Source of the DNA: Haloferax mucosum ATCC BAA-1512 | GTDB taxonomy: Archaea; Halobacteriota; Halobacteria; Halobacteriales; Haloferacaceae | Reading direction: 5' to 3' | NCBI RefSeq assembly: GCF_000337815.1 | Contig: NZ_AOLN01000009.1 | Coordinates: 1 to 49,692, forward strand | DNA: 49,692 bases | Shown here: in pieces, positions 1 to 49,692 of the stretch | How positions within the stretch are numbered: the stretch's first letter is position 1 | How the letters are laid out: every line of letters begins with the position of its first letter | The notes under the pieces: model-generated | The model's input: the letters and a program-made list of their open reading frames with translations, nothing else | What the model was told of the DNA's origin: nothing | The model's database searches: none | Made by a program: the position numbers and the translations under genes

Positions 1-2
1 GG

Positions 3-562
3 GCTTCAACCCAACTAGGGTTCGTCTGTAACATCAACAGGTCGGTGCGTGACTGGAGCCACCGCGTGGCTTCAACCCAACTAGGGTTCGTCTGTAACGG
101 TACGTGCGACAACTGCGATGCAATCTACTTCGAGTGGCAGGCTTCAACCCAACTAGGGTTCGTCTGTAACGGGCCGCGAAGGGTGGCATCGTCGGCGATT
201 ATCCGCTTCAACCCAACTAGGGTTCGTCTGTAACCGTTGCTATCCGGCACTCCGACCATACCGCCCGGCTTCAACCCAACTAGGGTTCGTCTGTAACCTC
301 GTACTCGAGTGGCTCCTCTACCTCCGGGTCGAGGCTTCAACCCAACTAGGGTTCGTCTGTAACGATTAGGGATATCGTTGACTCGGCGGTTGTGCGAATC
401 GCTTCAACCCAACTAGGGTTCGTCTGTAACGGTGTCGCTTTCACCGCCATATTAACATCAAGATTGGTGCTTCAACCCAACTAGGGTTCGTCTGTAACCC
501 GCCTCGCCCGCCCGGGCCGCCTGCGGGACTTGGCTTCAACCCAACTAGGGTTCGTCTGTAAC
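3..562 (-). CRISPR. CRISPR array, leader-proximal part (9 repeats, 8 spacers)
   Basis: Nine identical 30-bp repeats start at 3, 69, 141, 205, 268, 334, 401, 469 and 533. On the plus strand they begin gcttcaaccc and end cgtctgtaac. The complementary strand begins GTTACAGACG and ends GGGTTGAAGC, the form of haloarchaeal type I-B repeats, whose last 8 nt give the crRNA handle. Transcription is therefore leftward, with the leader after 562. Spacers are 36, 42, 34, 33, 36, 37, 38 and 34 nt, all different. No repeat carries a mismatch. The array runs off the left edge and appears to continue at 49295-49692. No cas gene is in the window. Confidence 0.98.
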
Positions 563-734
563 CATGGCCGATTTAAGTGCCACAAGTACTCTACAGGCGG
601 TTCCCACTCAAGTGTTTCCGTCGACCTCCAATACCCCCCAAACCCCCGGGGGTCGACATAGATGACACTGGAAAATCCTGCACGCTGTTCTATCGTCCGA
701 ATCGTTATCACCCCCTGACGAAAAATCGACAGAC
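563..734 (-). promoter_or_regulatory. CRISPR leader, also upstream region of the orc-like gene
   Basis: These 172 bases lie between the last repeat and the ATG at 735. Because the repeat reads GTTACAG...GAAGC on the minus strand, this is the leader side, where the array promoter and new-spacer insertion site should lie. It contains C/G runs around 635-652, two copies of gtcgac (near 619 and 652), and a minus-strand TATA-like cttaaat next to the first repeat. That TATA is too close to the repeat to be the array promoter with confidence. The rightward promoter of the 735 gene must lie here too. Confidence 0.65.
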
Positions 735-1739
735 ATGATCCACGACCCCCGAGTACTCGATGACGAGGTCGTCCCCGACCACGAGCTCATCCTCCACCGC
801 CGCGACGAGATGGATGCCCTCCTCTCGGCGCTCCGACCGAGGATGAACGCTCGTGACCACGTCTACGCCTTCGGGCCTACTGGCACAGGGAAATCGACGC
901 TGGCGAAACTAGCCCTGACGCTCCTCGAGGACGACGGCGAGGAGTTCGACTCAACAGTCGTCAACTGCTGGAAGCACCCGACTCGCAGCGACGTCCTCCG
1001 AGTCATTGCAGAGGACCTCGTGGGAATCCCGGTCAATCGCCACTCGACGCCAACGGCGGAGCTCACGTCGCGGCTTACCGACGACCCCGACCGCCCGCGT
1101 ATCGTCGTCCTGGACGAGGCCGACCAACTCGCCGATACGGACGTCCTCTACGACCTCCATCAAGCGCCAGCACTGTCGGTCCTCTATCTCGGAAACGACG
1201 AAGACGATCTCTTCGCCGGGATGGCCGACCGGGTTCGAAGCCGAGTGAGCACGGGTCGGCGTATCGACTTCGACTGCTACTCAACGCAGGAACTCGCCGA
1301 GATTCTTCAAGCACGAGCAGACCACGCCTTCCGACCGGGTGCAGTCTCGACGCGACAACTCGAGGCGATTGCGAGTGCAGCCGATGGAGACGCCCGGACG
1401 GCGATTCGGTCGCTTCGGCTCGCTTCGGAAGCGGCGACTGAGAACGGCTACCTTCGAATTTCGGATGCGAACGTTGAGGAGGCGATTCCCGACGCTAGAG
1501 AGGAGTTGCGGCAAAAGAGTCTCTCACAGTTGACGGCCGAACAGCGACTCGTCTACGATATCGTCCGTGACTATGGGCCAATTTCGCCTGCCGATCTGTA
1601 CGAGCGGTACGAGGACCGCGTTGAGGATTCGAAGACGAAGCGGACTGTACGGTCGTACCTCTCGAAGATGCGCCACTACAACCTCGTCGAACATCACGGG
1701 TCGCGGAACGACCGGTCATACACGTCTATCAGTAGATAG
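735..1739 (+). CDS. Orc1/Cdc6-family AAA+ ATPase (short, virus-type)
   Basis: This 334-residue protein belongs to the archaeal Orc1/Cdc6 initiator family. Visible motifs are Walker A GPTGTGKST (about residues 47-55), Walker B VVLDEADQL (about 123-131), a sensor-1-like LGNDED segment, sensor-2-like GDARTAIRSLR, and a C-terminal winged helix. It lacks part of the usual N-terminal region and is about 80 residues shorter than the Orc1 at 42814. No origin-recognition-box repeats were seen around it, so it may be an accessory or helicase-loading factor, or replication regulator, rather than the main initiator. It starts at the first ATG after the CRISPR leader. Confidence 0.88.
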   Translation: MIHDPRVLDDEVVPDHELILHRRDEMDALLSALRPRMNARDHVYAFGPTGTGKSTLAKLALTLLEDDGEEFDSTVVNCWKHPTRSDVLRVIAEDLVGIPVNRHSTPTAELTSRLTDDPDRPRIVVLDEADQLADTDVLYDLHQAPALSVLYLGNDEDDLFAGMADRVRSRVSTGRRIDFDCYSTQELAEILQARADHAFRPGAVSTRQLEAIASAADGDARTAIRSLRLASEAATENGYLRISDANVEEAIPDAREELRQKSLSQLTAEQRLVYDIVRDYGPISPADLYERYEDRVEDSKTKRTVRSYLSKMRHYNLVEHHGSRNDRSYTSISR

Positions 1740-1925
1740 TACTCCGAGTTCTTTATTCAAGGGTAGTGTGGATGATTACCACGAACAGAGAACTCACGTT
1801 TCGAAGCAGTTGGTGATCTACTCGTTTTCTGCAAAGACCGACTGTGGATAGAGAGAGTGGATGCAACAGAGCAATTCATCAAGGTGAAGTAGACCCCCGC
1901 ACGCCGCATAAGAACGCACGAAGTA

Positions 1926-2456
1926 TCAGGTATCACTGTAAGCTGCTTCGAGCTCTGTTTCCAGATTGATAAGAAGCACCCCAGCAGCGAATATGAAAAC
2001 AAATACGAGCAGAGGACGGGCAAATTCACTATTTTCAAGATATCGCTCATAAACAACAGTATAGGGGATTGCGATAACTCCCGACCCGAGATGCCAATGA
2101 ATTGATGTCGGTGATGTCCCCGTTGCTAGGATATCGTCGTACTCTTTGACTTCGAGTAGGGGCAATGCAACCCAAACTACAAACAAAATCATCGATGAAA
2201 GAAGTGCCAACCCGAGTGTATCACCAGAGAGTAGCAGGACTCCGAAGAGGATGAGTGTTGTATTCATTCCATGAATGAAATTGAACCGACCGAAACGAGG
2301 TATTATTTCCATGCCACCATCTAAAAATGAAAACAGAATTGGTGGATAATCACTGAGAACAGCTTTCTTTAGGTCGACATCACGAGCGACGCCACTCAAC
2401 TCGACAATTACGAGTACAATAAGCGGGAGAACGAGTGAACCACTGTCTACGGCCAT
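1926..2456 (-). CDS. Multi-spanning membrane protein, unknown function
   Basis: The 176-residue product is very hydrophobic, with about four to five predicted membrane segments (for example near residues 8-22, 65-80, 84-100, 125-140 and 148-165). I recognise no family. The gene is leftward, AT-richer than its neighbours and isolated, which suggests acquired cargo. The minus-strand upstream region (2457-2500) is AT-rich and could hold its promoter. The 1740-1925 gap downstream shows no gene. Confidence 0.6.
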   Translation of the reverse strand: MAVDSGSLVLPLIVLVIVELSGVARDVDLKKAVLSDYPPILFSFLDGGMEIIPRFGRFNFIHGMNTTLILFGVLLLSGDTLGLALLSSMILFVVWVALPLLEVKEYDDILATGTSPTSIHWHLGSGVIAIPYTVVYERYLENSEFARPLLVFVFIFAAGVLLINLETELEAAYSDT

Positions 2457-2672
2457 TGTAGGAAATGATTGTAAGATATGAATGTAATGTTTACTTACAA
2501 TACCGGTTGTTGAGTACTTCCGTAGTTATCTCTGCACTTATAAGATGGATACGTGTATTATGTACAGCTCGGCTCTGAGGATGCACTCAACATCTGATAT
2601 AAACCCGAGAAGCCAATGAACTCACCTGTTTGTCAAATCTATTGACTCATTTTCAGCACAGATCAAATGAAG

Positions 2673-2880
2673 AAATCGGATTGCCAACTACTGCTATCGG
2701 AAACTGAAATCCCCTATCGGAAATTCTGTCCTTCCTGAGGTGTAGAGTATTGCGAGCGGATTGAAATCAGCAAATCACGATTCCTATCGGAAGCATCGGA
2801 AACGCCTCCATTTGTCTTATCGGGACTGTCACTGATGATAGTCGTGTGCAGTCTCCGATACCCCAACCAAACTCCGATAA
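2673..2880. repeat. Iteron-like cluster of TATCGGA motifs
   Basis: Within the gene-free stretch 2457-2955 the heptamer tatcgga or a one-base variant recurs at about 2675, 2695, 2715, 2785, 2796 and 2818 on the plus strand and, inverted, at 2854 and 2873. Pairs are spaced 19-20 bp (2694 to 2714; 2854 to 2873), close to two helical turns. This looks like a multi-site binding region for a DNA-binding protein, perhaps the wHTH encoded next to it, or a second replication or control site. No ORF explains it. The rest of 2457-2955 shows only scattered TATA-like runs. Confidence 0.5.
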
Positions 2881-2955
2881 GCAGCCGTCCGCGTGGCTCA
2901 CTAGAGCACCGGAACACGCCGGTCTGCACACTTCCGAGGTGTATTTAAAATGTCG

Positions 2956-3255
2956 TTAGTCGTTGGACTCATCGACCGGCTCAAGTGTCGAAGCGTCGAG
3001 GTCCTCGTCGAGGTAGGCCCGGCCGTTGTCGGTAATGCCGTAGAGACCGCGGTAAACCTGGTTGAGGAGCCCGTATTCGGCAAGCTTCGACATACGCCCA
3101 CTTGCGTGCTGGCGAGAGGGTCCACCGAAATGGCTGACGGCAGAGGGTGTAAGATTCCCGTACTCGCGGATGAGTTCAAGAATCCGATCGTCGGACGGGA
3201 CCATCCACCCTGCGGACTTGCGCATCTCTGTCGAAATTGTATCAAGGATGCTCAT
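2956..3255 (-). CDS. Winged-helix DNA-binding protein (repressor candidate)
   Basis: The 99-residue product has a winged-helix fold pattern: SDDRILELIREYGNLTPSAV (about 20-40), a recognition-helix-like SRQHASGRMSKLAEYGLL, then a wing GLYGITDNGRAYL. The family is common in haloarchaea and haloviruses as small transcription regulators. It reads away from the PadR gene across a shared control region with a perfect palindrome at 3310-3327, the arrangement of a lysis-lysogeny style switch. The role as repressor is inference; the fold is well supported. Confidence 0.8.
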   Translation of the reverse strand: MSILDTISTEMRKSAGWMVPSDDRILELIREYGNLTPSAVSHFGGPSRQHASGRMSKLAEYGLLNQVYRGLYGITDNGRAYLDEDLDASTLEPVDESND

Positions 3256-3309
3256 AGGCTCTCCGGTGTCAAATCATTGTTGACGTGTCTACTTGAAGAT
3301 AAACTCTCT

Positions 3310-3327
3310 GTTAATCTTTAGATTAAC
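3310..3327. promoter_or_regulatory. Perfect palindromic operator candidate
   Basis: gttaatct-tt-agattaac is a perfect inverted repeat with 8-bp arms. It lies between the divergent wHTH and PadR genes, just upstream of a TATA-like atacttat at about 3341-3348. A bound regulator would overlap the basal promoter elements of either gene. Confidence 0.6.
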
Positions 3328-3405
3328 AATCGTCAGCAAAATACTTATGCAGACAATCTGAAGGGCTAACTGGAAGCCGTGTACGCACCGCCTGCAAAAG
3401 GTGTA

Positions 3406-3425
3406 ATGGGTGCACCAACACCCAT
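3406..3425. promoter_or_regulatory. Second inverted repeat upstream of the PadR gene
   Basis: atgggtg-caccaa-cacccat has 7-bp arms and sits about 55 bp before the PadR start. It could be the PadR autoregulatory site. It also lies within a possible N-terminal extension of the PadR reading frame (GTG at 3379), which I judged less likely than the ATG at 3481. Confidence 0.4.
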
Positions 3426-3480
3426 CACGTGGCTTCCGATCTCACCGCTCCGCTGGCGATTCCAGCGAGCTACGAAAGCC

Positions 3481-3915
3481 ATGTCTAAAGACAAGGACTC
3501 ACCGGATAAACCAACCGGCACGAACCGTAGTACCGCACAAAACGTATACACCACAGACCTCACCGCGTTCCAGTGGGACATCCTCGTCACGCTCTCCCGC
3601 GAGCCGATGTACGGGCTGGCAATCAAGCGCCACCTCGAAGCCTACTACAACAGCGATGTCAACCACGGCCGATTATACCCGAACCTCGACACGCTCGTTG
3701 AACGGAACCTCATCACGAAGAGCGAACTCGACAAGCGGACGAACCAGTACGAACTGACCACCACTGGCGTTGCCACAGTCCGCGACCGCTTCGACTGGAT
3801 GCTCTCGAAGTTCGTCACCGACGACGAGCGCGCAGAGAAAATCACCGACCTCGTCGAACAGAACAACGCCGTCCGCACTCCCGCGACCGACGGAGACAAC
3901 GATGAAGTACGTTGA
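3481..3915 (+). CDS. PadR-family transcriptional regulator
   Basis: The 144-residue protein carries the PadR winged helix: LTAFQWDILVTLSREPMYGL (about 24-43), then AIKRHLEAYY, the family hallmark GRLYPNLDTLVERNLI, and a wing NQYELTTTGVATV. PadR proteins are usually small dimeric repressors; in haloviruses they often stand at the head of early operons. I chose the ATG at 3481 because the upstream in-frame residues (from GTG 3379) do not look like the family. The gene overlaps the next one by 14 bp and probably leads the operon that runs to 6220. Confidence 0.88.
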   Translation: MSKDKDSPDKPTGTNRSTAQNVYTTDLTAFQWDILVTLSREPMYGLAIKRHLEAYYNSDVNHGRLYPNLDTLVERNLITKSELDKRTNQYELTTTGVATVRDRFDWMLSKFVTDDERAEKITDLVEQNNAVRTPATDGDNDEVR

Positions 3916-4111
3916 ACTTCGAACCGGGTCGAGCGCCGAATCGGCCCGGACCGGCGACAGCCTGCGCGATGGCCTGCTCACCAAGAGCGGGCTCGGCCTC
4001 CGCGCGGGTGCCGCCGGTCATACACGTAAAAGTCCGAGAACGATTGACAAATTTTCCCCGTCCAATGTCCCGAATTCAACGACTTCAGCGACTGGTGAGG
4101 TGATAGCATGA
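3902..4111 (+). CDS. Small protein, unknown, translationally coupled
   Basis: This 69-residue frame starts with ATG inside the end of the PadR gene and ends in an ATGA overlap with the methyltransferase gene. Such overlaps on both sides are the main support. The sequence (MKYVELRTGS..., then GLLTKSGLGLRAGAAG) shows no domain I recognise; it is basic in the middle and Ser/Thr-rich at the end. Confidence 0.55.
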   Translation: MKYVELRTGSSAESARTGDSLRDGLLTKSGLGLRAGAAGHTRKSPRTIDKFSPSNVPNSTTSATGEVIA

Positions 4112-4737
4112 GAATCGAAACCGACGCGGTGCCGTCTGGACTTCGTCACGGGCAACAGGTTCCATTCGCACTCCACAAGATAGGAAGACGGCACCCCGAT
4201 GGTACTCCGATCTCTCTCGGTCCTTGGACCTTCGAGTGTCCACAGGTCCGTGAGGTCGTCGAGTCCTACCTCGAAGGAAACGTCCTCAACGCCTGTGCCG
4301 GCAAAACGAAGCTTCGGTACAGTGGGGAGGTCCACCGAAACGACATCGACGAAAGCCGTGACGCGGATACGCATCACGACGTCACAGAACTGGATGAGCA
4401 CCTGACAACAGGGTACTTCGACGTCGTGGTTTTCGACCCGCCGTTCGATGCCGACCAGGCAGACGAACACTACGACGGAAATACGGTCGGTAGAGGCCCA
4501 TCTGGTGGCATCTGGAAAGCGCGCGACGCGCTTGCTCAGTTAACTGCGCCGGGTGGTCGGGTCCTCTCTGTCGGTTGGAATAGCGTCGGTCTCCAGCATC
4601 TGGATGCATTCGAGCGTGAGGCCGTCCATCTGTTCCAGCGCGTTCAGAAACCGGACGTCATCCTCACGGTTGACCGTCGCGTCCAGATGACGATCCGCGT
4701 GAAGGGTCGTTCTCAGCCTGGAGGTGATGGGAGATGA
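4108..4737 (+). CDS. Orphan DNA methyltransferase (DPPF type)
   Basis: The 209-residue protein carries the amino-methyltransferase catalytic motif in FDVVVFDPPFDADQAD (about residues 104-119) and a motif I-like VLNACAGKTKLR (about 58-69) that would bind S-adenosylmethionine. DPPF/DPPY enzymes methylate adenine N6 or cytosine N4 in DNA. No restriction enzyme is nearby, so it is probably an orphan enzyme that protects viral DNA or times replication or packaging. It overlaps both neighbours by 4 bp. The unusual ACAGKT in motif I leaves the exact subfamily open; an RNA target cannot be excluded. Confidence 0.75.
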   Translation: MRIETDAVPSGLRHGQQVPFALHKIGRRHPDGTPISLGPWTFECPQVREVVESYLEGNVLNACAGKTKLRYSGEVHRNDIDESRDADTHHDVTELDEHLTTGYFDVVVFDPPFDADQADEHYDGNTVGRGPSGGIWKARDALAQLTAPGGRVLSVGWNSVGLQHLDAFEREAVHLFQRVQKPDVILTVDRRVQMTIRVKGRSQPGGDGR

Positions 4738-5525
4738 ATTCGGATGACGATGTTCGTCAAGAAACCGGTTCAACGCACGGGATGAGTGACCACACACTCG
4801 ACGACGTCCTCGGCACGACCGTCAAGTCCGGGACGGACGCGTGGTACGAAGTCACCACGACCTCCCGCGAGGACACGGTCGAACTGATCGCCGTCGATGC
4901 CACAAACACCGACCGCTCAATCGAGACCGAGCGCCTCCTCGAACACCTCAACAACGGCGACTGGGAACCCGTGTACGAGGGGACGACCCAAGAACTCGTC
5001 ACCGACGGCGGGCGGGTTCTGCCCCAGCAATACATCACAGACGCGGCCGAGGAGTTCCAAGACTACGACCTCGGTGGCATGACTATGAGCGGCCGGTGTG
5101 GATTTCACACGTTCTACGCGTGGGCCGACGAAGACTACGACGGCTGTGCGAACGCGTGGGAGACGGCGTTGTACATCACGCTCGCAGACCTCCTACAGGA
5201 GTTATGGGTTGATGACGACATCGTCCGCGATGCACGTGGAACTGCGGACCCAGAAGCGTACGCGAATGTTATCACCGACCAGATGGAAAACCACACGGGT
5301 CTCGACATGGACCACTGGACGCGAGACTACTTCATCGATGAACTTGCGGACACTCTCGAACACCTCACGAGTATCGACCGTGGCGATGGCATCGAGACCG
5401 ACGGTGGCTACACCGTCGAGAGCGACACCCCCCTGAGTGGGCAAGTCCTGTGCCCGAACGGCCACATCTGCTCGGGGGCAGATAACTTCTGTCGAGAGTG
5501 CGGGAAGGCGGTGAGTGACGAATGA
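4734..5525 (+). CDS. Unknown acidic protein with C-terminal zinc ribbon
   Basis: The 263-residue product ends with CPNGHICSGADNFCRECGK, a four-cysteine zinc ribbon (about residues 240-258). The main body is acidic, with a Trp/Tyr-rich centre (FHTFYAWADEDYDGCANAWE) and a helical region up to residue 220. I recognise no family. It is coupled to both neighbours by ATGA overlaps, so it is made together with the methyltransferase and the 5522 protein and may act with them on DNA. Confidence 0.7.
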   Translation: MNSDDDVRQETGSTHGMSDHTLDDVLGTTVKSGTDAWYEVTTTSREDTVELIAVDATNTDRSIETERLLEHLNNGDWEPVYEGTTQELVTDGGRVLPQQYITDAAEEFQDYDLGGMTMSGRCGFHTFYAWADEDYDGCANAWETALYITLADLLQELWVDDDIVRDARGTADPEAYANVITDQMENHTGLDMDHWTRDYFIDELADTLEHLTSIDRGDGIETDGGYTVESDTPLSGQVLCPNGHICSGADNFCRECGKAVSDE

Positions 5526-6220
5526 TTCGCGCTATTCTCGGTCTTCTCGAGAACGAGGCGTCGAACACCGACATTCCCCGGCGACTTGGTGAGGGGTACC
5601 CAGCGTTTGCGACAGCGTCAACGAAATATCTCGACGGCAAGGAGATCTACCACGGAAGAGCTGCCGACCGTGTTGAGACAACGGCACAAGAAGTTCACGT
5701 CGAGGATAACGGAATTCACACCGAACGCGTCGAGAGCCGCAAGGTCTCGGTCACCGACTTCGTTGCCGACCTCGACGCTGGTTTCGTCGGCGTCGATTCA
5801 TCGGATGGTGAGTGGCTCTTCGAGCGCCTGATCAGCGTTGCGGGGGCGGGGATCGCCCGGGCGCATATCGATGTGACAGCGTTCGCGAAGCACGTTGATG
5901 ACCAGGACGGCCGCTGCTGGCAGGTCAGCTACAAGCACGCGCTTGATGACGACGAAGACGACGACGGGCAAGCGAAGTCCGGGACGATATTCCACCGGGA
6001 CGCCCACTTCGGTGCCGGGTCAGGGACGTACAACCAGTACGGGTTTAGCTACCTCTGGGACGGCGACCTCATCTGTGGCACGATCTCTGCATCGGGCTAT
6101 GTCGCCGTCTTCTCCACTGACCGCCCGGAAGTGTTCGGCCGGTGGCTCCTCGACGAAGTCCTCCCGTTCGCGTCGCTCATGGAAGACGACGTCCAGACGA
6201 TGCTGTCGGAGGTGCGCTGA
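5522..6220 (+). CDS. Unknown protein, coupled to the zinc-ribbon gene
   Basis: The 232-residue protein starts in an ATGA overlap with the preceding stop. It has an alpha/beta character with a Gly-rich SVAGAGIARAHIDV stretch (about 107-120), an acidic insert DDDEDDDGQ (about 142-150) typical of halophiles, and a Tyr/Trp-rich YNQYGFSYLWDGD segment. I do not recognise the family. The operon position suggests an early viral function. Confidence 0.65.
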   Translation: MIRAILGLLENEASNTDIPRRLGEGYPAFATASTKYLDGKEIYHGRAADRVETTAQEVHVEDNGIHTERVESRKVSVTDFVADLDAGFVGVDSSDGEWLFERLISVAGAGIARAHIDVTAFAKHVDDQDGRCWQVSYKHALDDDEDDDGQAKSGTIFHRDAHFGAGSGTYNQYGFSYLWDGDLICGTISASGYVAVFSTDRPEVFGRWLLDEVLPFASLMEDDVQTMLSEVR

Positions 6221-6630
6221 TGTCGGTCGAGCACGTCACTCTCGGAGTGCGCCCTCGACGAGCGACAGGCTCACGCAAACACACCTCGACTGTTTGCGGT
6301 GTCCCGTGTGCTTCCGATCACCACGTACCTGGGGGTAACCTGGTGACGGGACCGAACACGAACGACACCAGCCGCGGTCCCGCGAGAAAATTTTTTTCTT
6401 TGCGGGACGCCCCGAGAGTGTCCGGCGGCGTGGCGGCCGAGACGCCGAACGGACTCGTTACCACCCTGAAACAGCCGAATCACCAACCAACCACGAGGGG
6501 GTCGGTTCCGATGGAACCACCGACCCCCTTCCCTGCCTCACACCAGACTGGTGTGAGTGGTGGGTGTGGAGACCACCGGTTCACACCAGACTGGTGGAAC
6601 CGTGTTCGTGGAGGTGAGACCAATGCGTGA
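6220..6630 (+). CDS. Doubtful reading frame over a structured region
   Basis: A 136-codon frame begins in a TGATG overlap with the preceding stop and runs to 6630, 7 bp into the next gene. The first 30 codons could be coding. The rest crosses a T-run and three hairpins and reads like translated non-coding DNA. Another frame between about 6270 and 6340 encodes DCLRCPVCFRSP, a possible zinc motif, so a short coding segment with a frameshift is also possible. I list it mainly so the 6221-6622 stretch is described. Confidence 0.25.
   Translation: MSVEHVTLGVRPRRATGSRKHTSTVCGVPCASDHHVPGGNLVTGPNTNDTSRGPARKFFSLRDAPRVSGGVAAETPNGLVTTLKQPNHQPTTRGSVPMEPPTPFPASHQTGVSGGCGDHRFTPDWWNRVRGGETNA
6377..6408 (+). 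terminator. Hairpin with T-run, probable terminator
   Basis: gtcccgc at 6377-6383 pairs with gcgggac at 6402-6408. The loop contains aaaattttttt. A T7 tract on the transcribed strand is the usual archaeal termination signal, so the 3481-6220 operon may end here. Confidence 0.5.
6497..6528 (+). promoter_or_regulatory. Very stable hairpin
   Basis: gggggtcgg at 6497-6505 pairs perfectly with ccgaccccc at 6520-6528, with further pairing inside (ttcc with ggaa). It is the first of three hairpins before the RHH gene and could be a terminator-like or 5' leader structure. Confidence 0.5.
6537..6602. promoter_or_regulatory. Two related palindromes before the RHH gene
   Basis: Two inverted repeats share the core caccagactggtg. 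The first (6537-6557) has 9-bp arms ctcacacca and tggtgtgag. The second (6577-6602) has arms cggttc-a-cacca and tggtg-gaaccg. They end 21 bp before the start of a ribbon-helix-helix protein and could be its operators or RNA hairpins in its leader. Confidence 0.55.
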
Positions 6631-7771
6631 CCGCATCCGTCTCGACTGGCGAGTCCCCAAAGCCGAGTGGGAACGCTTCGTCGAACACGTCGAAACCGAG
6701 TTCGGCAGTATCGAGGGCTATCTCGGACGAGAAGCGGAGGCCGCGATGCGAGAATACGCGGACACCGACGGCTACGCTGGTGTCGAAAAGCGAGTAGACC
6801 GACTCGTGAAGGCATCGGGTCGCTCGTCCGAGGGCGACGGCAAAGAAAAAAATTCTCAGTTCAACGGCGTGCCGACGACCCGAGTCACAGTCCGGGTAGA
6901 CCCCGAAGTGAAAGACGACTTTCGAGCAGCGGCGAAGCAAAGCGACCAGTCGTACGGAGTCACATTCGCACGCGCGATCCAGACATACCGAGATGGCGGT
7001 CGTGCCGCACGGCTAGAGCGCCGTCTCGACCGCGTTCTCGAAGACGCCGAGAAGATGCTCGAGCACGTTTCCGAGGACAGCGAGGACGACGGCGTCTCGA
7101 TGGGGAAACACGAGCGCTGTGTCATCGCAATCTGCAACGAACTCCCAGAGGACTCATTCGTCGATGACGAACTCGAACGTGCCATCCGCGACATCGCAAA
7201 CGTCCACTCGAAGCCGTCGATTCGAGAGTATCGGCAGGACGTCATCGAACGGCTGGAAGTCGAGCCGCACCCGGAGGTACCACACCTGTGGGTCCCCCAC
7301 GAGAAAGCAGCGAAGTGGCGTCCAGGCGTGCCCAAAGAGTGCCGCCAGCCACCCGAGCACCTCGACAGCGACCAGCGCGTGAAGCGCATTCAACTCGCAG
7401 TCGGCCGACGTGCCGGAGTGACTGACACCGGAAAGGTACGCGTGACAGCGACCGAACTCCGCGAACACGTCTTCGAGGGAGCGACCTCGACAAAGACCAC
7501 GCGAGAACTCATGCGCTCGGCCGCCCAGGTTGTCGGCATCGACCTCGATACGTCAACGTCCCCAGCTGCGCTGCAAGTGAACCTCCGTGTACTGGGCGAA
7601 ACGAATCCCGATCTCTTCGAGGAGATCATCGACTACCGCGACAACACCGACAGCGGCCTCCTGACATCGTCGGTGCCGACGACGATGACCGACTTCATGA
7701 ACGCACCCAGTGACGCCAACTCCGGCGGTCACGCCGTCGCCTCGGACGGGGGTGCAGCCGGGCCATGGTAA
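6623..7771 (+). CDS. Ribbon-helix-helix protein, haloviral regulator or partition-like
   Basis: The 382-residue protein contains a ribbon-helix-helix pattern, TTRVTVRVDPEVKDDFRAAA (about residues 86-105) followed by GVTFARAIQTYRDGG. A similar N-terminal strand-helix (RIRLDWRVPKAEWERFVEHV) may be a second copy. It then has a coiled-coil-like RAARLERRLDRVLEDAEKML and a C-terminal domain I do not recognise. The start at 6623 is supported by ggaggtga at 6610-6617. RHH proteins bind palindromic DNA, and palindromes stand directly upstream, so autoregulation is likely. Length is far above that of simple CopG repressors. Confidence 0.7.
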   Translation: MRDRIRLDWRVPKAEWERFVEHVETEFGSIEGYLGREAEAAMREYADTDGYAGVEKRVDRLVKASGRSSEGDGKEKNSQFNGVPTTRVTVRVDPEVKDDFRAAAKQSDQSYGVTFARAIQTYRDGGRAARLERRLDRVLEDAEKMLEHVSEDSEDDGVSMGKHERCVIAICNELPEDSFVDDELERAIRDIANVHSKPSIREYRQDVIERLEVEPHPEVPHLWVPHEKAAKWRPGVPKECRQPPEHLDSDQRVKRIQLAVGRRAGVTDTGKVRVTATELREHVFEGATSTKTTRELMRSAAQVVGIDLDTSTSPAALQVNLRVLGETNPDLFEEIIDYRDNTDSGLLTSSVPTTMTDFMNAPSDANSGGHAVASDGGAAGPW

Positions 7772-7819
7772 CCACCACGGACGACACACGGCCCACCACC
7801 AACGAGGTCGTGTGACAGG

Positions 7820-8107
7820 ATGCCGACCGAATGGCAGTCAGCCCACCACGATGAGCGGCCGCGCTTCCCACGAATCGAAGCCGACGAAGGGGAAGACCCG
7901 GCGCGCTTCCTCGCCGAACCCCTGGAACCAGACACCGGGACCGGAACATCCGGCCAACTCGCCCTCGCCCGCATCCGCGGCTTGGAGACGCTCGGCCTCG
8001 TCCGAGCCTACCGAGCGGTCGAACGAACACTCCACGGGGGCGAACGCCAGGCGATCAAAGACGCACTCGACGAGCGCGAACAAGAGCTATCGAACGAGAT
8101 TCAATGA
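7820..8107 (+). CDS. Small acidic protein, unknown
   Basis: The 95-residue product has a conserved-looking helical core, ALARIRGLETLGLVRAYRAV (about 48-67), and a charged C-terminal helix (KDALDEREQELSNEI). No family was recognised. It lies 48 bp after the RHH gene. The gap between them holds a 16-codon frame (7765-7815) that I consider too short to call. Confidence 0.6.
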   Translation: MPTEWQSAHHDERPRFPRIEADEGEDPARFLAEPLEPDTGTGTSGQLALARIRGLETLGLVRAYRAVERTLHGGERQAIKDALDEREQELSNEIQ

Positions 8108-8111
8108 ACGC

Positions 8112-8600
8112 ATGCCAACCATTACAAGACAAGAACGCACGGAACGCATTGCACGCGATGACGGCGATGAAGACGACACCGTCTGGATAGCCCAATCGTA
8201 CCAACACCAGGGAGCGTACCACACCGACCGCGACTGCAGTTGTCTCCAAGCAACAACACCCACAGACACAACCCGAGGTCGAGCACAACAGCGCCTCCGG
8301 TACCCCTGCGGACGCTGTGTCCTCGACGAGTCCGAAGAGGGCGCGAGCAACGTCTCGGTCCGCGCCCCCGACACACTGGGCATCCCCGAGGAACTCGACG
8401 ACGCGGAAGCCGCAACGAAACTCGTCTACCTCGAACTCGTGATCAACGGCCCGCTGTCAACGATTGAACTGATCGACCTTACCTCACTGTCACGGTCGTC
8501 TATCTCACGCGGTATCGACACACTCGACGAGCGAGGCCTCGTCGAAACGGAGTTCGACCCGCGGGACGCACGCCGCAAACGTCACTTCCCGACCACCTAA
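8112..8600 (+). CDS. Winged-helix protein with N-terminal Cys motif
   Basis: The 162-residue protein has an N-terminal half with cysteines in CSCL and CGRC (about residues 40 and 62), possibly a metal site. Its C-terminal half is a MarR/TrmB-like winged helix: LVYLELVINGPLSTIELIDL, then SLSRSSISRGIDTLDERGLV as turn and recognition helix. It follows the 7820 gene by 4 bp and probably shares its transcript. Likely a transcription regulator closing the early region. I chose ATG 8112; upstream in-frame residues overlap the previous gene and look non-coding. Confidence 0.72.
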   Translation: MPTITRQERTERIARDDGDEDDTVWIAQSYQHQGAYHTDRDCSCLQATTPTDTTRGRAQQRLRYPCGRCVLDESEEGASNVSVRAPDTLGIPEELDDAEAATKLVYLELVINGPLSTIELIDLTSLSRSSISRGIDTLDERGLVETEFDPRDARRKRHFPTT

Positions 8601-8610
8601 GCCGGCAACG

Positions 8611-8626
8611 CTGTGGAAATCCACAG
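8611..8626 (+). terminator. Short hairpin after the early operon
   Basis: ctgtgga-aa-tccacag is a perfect 7-bp inverted repeat 10 bases after the stop of the wHTH gene. No strong T-run follows, so termination here is only likely. The remaining bases to 8766 show no gene. Confidence 0.4.
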
Positions 8627-8766
8627 AGTGTGATTGATGTGGTGTGCTGCATAGAAAGACTATATCGGGCACTGTCCTCTGGGTCTTGCTACTACCTGGG
8701 AGTCGGGAGAACTAGAATACGAAAGCATTACCCGCGAGGGTAGCGGAATAGGCGACCTTTTCCTCC

Positions 8767-9651
8767 TCAGGGGTCAATGAGCTTCCACCGCAAATCGTAC
8801 CGGATGAAGTAGTAGATATTTAATATAGGGTAGATTGAAATGAAGTAGTACATCATCTTAAAGATGTTCTTGGGGACACGTTCTCGAACCAATCGGTATT
8901 CGTTCCCGTCTATCTTCACCTTCCGTTTCCGTTTGCTCGCTATTTGCCAATCGTCTTCTAACCGTCTTATCACGTACTCTTCTCCCGTTTGATGCACCTC
9001 CAAAACGATTTTTTCTACGTTCGAAGGAATGAGATAAGGAGGAGTGCGCCGGAGACGTTCTGGTTTTAGTTTTCCTCTGCACTGTCGCCGAAGGTCCTCA
9101 ACGTCTTCGAACGTTTCAATTGTTTTATACAGGTGTATCTCTGTCTGGCTATATTCACACCGTTGAGGTTGATCTAGAGTGGTAGATTGCCTCACCGGAA
9201 CTCCCGGAATAACTGTACGAAAGCGTGTGAAGTCCAACGGGCCAAGCTCAACCCGATAGGCTAGATTGGGTGTTTTTGATGTGCCAGACCGCTCTGGATA
9301 CAGATAGTTGAGATTCGATTCTTCAGGGCTCATCAGCGAGAAATCCCCAAGATCACGCGGTTCTGATTCTCCGGGCAGTTGAGCCCGGAGCTTGATTCTC
9401 AATACAACGTGAGAGGTGTGGGACCTGTTTTTCACAAGGAATTCCATCACTCCATCCGACAAAGACACGTCCAAGATGTTCGTGGAAAGGTGTTGTGTCC
9501 TGTAGGTATAATAGGAAATGATGAGAGTTAGCGTGATAAGGCCCAGATTGATTAGATTGAGGTCTACTGAAGGGGCTGACGGAGTGGGGGCTGACGGAGT
9601 GGGGGCTGGGGTGGTGTGGGGAAGAGCAGTCCTCCCAATCTGAAGGAGCAT
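8767..9651 (-). CDS. Membrane-anchored protein, unknown (cargo)
   Basis: The 294-residue product has an N-terminal membrane segment (LNLINLGLITLTLIISYYTY, about 32-51), preceded by a TPSAP tandem repeat. A beta-rich soluble middle follows, and a second hydrophobic stretch lies near the end (MMYYFISIYPILNIYYFI, about 265-282). It is basic and AT-rich, unlike the acidic viral proteins around it, and transcribed against them. I recognise no family. Location and composition suggest accessory cargo, perhaps superinfection or defence related, but this is unproven. Confidence 0.6.
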   Translation of the reverse strand: MLLQIGRTALPHTTPAPTPSAPTPSAPSVDLNLINLGLITLTLIISYYTYRTQHLSTNILDVSLSDGVMEFLVKNRSHTSHVVLRIKLRAQLPGESEPRDLGDFSLMSPEESNLNYLYPERSGTSKTPNLAYRVELGPLDFTRFRTVIPGVPVRQSTTLDQPQRCEYSQTEIHLYKTIETFEDVEDLRRQCRGKLKPERLRRTPPYLIPSNVEKIVLEVHQTGEEYVIRRLEDDWQIASKRKRKVKIDGNEYRLVRERVPKNIFKMMYYFISIYPILNIYYFIRYDLRWKLIDP

Positions 9652-10093
9652 TAACAGTCAGGTTCGAGATGAAATGTCAAAGAATCTGGCTAACTGAATC
9701 CGATATACACTATCATCGTCCCGCGACGACACCATCTGAATCATTTACTTTAGGCTGCTATCATAGGAAGACCAAACTTTCTACGTAGTTCCAGAATTCT
9801 ATCCGCAATGCCTGGTTCCCACGTGATTGTACCAGGAGACCTCTTCACAGCCAGTCTACCAATCAGTTACTAAGTTGAGGACTGACTGGCACTCACCCTC
9901 CATGCAGCAACAACTCCACCAAACGGCCAGCACCTGAGGGGTTCGAGCCCCAGTTATGCGTCAATCTGACGGGTATCTATTCCCCTTAAGTTCGTGGCAC
10001 AAGCTCTACAAACCAAATAGGGGCACCCGGCCGACCGAGACGCGTTGCGGGAGGCGTCGATGACGGAGTCCGACACAGCCTCGCGTCCATCCT
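9652..10093. other. Intergenic region between divergent genes
   Basis: This 442-base stretch separates the leftward membrane gene from the rightward 10094 gene. It holds AT-rich promoter-like segments near 9660-9770, an inverted repeat gccagtc/gactggc (about 9850-9890), and a T-arm-like ggggttcgagcccc near 9938. The last resembles the 3' end of a tRNA but lacks the rest of the cloverleaf, and its stem is imperfect. I see no gene. Confidence 0.5.
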
Positions 10094-10666
10094 ATGAAAG
10101 GCACTTGTAAGTTCGACCCGAGCAGCGGCGCTGCACTCGGCGACAAACAGTACCTCCCAGACGGGACAACCGGCCACGAAGTCGTCGCCGACCCGTGGGG
10201 CGTCCACTGGACGGCAGCGCGTGAGGGCGCGCTCACCCACGGTGAACATCGTTCGTCAACCACCGCACTCACCAGCTACTTCCGACGCGTCCAACGCGAG
10301 GTTCGCGACGGAACCGAACACAGCCCACTCACCCGAGCGGCGTCCCTCGCCATCCGCCGGCTCAAACAGGCCTCGACCGACGAACTCGACACGTTCGTGT
10401 GGCTTGCCGTCGCCGAGCGCCTCGCCGACAAGGGCTTCTGGAGTGCGTGGATGCTCAACCACTACGTACCACGATGTCCGCACTGCCACTCGGAGACGAA
10501 GTTCCGCCCCGGAGTTGGGATGCACGAAGCCGTCTGCGCATCGTCGCCGAAGCAACACGGCGCCGTCGACGCCGCAATCGAGCGCCGTGTCCGGTCGCTC
10601 CTCGAGGCCGCGTTCGACGACGTCGCCTTCGACGAAGACGACCCAGCACCGCTCGCGCTCTTCTGA
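10094..10666 (+). CDS. Unknown protein with CxxC zinc motif
   Basis: The 190-residue protein has a C-terminal CPHCHSETKF...C segment (about 127-150) that could bind zinc, and a helical middle (LTRAASLAIRRLKQASTDEL). It heads a group of three small genes just before the packaging module. No family was recognised. In head-tail viruses genes here are often DNA-binding or packaging accessory factors; that is inference from position only. Confidence 0.65.
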   Translation: MKGTCKFDPSSGAALGDKQYLPDGTTGHEVVADPWGVHWTAAREGALTHGEHRSSTTALTSYFRRVQREVRDGTEHSPLTRAASLAIRRLKQASTDELDTFVWLAVAERLADKGFWSAWMLNHYVPRCPHCHSETKFRPGVGMHEAVCASSPKQHGAVDAAIERRVRSLLEAAFDDVAFDEDDPAPLALF

Positions 10667-10680
10667 AGTCACGTGTATTC

Positions 10681-11043
10681 ATGGCCGTCGAAGCTCCTCC
10701 AGCCGAGTTTGCGGCATATTCGCCGACACGCCACGTCATCCAGCACGCCAAAGGCCTCTCGAAAGGGCCGAACCGGCACGTCTCGGGAGACCTCATCCGC
10801 GAGTGTATCGAAGACGGCGTCCCAAAGAAGGTCAACCGTCACAAGTGGCGCTTCCAGAAGCGCATCGGCGGCGTCGACTTCGTCACAGTCGTCGCGACCG
10901 ACGCTCACGAAATCCTGACTGCACATCCTATCGCCGTCGACCGTCCCAAAGCCGAGCGCCGCGGCTACTGGTCGGCCACCGAACTCGACGACCTCGAAGC
11001 CGTAATCGAATACCATGAGCAAAAACAACCCCGACCGTTCTGA
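10681..11043 (+). CDS. DUF4258-like / RelE-fold small protein
   Basis: The 120-residue product resembles DUF4258-type proteins of the RelE/BrnT-like fold: HVIQHAKGLSKGPNRHVSGD, then LIRECIEDGVPKKVNRHKWR, then strands GGVDFVTVVATDAHEILTAH. Known relatives include toxins, but haloviruses carry many solitary copies. No clear antitoxin accompanies it; the next small gene overlaps it by 29 bp and could be a partner. It begins 15 bp after the previous stop. Confidence 0.55.
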   Translation: MAVEAPPAEFAAYSPTRHVIQHAKGLSKGPNRHVSGDLIRECIEDGVPKKVNRHKWRFQKRIGGVDFVTVVATDAHEILTAHPIAVDRPKAERRGYWSATELDDLEAVIEYHEQKQPRPF

Positions 11044-11221
11044 GGACCTCAACGCGTACTGCGTCACCGATGCCGACTTCGACGCGGTCGCCAACGAGAT
11101 CTCCCGCTACGTCGCCAGTATCGAAGACACGCCCAACGGTCAAGCGTACGCCACGGGGATGCTCAAAGCCGCAGTCATCTTCGAACATCGACTTCGAGAG
11201 CGCAGTCGAGAGCCCAGATAA
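11015..11221 (+). CDS. Small helical protein, unknown
   Basis: The 68-residue product is acidic at the N-terminus and mostly helical (TDADFDAVANEISRYVASIE, then AYATGMLKAAVIFEHRLRER). It starts inside the end of the DUF4258-like gene. No family was recognised. It could pair with the 10681 protein, given the overlap. Confidence 0.5.
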   Translation: MSKNNPDRSEDLNAYCVTDADFDAVANEISRYVASIEDTPNGQAYATGMLKAAVIFEHRLRERSREPR

Positions 11222-11292
11222 GATTCCCGGCCGAACGAACCTCACCATCGATGCCTCGCCTCTAGCGCGGTATCGGAGGCATCGACGTACCG

Positions 11293-11302
11293 TATTTAAA
11301 GT
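11293..11302 (+). promoter_or_regulatory. TATA box for the structural operon
   Basis: tatttaaag within an AT-rich stretch lies about 45 bp before the small terminase gene, in the only real gap ahead of the 11342-24810 gene run. It is a good candidate for the late promoter. Confidence 0.6.
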
Positions 11303-11341
11303 ATAATTACACCCCGGACGTTACAGGACCTTTTCCAACTC

Positions 11342-12049
11342 ATGTCTACCCGCGAACGCAGAGTTACGCTTGCCCTCAAATGGCACCACCTCGACAATCT
11401 CTCGCCCGCAGAGATTCGGGACCGCTTCGAGGAAGAGGGCATCGGCGACTACGCAAAGTCAACCATCCGCAACTACCTGAACGAGAAGCCAAAAGACGAG
11501 ATCATCCGGCAGATCGAGAAGAAACACGCCGACGTCCGTCTGCAATCGGCTGAGCGCTACGAGCGACTCTACCAGGACGCCCGCCGTGACCTCGAAACAC
11601 TTGCTGTCGGCGACGACCCCGTCATTGCGATGGTCCCAAAGATGGAGTCGCACCAAGGCGAGGGAGACAAACGCGTCTCAAACTGGACGTTCCTTGCCGA
11701 AGACGATCCACGCCGACCCGAGTGGGCAACCGAGCACGACCGACCGATTGCGTTCGTTGACGGTGTCAAACACATCCAGTCTGGCGACGAGTATCCAGCG
11801 GGTGCCGAACGTGGTGGGCCACCGGAGTACCGGGAAGCGGTCGTCGGCCTCCGTCGCGACCAACCAGATCTACAGAAACGACAGTTTGCCCGGCGCGAGA
11901 TGGCTGGCTACCAAGACCAGAAGGTCGAGGTCCTCGGCGGGCCGGACGAACTCAACGTCAACGTCGACGGCGAGGTTGACCACACCCACGGCCTCGACGA
12001 GGGCACACAGGAGATCATCGAAGACCTCGCCGACGACCTCAAAGCGTAG
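11342..12049 (+). CDS. Terminase small subunit (TerS)
   Basis: The 235-residue protein has an N-terminal helix-turn-helix (NLSPAEIRDRFEEEGIGDYA, then KSTIRNYLNE, about 18-50), a coiled middle (IRQIEKKHADVRLQSAERYE) and an acidic C-terminus. This layout and its place two genes before the large terminase identify it as the DNA-recognition subunit that selects the packaging site. Sequence similarity to a named TerS family cannot be tested here. Confidence 0.72.
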   Translation: MSTRERRVTLALKWHHLDNLSPAEIRDRFEEEGIGDYAKSTIRNYLNEKPKDEIIRQIEKKHADVRLQSAERYERLYQDARRDLETLAVGDDPVIAMVPKMESHQGEGDKRVSNWTFLAEDDPRRPEWATEHDRPIAFVDGVKHIQSGDEYPAGAERGGPPEYREAVVGLRRDQPDLQKRQFARREMAGYQDQKVEVLGGPDELNVNVDGEVDHTHGLDEGTQEIIEDLADDLKA

Positions 12050-12059
12050 CCCGTTCCCG

Positions 12060-12668
12060 ATGTCTCCTCTCGCCTTTCACATCGCCGCACATCTCACAAG
12101 CGACAGTGCCGGCGTTGATCACAAAGCGAAGTTCGGACGCTACGTCAACGAACAGCCGGACTTCGCCCGGTCGCGGTACATGCCCGACCTCGTCCGCGAC
12201 AACATCACCGATGTTGCCCGCCACGAGTTCACCCTCTCACCGCCGGCGACGCCGGCTGACCAGGACCCCATCCCACGAGGCAACTACCGGGAGTTCTGGC
12301 TCGACGCCCTCGAAAGCGAGCCGTGGGACATCTACTCCATCGCCGAAGCGATGGCCGACCGCTTCGACATCAACACCGGCTGGGCGTTCAAGACCGCCCG
12401 CCAACACCTCAACCAACTCGTCCTCCAGGCACGGATGCGTGGCTACCGTGAACAGCCATTGGCCGGCCGTCGATTTCGATGGAGCGGCCCCGAAGCCGAC
12501 CACCCGGCGTGCGCGTGGATACAAGAGCAGGTCCCTTCAGAGGGGCTTCCGTACCACAAACTCGTTGACCTGATGCAAGAGGCGAAGCAACGGTTCGTCG
12601 AGAACCCACCAGCGTCAACTCATGTCGTCCACGACTGGTGCCGCCACGAAATCCGGGAGGTGCGATAG
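12060..12668 (+). CDS. Unknown protein between TerS and TerL
   Basis: The 202-residue product has conserved-looking Trp/Cys features (FRWSGPEADHPACAWIQEQV, about 138-157) and a C-terminal VVHDWCRHEIREV. The pattern loosely resembles the end of Mu gpF/SPP1 gp7-type head morphogenesis proteins, but I would not rest on it. It starts 11 bp after TerS and stops 1 bp before TerL, so it belongs to the packaging/head operon. Confidence 0.6.
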   Translation: MSPLAFHIAAHLTSDSAGVDHKAKFGRYVNEQPDFARSRYMPDLVRDNITDVARHEFTLSPPATPADQDPIPRGNYREFWLDALESEPWDIYSIAEAMADRFDINTGWAFKTARQHLNQLVLQARMRGYREQPLAGRRFRWSGPEADHPACAWIQEQVPSEGLPYHKLVDLMQEAKQRFVENPPASTHVVHDWCRHEIREVR

Positions 12669-12669
12669 G

Positions 12670-14334
12670 ATGTCCACGACGTCCGACTCGACGCCGAGGG
12701 CCACACAGTCGCTGGCGAAACTCGTCCGCGACCGGCCGACAGCTCATCCGCTTAGCTTCTCGATCAAGCACTTGGGAACCGACGGCATCCTCGCGCCGCC
12801 GTCACACCTCCAGGACTGGTACCAGCACATCTGGGAGGCCGTCTACGACGAGCGCGCGCCGAAGAATCTCGCGCTCTTTGCGCCGCGGAACTACGCGAAG
12901 ACCGTCTCAACGATTGAGGTCATCCCGGCGTGGCTCGCGGTCAACTTCCCAAGCATCCGGATGGCAATCGTCTCGCACAAGAAAGACCACGCCAACAAGC
13001 GGGCGAAGACGGCGGTCGCATCCATCGAGTCAGCGTGCGAGCGCTACAACGTCCCGGTCTACGACGACTCGAAAACGACAATCCAACTCGAAGCCGGCCG
13101 GACGAACATTGAGCCGACGCTCGAACCCGTGTCAATCCGGACGTCGGACACCGGGTCGCACTACGACATCATCATCTACGACGACATCGCAACGCTTGCG
13201 AATCAGACGACAGCGCTTCGAGAAACCATCTCGGAGAACTTCGAGGAGTTCAGCGACAACGTCGCCGCCAAAGAGGGGGCGACGGTCCTCCCGCACAAGT
13301 CGATCAACATCGTCATCGGGACGCGCAAGACGCCCGAAGACGTCTACCGCGAGCACATCCTCTCGACGAACAACCCCGAGTGGGACGACTTCATCGCTCG
13401 GAACGTCTCACGCCCGGGGTGGGCCGCTCGCGTCTGGCGGGCGACGCCCGACTGGCAGGTCATCGAGAACGAAGCGTTCGAGGTCCACGGGACCGACGGC
13501 AACGTCTACGACACCATCCGGGACGTCCCCGCCGAAGTCGAGATCATCGACGACGGCATCCAGCCCGCTGGCGACACGGAGTTCCGGACGCTATGGCCCG
13601 AGTTCGAGCGCCCTGAGACGGTTCTGACGAAGGTCGTCTCGAAGGCCGGGAGCGCAGGGCTATGGCGTGCGGAGAACCAACAGAACCCCGAAGCCGCGGT
13701 CGGCCGCGTCCTCGACCTCGACTGGCTCCGCTTTGTCGATCCTATTCCACGCGACGACTACGACGCCTTGGAGTGGTATGCTGGGCTTGACTTTGCGAAC
13801 CCCAACAACCTCGCTGTCGAACAGCGCGGCGAGACTGACTACTGGGCGCTGGGCGTCGTCGCCTACGACCGCGAGAACGACCAGCAGTACGCCATCGATG
13901 TCTGGCGCGACCGCGGATTCATGTGGAAGGAGGCGGCGACCGACTTCATCGCCGCGAACCTCTCTGGACTGCCCATTGGTGAGTTGTTCGTCGAGAGCAA
14001 CTTCGCCGGCGAGGAAATCGCGGAGGTCATCGCGGACCCGGCGACGTACGAGGACGCCGACGTCGCAGAGCCGTCATACCAAGTAACGCCGACGTCGTCG
14101 AAGGGAGAGAAGGAAGACCGACTCACGCGCCTTGCGAACCGATTCCAGCAGGGCAAAATCAAGGTCGCGTCTACAGAGAACGAGCGCTGGGAATCGTTCA
14201 TCCGCGAGGAGTGGCTTCCGTTCCCCGACGCTGCTCACGACGACCGCTTCGACGCACTTGAGATTGCGTCGCGCGGTCCGGAAGGCACGGTCAACCGCGT
14301 CTCTGGCGATGACTTCGAGCACCTCAACTGGTGA
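12670..14334 (+). CDS. terL: Terminase large subunit (TerL)
   Basis: The 554-residue packaging motor has an ATPase half with a Walker A variant FAPRNYAKT (about 71-79) and Walker B IIIYDD (about 166-171). Its nuclease half begins at WYAGLDFANPN (about 371-381, first metal-binding Asp) and ends with HDDRFDALEIA (about 522-532). The start at 12670 directly follows the preceding stop. It cuts concatemeric or circular viral DNA and drives it into the prohead through the portal encoded next. Confidence 0.93.
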   Translation: MSTTSDSTPRATQSLAKLVRDRPTAHPLSFSIKHLGTDGILAPPSHLQDWYQHIWEAVYDERAPKNLALFAPRNYAKTVSTIEVIPAWLAVNFPSIRMAIVSHKKDHANKRAKTAVASIESACERYNVPVYDDSKTTIQLEAGRTNIEPTLEPVSIRTSDTGSHYDIIIYDDIATLANQTTALRETISENFEEFSDNVAAKEGATVLPHKSINIVIGTRKTPEDVYREHILSTNNPEWDDFIARNVSRPGWAARVWRATPDWQVIENEAFEVHGTDGNVYDTIRDVPAEVEIIDDGIQPAGDTEFRTLWPEFERPETVLTKVVSKAGSAGLWRAENQQNPEAAVGRVLDLDWLRFVDPIPRDDYDALEWYAGLDFANPNNLAVEQRGETDYWALGVVAYDRENDQQYAIDVWRDRGFMWKEAATDFIAANLSGLPIGELFVESNFAGEEIAEVIADPATYEDADVAEPSYQVTPTSSKGEKEDRLTRLANRFQQGKIKVASTENERWESFIREEWLPFPDAAHDDRFDALEIASRGPEGTVNRVSGDDFEHLNW

Positions 14335-14342
14335 TACAACAC

Positions 14343-16061
14343 ATGCCTCCACGAGTAACAACACTCGGCGAAGATGACGGCGGCGAGCTGGTCGCTATCG
14401 ACTGGCCCGACGGCGATGTCGAACAGATGCTCCAAGGACAGATAGCCGGGACGCCACAGTCTACCGGTGGTCGCTCTCGGGGTACAAACGAGATTGGCCC
14501 CGTCCAGCGTGTCTCGAACCAGGGCGGGCTCTGGAGTTCGATTGACCTGCAGACGTTCACACTCAACTCGACGGAACTTGCGACAACAGTCAAACGGTTC
14601 CGCGACGAGATGTACCGCAACCAGTTCCCGGTACTCGTCCCGGCGTTCACCCACCGCTGTACCTCTTGCGGGACGTCCTACAGCGAGGAGCGAGAGGCGT
14701 GCGAGGTTTGTGGTGGGACGGAGTTCGAGACGCCGTCGCGCGAGCAGAAAGAATGCTACGAGCGTCGCTTCGACACCATCAATGACGACGACCAGTCGCT
14801 GGCGTCGCTCATGAAGTACGAGGAGGACTACCAGTCGTTCTACGGTGTCTCGACGATCCTCGCCCGTCTCCGCTACCAGCACGTCACCAGCGAGACGCGC
14901 GTTGCTGGCCGGTCGGTCTCCGCGTCCGGGCGCTGGGTGGCGGTGGAGATCGAAGAACTCGTTCATGCCGACCCACTTCGCGTCCGACCGGTACTCGACG
15001 AGCACAACCGTCATGGCGGCTGGTGGACGTGCCCCGCGCACCGCGACCAGTATTGGGAGCGTACGGACCTCACGTTCGACGCCGTCGATGCCGACTCACC
15101 GACCGAGGTCTGTCCCGAATGCCATGCCGAACTCGCCGAAGTCGGCTACGCGGAGGTCGGCGGTCGCAACAACGACATCCAGCGACTGTTCCTCAAACAC
15201 GAGGTCATCGACTGGGCGCGGCACTTCCCCGTCCTGAACGGCCTTGACGGTCGGTCACCGGTCTTGCCTCTCATCAAGCTCCAGGCTATCCTCCAGTGGT
15301 CGCGCAACTACGAACTCCAGTATCTCAACCCGCAGAACGACCAGCAACTCCCCGACAAGTTCCTCGTCGCGTACGGGAAGAATGTCCGGTCGTCGCTTCG
15401 AGCGTCGCTCCAAGAAGAGGAGGCGAAGAATCCGTGGGAAGAGGGCCGGCTCATCTACGAGGGGAATCCCGACAACGTCGAAATCGAAATGCTCGACCTG
15501 TCGAGTGACGCCGGGATCAACGGGCGCGAACCCATGGTCGAGCGCCTCATGTCGCAAGTCCGGGCGATGTTCGGCATCTCCGACGCTATCGAGAACGAAC
15601 TCTCTGACACAGGCGGGCTCAACGCTGAGGGTGAGCAACTCGAAATCACAAACGCGGCCGTCGCAAGTGCGCACCAGGACACCGTCGAGAAAGCACTGAA
15701 CACGCTCTGCCGGCTCATCGAGCGCGTGGAGGGCCACTTCGACTGGGAACTCAAGTTCGTCGATCCGGAGCGCGACGACATGTCGCTGTCGGCGCTTGAC
15801 GTCCTCGAAGGTATCAACCTCGCTCAACAGACTGGGACGAAAGTCTCTGTCGAGGACGGTCAGCTCATTATCCCTGACCAGCAGATCGACCCCGCCGAGC
15901 CGGAAAGCAACTCCACGCCGGCGGACGCCCCGCCCACAGATGGTAGCACGGCGGTGACACCGTCGGATAGACCACCGGAACAGTCATGGCCGCCCGACAA
16001 CAGTCAACCTCAGCTCGGACAGTCTGAACAGCCGACACAACCGCAGAACCCGAACCAGTAA
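14343..16061 (+). CDS. Portal protein with two zinc-ribbon insertions
   Basis: The 572-residue protein follows TerL, as portals do, and has the family's mid-to-late signature (MSQVRAMFGISDAI, then NAEGEQLEITNAAVASAHQD, about 398-445) and a Pro/Gln-rich tail. Unusually, it contains CTSCGTSYSEEREACEVCGG (about 106-125) and a second Cys/His pair set at about 229-260 (TCPAH ... CPECH). These look like zinc ribbons inserted in the wing or clip. A GTG at 14331 overlapping the TerL stop is an alternative start. Confidence 0.85.
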   Translation: MPPRVTTLGEDDGGELVAIDWPDGDVEQMLQGQIAGTPQSTGGRSRGTNEIGPVQRVSNQGGLWSSIDLQTFTLNSTELATTVKRFRDEMYRNQFPVLVPAFTHRCTSCGTSYSEEREACEVCGGTEFETPSREQKECYERRFDTINDDDQSLASLMKYEEDYQSFYGVSTILARLRYQHVTSETRVAGRSVSASGRWVAVEIEELVHADPLRVRPVLDEHNRHGGWWTCPAHRDQYWERTDLTFDAVDADSPTEVCPECHAELAEVGYAEVGGRNNDIQRLFLKHEVIDWARHFPVLNGLDGRSPVLPLIKLQAILQWSRNYELQYLNPQNDQQLPDKFLVAYGKNVRSSLRASLQEEEAKNPWEEGRLIYEGNPDNVEIEMLDLSSDAGINGREPMVERLMSQVRAMFGISDAIENELSDTGGLNAEGEQLEITNAAVASAHQDTVEKALNTLCRLIERVEGHFDWELKFVDPERDDMSLSALDVLEGINLAQQTGTKVSVEDGQLIIPDQQIDPAEPESNSTPADAPPTDGSTAVTPSDRPPEQSWPPDNSQPQLGQSEQPTQPQNPNQ

Positions 16062-16064
16062 CCC

Positions 16065-16376
16065 ATGCCATCTGACCTTCCATCCAACATCAAGCGCGCG
16101 CTCGCAACCGAAGGCCCAACTGAAGACCCCACTGAGTTCGGCGTTGACCTCTACCGCATCCTCGCACCTCCAGACGATGACGACTTCGTTCACCCTATCC
16201 TCGCTATCGTCTGCGAGTTGGAGTGCGGGATGACCGTCGCCGACTGGAACATTGACGCCTGGCCCGACGACAAGCAACTCATGCACCCACATCAGAGTAT
16301 CTACGGCTCTCTCGGAGACCTCGAACAGGTGGCTGAAGGCCCAATCGAACACCTTACGCGGGTGACCGGCCGGTGA
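16065..16376 (+). CDS. Small acidic protein, unknown
   Basis: The 103-residue product starts 3 bp after the portal gene and ends in a GTGA overlap with the protease gene. It is acidic, with a hydrophobic HPILAIVCELECGMTVADW segment (about 43-61). No family was recognised; location suggests a head assembly accessory role. Confidence 0.6.
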   Translation: MPSDLPSNIKRALATEGPTEDPTEFGVDLYRILAPPDDDDFVHPILAIVCELECGMTVADWNIDAWPDDKQLMHPHQSIYGSLGDLEQVAEGPIEHLTRVTGR

Positions 16377-17137
16377 GCATCCAAGTACTCAACCATCCAG
16401 ACGCCGGCGTCGATGCAAAGGCCGCAGTCGGCCAGTCCATCACGGACACGTCGGGGCAGGTCCGCGACCGCCGGCTCACACGAGAGGACGTCCCCAACGA
16501 GTGGCACCATCCTGTCTTCGAGGCTGACGACTTCATCATCGAAGGGCCGGCGTCGGTCGAGATCGTCGATCGGTCGGGTCAGCAAATCCAGATGGAAGCT
16601 GTCCGGGAGGCCCTCGACCGCTTCATGCTGTCCGAGCGTGAGCCCGGAATCATCTCCGACAAGCACGACGACGTCCCAGTCGGCGTCCCGCTGTGGGACT
16701 GGACGACTGACGACGGACAGCGCTATGAGACCGTCGTCGAGGGCGACCGCTTCCAGCTTGTTTCGAACCTCGGCAACGAGACGACGATGAGTAAGCTTGC
16801 TCGACTCCGCTGTCTCAACGGCGACTACGGCGGCTACTCCATCACAGTCTACTCGAATGAGGAGGTTGCTAAGCCAGACGGGACGTGTGTCACGACCAAC
16901 TGCGACCTCCACGCGGTGACGATTGGCCACGAGGACCTCGTGATGAATCCGGCAGCAGACTTCGACGTCGTTGACTTCAAGCACGGGGGAATCCTCGAAG
17001 CGTCGATTCGGCGGCGGCTTCGGCGGCGTGACTCGATGACTGGACGCGTCGAACAGAAGCTCCGTGATTCCAGTTCCAGTTCCAGTCAAGGAGACGACTC
17101 TCTCGCCGCTTCGCTTCTCGACCGGCTCCGCGACTGA
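16373..17137 (+). CDS. Prohead (capsid maturation) protease, XkdF/S78-like
   Basis: The 254-residue protein starts with GTG overlapping the previous stop. Features typical of prohead proteases are EADDFIIEGPASVEIVD near residue 50, GIISDKHDDVPVG (candidate catalytic His, about 96-106), GGYSITVYS (candidate serine region, about 159-167), and the closing CDLHAVTIGHEDLVMNPAAD. Its C-terminus is basic and serine-rich. It sits before scaffold and major capsid genes, the normal order. It would trim scaffold and capsid subunits during maturation. Confidence 0.75.
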   Translation: MSIQVLNHPDAGVDAKAAVGQSITDTSGQVRDRRLTREDVPNEWHHPVFEADDFIIEGPASVEIVDRSGQQIQMEAVREALDRFMLSEREPGIISDKHDDVPVGVPLWDWTTDDGQRYETVVEGDRFQLVSNLGNETTMSKLARLRCLNGDYGGYSITVYSNEEVAKPDGTCVTTNCDLHAVTIGHEDLVMNPAADFDVVDFKHGGILEASIRRRLRRRDSMTGRVEQKLRDSSSSSSQGDDSLAASLLDRLRD

Positions 17138-17234
17138 CGTCTGCCGAACAGGCAGGTCGCAACAAACGACTACATAGCGCCCCCGATGACGGAGATTTGG
17201 CCAGTCTTTCGAGGGGTTGTGGCCACATTTGACG

Positions 17235-18281
17235 ATGCGAATTTTCAGCAACAGTAGTAGCTCGGCCGACAAAGCCCGAGCCGTTTTGGACGACCTTCCA
17301 GAGGGTTCCTCGCCGTTCGAGATCCTCCAGGCAGTCGATCAAAAAGCAGGCGACGGCGACGTTGACCCTGATGAAGTTGTACAGGAACTGCGCGCGATGA
17401 GCGACGAGGTTGACCAGAAACTCGCCAACATCGACGGCGCTGGTGTTGACCAAAAAGAGATGCGCGACGCGGCTGGCGCGGTCGCCTCTCGGACGTCGCT
17501 ATCGACCGAGGATGCGATGACTGTCTTGTCTGCGACGGTCAACGCCAGTGAACAGAAGGATGCGTCGGCGCTCGTCGATGCGTTCGACTCCGTCCACGGG
17601 AGCGATACCGATCAAAAAGCCGGTGACGGCAACGCGCAGGAAACAGATGCAGATGCAGACACGACTACGGACACGACTCAGATGAGTGACAACCCGACTG
17701 ACGATGGTACCGAAATCGATCAAAAGCAAACTGACGGTGACATGAACCCACTCGACCTCGTCGAACAGGTCGGCGACTCCGACGCCCGAAGCCTCGTTGA
17801 AGACTATGCAGAATCGATGAACAAAGACGTCGAAGAGGTCGCAGCCGAGTGGATTGCCGAGAACGTCCCCGGTGTGACTGTCGAGGGCTACGGCTCTGAC
17901 GGCGGAGACGGCGCTGGAGCAGATGCGCCCGCCGCTGACCAGAACGGAGGTCAGGCACAGCCTCCTGCCGCAACGCAGAACGTTGACCAGATGCTCCAGA
18001 GCGCAGAGTTCAACGAGCATGTGGCGGCCGCCATCACGAACGACAAAGTCCTCGACGAGATGGCCGGCGCACTCGGCCAGAAGATGGCTGAGGACGACGA
18101 GTTCGCTGATCAATTGGTCCAGAAGATGACCGAGAGTGACGACCTCTCGGACAAGCTCGTCCAGACGGTCGATCAGAAGGGAGACTTCATTTCGACCGGC
18201 CAGACCACGGCCACCGCCCCTAGCGGCGAGGCAGAGACCGTCGGGGCGTCGGGCGCGCTCACTGGGGGTGATGGCGAATGA
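17235..18281 (+). CDS. Scaffold-like protein with repeated DQK motifs
   Basis: The 348-residue, highly acidic, low-complexity protein lies between protease and major capsid, the usual place of the scaffold. Tripeptide DQK occurs six times (for example AVDQKAGDGD, EVDQKLAN, GVDQKEMR, TDQKAGDGN, IDQKQTDGD, TVDQKGDF), with near variants EQK and GQK. These could be protease cleavage or capsid contact sites. The C-terminal third is helical (EHVAAAITNDKVLDEMAGAL). ATG 17235 is preferred over TTG 17217. It ends in an ATGA overlap with the capsid gene. Confidence 0.75.
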   Translation: MRIFSNSSSSADKARAVLDDLPEGSSPFEILQAVDQKAGDGDVDPDEVVQELRAMSDEVDQKLANIDGAGVDQKEMRDAAGAVASRTSLSTEDAMTVLSATVNASEQKDASALVDAFDSVHGSDTDQKAGDGNAQETDADADTTTDTTQMSDNPTDDGTEIDQKQTDGDMNPLDLVEQVGDSDARSLVEDYAESMNKDVEEVAAEWIAENVPGVTVEGYGSDGGDGAGADAPAADQNGGQAQPPAATQNVDQMLQSAEFNEHVAAAITNDKVLDEMAGALGQKMAEDDEFADQLVQKMTESDDLSDKLVQTVDQKGDFISTGQTTATAPSGEAETVGASGALTGGDGE

Positions 18282-19507
18282 GTGCGCACCCGATGATGAG
18301 CTACGCCGGGGGCAACACCCCTGAGCGGTTCATAGAATCGCACGTGCTTAGCGACGTCCCGATGGACTGGAACGAGGGTCTCCTCCAGCGGGCACAGTAC
18401 GATACGACGACTGAGGCGCACGTCAACGCGATTTTCAATGCGACGCTGTACGCCCAGTACAACGACGAACACGAGTGGTACAACGCACTCTCCCAGGTAG
18501 ACCGGTTCAACGCCTCACTCGAAGGCCCGGTCACCGCAAAGGCATTCCGGGCCGCCACCACACCCGTTGACCTCCAGACGCACTCTGAGGGTGGGGTCAT
18601 CTCGTCCGGCCAGACGATGGGTATCGAACCCGTCGAGTACGACCCGAAGCGTTCGGAGACCGTCATCGAGGTGTCGGACCTCCAGGAGATCCGTGCGGCC
18701 ATCGAGGACGCGGTCGGCTTCGAGGAGTTCTGGGAGCTACAGGAGCAACAACTCGACCTCGCAATCGACCGCGACGGCATCGCTTCGGCGGTCTTCCAAG
18801 GTGACACAGCGTACGCGGACGTTGACCAGATCACGACGCTCGACCGCGTCATCGCGTCCAGTGACGAGGAAGCCAACGCGACGGACCCCAACGGTAACGC
18901 CTACAATGACGGGGACCTCGACTACGGCAGCATTGACCGGTCGGCAGACTCGTGGGCCGACTCGTTCGTCGATCACAACGGCGCGTCGGGCACTCGCCAA
19001 CTGACGGCTGGCCTGTTCAGCTCGTTTCTCAACTCGATGAACGAGTTCGCGGGCGTCGATGTGTTCAACGACACCGCCATCCTCACCGGCCACGACACCG
19101 CGGGTGTGCTGTCGGACCTTGCGGCCGACCGGAACAACGTCCGAAACGTGGCTGCGATGGCTGACTACGCGCGTGAGAGTGTCGGCGACGCAGAGACCAT
19201 CCGTGGTCTTTCTGGGACTGCCCGCTACCGCGACTTCGACGGCATCCCGATCATAGGCAACCAGCACGCAATCAAGCACGGTGACCTCTCGTCTATCTTC
19301 ATCGTCCCCACGGACACGATCCGCGGTCAGCCGCGACTGTCAATCGAGAACTTCGCCGAACCGTACGTCGAGACTGCCGGTCGTGGCCAGTCGCAGGGCT
19401 ACCTCGCCACCGGCAACTACCGCGACGAGGCGCTCATGCTCCTCAACCACGAAGTCGTCAACCGCGACTTCGCTTCCTGCGGCCTTCTGCGCGACCTCGC
19501 AGAGTAA
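18278..19507 (+). CDS. Major capsid protein, HK97 fold
   Basis: The 409-residue protein follows the scaffold with an ATGA overlap. Its pattern fits HK97-type capsid proteins: an N-terminal arm, a long spine helix region (DLQEIRAAIEDAVGFEEFWE), then an A-domain-like stretch (FNDTAILTGHDTAGVLSDLA) and a late strand GIPIIGNQHAIKHGDLSSIF, with ENFAEPYVETAGRGQSQGYL near the end. It would build the icosahedral head. No cleaved delta domain is obvious; a separate scaffold fits this. Confidence 0.85.
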   Translation: MSAHPMMSYAGGNTPERFIESHVLSDVPMDWNEGLLQRAQYDTTTEAHVNAIFNATLYAQYNDEHEWYNALSQVDRFNASLEGPVTAKAFRAATTPVDLQTHSEGGVISSGQTMGIEPVEYDPKRSETVIEVSDLQEIRAAIEDAVGFEEFWELQEQQLDLAIDRDGIASAVFQGDTAYADVDQITTLDRVIASSDEEANATDPNGNAYNDGDLDYGSIDRSADSWADSFVDHNGASGTRQLTAGLFSSFLNSMNEFAGVDVFNDTAILTGHDTAGVLSDLAADRNNVRNVAAMADYARESVGDAETIRGLSGTARYRDFDGIPIIGNQHAIKHGDLSSIFIVPTDTIRGQPRLSIENFAEPYVETAGRGQSQGYLATGNYRDEALMLLNHEVVNRDFASCGLLRDLAE

Positions 19508-19559
19508 CAAACGTGACCGACACAACTACCGCTACCACCACTACTACGGAGCGACACTA

Positions 19560-20426
19560 ATGCCAGTCACGACTCTCAAGAGCGCACAGAAATTCGAAGA
19601 CAAAGGTCACGCCGAAGTCGAATTTGTCGGCTTCCGCTACACCGGCGACGCGTCGATGAAAGCCGACCTTGACATCCGCGAACGTGCGGGATACAACGGC
19701 CCCGCAAAATTCCAACAGGGGCAGGTCTACCTTGCGTTACTACCGACGTATCTCGACCCTAATCATGTCGAGAACGCCAACATGGGAGTTCACGCCCTCG
19801 AAGCCCGCAACGACTTCGAGGTCATCTACGACGCCAAGCGCCTTGCTGAGGCACTTCTCGAACGCAACTATCTCCCACCAGAGGTCTTCTACGAGGGGTT
19901 CGACCGTTACAAGCGAAAGAAGCTCTTCGAGAAGCTCAGCCTTGACGACCACGGCCGCGTCTTCGGCAAGGACGATGAAGAGCCCTACCGCGACGGACTC
20001 CGGGCTATCGCCGGCATCGAGCGCGACGAGGCCGCAGAGGTCTCCCAACAGCGGACCGACGAGTATATCCAGCGGTTCTCTCGGTCGCAGGCCGCCGACA
20101 TCGTCCGCACGTTGCAAGCCCCTGCGACCGACCCTCCCTTCGAACCCAGCGACCACACCATCGACGAACTCGAAGCCAAACTTGAGACCGATGACGACGA
20201 GAAGTGGGACGACGAGACACTCGAAGTGCTGTACGTCGCCGAACAGAACGGCGATGATCGCGCCGGCGCTCGCAACGCTATCGAAGACGTACTGGGAGAC
20301 AGCGTTGAGACCGACAGCGTCATCGACCTTGAAACGGCTGGCCTCACCGACATGGCCGAGTTCCTCACGCGTTTCGAACCTGATGTCGTCGAGACGACTG
20401 TCGCCGAAGTCACCGGCGAGGAGTAA
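19560..20426 (+). CDS. Unknown head-associated protein
   Basis: The 288-residue product begins with a small beta-rich domain (TTLKSAQKFEDKGHAEVEFV) and continues with long charged helices; the last 80 residues look like a helical bundle (DHTIDELEAKLETDDDEKWD). It follows the capsid gene, where head decoration or connector genes lie. The ATG at 19560 overlaps the stop of a 15-codon Thr-rich frame (19513-19560, MTDTTTATTTTTERH) that might be a leader peptide. No family was recognised. Confidence 0.65.
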   Translation: MPVTTLKSAQKFEDKGHAEVEFVGFRYTGDASMKADLDIRERAGYNGPAKFQQGQVYLALLPTYLDPNHVENANMGVHALEARNDFEVIYDAKRLAEALLERNYLPPEVFYEGFDRYKRKKLFEKLSLDDHGRVFGKDDEEPYRDGLRAIAGIERDEAAEVSQQRTDEYIQRFSRSQAADIVRTLQAPATDPPFEPSDHTIDELEAKLETDDDEKWDDETLEVLYVAEQNGDDRAGARNAIEDVLGDSVETDSVIDLETAGLTDMAEFLTRFEPDVVETTVAEVTGEE

Positions 20427-20432
20427 GCGTTC

Positions 20433-21137
20433 ATGTCGTCTGCGACCGACGATGTCCGCTATGCGAGCGCCGACGCTGTCCTTACGGCCGCGAGTGACAC
20501 AGACCCGTCTACAGCACCGCAATGGGAGCGCGACCGGGCAAAACGCCGAGCGGTTGCGGTCACCAAAACGTGGGTCACCGAGACTGGCAAAGCGTTCCAT
20601 CCTGTTCGAGTCGGCGACCCCAGCGAACCGCGCACGTGGCCCGTCTTCGACGTCCAAGACGCCGTCTCGTGGTCGCCGGCGACGGTTCTCCTCGACGAAC
20701 AACCGCTCCCCATAGACCCCGCCGAAGGCGACGCTCTCGAAGTGCGCGACGGCCGAAACTCGTGGGACGACGTCACCAGCGAGGAGGGCGACACGTGGAC
20801 GCTGGACTACCGCCGCAAGCGCTTGCGAATCTATCGCCGACGCTTCGTCCGCAAGCCCTGGGACAACCCAAACACGCGCTTCTGCCGGCTAACATATCGC
20901 TATGGTCCACTCGACGACACCGTGTCGATGACGGACGACGGCCTCGTCGAAAGCGTCCCCGAAGACGTCGTTGAGGCGGTCGCGGCGAAGGCGGCGATGC
21001 GTCTCACCCTCGACGATGATGCCACAACGGGCGTCCCCGACGACGGCCAACTGACGAGTCGCGGGTCGAAACGAGCCGCGCTCAAAGAGGAGTGGGAAGA
21101 AACGGTTGCCAACTACACCGGCTTTTCAACACTCTGA
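20433..21137 (+). CDS. Head-tail connector (adaptor) protein candidate
   Basis: The 234-residue protein lies in the adaptor slot and has the mixed helical/strand pattern of gp6/gp15-like connectors. An N-terminal helix (WERDRAKRRAVAVTKTWVTE) precedes a strand-rich centre (LDYRRKRLRIYRRRFV; FCRLTYRYG), followed by a helix with EDVVEAVAAKAAMRLTLDD. FCRLTYRYG-type strands before an alpha helix are common in these proteins. Function is from position and pattern. Confidence 0.6.
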   Translation: MSSATDDVRYASADAVLTAASDTDPSTAPQWERDRAKRRAVAVTKTWVTETGKAFHPVRVGDPSEPRTWPVFDVQDAVSWSPATVLLDEQPLPIDPAEGDALEVRDGRNSWDDVTSEEGDTWTLDYRRKRLRIYRRRFVRKPWDNPNTRFCRLTYRYGPLDDTVSMTDDGLVESVPEDVVEAVAAKAAMRLTLDDDATTGVPDDGQLTSRGSKRAALKEEWEETVANYTGFSTL

Positions 21138-21139
21138 CG

Positions 21140-21565
21140 ATGGGATTAGAACTCGAAAACGAATTCGAGGCGCTCGCAGAGCAAGCGCTCCTCTCAAACG
21201 TCGCCTCGACGCTTCGCGACGACTATGGGCCGCTTCTAAAAGACGCCGTCGAGAAGAACTTCAAGGCGTACGCTGCCGCGAACGACTACGATATCTCCTT
21301 CATCTGGGACGCCGCTGAGGACCCCGTCGTCAAGCGCTCCCAGCAGTCGGTCCAGCTCCGCATCGAGTGGCCAGGGCTGACCGCACTCTTCGAACTGGGT
21401 GTCGAACCCCACACGATCACCGGTGATCTGCACTTCTACTGGGAGGCGAAGGACATGTGGATTCAAACCGACTCCGTCAACTGGGGAAGTGAGACCGGCG
21501 GTATTCCCGAATCCCGGGCAATCCGAAACGGGCTCGAGGACCTCCGTCAGGAGATCCAGCGATGA
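21140..21565 (+). CDS. Neck / head-closure-like protein (HK97 gp10-like)
   Basis: The 141-residue product ends with the signature GSETGGIPESRAIRNGLEDL, like HK97 gp10-type tail-joining proteins, which carry a GG...P...fi..al motif near the C-terminus. It starts 2 bp after the connector stop and ends in an ATGA overlap with the next gene. It probably joins the head to the tail. Confidence 0.65.
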   Translation: MGLELENEFEALAEQALLSNVASTLRDDYGPLLKDAVEKNFKAYAAANDYDISFIWDAAEDPVVKRSQQSVQLRIEWPGLTALFELGVEPHTITGDLHFYWEAKDMWIQTDSVNWGSETGGIPESRAIRNGLEDLRQEIQR

Positions 21566-22032
21566 CGCTCGTCGAAGACGTCCTCGGCTGGATTCAGGCC
21601 GACTTCGCGGGCGGTCTTCCCGACGACCTGGAGCGTGTCAATCGGGACGACTCGAACAAGCTCGACGGCGGGATTCGGTCCCGGAAGCAGGACCTCGCAC
21701 GTTCGAACCTCGTCGGCGTCGGCTCGGTTCGGACGGACCCCACCGCCGTCGGGACCGAGTACGAACACAAGCAAGACGCGATACTCTCTTGCCGCATCGA
21801 AGCACTCCACGAAGGCCAGCGCGGCCATATCGCGGACGGCGACGCGTTCGAGGCCCTCGTCCGAAACGTCAGGCTCGCCATCCTCGCCCACCGCTCGTTC
21901 CCACCGACGTCGACGCCGGCGACCTACCACACGCTCTTCATCGAGAACGAGCGCAACGACTCGAAGATCTACCGCGATTTCTACCAGTACTCGTTTGACA
22001 TCCGCTTCCGCGGATACGACGACTTCAGCTAA
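21562..22032 (+). CDS. Tail terminator / completion protein candidate
   Basis: The 156-residue protein lies between the neck protein and the tail tube, where the tail terminator is encoded. It contains RNVRLAILAHRSFPPTSTPA and ends with a beta strand FYQYSFDIRFRGYDDFS, in line with small ring-forming terminator folds. The assignment is positional. Confidence 0.58.
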   Translation: MTLVEDVLGWIQADFAGGLPDDLERVNRDDSNKLDGGIRSRKQDLARSNLVGVGSVRTDPTAVGTEYEHKQDAILSCRIEALHEGQRGHIADGDAFEALVRNVRLAILAHRSFPPTSTPATYHTLFIENERNDSKIYRDFYQYSFDIRFRGYDDFS

Positions 22033-22066
22033 CAACCATGCTACCCATACACAGCGGAGGTAAGCG

Positions 22067-22984
22067 ATGAGCGCCGGCGCTGGCAGTTCGACCGTCGCGT
22101 TCACGCCCGAGCCGTCGTTTGGGGCCGACCCGGACATGGAGACGGCGACGTTCAACCTCCCGTTCAAGAATCCGACTATCGGTGAAGCATCGCTCTCAAA
22201 CGAACTACGACGTATCCGTGACCCGGACTCGGTCGTTTCAGTTGCCTCTTTGGCACAGAATTTCCAGGGTGCGCTCAACATCTCAGGAGAACTTTCGACG
22301 AACAACTGGCACCAGTTGGTCTTCAACAACGATGCAAACGACGGCTTCGAACCTGGCCGAATGCCCTCCTCACGATGGTATCTGGGTGTTGATTATCTAA
22401 CTGACCAAGCGATTGCAACCTCTGAGCGGGAGCTCGCAATGTGCATCGTCACAGACGCCCAAATCACCTACCAACAGGGAGGGGCCGTGACGCTTGACCT
22501 GACGATGATTTACGGTGACGAGAAGCTGTCGTCATCAATCACACCGTCGAACATTCAGAAACCGACAGACAGCGAAATCGTCGCATTCCACGGTTTCGAC
22601 GTCCAGATTGACGGCGTCTCCATCGATAAGCTCCAGAACGCGACGCTATCGCTGTCACCGAGTGCTCGATTCCACCGTGGGACAAGCCGCCACCCTGTCG
22701 ATGCTGTTATCGGGGATGTGACGCCGACGCTTTCGACCACAGGCATCTACTCCGGCCCCGGAGCAGTTGAGCGCGCGTTCGGAGACACAGGTGCAACTAC
22801 GCCAGCCGACCGTCTCACTGCAGTCAATGGAACCGTCTCGACGACCAATGGCTCGGGAACGACGACCTCGTACAACCTGACCGGCCTAAAGCCGCAGTCG
22901 TACAATTGGCAAGACCTCGTTGCACCCGACACCGACCTCACCGACCCCGTGACGTATAATGTAAGCAACGTTACGGTATCCTAA
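22067..22984 (+). CDS. Major tail tube protein
   Basis: The 305-residue, strand-rich protein has features of tube proteins: SSTVAFTPEPSFG at the N-terminus, NISGELSTNNWHQLVF, and AMCIVTDAQITYQQGGAVTLDL. A Thr/Ser-rich C-terminal domain of about 100 residues may be a surface Ig-like addition. It has a good Shine-Dalgarno (ggaggtaag) and stands just before the tail chaperones and tape measure. It polymerises to form the tail tube. Confidence 0.8.
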   Translation: MSAGAGSSTVAFTPEPSFGADPDMETATFNLPFKNPTIGEASLSNELRRIRDPDSVVSVASLAQNFQGALNISGELSTNNWHQLVFNNDANDGFEPGRMPSSRWYLGVDYLTDQAIATSERELAMCIVTDAQITYQQGGAVTLDLTMIYGDEKLSSSITPSNIQKPTDSEIVAFHGFDVQIDGVSIDKLQNATLSLSPSARFHRGTSRHPVDAVIGDVTPTLSTTGIYSGPGAVERAFGDTGATTPADRLTAVNGTVSTTNGSGTTTSYNLTGLKPQSYNWQDLVAPDTDLTDPVTYNVSNVTVS

Positions 22985-22986
22985 CC

Positions 22987-23535
22987 ATGCCACTCCGAAC
23001 ACAACGCTACGACCTCTCCGACGAGATCGACCGTATCGACAACGAAATTGCCGAGCTCAAAGCGACGAAACAAGACCTCACCGACGCCGACGAAGACAAG
23101 GCAGATGCCATCAAGAAGGTCAAACAGCGGATAACTCAACTTGAATCTCAACAGCGTGGCGCTCGATGGGCACGTGATGAAGCTCACTACTCTCCGAGTG
23201 AGGGTGGTATCGAATCCTGGAACCATGCAGTCGATAGCATCGAACTTGCGGGTCTAACCGCCGGAGACATGGCTCAGGTCTCGGCTGAGATGACCGTCAC
23301 ACACCACGCAGTCCAACGCATACACATGGTCGCCCAAGGAACTGAAGACGCACCCTACCACGACGCATCGGCGTCCTACGGCGACCGCGTCGAGGCGGTT
23401 GGGAAACTTCCCGTCGCATATATCAGGTGGGCATACAGCCGGGTAGATAGTCTCTCGACAGTGGGAAACACAGAGCGGACCGCCTCCGAGCCTACGCCCA
23501 AGGCGACGCGGTCCCAGACGCCGACAAGCGACTGA
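22987..23535 (+). CDS. Tail assembly chaperone G (unshifted product)
   Basis: The 182-residue zero-frame product starts 2 bp after the tube gene. It opens with a coiled coil (LSDEIDRIDNEIAELKATKQ, then KKVKQRITQLESQQRGARWA, about 11-65) and continues with a helical region. In siphoviruses the gene between tube and tape measure makes two proteins from one start: G, and G-T after a -1 frameshift. Here the shift site is codon 161, and the last 21 zero-frame residues (TERTASEPTPKATRS...) are Thr/Ser-rich and probably unimportant. Confidence 0.8.
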   Translation: MPLRTQRYDLSDEIDRIDNEIAELKATKQDLTDADEDKADAIKKVKQRITQLESQQRGARWARDEAHYSPSEGGIESWNHAVDSIELAGLTAGDMAQVSAEMTVTHHAVQRIHMVAQGTEDAPYHDASASYGDRVEAVGKLPVAYIRWAYSRVDSLSTVGNTERTASEPTPKATRSQTPTSD

Positions 23536-23666
23536 CTACCGACTATCTTGTCGGGTTGGCGATGATGCACGGTCATCCACCCGAGCAAGTACGTGAGTAC
23601 TCGATTCGAGACCTCGAACTGATGCAGATCGTGAGTAATGCAACGGGAAGTGTGTTGAATGTCTGA
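22987..23666 (+). CDS. Tail assembly chaperone G-T (made by -1 frameshift)
   Basis: After codon 161 (AAC, ending at 23469) a one-base backward slip opens a frame of 65 codons to the TGA at 23664-23666, giving a 226-residue fusion. The added part reads as real protein: HRADRLRAYAQGDAVPDADK, then RLTTDYLVGLAMMHGHPPEQ, then VREYSIRDLELMQIV. It has no start codon of its own at the right place, and it overlaps the tape measure start by 8 bp. The T domain binds the tape measure while G binds tube subunits. No other gene would fill 23536-23658. Confidence 0.85.
23463..23514 (+). promoter_or_regulatory. Programmed -1 ribosomal frameshift signal
   Basis: The heptamer GGGAAAC at 23463-23469 is in the correct phase (G GGA AAC, X XXY YYZ). 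Seven bases later, ggaccgc (23477-23483) pairs perfectly with gcggtcc (23508-23514), and cgcc (23495-23498) pairs with ggcg (23502-23505) inside the loop. Slippery site, spacer and stem-loop match the canonical design. Phage lambda uses GGGAAAG in the same gene pair. Confidence 0.88.
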
Positions 23667-24810
23667 GAGCGAGTTCACGGCTGGTGCAGCCCTGCGGGTA
23701 GATGTTGACCGGGACAGCCTGCGGCACACCAGAGATGTCATCCAAGAGGCCGTTGGTGACCCCGAGGTTGCCGTCCGCCCGGGCGGGTCAACAACCGCCC
23801 GCGTTGATGGCGGTTCCAGTAGTGGGATCGGCGGCGACGTCACGCTCTCGGCCGTTATCGACGGTCTCGAACGCCACGGCGAGCGCCGGTCGAAAGAGGC
23901 GGCTCTCAGTCGGCAATTGCAGACGAAGCAAGTCGATTTACTCAACAAAGTCTGGGAGACAGCAGATGATATTGCCGGCGACGTTGGACAGGGTGATGAC
24001 CTCCTCGGTGGTGCTGTCAGTGACGTCCTCGTCGAAGCGGGCGGCGGGGCGGCCGGTGAGGCCGCTGGGTCGCTCCCGAGTATACTCTCCGACATGCTCG
24101 GTCCTGCACTCGGGAACGTTCTCGGCAACGTCGTGTCGGACCTCTTCCCGACTGGCGGTCAGAATGTCCAGATTCAGAAACCAAACTGGGTCCCGCTGTC
24201 GGTCACCCGTCCATCGTGGCAGGTCGGCGTAGACAAGCCCGACTGGAAAGTTAGTATCAAAGACCTCGGCGACCTCAACGTGGAAGCACCGACACTCGAC
24301 GTTGAGGAACCAACGCTTGGTGTTGATGATCCGTCGCCACTCAGCGTCGAGGAGGTCGGCCCACTCGAAGTCGAGGACGTCGACCCTATCGCAGTGTCTA
24401 CCGTCGGAGGTGGTCGAACAAACCCCCCGAAAAAGCCCGAATGGGAATACGACCTCGGCTTCATTCCAGAAACAGCGAACGAGTTTGGGGAAGAGGTCCC
24501 TGGCGTCGGCCACGCAGTTGGTAGTCTGTTTGGTCTCGGCGGATTCATCGGAGCGAATCTTCCTGGTTCGTCTAAAAGGAAACAGTACCGAAAAAAACTG
24601 GACCAGTACCGAACCGAACAGGCTGTATACGAGGCCACCGGCGGCGATGGTGGTGACGGATCATCCACTGTCAACATCACAGTCAACCAGGGCGACGTCG
24701 TCATCAAAGACGTCGATTTCCAACGTCTTCGGCGCGAAATGGAACGGAAGAGCCAGAATCAGATCGACAAAGCCATCAGCGACATCAAACGAAAGATCTC
24801 CGGGTTGTGA
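23659..24810 (+). CDS. Tape measure protein (short)
   Basis: The 383-residue protein sits after G-T and has a long N-terminal helical part, a Gly/Ala-rich hydrophobic segment (GGGAAGEAAGSLPSILSDML and GPALGNVLGNVVSDLF, about 128-165), and a run of short repeats. The repeats are first KPxW (KPNWVPLSV, RPSWQVGV, KPDWKVSI), then LxVE units (LNVEAPTLDVEEPTLGVDD). A second hydrophobic stretch (GVGHAVGSLFGLGGFIGANL) and a C-terminal helix follow. At about 0.15 nm per residue it predicts a tail near 57 nm. The W/LxVE region is odd for a tape measure and may be a tip domain. Confidence 0.72.
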   Translation: MSESEFTAGAALRVDVDRDSLRHTRDVIQEAVGDPEVAVRPGGSTTARVDGGSSSGIGGDVTLSAVIDGLERHGERRSKEAALSRQLQTKQVDLLNKVWETADDIAGDVGQGDDLLGGAVSDVLVEAGGGAAGEAAGSLPSILSDMLGPALGNVLGNVVSDLFPTGGQNVQIQKPNWVPLSVTRPSWQVGVDKPDWKVSIKDLGDLNVEAPTLDVEEPTLGVDDPSPLSVEEVGPLEVEDVDPIAVSTVGGGRTNPPKKPEWEYDLGFIPETANEFGEEVPGVGHAVGSLFGLGGFIGANLPGSSKRKQYRKKLDQYRTEQAVYEATGGDGGDGSSTVNITVNQGDVVIKDVDFQRLRREMERKSQNQIDKAISDIKRKISGL

Positions 24811-24827
24811 TTCTGGTTGCGGGCCGG

Positions 24828-25037
24828 TTACTTCTTGATATTCACGCTCACGTGCGTCCCTGCGATGTACCGCTTGAACAGATAGTACGCTACTGCAAGG
24901 GCGACGGCGAACAACACCACCCCGGCCAGACTCTGAAAGTACGCAAACAACACGCCCAGGACCACGACCGCTACTGAAAATCCAACAAGTACCCGGACCA
25001 CCGCCTTCCCAGTCCGGACCCAGTCCACTTCTACCAT
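24828..25037 (-). CDS. Small two-span membrane protein
   Basis: The 69-residue product has two adjacent hydrophobic segments, VVRVLVGFSVAVVVLGVLFA (about 10-29) and LAGVVLFAVALAVAYYLF (about 34-51), and a basic end. It reads against the tail genes and begins a cargo island. An upstream in-frame ATG at 25085 would add 16 basic residues. Small size and two spans fit a holin or superinfection-exclusion peptide, but nothing proves it. Confidence 0.55.
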   Translation of the reverse strand: MVEVDWVRTGKAVVRVLVGFSVAVVVLGVLFAYFQSLAGVVLFAVALAVAYYLFKRYIAGTHVSVNIKK

Positions 25038-25094
25038 TTTCTGATACTTTCGCCTGACGCTCAATAAGCGTAGCCCTGCAACCACACCAAAAAA

Positions 25095-25341
25095 ATGAAT
25101 CCAGACAGCTACTCGCCGCGACCAATTCCGCTGTCAGGATTGCGGAGTCACCCAACCAGAACACATCAAAAAGCACGAACGCAAACTCGACGTACACCAC
25201 ATCGTCCCTGCCCGCCAGTTCGACGACCCCGGGAAGCGCAACGCAATGGATAATCTTGTCACGTTGTGTCGTGTTTGCCACGCGAAGTGGGAGCGGATGT
25301 CCGGCCTTCGCCCCAACACCCGCGAACAGCCCGCTGACTGA
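25095..25341 (+). pseudogene. HNH endonuclease with frameshift near its start
   Basis: From about 25114 the third frame encodes a clear HNH protein: RDQFRCQDCGVTQPEHI, then KLDVHHIVPARQFDD, then MDNLVTLCRVCHAKW, ending at TGA 25339-25341. The two CxxC pairs and the HHIVP motif are intact. That frame has a stop at 25096-25098 and no start codon. The ATG at 25095 opens the neighbouring frame (MNPDSYSPR), which would join the HNH frame by a +1 shift in tactcgccgcgacc. A one-base insertion is the simplest cause; a programmed shift or a sequencing error is possible. Confidence 0.75.
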
Positions 25342-25380
25342 CTACTGCCACACCGATGACGCCAACTGGCCGAGGACATT

Positions 25381-25422
25381 CTCAACTTGTTGAGCATGCA
25401 GTGGCCCTTTGGGCCACTGCAT
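25381..25422 (+). terminator. Double hairpin after the HNH remnant
   Basis: ctcaac-tt-gttgag (25381-25394) is followed at once by a perfect 12-bp stem: atgcagtggccc (25396-25407), loop ttt, gggccactgcat (25411-25422). It would isolate the tape measure transcript from the toxin-antitoxin promoter downstream. Confidence 0.6.
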
Positions 25423-25504
25423 AGAGACGAACGGCACCTTCTACGGGCGGCTTCGTAGCCAATCCAGTCCAGTTCCGGGGCGATATCGTGGCGATTTAGG
25501 GTAA

Positions 25505-25515
25505 AACTTTAACTC
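25505..25515 (+). promoter_or_regulatory. TATA box of the toxin-antitoxin operon
   Basis: aactttaact lies about 27-30 bp before the antitoxin ATG at 25540, the distance expected if the transcript starts at or next to the start codon (leaderless). Confidence 0.5.
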
Positions 25516-25539
25516 TGTGCCTTCATCCCTAGGATAGAG

Positions 25540-25698
25540 ATGGCTACAGACGGCGACTCAGCCCACCCACCGAACGAAGACGACATGCTTCCTGACGAGC
25601 GTGCCGCAATCGCGGAACGCCTCAACGAGTTGGAAGACGATGAGTCGCACCTCACGCTCGACGAGGTCGCGTCGGACCTCGGTATCGAACTCGACTAA
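25540..25698 (+). CDS. RelB-type antitoxin
   Basis: The 52-residue acidic protein is too short for standard tracks but stands just ahead of a RelE-family toxin (2-base gap). Its sequence, DERAAIAERLNELEDDESHL then TLDEVASDLGIELD, is typical of short antitoxins: a helix that wraps the toxin plus a MetJ/Arc-like or extended part. It should neutralise the toxin and repress the operon. Its cognate pairing rests on gene order. Confidence 0.72.
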   Translation: MATDGDSAHPPNEDDMLPDERAAIAERLNELEDDESHLTLDEVASDLGIELD

Positions 25699-25700
25699 GC

Positions 25701-26033
25701 GTGCCGCGCGCGCCGTCAAAACTGCGATTTCTCCCAAGTGCGCGAGACGACCTCACTGATATTCAAACCCACAACCCCGACCACGCAGGGCGGATTTTCC
25801 GCAAAATCGCAGACTGGAAGGAGAAAATTGGTTGGGGCCGCGTCCCCCAACAGCGACTGACGTATCTCTCGGGGTCGGGGGGATACAACTTCTACCGAGA
25901 GCGAGTTGGGAATAGCGGCTACCGCGTCATCTACGAGATTAGCGGCGATTCGATGACGGTCGTTGCGGTCCTCCCGAAAGGCGACCACACCTACGATTTA
26001 GACGAGTTCCGCCGCCGGATGGACCGCGCCTAA
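25701..26033 (+). CDS. RelE/ParE-family toxin
   Basis: The 110-residue protein starts with GTG 2 bases after the antitoxin stop. It shows the RelE fold order: LRFLPSARDDLTDIQTHNPD helix, AGRIFRKIADW, then strands NFYRERVGNSGYRVIYEISG, SMTVVAVLPKGDHTYDL. The basic residues and the GYRVIYEI strand match ribosome-dependent mRNA interferases. With the antitoxin it forms an addiction module that would hold the element in the host. It interrupts the tail module between tape measure and distal tail genes, so it is a moron-type insertion. Confidence 0.82.
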   Translation: MPRAPSKLRFLPSARDDLTDIQTHNPDHAGRIFRKIADWKEKIGWGRVPQQRLTYLSGSGGYNFYRERVGNSGYRVIYEISGDSMTVVAVLPKGDHTYDLDEFRRRMDRA

Positions 26034-26112
26034 GCCCAAATTTTCTAAAACCTGAACTGATTTCGAATCACCCTTGAGCGCCGGGTAAGTGCGCCGATTT
26101 TTCATACTCACC

Positions 26113-26766
26113 ATGGTCACAAGACTCACGGGTGCCGTCCTTGAGGTCGAAGCGAACCTTGACGGCCAGCAATGCACTGGAATATTCCATCTGTCAAAAG
26201 ACTATAACGTCGTCGGCGATATCGTCCGCCAATATCTCATTGGGCCAACGGGCGAACTCGGTGCGCGACTCATTGACGTCCTCGAAGGCGATTCCGATGA
26301 GAGTGTCCTCGGTGACTCAACAAGAAATCGCCAGGGCTTCGTCATTGACGCTGGCGGGGGAACGCGCTCGTACGAGATCACCGCGTCACTGTCGGAGACG
26401 CCGTTCGGTGAACACGGCTACCTCCAGATGGGCGACACTGGTGACGAAACCAATCTGACTGCGACTGACGCGACTGGCGCCGATGCTCGTACGCAAGCGG
26501 ATGTGTTCTCGCGGTTCGTTTCTGAGGCAACAACAGACTCGATCAATAGCGCTACGCTCCACATTGGACACTATCACGACGGTACGTACACACTCGATGG
26601 CCAGCCAGGGCTCTTTGGCTCGCCTCGTGCAGTCCACATCCCTGAAGGACCACGAGTGACTGAGAGCGCTGAGGACGCGTCAGCGGTCGAGATTACGATA
26701 ACGTGCAACGTGGTCGGGTCGTTCGACCGCGCACTCGACATCGACGAACAGGTCCCATACCTATGA
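26113..26766 (+). CDS. Distal tail protein candidate
   Basis: The 217-residue, strand-rich protein resumes the tail module after the cargo island and overlaps the next gene by ATGA. It contains RLTGAVLEVEANLDGQQ, FVIDAGGGTRSYEITASLSE and a late strand DASAVEITITCNVVGSF. In siphoviruses the gene here codes for the distal tail (Dit-like) ring or first baseplate protein. I chose ATG 26113 over GTG 26089. Confidence 0.58.
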   Translation: MVTRLTGAVLEVEANLDGQQCTGIFHLSKDYNVVGDIVRQYLIGPTGELGARLIDVLEGDSDESVLGDSTRNRQGFVIDAGGGTRSYEITASLSETPFGEHGYLQMGDTGDETNLTATDATGADARTQADVFSRFVSEATTDSINSATLHIGHYHDGTYTLDGQPGLFGSPRAVHIPEGPRVTESAEDASAVEITITCNVVGSFDRALDIDEQVPYL

Positions 26767-27893
26767 GACGGCGTTTGTACACACTCACGACGAGAGACAG
26801 CGTGACGCTGTCGCTGGGTCGCGATTCACAACGCAACACGGCGGCTCTGGCAACTCTGTCACAAGGGACGTCCGTCTCAAAGTCGGTTTCTCTTGAGCCA
26901 GGCGAGATTCCCTTTGAGTTCTTCCTCGCTGGCGAGAGAGCAGGCCGTCTCGCTGCATCGTTTTCAGAACTACTCAACTCCGACGAATATAGTGCAATTC
27001 CATTCTACGGCGTGGACGGACAGACTGCGTTCGATGGCTACTACGTTCCCAAACGTGGGTCATCGCGGCCACTCGACGCACAAGTAAGCGGGCAAGTACA
27101 TCGCGTCAACGCGACCCTCTCTGAGGCAGGGACTCGGCGGACACATCTCAAGGCCGTCACGATGGAGGTCTCAGACGCGAACAACGACCACGGCAACAAC
27201 CTTACGTCTGAAATTGCCATCCCGTCAGCGGCTGACACCTCACTCACGCGATGGCTCTCCGACGACGGGATGACGACGGTGGCCACGCCAACCACGACAC
27301 GGACGACGCAGTTCGGCGCCGTAGATATATACAACACTGCCGCGGCCCCGACGGCGACGAGCACGCTCATCTATGGCTTGCCGTACACAGAAACGGGGAA
27401 AACCGACTGCCGGGTGTGGGACGACCGAGGGGTTTCGAAACTCGACGCTAACGACAACGTACAGTGGCAACGCGTCTTTGCGACCGCCCACGAGTTTGTC
27501 GGCAGGATCGTCGTCGAAAACGGTCTCGTCAGATTGACGATGGATGACCGCACTCAAACTCTCACAGCGGAGACGTGGGACGACGTGAACCAGACGTGGT
27601 CGAACGTGTCGCTCGGTACCTCGGACTGGGTGCTCGTAGACGTTGATCTGGTCCATCTCGGTCCAGTGGCTGTCGAGGCGCAACTCTTGTTCGAAGATCC
27701 GACCGGGGGTCAGCACGCCCAAGACATGCGACTCACCAGAGGTTCGACTGCCGTACTGTTCGAAAATCCGATGAACGAGACGGACGCAACGCCAGTCGGG
27801 TTGCAGGACTTACTCGAGCCGGTTGCCTCGACGAGCGCCCAGTCAGCTAACGAGTCGCTCGACCTCGTTGACCGCAAGGTGGTGCGGAAATAG
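26763..27893 (+). CDS. Baseplate / tail tip protein candidate
   Basis: The 376-residue product overlaps the previous gene and stops one base before the large hub gene. It is strand-rich, with a jelly-roll-like second half (CRVWDDRGVSKLDANDNVQW, RIVVENGLVRLTMDDRTQTL). Such folds often bind surface sugars or form the upper baseplate. It is acidic and Thr-rich as other halophile tail proteins. I do not recognise a named family. Confidence 0.6.
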   Translation: MRRRLYTLTTRDSVTLSLGRDSQRNTAALATLSQGTSVSKSVSLEPGEIPFEFFLAGERAGRLAASFSELLNSDEYSAIPFYGVDGQTAFDGYYVPKRGSSRPLDAQVSGQVHRVNATLSEAGTRRTHLKAVTMEVSDANNDHGNNLTSEIAIPSAADTSLTRWLSDDGMTTVATPTTTRTTQFGAVDIYNTAAAPTATSTLIYGLPYTETGKTDCRVWDDRGVSKLDANDNVQWQRVFATAHEFVGRIVVENGLVRLTMDDRTQTLTAETWDDVNQTWSNVSLGTSDWVLVDVDLVHLGPVAVEAQLLFEDPTGGQHAQDMRLTRGSTAVLFENPMNETDATPVGLQDLLEPVASTSAQSANESLDLVDRKVVRK

Positions 27894-30800
27894 ATGGTCG
27901 TCTTTGAGGACTTCGAGGACGTCACTGACTGGTCGTCGGTTACGAGAGACGCTTCACATGCCGTCGTCGGAAGTTATGCGGGAAAACTGGTCCACGAGGG
28001 CCAAGCAACCACAACCGACTCACGGACTATCCCAACACCACGGTCAAGTATTGCGTTCTACTGTGGTGCGAACCCCAATTCTGCTGGGTCGCAAAACCCA
28101 GGGATGGCAGAGATCCGATTTTCGAATAACGCTGTCGAACTAGAAGAGGGCCAACCTGTCATCCTGTCTGTCGGCGGGAACAAGCACACGCTTGCTCCAT
28201 CGTTTGTCGAAGGAGAGATGTACAAATTCCGGGCCGAACAGCGCGACAACGGCAATACAGACATTTACTGGGATGGATCACTCGTTGTCTCTGATATCAA
28301 CATCAGCGACGAAATTGGCAAACTCGAACTCTACGGGTACGCCGGTAACAACTCGGCGGCGACGACAACGGTATGGGTGGACCATGTTGAACTGCCACCG
28401 CTCCCACCAGGGAACCCGTCGGCAACAGCCCAAAGCACCGACCAGATAGACATCACGTATGAGTCTGTCACATCGGACGGCACGCCAACATATGACCTCT
28501 ATCGGGCGACGTCATCGGGAACAACACTGGCGGACTATACGACGGCTCTGAGCGGGACGACAACGACGTTTACTGATACGGGGCGGACGGAATCAACGCG
28601 GTACCACTATCGACTGACTGCGACCGACGATTCTGGACTCCGGTCACGCCCATCGGTCGAGGTTGACGAAGCGACTGTCGTCCCCGCGCCATCAGATCTC
28701 AACACCACGCCGGGAACACGAGAACTCGCCAACACCTGGACAAACAACGCGTCCAATGCAGACGGCTTTCGTGTCCGTGTCTCGACCGATGACGGCTCGA
28801 CGTGGACGCAAGTCGGTGAGGACCTCCCTCCCGATACGACAAACTACACCGCGACTGATCTTCTTGACGGCACTGACTACCTCATTGAAGTTGTCGCGTT
28901 CGGTGACGGCCGCGAATCGACTCCAGTAAGTGCGAGCGAAACGACGGAGTTCGCGGTTATCACAGGACTCAACGCAGACGCCTCGGTCGAGGACGCTCTC
29001 ACAGCACTTTGGGATGATACCGCAAACGTTGGAGAGTACCGCGTCCAACACCGCGTCACGAACTCGGGTGACCAATTTACTGACGACGGGACGGTCAGTC
29101 ACAAGACGACACAACTCACAATTACACACTTACTGGACGGCGAGGAATACGACATCAGACTTAGGCACGAGACAGACGATGGGACGGGGTCGTGGACTGA
29201 AATTTCACCAGTCACGCTCTTGCCGACGCCAGGAGCGTCGGTCGTGTCAGTTTCGAAGACGAGCGTCGATATCGATATCAGCGACAACGCCGACAACGAA
29301 GACAACTACACCATCGAACGGGCTGAAAAGCGTCTCGGGCAGTTCTCCAACTACCAGTACCTCTCGACGGAATCTGCCGGTCTGGCGATCTTCACTGACG
29401 AGACTCCGCGGCCGGGAACGGAGTACCGCTATCGTATTTCTGCAGTCACCGAGCATGTCACCGCTTCGACAACAGTGGAGACAGCAACCACGGCAACGGC
29501 ATTTCCCGACCGCGTTCCACAACGGGGCTGGTACGTCGAAATTGACCACCCAAGCGGGGCGACTCTCCGACCGCGAATCATCGAACAGGGGTCAGTTCAA
29601 CCGCGCCGTCTTCCGACGCTTAATGGACTTCCACGAGTCGAGATTCCCGTCCCACGAGATGGAAAATGGGACGCAAAGCAACTCGAACTCGCGCCATGCC
29701 GTGTCTGGAAGGATGGCATCCGCCAACCCATCGAAGAGATGACGAAGCCTCGGCAGACGCCCGAGGCGACTATCCTTACCGCACGAGGTGGGCGCGAACT
29801 CCTCGACCGCGTCGAAGAGAGCGTCACCGAGCAGGAGGCACACAACTTCATCGAGGGGCTCATCGACACGACTGGTCTTCAGGCCAACGTCGATGCACCT
29901 GATGCGGATATCACGACCGACACGCCGATGCTGTCGGCTGATACCGACCAGGATATAATATCTGCTCTCATGGGTGCACCGTTCGAGGATACAAGCCCGC
30001 TCGACATCTCATCTGGGACGCTCCGGACCCACGATGTTGCGTACTTTCGGTCAGCCCCGGACTTCGATAGGCTCCTTGGGTCGTCGAGTAACCATGCGGT
30101 CATCGAGTCGGGTATCTTCGGGAGTGGGGAAGCAATTCGAATCGACTCGATTGGTAACCAGTTCTACTATGACTTCGACGTTGAATACGAGCTCTCGAAC
30201 GCCGTCGTAGCCGTCCGAGTCTTCATCCCGGATGAGACGCACTCTGGCTTCGATATCGCACTCGATGGAACTGTTATCCAGACTGTTAACCCCGATACGC
30301 CCCCGACGCCGCTCGGGGAGGTCTGGTGGATCGATGACGAAGTCGTCGGGTCTGTCTCTCCTGGTTCGCACACACTTTCAGTCTATTTCAACGACGGGTC
30401 GTCCGGGGATGGGTCGCTGTCATTCGGGAGTGTTGCTCTTTTCGACGAGTCGTATACGACGGTTGCGAACGAGTCGTTCAACGACGGGCGGCCACTTTCG
30501 ACACCGCATCGAAAACCACCAAGTATCGACGTTGAGACGAACGACGTCACAACGGTCAAGCAGGTTGTCGGTGGCCGGCTTGAGGCGAGCGTCAACTCGA
30601 CAGCACGGAATCAAGCGCTCGCCGTCTCGAACGACCAAGGCCAGAATTGGGTCGAGGCATCGAATGGAACCGTTGTTGATGGGGCGTTCGACAGTGGCTC
30701 GCCACGGCTTCGTGGTCGCTTCACCCTCTCGTCGTTCGATTCAGGAAGTGGCGACCTCGCGTACGATGCGGGAACCGAAGTCGATCTCTTCGACTTGTTT

Positions 30801-31625
30801 GCGGACCTCGACGATACACCGCTCATCGTCAATCGTGTATTCGACGAAGGCAGGATGATCGACGTCTTCAACGAAGTCGCCGAACGCGGAGACTTCATCT
30901 GGTGTGTGACGACCGACCAGCACGGAACGCTCTCGGTTGAGTGGACACAACCCGGCCAACGCGAGGCATCAGGTGACCCAACTGTCGTCGATTACTCTGT
31001 CGAGACCGATGCAGGACAAATCACCGAGAAAGCCGTCGTCTATGGTACCAGTCAGCCTGTACGTGGTGAAGAAATCACTGCAGATGTTGGTGTCGCAGTC
31101 TCACTTCCAGACGACCACCTGCAATCGACCGGTGAGATTGTTCGGGCAACCGATGGCACGCGGTATGAGCGTGGGAGTGACTACGAGTTCGACCCGCTCG
31201 AAGGGACTGTAACCGTCCGTGCTGGTGGCGATATCGACAACGGTGACACGTTGGTCGTCGATTACCAAGCGAGGACACGCGGGACGTACGAACTCCCGAG
31301 CTTCGACGGCGACGAAACAAAGACTGTCGTTGAGACGATTCCGGGAGTTACCACGGGGCGGTCGGCTGATCAAGCGGCGCTCACGATTGTCCAGCAGACT
31401 TCAACGCCGCTGAAGACAGCAACCATCACTATTGACCGCTTCGATGCGGGTTGGGACCTCGTTGACCAGCTCTCGATTCCCGGCGTTCCCGGGCCGGCAA
31501 TGGAGCCGTGGTCGATCACTGACGAAAACGGCCAAATTAAGACACAACTCGGGAGCCGTGACCGCGTCGAAGAAGTCGTCTCGCGGCTTAAGACACGATT
31601 ATCGGCCGTTACACGCGAAATCTGA
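27894..31625 (+). CDS. Large tail hub / fibre protein with FnIII domains
   Basis: At 1243 residues this is the largest protein. Residues 1-165 resemble a LamG/concanavalin-type domain (VVFEDFEDVTDWSS). Four fibronectin-III repeats follow at about 165-260, 262-350, 352-445 and 445-537, with PxxP-NxxxxS starts and YxYRLTA/YxVQHR strands. The remainder starts RGWYVEIDHPSGATLRPRII and holds helical RELLDRVEESVTEQEAHNFI. A second carbohydrate-binding-like domain (about 710-860) and a C-terminal hub (ALTIVQQTSTPLKTATITID, WDLVDQLSIPGVPG) complete it. FnIII inserts in tail tip proteins usually mediate weak cell-surface binding. Confidence 0.78.
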   Translation: MVVFEDFEDVTDWSSVTRDASHAVVGSYAGKLVHEGQATTTDSRTIPTPRSSIAFYCGANPNSAGSQNPGMAEIRFSNNAVELEEGQPVILSVGGNKHTLAPSFVEGEMYKFRAEQRDNGNTDIYWDGSLVVSDINISDEIGKLELYGYAGNNSAATTTVWVDHVELPPLPPGNPSATAQSTDQIDITYESVTSDGTPTYDLYRATSSGTTLADYTTALSGTTTTFTDTGRTESTRYHYRLTATDDSGLRSRPSVEVDEATVVPAPSDLNTTPGTRELANTWTNNASNADGFRVRVSTDDGSTWTQVGEDLPPDTTNYTATDLLDGTDYLIEVVAFGDGRESTPVSASETTEFAVITGLNADASVEDALTALWDDTANVGEYRVQHRVTNSGDQFTDDGTVSHKTTQLTITHLLDGEEYDIRLRHETDDGTGSWTEISPVTLLPTPGASVVSVSKTSVDIDISDNADNEDNYTIERAEKRLGQFSNYQYLSTESAGLAIFTDETPRPGTEYRYRISAVTEHVTASTTVETATTATAFPDRVPQRGWYVEIDHPSGATLRPRIIEQGSVQPRRLPTLNGLPRVEIPVPRDGKWDAKQLELAPCRVWKDGIRQPIEEMTKPRQTPEATILTARGGRELLDRVEESVTEQEAHNFIEGLIDTTGLQANVDAPDADITTDTPMLSADTDQDIISALMGAPFEDTSPLDISSGTLRTHDVAYFRSAPDFDRLLGSSSNHAVIESGIFGSGEAIRIDSIGNQFYYDFDVEYELSNAVVAVRVFIPDETHSGFDIALDGTVIQTVNPDTPPTPLGEVWWIDDEVVGSVSPGSHTLSVYFNDGSSGDGSLSFGSVALFDESYTTVANESFNDGRPLSTPHRKPPSIDVETNDVTTVKQVVGGRLEASVNSTARNQALAVSNDQGQNWVEASNGTVVDGAFDSGSPRLRGRFTLSSFDSGSGDLAYDAGTEVDLFDLFADLDDTPLIVNRVFDEGRMIDVFNEVAERGDFIWCVTTDQHGTLSVEWTQPGQREASGDPTVVDYSVETDAGQITEKAVVYGTSQPVRGEEITADVGVAVSLPDDHLQSTGEIVRATDGTRYERGSDYEFDPLEGTVTVRAGGDIDNGDTLVVDYQARTRGTYELPSFDGDETKTVVETIPGVTTGRSADQAALTIVQQTSTPLKTATITIDRFDAGWDLVDQLSIPGVPGPAMEPWSITDENGQIKTQLGSRDRVEEVVSRLKTRLSAVTREI

Positions 31626-31632
31626 AGGCGGC

Positions 31633-31773
31633 GTGCAAGAGAGAAAGAACGCACGCCGGGGTGCCTACCCAAGGCGACCAGGATTTTCGAGAGTGCGCTT
31701 TAGTGTTTATCGAACCCCAGGCGATGACCCGCACCGGCACTCCGACGGCGTGGCGAGCATGACCGGAGTCTAA
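31633..31773 (+). CDS. Possible small basic protein
   Basis: A 46-codon frame starts with GTG 8 bases after the hub stop and ends 2 bases before the next ATG, filling the gap exactly. The product (VQERKNARRGAYPRRPGFSR...) is Arg-rich, unlike its acidic neighbours. The fit to the gap is the only support. Confidence 0.35.
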   Translation: MQERKNARRGAYPRRPGFSRVRFSVYRTPGDDPHRHSDGVASMTGV

Positions 31774-31775
31774 CG

Positions 31776-32186
31776 ATGAGTGAAAATCAAACGTCCATTG
31801 CACCGCTGAGCAACGGCGATATCCCGCTCTCGACAATAGTGCGGACAATGGCCGACGACGTCGAGATTGTATCGAACACGAACGAACTGCAGCAACACGC
31901 GCCAACGGAGGGGCGTGTCGCGGAGGTTTCACAAGGTGGACTCGTGGACGACCAGCGAATCTATCTCGGTGATGGAAACCAGTGGAACCTCGTTGACGAA
32001 GCGATCGGTGTGTCACTCCCGTCGACCACCGTCAACGGCGTGGTACAGCTCGGAAAGTTCGCCACGAAAGGTGACCTCCCTGACGAATCGACACTCGACT
32101 CGTATCCCGCGACCGCGTTCGTCGAGGATGAAGGTCGATGGGTGTGGTTCGACGGCGAAGCGCCGCTCTACACAGGAGGTAACTAA
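31776..32186 (+). CDS. Tail fibre-associated protein, unknown
   Basis: The 136-residue acidic product contains VSQGGLVDDQRIYLGDGNQW and VNGVVQLGKFATKGDLP, short strand-turn segments like those in fibre or tip proteins that carry a window of surface contact. It lies after the hub with small partners downstream. No family was recognised. Confidence 0.55.
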   Translation: MSENQTSIAPLSNGDIPLSTIVRTMADDVEIVSNTNELQQHAPTEGRVAEVSQGGLVDDQRIYLGDGNQWNLVDEAIGVSLPSTTVNGVVQLGKFATKGDLPDESTLDSYPATAFVEDEGRWVWFDGEAPLYTGGN

Positions 32187-32187
32187 G

Positions 32188-32250
32188 ATGGAGACAATGA
32201 CGATCGACAGCGAGGCGAACAGCGCTCCGACGACGGAGGGTGATAACTAA
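32188..32250 (+). CDS. 20-residue peptide between tail genes
   Basis: METMTIDSEANSAPTTEGDN is encoded after a good Shine-Dalgarno (ggaggt at 32175-32180) and ends in a TAATG overlap with the next ATG. It may be a real micropeptide or a coupling leader for the 32250 gene. The overlap is the main support. Confidence 0.4.
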   Translation: METMTIDSEANSAPTTEGDN

Positions 32251-32894
32251 TGCTACAACCCACAGCGAACCGGAAGGACGTTCTGAAAAATTCGGGTGTT
32301 CAGGGATTCAACCACTTCTTAGCGGCGCCCATCACGCTTCCCGAAGACTTAGAGGCAACATCCTCTGGGAACGCTGGCGTGTCGCCACAGGGTAACCGCG
32401 GGATGCTTGTCTCCGGGGGGCAGACTGCGGGTGACAAAGCCTATGTCTCGTCTTGGGACACCGTCTACGGTCGGACAAACGCCGTAATAAAGGGCGAAAT
32501 CTCGTTCATGTACCAGAATACGAGCACAGCGCCCGCTGACGCAAACCAGTATTATGTCGGATTGACCAACTCAGCAGACCCGACATCCGGTGTCGTCTTT
32601 GATCTCACGAACGGGTCGTTGATCATTAACGGAGCAACAAAAGACATCTCTGTCTTTGACGAGACGGACGTAAGCGCCGCTCGTGAGACGATTACTGTCG
32701 AATTTGTTGTAGACAGTATCCAAAATGAGACGAAGATAAAAGTCCATCGTGCGGACCTCTCAGAAGAGTTTGTTGCGAATGGGATTCCAGTCACACGTAG
32801 TACACTGGTCTACGCCGAATCGTTAGGGAACCCCGACTTAGAACTGAAAATCGAAAACATTCGATTAGCGTTCGAAACGGAGAGTGACTACTGA
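32250..32894 (+). CDS. Tail tip / receptor-binding protein candidate
   Basis: The 214-residue strand-rich protein has a Gly/Ser/Thr-rich middle and a jelly-roll-like pattern (NAVIKGEISFMYQNTS, YYVGLTNSADPTSGVVFDL, ITVEFVVDSIQNETKIKV). Position at the end of the tail module and the fold pattern suggest a host-recognition protein. TAATG and ATGATG junctions couple it to both neighbours. Confidence 0.58.
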   Translation: MLQPTANRKDVLKNSGVQGFNHFLAAPITLPEDLEATSSGNAGVSPQGNRGMLVSGGQTAGDKAYVSSWDTVYGRTNAVIKGEISFMYQNTSTAPADANQYYVGLTNSADPTSGVVFDLTNGSLIINGATKDISVFDETDVSAARETITVEFVVDSIQNETKIKVHRADLSEEFVANGIPVTRSTLVYAESLGNPDLELKIENIRLAFETESDY

Positions 32895-33160
32895 TGATGG
32901 AAATCAAACTCCTCCCCGACGGGTTGTCGTCGTTGCCCCGCGAGGCGAGAGACCACAACGCGCTGTCAGTCTACTTAGACGGGTCGATCCCGGACTGGGA
33001 TACGGTCGAGCGAGTCGTTAGCGGTACGGGATTGTTGAAACTCCGAGTCCCTGACAACATGAGCCAAGCAGACCGCGACACCGTCGTCGCGACGCTCACA
33101 TCGAATATCAGCGGTATCAAAGCCCATCCAGACGGGTGGGACACAGTCGAAGAGCTTTGA
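32894..33160 (+). CDS. Small protein at the end of the tail operon
   Basis: The 88-residue product starts at overlap with the previous stop (TGATGATGG). It has one alpha/beta unit (MEIKLLPDGLSSLPREARD, then DRDTVVATLTSNISGIKAHP). No family was recognised. Confidence 0.55.
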   Translation: MMEIKLLPDGLSSLPREARDHNALSVYLDGSIPDWDTVERVVSGTGLLKLRVPDNMSQADRDTVVATLTSNISGIKAHPDGWDTVEEL

Positions 33161-33235
33161 GTTCTCTATCGGTAGTTCTGTTTCTTAGTCTGCAGTAAGC
33201 GGCTGTCGCAGCACCAACAGGCGTGAAAGAAACGA

Positions 33236-33280
33236 AATTTAAAGTCGTTTGTGCCCTCGGGCTGGGACCCGAGTCGGCAC
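33236..33280 (+). promoter_or_regulatory. TATA box followed by a strong hairpin
   Basis: aatttaaa at 33236-33243 is a good TATA box. Just downstream, gtgcc-ctcggg (33251-33261) pairs with cccgag-tc-ggcac (33268-33280). The hairpin would lie at the start of the 33377 transcript, or may end the tail transcript. No T-run follows it. Confidence 0.5.
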
Positions 33281-33376
33281 ATTGTGCGTGAGTTCTGATA
33301 GTCTCTTCTTGTACAGCAATTCGCCGTCAGAGAGGTCGACAAACTATTGTCACTTGATTACTGATTTCCACATATT

Positions 33377-33742
33377 GTGGATATCTGGGACTGGTGGAAG
33401 AGCTCGTGGTTCGGTACGACAACTAAGAACTCATTGCCCCCGACAGCGGTGGACGCATCCCGTACGGTAGTTGGTGGTGTATTTGGTGGGGCTACATTTC
33501 ATATATTGTGGAACACAAATCCGCTAGTCCTACCACCACTCACTGTACCTGGAGTAGTAGTCTTCCTGCTACGGGTTCTGATAAGCGTGGGTCTTGTGGT
33601 GTTTGCAGTTACGTTAACAGCCTTCCTGTTCAAACAATTTGACCATGCTGAACAGACGTATGCTCACAAGTCTGTTGGGCGACAGCAATCGAAGCAAGAA
33701 TCGAAACAGCGGATTCCTCCTCCGGCGCGGCGTCGTCGATGA
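33377..33742 (+). CDS. Two-span membrane protein with basic tail (holin-like)
   Basis: The 121-residue product starts with GTG (MDIWDWWKSSWFG). It has hydrophobic segments at about 33-62 and 63-88 (VFLLRVLISVGLVVFAVTLT) and a strongly basic C-terminus (RIPPPARRRR). This topology is typical of holins and it lies right after the tail genes, where lysis genes often sit. In archaea the wall is an S-layer, so holin function is only a hypothesis. Confidence 0.5.
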   Translation: MDIWDWWKSSWFGTTTKNSLPPTAVDASRTVVGGVFGGATFHILWNTNPLVLPPLTVPGVVVFLLRVLISVGLVVFAVTLTAFLFKQFDHAEQTYAHKSVGRQQSKQESKQRIPPPARRRR

Positions 33743-33783
33743 GTAGAAGGTCTTAGTTGAGCAGCCACGCTGCACGGCTTTAA

Positions 33784-34380
33784 TTAGAGTGCCAGTGCAG
33801 CTAATTGGAAGGCAACAGAAAGAAACAGTGCAATCGCACCATATGTCATCCATCTACTAACATGGTTCTGTATAAAAGCTTGAGCAGTATGCTCAATCGC
33901 CGAAACTGGCGCAAACCATTGCCAATCGCTCCCACGAGAGTCGGTATTAAATTTCACGAAACCAAGATTTTCGGTTTTCTTTGGTTCTCCTTGTGGACCG
34001 TCACTGTCCTCGTCAAAACACAGTAAAATCCATTCGCTGAAATTCCTCGGTTTAGTCAGTATCCGAATTTCTTCAATAACAGAGGCTACGCCTTCGGATT
34101 CGAGTTTTTGAGAGTCCACAGCCGGATGGTCGGAAATACTCTCGACGAATGAATCGTCGCCGATAGGGTGGTTACTAGCAAATTCTACGACAGCATCAAA
34201 TCCGTCGTCCTCGTGATTCAGCTGCCTTCTAACAAGGAGAGAAAACCAGCCGTCTTCAAATTCTGCCGGTCGCGCAACGCATTTTAGGTACGGAAGGCGG
34301 GGTAATGCGAACATCAGTGGAGTAAGCCCGCTGAAAATCACCCCCAGTATCTGCAAGATGGATTGTGGATCGAAGCTCAA
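33784..34380 (-). CDS. Membrane protein with terminal anchors, unknown
   Basis: The 198-residue product has one membrane segment near the N-terminus (ILQILGVIFSGLTPLMFALP, about 8-27) and one at the C-terminus (WMTYGAIALFLSVAFQLAAL). An acidic soluble middle contains FSLLVRRQLNHEDDGFDAVV. It is leftward, AT-rich and isolated, so I take it as cargo. No family was recognised. Confidence 0.6.
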   Translation of the reverse strand: MSFDPQSILQILGVIFSGLTPLMFALPRLPYLKCVARPAEFEDGWFSLLVRRQLNHEDDGFDAVVEFASNHPIGDDSFVESISDHPAVDSQKLESEGVASVIEEIRILTKPRNFSEWILLCFDEDSDGPQGEPKKTENLGFVKFNTDSRGSDWQWFAPVSAIEHTAQAFIQNHVSRWMTYGAIALFLSVAFQLAALAL

Positions 34381-34520
34381 AACGATATTTCCGACTTTTC
34401 GTCCAGAAATTTAACCTTTCCTGCGATGACCCCCGCTAGGGCGAGCACCTTTCCAACAATCCGGACCCGCGACGACGAGAGGGACCGTCGCGGCAACCGA
34501 AAACCCTCAAAGACTCATGA

Positions 34521-34808
34521 ATGCGACTGAAACAAGCCCGGGCGTTGGGGGGCGTGTTGTTCGTGGCGGCGTTCGCCGCAGCACTCCTCGCCGACGTCCT
34601 TCTCCCAACTGCACAGCTCACACAGACACATCTGATGGCGTTCGCGGCGGTGACCTCGGCTCTCTTGGGCGTCGATATCGCCGTCGGACGGACCGACCAA
34701 CTCTCCGCCGCTCTTTCCGGCGCGATCTCCGGGTGGGCCGACGCCTCGGGTTCGACGGACTCGACCACGAACAGCAATGCAACCCAACAGGAGGACAGCG
34801 ATGACTAA
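34521..34808 (+). CDS. Small membrane protein, holin candidate A
   Basis: The 95-residue protein has two hydrophobic segments (ALGGVLFVAAFAAALLADVL, about 8-27, and TQTHLMAFAAVTSALLGVDI, about 34-53). An amphipathic AALSGAISGWADASG and an acidic, Asn/Thr-rich tail follow. It overlaps the next membrane protein gene by 8 bp (ATGACTAA). Coupled small membrane proteins near the tail module are typical of lysis cassettes. Confidence 0.62.
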   Translation: MRLKQARALGGVLFVAAFAAALLADVLLPTAQLTQTHLMAFAAVTSALLGVDIAVGRTDQLSAALSGAISGWADASGSTDSTTNSNATQQEDSDD

Positions 34809-35076
34809 CGCTGTCGTCCTGGACGTCGTCAACTACGTGATGCTCTTTTGCGGCCTCGGCGGGTTCGTCGCCTATCTCGTCCTTGAGCACGTCTACAACC
34901 GGCACGTCTCGGGATGGATGCTCGTCGCGCTTGTCGGCGTCTCACTTGCGCTCGTGCTCTTCGGTGCGGGCGTCTGGACCGGCGTCGATCTCGTTCCCGT
35001 CCGGGCCCTCGCTGCCGTGTGCCTCGTCCTCGCCGAAATCGGCCTAGTCCGAGAGACCGTGACGGCCGCCGGGTGA
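34801..35076 (+). CDS. Small membrane protein, holin candidate B
   Basis: The 91-residue protein has three hydrophobic segments: VVNYVMLFCGLGGFVAYLVL (about 9-28), WMLVALVGVSLALVLFGAGV (about 39-58) and LAAVCLVLAEIGLV (about 70-83). It is coupled to candidate A. A decayed, internally deleted copy lies at 35515-35640. A T-rich tract follows its stop. Confidence 0.62.
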   Translation: MTNAVVLDVVNYVMLFCGLGGFVAYLVLEHVYNRHVSGWMLVALVGVSLALVLFGAGVWTGVDLVPVRALAAVCLVLAEIGLVRETVTAAG

Positions 35077-35084
35077 CTTTCGTT

Positions 35085-35099
35085 TTTAATGGGTTTTTT
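35085..35099 (+). terminator. T-rich terminator
   Basis: cgtttttaatgggttttttcc right after the stop at 35076 contains T5 and T6 tracts, the usual archaeal intrinsic termination signal. It ends the 34521-35076 transcript. Confidence 0.6.
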
Positions 35100-35353
35100 C
35101 CTTACAACGGTACCGTTTCTGACATTCAATAACCCCGGACCCTGTAGAACGTTGTGTGGACACAGTCGTGGCGTGTCGTCACACTCATAGAGGGCGAATT
35201 AGTGGCTTTCAGTTATCATCTGATATTTTATAGTAGTAATACCACAAGTGGTCAAGAGAGCTTGTAGGAACGAAATTCGGACGTTTTGGTAGTGTAAAAT
35301 TTAGGAAGACTTAAACGATCTAGCGAGAAAAAAGGTGGTAGGAGGTGAAGATC

Positions 35354-35506
35354 ATGAATAGAAGAAAAGCTCGTAATCAAACGGAGATCGACTTTCTACC
35401 CCCATTCGGGAAGCCGGAAGTCATAACGACAGGAGATGGTGCTACCGATGTAGCTCTCCTAGCGGTGGCATTGATAATTTTTCTTCGGCTTCGCAGCGAT
35501 GACTGA
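35354..35506 (+). CDS. 50-residue single-span membrane peptide
   Basis: A strong Shine-Dalgarno ggaggtga (35341-35348) lies 5 bases before this ATG. The peptide begins MNRRKARNQTEIDFL and ends with a membrane segment and basic/acid tail (TDVALLAVALIIFLRLRSDD). It is outside the usual length cut-off but the ribosome site is among the best in the window. A TATA-like stretch (aaaattta, about 35295) precedes it. The 35100-35340 stretch has no other gene. Confidence 0.6.
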   Translation: MNRRKARNQTEIDFLPPFGKPEVITTGDGATDVALLAVALIIFLRLRSDD

Positions 35507-35514
35507 CATAACCC

Positions 35515-35640
35515 TTGTCGGTCATAAACTGCGTTATACTGTTCTGCTGGTACATTAGATTTGAAATCAAACCCTTCCAGGCTCTCGGCGCTGAGATCGG
35601 GCTGGTACGGGAGACGGTAAAATATGGGGTCAGTTCTCGC
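35515..35640 (+). pseudogene. Decayed duplicate of the membrane protein at 34801
   Basis: The frame here reads VINCVILFCWYIRF, matching VVNYVMLFCGLGGF of the 34801 protein, then ALGAEIGLVRETV, matching VLAEIGLVRETV at its end. The middle third is missing. The frame then runs on into DNA coding for a leftward gene. It is an eroded, internally deleted copy. Confidence 0.65.
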
Positions 35641-35890
35641 GGGCGCTGTCACGACGGTTGTACCACTGCCAGACTTCGTGTGCGCTCACGAGGACCGCAA
35701 CGAACGCCAACACCGCCAGCACGACACCAGCGGTACTTGCAGTCGCTTCTGATGTCCGCTCGACGAGCCACTGCTCGCCACCGCCGAGGACGTACACGAT
35801 CCAGGCGATCACGATTGGCGTGCTAGCCCACCGTAGGACGTCACGAGCGATCCGCCGTTCGACGGGGCCGGTTCGTTCAGGTTCGGTCAT
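35630..35890 (-). CDS. Small two-span membrane protein
   Basis: The 86-residue protein starts at MTEPERTGPVERRI and has two membrane segments (about 24-39, STPIVIAWIVYVLGG, and about 55-73, GVVLAVLAFVAVLVSAHEVW), then a basic end. An upstream in-frame ATG at 36034 would add an implausible Arg-rich extension. It shares a leftward transcript with the 50-residue protein at 35962-36114. Confidence 0.6.
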   Translation of the reverse strand: MTEPERTGPVERRIARDVLRWASTPIVIAWIVYVLGGGEQWLVERTSEATASTAGVVLAVLAFVAVLVSAHEVWQWYNRRDSAREN

Positions 35891-35961
35891 ATCTCTCACA
35901 GCCGCTTTCGCCCGACTGTTGGCTTGCTCCCGGCGAAACCCCTTTCGGGGTAGTTCGGGGC

Positions 35962-36114
35962 TTATGCCCCAAGCGTCCTGAGAAGCCAGACGCCGAACGC
36001 GACCAGCGCCCCGGCGATTTTGATGATGTTCCAAATCGCCCCGAGTGCCGGATTCCAGCGTTCGAGCGTTGTTCTCAGTTTCTCAATCCGGGATGTGTTC
36101 TCATTGGAGGTCAT
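35962..36114 (-). CDS. 50-residue single-span membrane peptide
   Basis: This short frame codes for MTSNENTSRIEKLRTTLERW, then NPALGAIWNIIKIAGALVAF, then GVWLLRTLGA. An N-terminal charged helix and one membrane helix give holin- or S-layer-targeting-like topology. Its first 17 bases are part of a direct repeat found again at 36475-36491, so the gene start was at some point duplicated. Confidence 0.55.
   Translation of the reverse strand: MTSNENTSRIEKLRTTLERWNPALGAIWNIIKIAGALVAFGVWLLRTLGA
36097..36113. repeat. 17-bp direct repeat, copy 1
   Basis: gttctcattggaggtca occurs here, covering the start of the leftward 50-residue gene, and again at 36475-36491. The copies bracket a 361-bp segment carrying the 36221 gene. 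Confidence 0.8.
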
Positions 36115-36220
36115 TCACTGCCTCCACTTCAGTGTAATAGACACACCCACTTAATACCTACTATATTTAGTATGTACCATATTGAGTAAGTTTTTCAGTG
36201 TAGAGATTGTAGCTGGGAAT

Positions 36221-36430
36221 ATGAGTGAAGGACGAGCGTTGATGACCGAGAGAGAACGCGAGATTTTGAGCGGTGAGGCCGATGTAAAGGACAACTACCG
36301 GTACAAGGTTGAGTCGCAAGTCAGAAGCCGAATTACGAAGCGACTGGAAGCCGATGTTGAAGTCCTCAGCGAACACTATCCTGAGATGTTTCAGAGCCTT
36401 CAGGGACTCATCTGCGAAGACAGCGAGTAG
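36221..36430 (+). CDS. Small haloarchaeal conserved protein (EREI family), copy 1
   Basis: The 69-residue product, RALMTEREREILSGEADVKD then YRYKVESQVRSRITKRLEAD, VEVLSEHYPEMFQSLQGLIC, is clearly related to the protein at 47713-47946: same order of TxxERE, KY/RY, RxRI, and EHxPxxxxxL..xxC. Such small charged proteins are frequent on haloarchaeal mobile elements; their function is unknown to me. A palindromic tacta-tatt-tagta near 36161-36175 could be its operator. Confidence 0.65.
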   Translation: MSEGRALMTEREREILSGEADVKDNYRYKVESQVRSRITKRLEADVEVLSEHYPEMFQSLQGLICEDSE

Positions 36431-36474
36431 CGGAGCGCGATAATTTTTTATTGGGTGAAGGACAACATCAGACT

Positions 36475-36491
36475 GTTCTCATTGGAGGTCA
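36475..36491. repeat. 17-bp direct repeat, copy 2
   Basis: Second copy of gttctcattggaggtca, on the far side of the 36221 gene. On the minus strand it opens a short frame VTSNENSLMLSFTQ whose start copies the 35962-36114 peptide. Confidence 0.8.
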
Positions 36492-36601
36492 CCGGCCCAC
36501 GCCGGTAACCATCCTTAGAATACTTTCGTAGTTGCACGTTTACTCGGAGCAAGGCCGCTCCACGAGGAAGGAGACGAAAGACAGCGTGCAAGCTGAGTAC
36601 G

Positions 36602-37006
36602 TCACCCTTGTGCAGCGACTTCGTTGTCGTCAGTCCCAACGCCGAGGTCATACTCAACGTGGATGTCGCTGTACCAGACGACTGGCCGCTTCGACCGGCC
36701 GTCCTGCTCAAACTCGATGAGTCCGAGTTCGGCGAGGTCGTTAACGGCGTTCGAGACGTTCTTGATATCGCGGCCGACGAGACGCGCGAGTTCGCGGAGG
36801 CTTTGTGGCTCTTCGCGGGCGGTGGTACGGATGAGTTCGAGGTTCTTCTCACTCAGGACGCGTGCAAGTGCAGCCTCGTCTGGGAGTGAGACACCGTAGT
36901 GGTCATCAGTCAACTCGCCAGCGTCAGCTTTCGCTGCGGCTTCAAGTGCGCGGTCGAAGAACTCGTCGTTCGATTCGACACGGACAGTGAGCGTGTTTTC
37001 GGGCAT
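36602..37006 (-). CDS. HTH antitoxin of a TumE-type system
   Basis: The 134-residue protein has an N-terminal part MPENTLTVRVESNDEFFDRA and a winged helix-turn-helix at about 58-100: LELIRTTAREEPQSLRELAR, LVGRDIKNVSNAVNDLAELG. Its C-terminus has the wing strands KRPVVWYSDIHVEYD. This is the layout of the haloarchaeal DNA-binding antitoxins that pair with TumE/DUF6516 toxins, encoded directly upstream of it here. It likely binds the palindromes at 37331-37380. Confidence 0.78.
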   Translation of the reverse strand: MPENTLTVRVESNDEFFDRALEAAAKADAGELTDDHYGVSLPDEAALARVLSEKNLELIRTTAREEPQSLRELARLVGRDIKNVSNAVNDLAELGLIEFEQDGRSKRPVVWYSDIHVEYDLGVGTDDNEVAAQG

Positions 37007-37036
37007 GGTTGGTTGTTGTAGATCGCACCCAATCGG

Positions 37037-37324
37037 TCACCGATGAGTTTCGACTTCGTCCCGGAAGCGTCGGAGTAGTGTTTCTACCCCGGGGAACGGA
37101 ATTTCTTCGACGGTATCGCCCTCGTGTCGTTCGTGTACTCCGTGGTGGTTATCGTAGCGAACGATAGGGTCGTCGCCTCCCTTCCGACCGTAGTGAAGTC
37201 CATATTTGACACCCTCTGGGAACTTTTCCGATTCGGGAACGCTGAGGATGCGAATGTGGATGGTTTTGTTATCAAACTCGCGGGTGTCTTGATACAGGAC
37301 TTCAACATCGTCGGAGGGTGCCAT
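37037..37324 (-). CDS. TumE-family (DUF6516) toxin
   Basis: The 95-residue protein has the family hallmark: GVKYGLHYGRKGGDDPIVRY then DNHHGVHERHEG, followed by VEEIPFPGVETLLRRFRDEV. IVRYDN...HH...H is typical of TumE-type toxins, a small group of toxin-antitoxin proteins in archaea and bacteria. The gene precedes its HTH antitoxin by 30 bp and starts 7 bases from the first operator. It provides a second addiction module. Confidence 0.78.
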   Translation of the reverse strand: MAPSDDVEVLYQDTREFDNKTIHIRILSVPESEKFPEGVKYGLHYGRKGGDDPIVRYDNHHGVHERHEGDTVEEIPFPGVETLLRRFRDEVETHR

Positions 37325-37330
37325 CTACAC

Positions 37331-37380
37331 ATGTTGGTACGGATACCAACATGATAAGGGTGTTGGTCTATTCACCAACA
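37331..37380 (-). promoter_or_regulatory. Two tandem palindromic operators of the TumE operon
   Basis: Operator 1 has 9-bp arms atgttggta (37331-37339) and taccaacat (37344-37352). Operator 2 has arms tgttggt (37361-37367) and accaaca (37374-37380). Centres are 29 bp apart. They lie immediately upstream of the toxin gene and are good candidates for antitoxin autoregulation. Confidence 0.75.
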
Positions 37381-37769
37381 AAGAGCTAGTAGTACTTGTA
37401 TATTTCAGGATAAGTCATCGTATCCTGACCAGTGCCCCCAGTGGCGACGCTGGACCGTCGTTCTCGGGCATCTCACCCTTGATTCGACGCTCAAAGATAC
37501 GACTCCAGACGTTGATAATACGGGAAACTGTACACAAACCACATACCGCTATACGGAACGCCGACTTCTCGTCACTCCCTAACCCAATTTGATAATCCTA
37601 AATTATTGTGTCGATTTGCAAACACTCGTTCGCACAGAAACGGCCAAACTACTTCTGATTATCCGAGTAATCATAAGTAGTGTCTTTCACCCCCGAATCA
37701 GCTGATTTCACCTCTCTCAACCCGTGTGAGTTAACAAACACCCGTGATAAACGTATAATGGCATAATAA
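37381..37769. other. Low-coding stretch with possible IS remnants
   Basis: No intact gene. On the minus strand, 37415-37597 reads IGLGSDEKSAFRIAVCGLCT then VSRIINVWSRIFERRIKGEM without a start codon; this vaguely resembles the C-terminal end of haloarchaeal transposases. A near-perfect inverted repeat (acttctgatta, 37651-37661; taatcataagt, 37668-37678) may be an IS end or an operator. Confidence 0.35.
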
Positions 37770-38346
37770 TTTCGGAGGCAATTCCAAAAGATCGAATAGA
37801 ATGCCTTGTTGGCGAAGACCCTGAGAAGATCCGAACGGTCAGTTTCCGCGACGACAAGAAGCGGGAGGCCGCTGAACGAATCAGCGGCGTCGTGGACGTC
37901 AAGGATCCGGTGATCGACCGAGTGGCGTTTTCGACGAGTCGGACGGACATAGAGGCCGAGAACGTCATTGAGTTGCTCCGTGGCTCGGTTCAGAGGTCGT
38001 TCAGCAACCCGGTGCGGAAGCGGAAGGCGAACCACGAGCGCGGCTACACAAATCGGTGGCTGATCGAAATCGGCTTCAAGAAGACGAAGGACTTTTCGTG
38101 TTCACGAAGAGCGGTCACGGCGGAGTGCGACTGTTTTACGTCCCCTATGCGTCGCTTCTGTTCGACGTATGGATGACTGTAGACCGAGTCACCAAGCACG
38201 AAGAGTACGAACTGGGCTTCGACGTTGAGACCCATGACGAGGATAACTCGGTCGTGTACGCGATTTCACCGAGGATCTTGGCTAACGTTCTCTCCACGGT
38301 TTCGAGGGCGACGACGCCAATGTTGTTGAGCTCGGTGAGATTCTGA
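37751..38346 (+). pseudogene. Truncated, frameshifted transposase
   Basis: The frame from 37751 contains HERGYTNRWLIEIGFKKTKDF, the Y-W-IE-FK signature of haloarchaeal DDE transposases. After a one-base loss in acttttcg (about 38093) the sense continues in another frame: FTKSGHGGVRLFYVPYASLL, FDVWMTVDRV, to the TGA at 38346. The N-terminal half with the first catalytic residues is missing. It is a dead IS remnant. Confidence 0.7.
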
Positions 38347-38445
38347 TGCACCTGCTTGTAGTCTCGATCTACAAGCCTGCGGTCTCTCAAATATTCTCAG
38401 GCGTGTGTACGCCGGTCAAAGAGATTATTAACTAGTTAGCTCAAT

Positions 38446-38459
38446 GAAAAATATTATAT
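38446..38459 (+). promoter_or_regulatory. TATA-rich promoter
   Basis: aaaatattatattt about 20-25 bp before ATG 38473 is the strongest TATA-like stretch in this region and fits a near-leaderless transcript of the exported protein. Confidence 0.55.
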
Positions 38460-38472
38460 TTTGACACTATCA

Positions 38473-39333
38473 ATGAAGAGTTGCATGCCTAACCAACGAC
38501 GAAGGCAAATGTTGAAGAGCATTGCAACGACGGGTGTCAGTCTCTCGATCATGGGGACGGCTTCCGCAGACGGTGATGTTGCTGCGCGAGAAGGTACAGG
38601 TGGATTCACTATGGACCTCTCGGGGTCGGAGATGAAACGTCCCGAGGAGATGCGGGAGATCGCGGAAAATACAGCAGGCAAACATAATACTGATGCCTCC
38701 AGTATCGTGCCGGGTACTGGCGACAGTGGACTCGGCCCGATGAATCAGAATCCTGATCTAACCGGTTGCGACGAAATCGGTGGATGGAACGAAACGTACC
38801 ACATTACCGACGACGTTAGCGGTGTTAAGTATGCAAAGGTAGACAACTTGGTCATGCTGTACCGATCGTACGAGCCTGAATCTAACGGTCGTTGGACGTA
38901 CATGATGTGGCTCTGGTCCGGTGGAACGCCTCTCGATACGTCGTATTCTCCTGGCGGGATTGATTGGATGACGAACAAGATCGACGTACTCAGCCAGTTC
39001 GACGTACTGAAATTCGAACCTTCAGTTAGGCAGAAAAAACACGGGAAAAACGTCTCCTTCGGTGTTTCGGTCAGTGGCGGCAATCAAGGCCCGTCTGTCG
39101 GAATTAGCGGTTCGTCAGACGTGTATGAGGGGTACGTCACGACAGTTGACGCTGACGTTGACGACGCAGGTCACGTAAAGACGAAATTCAAAGGCAGCGC
39201 CTTCGACGGAGCGCAAAAGGCGACGAACCTGAACGCTGCTATTGCACTGCGTGGTGACAGGAAGCTCGGTTTCGACACAGAACTTCCGAGTTCGGACTTC
39301 AACTGGAAAGTTCGTGGCTATTACGGTGTCTGA
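38473..39333 (+). CDS. Tat-exported protein, unknown (cargo)
   Basis: The 286-residue protein begins with a twin-arginine signal: PNQRRRQMLKSIATTGVSLS, then IMGTASADG with a cleavage site near residue 37. The secreted part is beta-rich (NETYHITDDVSGVKYAKVDN; RWTYMMWLWSGG) with a Gly/Ser stretch NVSFGVSVSGGNQGPSVGIS. The size and Tat export recall halocin precursors such as that of halocin C8, but no Cys-rich mature peptide is present, so I do not call it one. ATG 38485 is an alternative start. It may pair with the lipoprotein gene 17 bp downstream. Confidence 0.65.
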   Translation: MKSCMPNQRRRQMLKSIATTGVSLSIMGTASADGDVAAREGTGGFTMDLSGSEMKRPEEMREIAENTAGKHNTDASSIVPGTGDSGLGPMNQNPDLTGCDEIGGWNETYHITDDVSGVKYAKVDNLVMLYRSYEPESNGRWTYMMWLWSGGTPLDTSYSPGGIDWMTNKIDVLSQFDVLKFEPSVRQKKHGKNVSFGVSVSGGNQGPSVGISGSSDVYEGYVTTVDADVDDAGHVKTKFKGSAFDGAQKATNLNAAIALRGDRKLGFDTELPSSDFNWKVRGYYGV

Positions 39334-39350
39334 TATCTAAAAGTAAATCA

Positions 39351-40574
39351 ATGAGTAGCGAAACCAGCGTCGACCAACGAACGAGGCGGAATTTTCTTTT
39401 AAGTACAGCGACTGGTGCCCTCGGCTGTCTCGCCGGTTGTAATTCGATTAATGGATCTTCCACAGGTTCCGCGACGGACTCTCAAGAGAGTATCCCACGC
39501 GCTATTGGACAGCGGGGCTGGCTCCAGCTCGGCGGCGGTTCCGAAAACCTCGCCTATCGGCCAGAGGGGAGTGCGCCGAGAGCTGAAGTTGAGACTGTAT
39601 GGACTGCTGACACGAGCCAGCGAGTTGCAACGAATCCTGCTGTTGCGAGAGAAACTGTGTTCGTCGCGAGTTACGATGGGAAACTCAGAGCGTTGGACGA
39701 AAAGGACGGCGACACGAAGTGGTCTTCTGCGCTATCGAGTCAGCGAACTTACGTCCGTTCTTCACCGGCCGTCGTCGGTGACCTTGTCTGTGCAGGTTCA
39801 CAGGATGGTGGAGTACGTGCGTACTCCACACAAGATGGGGAGCACAAGTGGACCGCACTGCCATCGCAACGCTTCGTGGGGGGAATAACTGTCAGCGAGA
39901 ACCGTCTCTACGTAGGGAGTATTGGAGAGGGCGCAGCCCTCTATGCGATAGACTCGGACGATGGTTCGGTCCAGTGGCAGGAACCGCTTGAAGGTGGGAC
40001 GAGTACTGCACCAGCAGTAACCGAGGAAACTGTGTTCGTCGGTGGAATCGGATCTCCACTCCGCGCGCTAAATACAGATACCGGGAAACAACGATGGCAG
40101 TACACATCGGCCGACCGAGCGAGTTTCGAAGGTGCACCCGCCGTAGATGAAGCCTTGGTCTACGTAACGAGTACCGATGGGAAATTGCACGCGATTAGTC
40201 GGGACACTGGTGACCGCTCGTGGATGGTCGATGTTCCCCAGCAGACAGGCTCGAGTGTAGCTGTCGCAGATGGAAGCGCGTTCGTTCTCGATTATGCGGG
40301 TACAATACGAGCGTTCGCCACAGAAGACGGAAGCCAGCAGTGGTCGGTTGAGACTAAGTCACCGTTCGCTAGAGATGACCCTGCGGTCGTCCGCGACACG
40401 GTCTATGTCGGTGCATTCGACGGTGTTGTTTACGGACTGAACGTAGAGGATGGGTCAGTTCGCTGGCAGTACGATACTGGTTCACCGGCAATCTGGGGCT
40501 CCCCAGTTCCAGTTAACGGGACGGTGTACGTCGGAGACGCTGATGGAACGGTGTACGCACTCGCCGAGGCTTAG
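39351..40574 (+). CDS. PQQ-like beta-propeller Tat lipoprotein
   Basis: The 407-residue protein has a Tat signal with lipobox (RRNFLLSTATGALGCLAGCN), so it is exported and lipid-anchored at the Cys near residue 30. The body is a WD/PQQ propeller with about seven blades, each ending in variants of LYAIDSDDGSVQWQ, VYGLNVEDGSVRWQYDTG, RALNTDTGKQRWQY. Such propellers are protein-binding scaffolds rather than enzymes in many haloarchaea. It shares a transcript with the upstream exported protein. Confidence 0.88.
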   Translation: MSSETSVDQRTRRNFLLSTATGALGCLAGCNSINGSSTGSATDSQESIPRAIGQRGWLQLGGGSENLAYRPEGSAPRAEVETVWTADTSQRVATNPAVARETVFVASYDGKLRALDEKDGDTKWSSALSSQRTYVRSSPAVVGDLVCAGSQDGGVRAYSTQDGEHKWTALPSQRFVGGITVSENRLYVGSIGEGAALYAIDSDDGSVQWQEPLEGGTSTAPAVTEETVFVGGIGSPLRALNTDTGKQRWQYTSADRASFEGAPAVDEALVYVTSTDGKLHAISRDTGDRSWMVDVPQQTGSSVAVADGSAFVLDYAGTIRAFATEDGSQQWSVETKSPFARDDPAVVRDTVYVGAFDGVVYGLNVEDGSVRWQYDTGSPAIWGSPVPVNGTVYVGDADGTVYALAEA

Positions 40575-41064
40575 CGATCGGCCCTATCCTGATGGGTGAG
40601 CCCAATTTCTGAACAGTTGGGATTCTGCAGGGCAGGGGTACCCGCTACTCAGGGACTCATTTCTGTACTTGATTGCCCAGCCTCGGTGGACTCGATTTCG
40701 ACGGAACGAACAGTCGCTTTCGAACACACCCATCTAGACCCTTGGGCGCGCTCTGTGAGACGTTGGTATAGCCGTAGACAACGAACCCTTCGTTTTACTC
40801 TCTGGGAGTCCCTCTCGCTTGCGCGTTCTAACCGGGAACTCACGGAGGTACTTGAGACCTGAGGGGTCTTGCTTCCAGACAACCTCCGTTTCGTGTTTAT
40901 GCGTCGTTTGTGGCGACATATATCTCACAATCGACTGCGCCACGAAATGCGTATCGGCAATCAGATAAACCGAACAGCACTCGCTCACCAATATGGCGAC
41001 TGTATAATGCTGGTTCTGGCTAATTCTGGCGGATATTTAAGATGCGACATGCCAGAGTGGTGGC
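40575..41064. other. Gene-poor stretch
   Basis: I see no gene I can defend. The plus frame 40596-40862 (with LDPWARSVRRWYSRRQRT) might be a transposase scrap. ggatatttaag at 41031-41041 is a good TATA box lying about 27 bp before the ATG at 41065. Confidence 0.4.
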
Positions 41065-41331
41065 ATGGAATACGAAACCCCGAACGGCGTTGAACTCGAA
41101 GTGGATGCAGATGAAGGCCGTCTCAAACCAAACCCCGACGAGCAACTCCCGTTAGAGGTGACATCCTCGGAGGGAGGCTGTTTCATTATTCACAAGTCAG
41201 GTACGGAGCGAGCAGGTGCTACTTATTTACCGTTTGTTCCTCAGTTGAGTACCACCGTTCGAGGTCGGCAATGGCCTTCTGGACGTCGTCTGGTTCCATC
41301 TCCGCGACCGCGTCGAGTCCGTACTCGATGA
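41065..41331 (+). CDS. Small protein, possibly C-terminally altered
   Basis: The 88-residue frame begins at the expected distance from a TATA box, as leaderless haloarchaeal genes do. The first 54 residues (MEYETPNGVELEVDADEGRL ... SEGGCFIIHKSGTERAG) look like a halophile protein. The rest overlaps the convergent 41219-41638 gene and reads as its antisense, so the original 3' end was probably lost. Confidence 0.5.
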   Translation: MEYETPNGVELEVDADEGRLKPNPDEQLPLEVTSSEGGCFIIHKSGTERAGATYLPFVPQLSTTVRGRQWPSGRRLVPSPRPRRVRTR

Positions 41332-41638
41332 CGAGTGGCTTCAGGTGCCGGTCTTTCAGTATCTCAAAGTCGCACTCGTAGTTGAGCCGCTGGTACTGCT
41401 TGTCGAGGCGCTTTTTCATCGGGTCCGGGAGATAGACAGTCACGCCATTCCATGCGCTCTTGACACTCTCTGCATCCCATGGGTTCGTGACGCGCACTTG
41501 CTTCTCTGCGTTCATTGCGCACTCTGAATCCTCTGCGTTCTCTGCCTTCGTGTCGTTCGTGTCATGCTGGTCGTTCTGGGAATTATCCTCGCCACCAAAC
41601 CGGCGGTTCAAGCGGCTATCAATCTCGTCGTCACTCAT
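41219..41638 (-). CDS. Plasmid partition partner of ParA
   Basis: The 139-residue protein overlaps the end of ParA by 8 bp. It has an acidic, disordered N-terminal half (SQNDQHDTNDTKAENAEDSE) and a C-terminal segment WNGVTVYLPDPMKKRLDKQY, QRLNYECDFEILKDRHLKPL, typical of the short proteins that follow parA on haloarchaeal plasmids. It likely serves as centromere-binding or adaptor protein in place of a classic ParB. It ends in a region also read by the 41065 gene. Confidence 0.75.
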   Translation of the reverse strand: MSDDEIDSRLNRRFGGEDNSQNDQHDTNDTKAENAEDSECAMNAEKQVRVTNPWDAESVKSAWNGVTVYLPDPMKKRLDKQYQRLNYECDFEILKDRHLKPLVIEYGLDAVAEMEPDDVQKAIADLERWYSTEEQTVNK

Positions 41639-42401
41639 TGTCTACCTCCGCGGCGATTGCGGCGTACACATCGGTCATGTCGGTTCCTTCAGCCTCGGCT
41701 CCGAAAATCGAGCAGTGAGAGTTCACCGTCCGCTCGATTGCGGCACGGTGTCGAACAACCCACACGGGGACGCGGCCCTCGAAGCGCTCTTCGTACCACT
41801 CCAGCATCCGCTTTTGTTCGTTGTCGAGTGGGTAGTGGACGTCGGAGACGACGATGCCCGAGATATCGACGCGCGTGTCGTAGTTCGACTCAAGCGTGTC
41901 GAGCTGTCGCAACAAGTGCTGGACGGCGAGCTTCGACGACTCGTCGGCGCGGACCGGGACGAGTAAGTTCTCGGTCGCAAGGACGACGTTGTCGTTGATC
42001 GGGCCGAGCGACGGCGGTGCGTCGAAGATGATTACGTCCCAATTATCGACGTCGTCGAACAGCATCTGGAGTCGCTGGCGAGGGCGCATCCCGCTAGCGA
42101 TGAGGTCCTGCTCGAGGGCGAACATATCGATGCTCCCCGGGAGGAGGTCGAACTCCCCGTGGGCGACGACAAGGTCGCTGACATCGTGGTCGTTGGGGTT
42201 CGCAAACGCATCGTAGAAGGTCGGCGGGTCGGACGTGTAGAGGTTCTCAAACCCGAGCCGGTGGGTGAGATAGCCCTGTGGGTCGGCATCGACGGCGAGG
42301 ACGTCGAGGCCACGGTCGGCGAGCGCACCCGCGATGTTGATCGTGTTCGTCGTCTTTGCGACGCCACCTTTCTGGTTGGTAATTCCGATCCTGACAGTCA
42401 T
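41631..42401 (-). CDS. parA: ParA-family partition ATPase
   Basis: The 256-residue protein carries the deviant Walker A of ParA/Soj, QKGGVAKTT (about 10-18), Walker A' VLAVDADPQG (about 37-46) and Walker B WDVIIFDAPPSLGP (about 119-132). It starts at MTVRIGITNQ rather than the upstream ATG at 42437. ParA segregates low-copy plasmids. Its presence with a small partner and an Orc1 plus origin shows that the element can be kept as an independent replicon. Confidence 0.92.
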   Translation of the reverse strand: MTVRIGITNQKGGVAKTTNTINIAGALADRGLDVLAVDADPQGYLTHRLGFENLYTSDPPTFYDAFANPNDHDVSDLVVAHGEFDLLPGSIDMFALEQDLIASGMRPRQRLQMLFDDVDNWDVIIFDAPPSLGPINDNVVLATENLLVPVRADESSKLAVQHLLRQLDTLESNYDTRVDISGIVVSDVHYPLDNEQKRMLEWYEERFEGRVPVWVVRHRAAIERTVNSHCSIFGAEAEGTDMTDVYAAIAAEVDNE

Positions 42402-42650
42402 GTCGTTCTTGTCGCGCACGACGTTCCATGCGTTCAAATAACTTCGTCAGACGAGCCGCAGTAGTTGTCACAAACACTCACTTGTCGGACACAGGTCCGT
42501 CATCAGTCGCGTCTTCGTCGAGAATCAGCACCGAGTGGAGTCAGTATCAGTTCCGGTTTTGGTGCGTGCTTTCAACTACCGTGACAACCCGAATACTCGA
42601 CACCAGAGCCACCTCACGACAAGCGGTTGTTCGACCGGGGACACCCGAAG

Positions 42651-42780
42651 AACGTCGGAAACGAGGGGTGTGACCGCCAAGAACGTTGGAAACGCGGTCG
42701 AAGGGAGTTTTCTGACGAGTCGCCGGGTTCGAAGGGTACAGCCACTCTCGCCCGGGATAAACGTCGGAAATGAGGGGGTG
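42651..42780 (+). other. Replication origin, left origin-recognition boxes
   Basis: Three repeats precede the orc1 gene: aacgtcggaaacgaggggtg (42651-42670), a weaker aacgttggaaacgcggtcg (42682-42700) and aacgtcggaaatgagggggtg without its last base (42760-42779). The form, a conserved core followed by a G string, is that of haloarchaeal ORBs bound by Orc1/Cdc6. A TATA-like gatttaac follows at 42781. Confidence 0.85.
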
Positions 42781-42813
42781 GATTTAACACGTGCCAGTGA
42801 GGAAGTCACAGCC

Positions 42814-44064
42814 ATGGACGACAAAACCGGGAACGCTGCCGCCGAGGTGTTCGGCAAGCCCGACCCGATTTTCGAGCAAAAATCGCTCGTTGACGTCGAT
42901 CACGTCCCCCAACCCGACCGGATCGTCGGGCGCGACGATGAGATTCGCGCCCTGTCGATGCAACTTCGGTCGGCAATCGACGGTGAGTCGCCGGAAAACG
43001 TGGTTATCTACGGCGAGACCGGGACGGGGAAAAGTCTCGTCGCAAAGCACGTCTCAAAGGTCGCCGAGACCATGGCCGACGGTGTCCGTATTGGCACCGC
43101 GTATATCGACTGTTCTGACGACGATACGGAGACGCAGGCGGTCTCGCATATCGCGCGAAAGCTCAACAAAGAGCACCAGACCGGGGTTTCAGTCCCCGAG
43201 ATGGGCTTGTCGAAGAGTGTCTACTACACGCGACTCTATGCGATTCTCGACGAACTCTATGACGTCGTACTCATCATCCTCGACGAGGCGGACATGCAAG
43301 CGGACGATGGGTTATTGATGTCGCTCTCGCGGTCGCGCGAGACGGGGAAGACTGACTGTCGGGTCGGCATCATCGCAATTTCGAACAAAGTGCGGTGGGC
43401 GGAGAACCTCAACGACCGCGTGAAGTCGTCGCTCCAGCCGCGCGAACTCAACTTTCACTCCTACGACGCGAACCAACTCCGCTCGATTCTCGAGCATCGG
43501 CGCGATGCGTTCCGCAACGGCGTCCTCGAGGATGGCGTCATCCAGTTGAGTGCCGCACTCGCCGCACAGGACCACGGCGACGCCCGGCAAGCCATTGATA
43601 TCCTGCGGAACGCCGGGATGCTCGCACAACAGCAGGGTTCCGAGACGGTTACCGAAGACCACGTCCGGGATGCACGGCGGGAAGCCGAGAAAGACCGGTT
43701 CCACGACCTCATTGGGGGGTTGACGGTCCAGAAGAAGACGACGCTCGCGGCGGTCACCTCACTCCACAAGCAGACCGGTCGTGAAGAGTTCCCGACCAGT
43801 GATATCTACACAGCGTACACGAACCTCTGCGACATGATCGGTGTCGAGCCACGAACCGAGCGTCGCGTACGCGACTTCGTCCGTAATCTCGCGTTTCTCG
43901 ACGTGCTCGATGCGCGGAAGGAAAACCAAGGACGCGCGGGCGGCATCACCATCTACGCGAGTCTTCAACCGGCCCACGATCTCGACATCGTCCACGAGAT
44001 TGCGTTGACCGACGACCGTTTCGCCGATGTTGACGGTGAGTCGGCGGCCCAGCTCTCGGAGTAG
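42814..44064 (+). CDS. orc1: Orc1/Cdc6 replication initiator
   Basis: The 416-residue protein has the full family layout: an N-terminal PDPIFEQKSLVDVDHVPQPD, VGRDDEI, Walker A GETGTGKS (about 67-74), Walker B LIILDEADM (about 152-160), sensor 1 around VGIIAISNKV, sensor 2 GDARQAIDILRNAG, and a C-terminal winged helix (EEFPTSDIYTAYTNLCDMIG). I chose ATG 42814 because family proteins start here and the upstream 93 codons hold the ORBs. It is flanked on both sides by ORBs, so it is the cognate initiator of this origin. Confidence 0.95.
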   Translation: MDDKTGNAAAEVFGKPDPIFEQKSLVDVDHVPQPDRIVGRDDEIRALSMQLRSAIDGESPENVVIYGETGTGKSLVAKHVSKVAETMADGVRIGTAYIDCSDDDTETQAVSHIARKLNKEHQTGVSVPEMGLSKSVYYTRLYAILDELYDVVLIILDEADMQADDGLLMSLSRSRETGKTDCRVGIIAISNKVRWAENLNDRVKSSLQPRELNFHSYDANQLRSILEHRRDAFRNGVLEDGVIQLSAALAAQDHGDARQAIDILRNAGMLAQQQGSETVTEDHVRDARREAEKDRFHDLIGGLTVQKKTTLAAVTSLHKQTGREEFPTSDIYTAYTNLCDMIGVEPRTERRVRDFVRNLAFLDVLDARKENQGRAGGITIYASLQPAHDLDIVHEIALTDDRFADVDGESAAQLSE

Positions 44065-44072
44065 TACTCACC

Positions 44073-44332
44073 CACCCCTCGTTTCCGACGTTCTTCGAAC
44101 ACCTCGACTGGGCCGACCATGATGGCCACACACGCACCCCTCGTTTCCGTCGTTCTTTGCATACATCCGTCCCAGCGAGACTTTTCGGAGCTATTTCGAC
44201 AGCAAACATTATTATAGGTTAGCTGTGAATAGTCCAGTAGCCGCGTTCTAATTTTAGATTGGGCGGGAGTTTGTTCCCGCCCAATCAGGGGTTCTATTCA
44301 CGTTTTTACCAGAACGTCGGAAATGTGGGGTG
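44073..44332. other. Replication origin, right origin-recognition boxes
   Basis: Three more boxes follow orc1: two inverted copies (cacccctcgtttccgacgtt at 44073-44092; cacccctcgtttccgtcgtt at 44135-44154) and one direct copy (aacgtcggaaatgtggggtg at 44313-44332). Inverted boxes facing each other across the gene, with an AT-rich stretch at about 44205-44260 that may unwind, mark the likely origin. Confidence 0.85.
44257..44286. promoter_or_regulatory. Perfect 12-bp hairpin in the origin
   Basis: gattgggcggga (44257-44268) pairs with tcccgcccaatc (44275-44286) across a 6-base loop. It lies between ORBs in the right arm of the origin and may act in replication or end the orc1 transcript. Confidence 0.65.
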
Positions 44333-45132
44333 GGGGTGTTGGAGGAAATCGGGGTAGGTTCTGACTCTTGTCTCGGTCTCTGGACAGCCATTGCGATCAT
44401 GTAGTTCTTTACGTTCATGGAGCGGAATGCGTGAATGGATGTGATGCTGATTCCAATGAAGTAGACGCTCTGTCGCTTGTTAAGCGCCGATTCTCCGACC
44501 GAGGCCGCGAAAACGCCCGCCACAAACTATCCGCTATCTGGTACTGACACAGAACCAAGAGGAAACAGCCGCGAGACGAATCGTCGAAAAGAGCCGCCGC
44601 TCACGATTTAGCAAACCGAAGGAGGTGCGGCCTCAGTCGGGCGGTGGCTTCGACCCGAGGCCGAACATTCCCTCCGCGACTGCAAGGAAGCGAGAGGCGG
44701 TTCACACGAGATAGACATCCACAGCGAGGCGTTGCAGGCATTCTTCAGTCGTTCTAACTGAGCCTTGATGCGGACATATTTTAGAACGAAGAAACAACCG
44801 CTCAGGACTTCTTGAAAGCAAGGGCGTCACGGTGACACCCCGACAGGTAACACACGTAGATTCTGGTCTGAGAGTCATAAGTTCTATGAAATCAGTCAGA
44901 TTTGCAGAAATAACATAATTCAGCCAGGTTTGAGACCCTTTAATGCATAACAATATATGTCGAGGCGGTTCACTCATTTACACTGAAGCAGCCGCTCTCC
45001 AGCGGACTATTGTACGACGTCTTTTTCGGGGAGATATCCGCTATTCTCAATACAATATCTCGAGAGTAACTGTGAATTCAGCTTTGACGATGAGTCCCGA
45101 CAAGAGTGGGCTGGCGGTAGGTGAAACGCCGC
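44333..45132. other. Gene-free stretch right of the origin
   Basis: About 800 bases show no reading frame I can defend. The small frames at 44254-44523 (minus) and 44943-45167 (plus) lack starts, codon pattern or neighbours that would support them. The segment is AT-richer near 44880-45080. Confidence 0.5.
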
Positions 45133-45945
45133 TCACCAATTGGCATAAAATACGAAGAGCACAGTGAGAACCAGAAAGAACCCAGAAGAACTCGCATTTC
45201 TGCTCATCAGTTTCAGGAGATAACGTCGGAGGCCGTCGATACTGTCGTTCGTAATGAACAGCGGTGTCTCGTCGGTGCCACGGATCACGGGCGTTCCGCC
45301 GGTTGAATGGACTTCACCATACACTGTCAGTGTGTCACCCGCTTCGAGCGGTCTCGACTGGAGCCACATGTCGGCGAGCGATGTCTCGGCGTCGTACTTC
45401 TCGACAACTCCCTCAAGTTGGTCAAGCGGTACTTCCGCTTCGTCTCCGCTCAGGCGCACGTATGGTGTCCGCCAGAGGTACAGGCGGAAATTCCGATAGC
45501 CCATGCCGGGAACGACGGTGAAGTCTGTCAGTTTCGGTGCACCGTGGGCTTCACGGACCCAAGTTGGATCGACGCGTACTGTTGTGCCATCACTGGAAAC
45601 CGCCAGTGTACCGGCCTCGATGCCGGATCCGACCGTTTTCTTATTGGCTTTCACCTTCAGATTTCTGAAGTCGATCTTGTTGCTTCCAGGCTTATTTTTT
45701 GCGACTCGCCAGACGTACATCCCGATTCGCCGACTCGGGTGAGGGATCACCTCCTTGCTCGCGGGAGCGGGGTCGTCGATGGTGACGGTCCCCTTGACGG
45801 CGATCCGCTCCCCATCGACAACTGTCCCGATGGAGGTAGGCTCGACGCCGGATAACGAGTGGTACAGCAGTCCGTTTTTGAGCAGGTGGTACCCGCTCCA
45901 CGCCGAATAAATGAATAAAAGGCCTCCAAAGACGTATTTGAACAT
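45133..45945 (-). CDS. GIDE/BAM-domain-like membrane protein
   Basis: The 270-residue protein has an N-terminal membrane segment (YVFGGLLFIYSAWSGYHLL, about 4-22) and one at the C-terminus (SSGFFLVLTVLFVFYANW). Between lies a domain like the GIDE/BAM region of MUL1-type proteins: GTVVDGERIAVKGTVTIDDP, then PHPSRRIGMYVWRVAKN, strand-rich FRLYLWRTPYVRLSGDEAEV and GDTLTVYGEVHSTGGTPVIR. No RING finger is present. Such proteins occur in many haloarchaea without known role. It stands directly downstream of a Tat-exported protein and may be its membrane partner. Confidence 0.65.
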   Translation of the reverse strand: MFKYVFGGLLFIYSAWSGYHLLKNGLLYHSLSGVEPTSIGTVVDGERIAVKGTVTIDDPAPASKEVIPHPSRRIGMYVWRVAKNKPGSNKIDFRNLKVKANKKTVGSGIEAGTLAVSSDGTTVRVDPTWVREAHGAPKLTDFTVVPGMGYRNFRLYLWRTPYVRLSGDEAEVPLDQLEGVVEKYDAETSLADMWLQSRPLEAGDTLTVYGEVHSTGGTPVIRGTDETPLFITNDSIDGLRRYLLKLMSRNASSSGFFLVLTVLFVFYANW

Positions 45946-46141
45946 ACGTTTGTATCTTAAGATTACATGTCCCGGATCATATATCGTCCGACATCTCGAT
46001 GTCGACGGTATCTGAGCCCAAACTGGTGAGCACTGCGAACGCAAAAATCCGTCTCGGGACTGAGGGGCGGAGTCAACTGACTAGTGTGTCCGTCCCCACC
46101 CAAGCGGAGGACGTTCCCGTCGTGCAGTGATGAGCGATTGG

Positions 46142-46975
46142 TTAGATCTGAATCTCTGGTGACGTCCACTTCGTTTCGACTCCGACTTTCTGACAGTAAC
46201 CGCAGCTCCAGCTACCTCCGCACGGGTCCGCACACGCCGATGCTTTAAATCCAATAGGGATCTTGTACCTGCCGTCGGAGAGGTCTTGAAGCCCGGCGGT
46301 CACGCACACCCCGATGTCGAGTTTCCGTAGCACCGAGTGGCTGAACTTGAGATCATCCATACAGAGTCCTTTGTCTTTGACCTCGTAACCGACGCCGAAC
46401 TGGGAGATCGGTATACTGACTTCACCGGCACCATCGATTTCAATAAAGACATCCACGGAGAGGAGCGCCGACACCTCTGTAAGCCCACTCGCTTTGAACC
46501 TGACTCCCGTACCGAAAGCGAATGTTAACTCGGTACCGATCTCCTTGATACCCACCGAACCCACGTCTCTTTTGAAGTAGAAGGTGTCCGAGTCAAGCCC
46601 GGCGGCCCTAACATCCTTCGACGTGAACCCCACTGGGACCTCGCGCTGACGGAACTCCTCGTAGCTCTCAAGTGCGTATGGTTTGCCAGACGGCACTTCG
46701 GCATTTTTGTCCTCCCCGTAGTACACTTTGAGGTCGTCTGGGAGTTTCGCCGACCGAGCGGTTACGTCGGCGTTGGACCCCACGGGGTGGACTTCTGCAT
46801 GGGAGAGAGCCTCTTTAACGTCCTCCGCGGTGAGTTTCTTACTCTTGCCCCGTTGCCTCCGAGTTTCATCGCCTGAGGCAGCTGTTGCGACGCCTGAGGC
46901 ACCCAGCGTCGCGCTTCCCGCTCCAATGGTCGACAACAACACTTCCCGCCTTGTCAACTGATTGTTATCAGACAT
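46142..46975 (-). CDS. Tat-exported protein with Cys-rich C-terminus
   Basis: The 277-residue protein has a Tat signal (TRREVLLSTIGAGSATLGAS, about 8-27, cleavage near AATAA-like GVATAAS). The mature part is mixed strand/helix with an SVGIKEIGTELTFAFGTGVR segment. It closes with cysteines in CADPCGGSWSCGYCQ (about 252-266), plus two earlier cysteines (GLCMDD, GVCVTA). Export plus a compact Cys-rich end is the pattern of halocin-type toxins, but no homology is claimed. The downstream membrane protein could be an immunity or anchoring partner. Confidence 0.65.
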   Translation of the reverse strand: MSDNNQLTRREVLLSTIGAGSATLGASGVATAASGDETRRQRGKSKKLTAEDVKEALSHAEVHPVGSNADVTARSAKLPDDLKVYYGEDKNAEVPSGKPYALESYEEFRQREVPVGFTSKDVRAAGLDSDTFYFKRDVGSVGIKEIGTELTFAFGTGVRFKASGLTEVSALLSVDVFIEIDGAGEVSIPISQFGVGYEVKDKGLCMDDLKFSHSVLRKLDIGVCVTAGLQDLSDGRYKIPIGFKASACADPCGGSWSCGYCQKVGVETKWTSPEIQI

Positions 46976-46984
46976 CAGCCAAAT

Positions 46985-47449
46985 TTAATCAAACAGACTA
47001 CATATTGTTTTCGAAATTTCAGTATGAATGCCACTAGATAACTTCGTTCCGAAATTTGGGCATTGTCCTCCAGAGACCCTCCTGTCGGAGATGGTCATAT
47101 TCAGCGAGTTCCGCTGGACAGCGAAACCAGAAGTCAGACGGCGGCAGGACAGCGTCGCTCTGAAGGTAGGGACGAAGAGGGAAGGGTTGTTTATGTGTGG
47201 TTGCGACCGAATTTTTGACGGGTGCTGCCGCAAGTGTTTCCATATCAGTTGTTGTGGACGGCGAGTCCACGCCTCGGGCAGACTAGGACGTCTTTGGTGG
47301 GTACAACGCCACTCGCCGTCGGCCACGGCAACACACCTCTGTCGAGTTTCACAGAACGGGCAAAAGCGCGCGTACGACGCATCGATTCGTTCGTGTCCTG
47401 CCCCGCTGACCTTCTTGAATCGGTGGCCTTCCGGACACTCGAATCGCAT
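46985..47449 (-). CDS. Zinc-ribbon protein, probably C-terminally extended
   Basis: The first 55 residues are convincing: RFECPEGHRFKKVSGAGHER, YARFCPFCETRQRCVAVADG, with CxxGH, CPFC and a later C-H pair forming a zinc ribbon. After about residue 70 the sequence loses halophile character and looks like translated non-coding DNA, so the gene may have been truncated and fused to foreign sequence. It follows the 36-residue gene by 5 bases. Confidence 0.5.
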   Translation of the reverse strand: MRFECPEGHRFKKVSGAGHERIDASYARFCPFCETRQRCVAVADGEWRCTHQRRPSLPEAWTRRPQQLIWKHLRQHPSKIRSQPHINNPSLFVPTFRATLSCRRLTSGFAVQRNSLNMTISDRRVSGGQCPNFGTKLSSGIHTEISKTICSLFD

Positions 47450-47454
47450 GCTCG

Positions 47455-47565
47455 TCAGTAACTCAGCCCCGCGTCACACCGCCGACAGCGCACGCGGTGT
47501 TTGGTTTGTTCCCGCGCAGTCGATAAGCGAAACTCCGTGGCGTCGAAGTCCTTCGCCGACCACAT
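47455..47565 (-). CDS. 36-residue small protein with CxxC
   Basis: MWSAKDFDATEFRLSTAREQ continues with a basic stretch ending RCRRCDAGLSY. It is preceded by a GGTGA ribosome site, followed 5 bases later by the zinc-ribbon gene start, and coded in halophile style. I judge it a genuine short gene that would be missed by length cut-offs. Confidence 0.55.
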   Translation of the reverse strand: MWSAKDFDATEFRLSTAREQTKHRVRCRRCDAGLSY

Positions 47566-47577
47566 TCCGGTCACCTT

Positions 47578-47597
47578 CCCCGCCCTAAAGGGTGGGG
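47578..47597. repeat. IS200/IS605-like hairpin
   Basis: ccccgccctaaagggtgggg is a near-perfect hairpin followed by tttcccgcttgtc. Haloarchaeal IS200/IS605 elements often end in hairpins of this kind (gccctaaagggc). No TnpA or TnpB is present, so it may be a solo end or coincidence. Confidence 0.35.
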
Positions 47598-47608
47598 TTT
47601 CCCGCTTG

Positions 47609-47674
47609 TCAGTTGATGACCAACCGGCCGGTCGTGAGTTGTTCCTCGACGACTGTTGTTTCGAGCACGGTCAC
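47609..47674 (-). CDS. Possible 21-residue peptide
   Basis: A GTG-started frame codes for VTVLETTVVEEQLTTGRLVI plus N. It sits between the 77-residue gene and the 36-residue gene on the same strand and has halophile-like codons. Its shortness keeps confidence low. Confidence 0.25.
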   Translation of the reverse strand: MTVLETTVVEEQLTTGRLVIN

Positions 47675-47712
47675 GCTCGTCAGTACGGCGGAAGCCCGCG
47701 GGCCACTGGACG

Positions 47713-47946
47713 CTACTCGTCGGACTCCCCCTCACAAACGACCTCTCGGAGTTCGTCGAGAAGATCTGGATGGTGTTCTGCGAGGACTTCGATATCCTTC
47801 GTCATCTCGTCCTTGATGCGTCGTCGGATACGCGACGTCGCCTGATACTTTCGGTCGTTACCATGCTCGCCAGCGACTTGTTCGCGTTCGGTCTGGGTGA
47901 GAAGTGCCCGGGTTTTTGCCATACGCCGGGATTCAACCGTCGCCAT
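47713..47946 (-). CDS. Small haloarchaeal conserved protein (EREI family), copy 2
   Basis: The 77-residue protein is a paralogue of the one at 36221: TRALLTQTEREQVAGEHGND, KYQATSRIRRRIKDEMTKDI, EVLAEHHPDLLDELREVVCE. An internal ATG at 47922 may be the true start. It reads outward from an operator-rich region shared with the 48131 operon. The family is common next to haloarchaeal promoters of mobile elements; a regulatory role is my inference. Confidence 0.72.
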   Translation of the reverse strand: MATVESRRMAKTRALLTQTEREQVAGEHGNDRKYQATSRIRRRIKDEMTKDIEVLAEHHPDLLDELREVVCEGESDE

Positions 47947-47953
47947 TGTATTA

Positions 47954-48058
47954 TTTGCTAACCTCTACATGTAGTACTCAGCGCATTTACTAATAATTAG
48001 TGAAAATGATTACGTTAGCAAAAACACTAACTTATAAGTGGTTAGCAAATATACTAAC
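47954..48058. promoter_or_regulatory. Divergent control region with GTTAG-N8-CTAAC operators
   Basis: Two 18-bp sites, gttagcaaaaacactaac (48014-48031) and gttagcaaatatactaac (48041-48058), have centres 27 bp apart and bracket a TATA box (cttataag, 48031-48038). A half site tttgctaac (47954-47962) lies next to the leftward start, and actaataattagt is near 47990. A repressor bound here would control both directions. Confidence 0.72.
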
Positions 48059-48130
48059 TACTGTAAAGTGCGGTTCGTCGCAGAAAGCGACCGGCGCTGC
48101 AACGCCGACCGCGCTTCCAGGAAAGAAGCA

Positions 48131-48595
48131 ATGTCAACCACAATCTCAACCGATTTCAACGGCACGAAAGACCGCGTGTTGAACCAACCGGATGTCGAGA
48201 CGATAGACCTCGAGGGAAACCCACTGCGGACACTCGTCCACTTCCGCGGCAAGCTACAGGTCGCAACACTCTCACGGTCATCCTGGCTTATGGGTCCCGA
48301 CGATGACCGCACCCTCGTCCAGACCGACCGCGGCTACTCCGGCGCGTGCTGGGTCGGACGGCCAACGCACGTCTTCGACGAGGACTACCTCGAACTCGGC
48401 GTCGATAGCGAGGGCGCGACCCACGTCTGGAACGTCTGGGATAACGTTGTCCACGTCGTCGCCGGTGGCGACCGCAAGCGCACCGAGGACCTCGACGCAA
48501 CGCGCGCCGGTGACGCGCTCAACTGGGTTGCGTTCGTCGCCGACCGGCGTGGCTGGGCCGACCTCCACCCCATCTTCACGGAGGTGCGTGAGTAA
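48131..48595 (+). CDS. Unknown protein leading the right-hand operon
   Basis: The 154-residue product is alpha/beta and acidic, with VETIDLEGNPLRTLVHFRGK, a Trp-rich centre (THVWNVWDNVVHVVAGGDRK) and a C-terminal ADRRGWADLHPIFTEV. I recognise no family. It is the first gene after the GTTAG operators and couples by TAATG to the next. Confidence 0.62.
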   Translation: MSTTISTDFNGTKDRVLNQPDVETIDLEGNPLRTLVHFRGKLQVATLSRSSWLMGPDDDRTLVQTDRGYSGACWVGRPTHVFDEDYLELGVDSEGATHVWNVWDNVVHVVAGGDRKRTEDLDATRAGDALNWVAFVADRRGWADLHPIFTEVRE

Positions 48596-48786
48596 TGGCG
48601 GTTCCCGAATCCATGAGTGACCCCGTCGCACGACTCGAACAGCGCGCTCGGGAGTGCGATATCGACTACTCAGGCCGTGGTCACACGCTCGTCGAGCGTG
48701 AATGGACTGGGTGCAAGTGGCGATATCTCGGCGACGAGCGGCTTCAGGGTGTTGCACTTGACGTCGAGAGGTTCGAGCATGCTTGA
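48595..48786 (+). CDS. Small protein, unknown
   Basis: The 63-residue product starts in a TAATG overlap and overlaps the following gene by 8 bp. It has an N-terminal helix (MSDPVARLEQRARECDIDYS) and two short strands. No family was recognised. Confidence 0.55.
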   Translation: MAVPESMSDPVARLEQRARECDIDYSGRGHTLVEREWTGCKWRYLGDERLQGVALDVERFEHA

Positions 48787-48961
48787 AGACGTCCGCACGC
48801 GGTTCCGTCGTGGCACGCTTGGGGTTGGCGCACTCGCGGTCGTCGTCTGGGTCGCAGGTAAGACCGACGTCAGTGGCGTGCTCGTCGCCGTCGCGGCGCT
48901 TGCGCTCGTTGTTGATGCGAAGCTGACTGAGACTGATCTGCTCCCGTGGGGTGAGGAGTGA
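48779..48961 (+). CDS. Small membrane protein
   Basis: The 60-residue product has two close hydrophobic stretches (LGVGALAVVVWVAG, about 14-27, and VSGVLVAVAALALVVDA, about 31-47) and an acidic end. It overlaps both neighbours, the second by TGATG. Function unknown; possibly a lysis or exclusion peptide. Confidence 0.55.
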   Translation: MLEDVRTRFRRGTLGVGALAVVVWVAGKTDVSGVLVAVAALALVVDAKLTETDLLPWGEE

Positions 48962-49200
48962 TGGGTCGGTCGTTCTCCGCCTCAGATACGCACTTCGAGA
49001 TCGTCCGCTCGGAGACGTCGATCTCGAACGATGGATTGCGGAAGGGCGAGCCTGCCGCGCTCGTTTGTGGTGAGTGTGGGGCCTCACTTCCGTTGACCCG
49101 CCAGCGCTCGCCTGGGATCGACGAACTGTCCCATGAGCCGACGTGTGACCAGCGGTACGTTCGGTCGCGGTTCTGGCAAGTGCAGTTCAAGCAGGACTGA
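48961..49200 (+). CDS. Small zinc-binding protein
   Basis: The 79-residue product holds CGECGASLPLTRQRSPGIDE and a later C near EPTCDQRYVR, a likely incomplete or paired zinc knuckle. It closes the right-hand operon 36 bases before a strong terminator hairpin and the CRISPR array. Confidence 0.58.
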   Translation: MGRSFSASDTHFEIVRSETSISNDGLRKGEPAALVCGECGASLPLTRQRSPGIDELSHEPTCDQRYVRSRFWQVQFKQD

Positions 49201-49235
49201 GCCGACTCAGGTTCTCTGTAACCAGGAGATGTGTG

Positions 49236-49267
49236 GGGGGCATAACGCCTTAGCTTGTTATGCCCCC
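49236..49267. terminator. Strong hairpin between operon and CRISPR array
   Basis: gggggcataac (49236-49246) pairs perfectly with gttatgccccc (49257-49267) around a 10-base loop. It lies just after the rightward operon and just beyond the leader-distal end of the array, so it could terminate both. Confidence 0.7.
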
Positions 49268-49294
49268 TTGCTCGTCCTTGGGTTTTGACTACGT

Positions 49295-49692
49295 GCTTCA
49301 ACCCAACTAGGGTTCGTCTGTAACCCGCAATCAGTGACTCGCCGGCAACATCCTCTGCTTCAACCCAACTAGGGTTCGTCTGTAACATTCATCAGGTTCG
49401 ACAACCTCACCCTCGACGTACTCGCTTCAACCCAACTAGGGTTCGTCTGTAACGGACCGGCTGGAGGACTGGACGCACGGACTCGCAGAGACGCTTCAAC
49501 CCAACTAGGGTTCGTCTGTAACCGGTCGTTCGTCCCTTCTATCGCCGTCGTCATCTCGGGCTTCAACCCAACTAGGGTTCGTCTGTAACGTACACGTCTC
49601 AAGAGGCTCACACCGTCCAACGCCGAGCTTCAACCCAACTAGGGTTCGTCTGTAACACCGTGTGGATTCGACCGCCGCCAGAGCCGGTGGAC
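49295..49692 (-). CRISPR. CRISPR array, leader-distal part (6 repeats)
   Basis: Six copies of the same 30-bp repeat start at 49295, 49357, 49424, 49493, 49560 and 49627, identical to those at 3-562 and in the same orientation. Five full spacers are 32, 37, 39, 37 and 37 nt. The last spacer begins at 49657 and runs off the end with 36 nt; adding bases 1-2 of the window gives 38 nt and then a perfect repeat. The distal end at 49295 has no leader. A degenerate repeat-like aggttctctgtaac lies at 49209-49222. Confidence 0.97.

Follow-up and report, generated by a model that had tools for sequence, protein, structure and literature searches.

The stretch of DNA analysed here (the window, 49,692 bp) is the entire contig C9 of a Haloferax genome that comprises 3.37 Mb in 20 contigs. 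It begins and ends inside a CRISPR array, and the genes in between are those of a virus and of a plasmid, which raises the question of whether the array belongs to a viral element and which machinery would serve it. The reading that we regard as probable is that the window represents a head-tail virus that is circular and replicates as a plasmid, and that has a leader-bearing array of at least 14 spacers, carries no cas genes and is served by the type I-B system of the host.

Fifteen repeats of 30 bp were found on the contig, all identical to GCTTCAACCCAACTAGGGTTCGTCTGTAAC at 30 of 30 positions and all co-oriented, as the earlier note had claimed for the two ends. They are divided between the left end (nine repeats, 3-562) and the right end (six repeats, 49295-49656), every one of the 15 matches the Rfam family CRISPR-DR24, and in the sense of transcription the repeat reads GTTACAGACGAACCCTAGTTGGGTTGAAGC. 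The leader-side part of the array (1-562, minus strand) contains the nine perfect repeats, eight spacers and the last 2 nt of spacer 6, which is split by the contig ends, and the trailer-side part (49295-49692, minus strand) contains the six perfect repeats, five spacers and the other 36 nt of spacer 6. Thirteen spacers are not cut by the contig ends, and their lengths range from 32 to 42 nt. With at least three near-identical direct repeats and unique spacers of similar length, the locus is a CRISPR array by definition, and its at least 14 spacers place it beyond the mini-CRISPRs, which are defined by one to three. The count of 15 repeats and 14 spacers given before was reproduced, but it is to be read as a minimum, since the assembly generally broke at arrays. 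The trailer flank (49201-49294, no strand assigned) separates the array from the last conserved viral gene, and an inverted repeat (49235-49246 and 49257-49267) was recognised in it by direct reading. The same flank contains CAGGTTCTCTGTAACC (49209-49224), which resembles the end of a CRISPR repeat and is possibly a decayed copy.

The array runs leftwards, with the leader beginning after position 562 and the trailer side at 49295. The leader (563-734, minus strand) adjoins the first repeat and is the only one on the contig, in agreement with the earlier note. Its first approximately 100 nt are conserved with other Haloferax leaders, including those of five other arrays of this genome (70-76% identity in pairwise alignment). 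Repeat and leader together reach 87-88% identity with Haloferax loci, one of which is the right-hand array of contig C14 in the same genome. The nearest loci are from Haloferax and include plasmid arrays, and among phage records the leader had no match. Judging by these identities, the leader is of the Haloferax type and is not a recent copy of any host array seen in this genome.

Between the two array parts, the contig combines virion structural and packaging genes with plasmid replication and partition genes, the traits of a phage-plasmid. The terminase large subunit (12622-14334, plus strand; phrog_38, 7.1e-57) is followed by the portal protein (14331-16061, plus strand; phrog_18178, 6.1e-220), which is 80-89% identical to the portals of circular relatives, and by a tail tube-like protein (22067-22984, plus strand; PF18906, 8.1e-12). 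A tail-module protein of 1243 amino acids (27894-31625, plus strand) may be the tape measure, a function assigned by its size and position. The plasmid functions comprise a ParA-like partition ATPase (41631-42437, minus strand) and two Orc1/Cdc6 genes, an AAA+ gene next to the leader (735-1739, plus strand) and a second replication initiator (42535-44064, plus strand). On the trailer side, the array is preceded by a conserved viral gene (48958-49200, plus strand), the homologues of which lie directly before the early genes in circular relatives. Homologues of the eight Cas proteins of the host were not found within the window. The head-tail module, ParA and Orc1 without any cas gene, as described earlier, were thus all recovered. 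In its variable region, the element also has a gene for a PQQ-type beta-propeller protein (39351-40574), for which no homologue was found among the relatives compared.

The cas genes that the earlier note had suggested looking for in the same cell lie on contig C14, which contains a complete type I-B operon in the order cas6-8b-7-5-3-4-1-2. This operon is flanked on both sides by leader-bearing arrays with a repeat identical to that of the viral array. Two of the host arrays, C14 right and C19, contain near-identical spacers (33 of 35 positions; L046:10223-10257 and L047:15807-15841), which from their sequences are apparently directed at variants of one target.

Whether the two array parts are joined to each other on the element is better judged from the neighbourhood of the array than from its ends. 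Joining the contig ends yields a 38-nt spacer, which the earlier note had taken as a sign of circularity. The spacer is of normal length, but we rejected it as proof, since other pairings of contig ends are equally normal (C9R with C8R, 36 nt; C19R with C9L, 38 nt; C4R with C9L, 39 nt). In total, ten contig ends of the assembly stop inside arrays of this repeat, five as leader halves and five as trailer halves; the eight besides those of the window belong to C4 (both ends), C6, C7, C8, C14 (both ends) and C19, and one complete array of this type lies inside contig C11. Stronger evidence comes from the relatives. In Haloferax elongans, the contig NZ_AOLK01000020.1 (46,587 bp) has an 89-bp terminal overlap and is thus an assembled circle, and in it the homologues of the two genes that flank the array are neighbours (48958-49200 corresponds to 24309-24548 and 735-1739 to 24656-25654), separated by 107 bp in which no repeat-like sequence was found. 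Two further relatives, G014:C6 (54,591 bp) and IMGVR_UViG_2904983472_000001 (51,232 bp), have 127-bp terminal overlaps; both carry the homologue of 48958-49200 directly before the early genes and lack the Orc1 gene. Because the flanking genes are neighbours in circular relatives, the element is most likely circular as well, and both array halves would then occupy the same gap, which has a conserved late gene on one side and an Orc1/Cdc6 gene on the other. It is this synteny, and not a direct reading of the junction 49692/1, that supports the circularity of the element, which the earlier note had proposed on the basis of the end-join.

The literature agrees with this assignment. Maier, Dyall-Smith and Marchfelder (2015) described AOLK01000020 as HeloV2 of H. 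elongans and AOLN01000009 as HmucV2 of H. mucosum; in their judgement, each is a circular plasmid that has no integrase (PMC4390866). The window contig is very probably HmucV2, since genus and contig number agree, it is related to HeloV2 and it encodes MPDLVRDNITDV at 12180, a peptide that differs by one change from the target peptide of a H. volcanii spacer. The main text of that publication makes no mention of an array. It does report that a chromosomal spacer of H. volcanii targets the HmucV2/HeloV2 family (PMC4390866), and host CRISPR is thus something that the virus has to contend with.

An artefact of assembly or integration would account for the locus if the element lay between two tandem host arrays, with the leader of one to its left and the trailer of the next to its right, or if the contig ends were chimeric, so that the array halves were chromosomal. 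The eight other contig ends that break off in arrays with this repeat and the normal spacers from other end pairings speak for such an artefact. However, in relatives that are circular and lack an integrase the flanks lie next to each other, no direct repeat of at least 7 bp that could serve as an attachment core is common to both flanks, and a related provirus from Haloarcula amylolytica, described below, contains an unbroken internal array. Insertion of the element into a single resident array was rejected on the orientation of leader and trailer, since it would leave both on the chromosome and not on the element. We therefore give this explanation very little weight. Both array halves are contiguous with viral genes, which supports that the array belongs to the element.

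The spacers provide information on where the array has been. When all 14 spacers were compared by BLAST with phages, with plasmids, with 170 genomes of the family and with the rest of their own genome, a single full-length match resulted. This is spacer 4 (49523-49559, minus strand), which is identical at 37 of 37 positions to the host gene secF (G000:C7:43039-43075); in the 169 other genomes of the family, the best matches listed have at least two mismatches. The own-genome search was made with the 14 viral spacers; the genome has 66 others. For ten spacers, BLAST against 392 genomes of the order yielded no viral or plasmid protospacers. An IMG/VR target scan covered the PAM-proximal ends of spacers 8, 12 and 13: spacers 8 and 12 had no match, and the matches of spacer 13 were rejected, as they comprised only 18-20 nt and lay on AT-rich viral contigs. 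Short matches to Pseudomonas phages and Streptomyces plasmids were likewise discarded as chance, and those of spacer 14 (22-24 nt in G+C-rich stretches) were treated in the same way.

The secF site is flanked by ACG on the PAM side in crRNA orientation, which is not among the six known Haloferax PAMs (PMC4390866), and by TTC on the opposite side. Since TTC stands on the flank opposite the expected one, the simplest reading of the sequence is that spacer 4 is a self-derived spacer that was inserted backwards and would hence be harmless. The perfect match points to its acquisition in the present host or its close kin, which could have taken place before the array moved onto the virus. With a shift of 11 nt, spacer 6 has 25-26 nt in common with one of the spacers in the chromosomal C11 array, from which it follows that both arrays met the same invader. 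Beyond the end-join of the contig, the next base of spacer 6 agrees with the C11 spacer and the following base differs, so that the join is neither supported nor excluded by this comparison.

A second array of this kind was found by scanning IMG/VR for the repeat. IMGVR_UViG_2554235482_000003 (47,009 bp) is a related provirus, which is 100% identical over 16.7 kb to NZ_AOLW01000047.1 of Haloarcula amylolytica and has a portal with 68% identity to that of the window. It contains an unbroken array without cas genes at 20412-21896 (L151:412-1896), with 23 repeats, 22 spacers and a leader of its own. A long gene of the tail module (24212-26275) lies on one side of it and an Orc1/Cdc6 gene (9857-10861) on the other. 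Its different site and a leader that is only 62% identical to that of the window suggest that the two arrays were gained independently in one virus family. No array was found in seven other relatives, each covered over at least about 40 kb, and the array is thus not a core viral trait.

The array would most likely be transcribed from its own leader, after which host Cas6 would process the transcript and the crRNAs would load into the host type I-B effector. This processing and the use of the viral crRNAs by the effector are expected by analogy with established type I-B biology. Host Cas1-Cas2-Cas4 would also extend the array, and the perfect repeats and the conserved leader fit ongoing or recent adaptation. 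The likely benefit would be superinfection exclusion, in which competing viruses and plasmids are kept out of the shared cell, which would help both the element and its host. We infer transcription, processing, interference, packaging and benefit of the viral array from its sequence and genomic setting. The earlier note went further and saw in the array an offensive device or one for competition between viruses, a role that the findings do not show: the only identifiable target is host secF, no viral or plasmid protospacer was found, and a weapon would be conjecture for this reason. More tentatively, and with somewhat less than even confidence, we propose that one family of archaeal head-tail phage-plasmids repeatedly captures full-length leader-bearing arrays, which host Cas1-Cas2-Cas4 then extend, so that the virus would be a packaged, transmissible and self-updating immune memory that hosts have in common.

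The main rival to a served array is passive cargo: recombination would have brought the array in from a plasmid or chromosome of Haloferax, and the element would draw no benefit from it. The Haloferax type of leader and repeat, closest to Haloferax loci that include plasmid arrays, is in line with this, as are the secF spacer, which identifies no competitor, and the missing array in most relatives. Yet the repeats are all perfect, the leader is conserved and signs of decay are absent, spacer 6 and a host spacer target the same site, and two family members apparently gained arrays independently at different sites, so that we consider passive carriage rather unlikely. Much less probable is a regulatory or host-directed use, in which the viral crRNAs would affect host genes, for example secF, or would serve as decoys that occupy host Cas complexes, as a counter-defence. 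The perfect match of spacer 4 would suit such a use, as would the targeting of the virus family by the H. volcanii spacer (PMC4390866), with the near-identical target peptide at 12180. Against it, the secF site has an unsuitable trinucleotide on its PAM side, the spacer seems, from the TTC at its other end, to have been inserted backwards and to be tolerated as inert, and only one of the 14 spacers is of this kind.

Compared with known systems, virus-borne arrays without cas genes are a known but rare kind, of which the array of the window, the one that we read as served by the host, is an unusually long example. The Sulfolobales portogloboviruses SPV1 and SPV2 are likewise archaeal viruses with leader-bearing arrays and without cas, for which host machinery is presumed, but their arrays have one or two spacers with known viral targets, as opposed to at least 14 spacers and no known viral target here, and they are portogloboviruses, not head-tail phage-plasmids (PMC6858448). 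The mini-arrays of the Bathyarchaeia Chiyouvirus share a repeat identical to that of the host and perfect self-DNA spacer matches with the window; they differ in that each array has three spacers, that the virus encodes a Cas2-like protein, which the window lacks, and that their self spacers match the virus itself instead of the host chromosome (PMC10848311). Among bacteria, prophages of Clostridioides difficile carry cas-less arrays, which are expressed, on a temperate virus, with the host type I-B cas operon elsewhere in the cell, but they are integrated and have known phage targets (PMC6079278). The cyanophage N-1 array also has a leader and no cas genes and is transcribed during infection, and it differs in its four spacers and its cyanobacterial host (PMC4916379). 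Proviruses of Haloferax lucentense, Natrinema and Halobacterium have haloarchaeal virus-borne CRISPR systems that partly rely on the host; these are adaptation-deficient type I-B systems with interference cas genes, whereas the window carries none (PMC12596717). HmucV2 and HeloV2 belong to the same virus group as the window (PMC4390866), and orphan arrays on plasmids were already known (PMC9071438).

The earlier statement that cas-less arrays of archaeal viruses are known only as mini-arrays agrees with the one to three spacers in the searched literature, but it passes over bacterial cas-less prophage arrays and haloarchaeal proviruses with cas genes. According to this literature, in which archaeal viruses have either tiny cas-less arrays or arrays with cas genes of their own, three points are new: cas-less arrays with a leader reach at least 14 and 22 spacers on archaeal viruses, members of a single virus family apparently gained arrays twice, and one spacer derives from the host. 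Evidence such as that of the secF spacer is rare; it points to spacer uptake in this host lineage, either by the array or by its direct source. If a plasmid-like virus of a culturable genus carries a long and intact array together with its leader, the viral storage and spread of adaptive immunity, updated by the host, would become directly testable.

Three further observations concern sequences outside this family comparison. A viral contig of 70 kb (IMGVR_UViG_3300025333_000002) contains a lone haloarchaeal-type CRISPR repeat without an array (2727-2756), possibly a solitary virus-borne repeat. Eight haloarchaeal repeats (4469-4956) form the end of a viral-classed contig of 5 kb (IMGVR_UViG_3300010232_000269), which is too short to be confirmed as viral. 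The plasmid NZ_CP070337.2 of Halobacterium sp. BOL4-2 contains three places similar to the viral repeat and leader, and at 49,847 bp it is about as large as these phage-plasmids.
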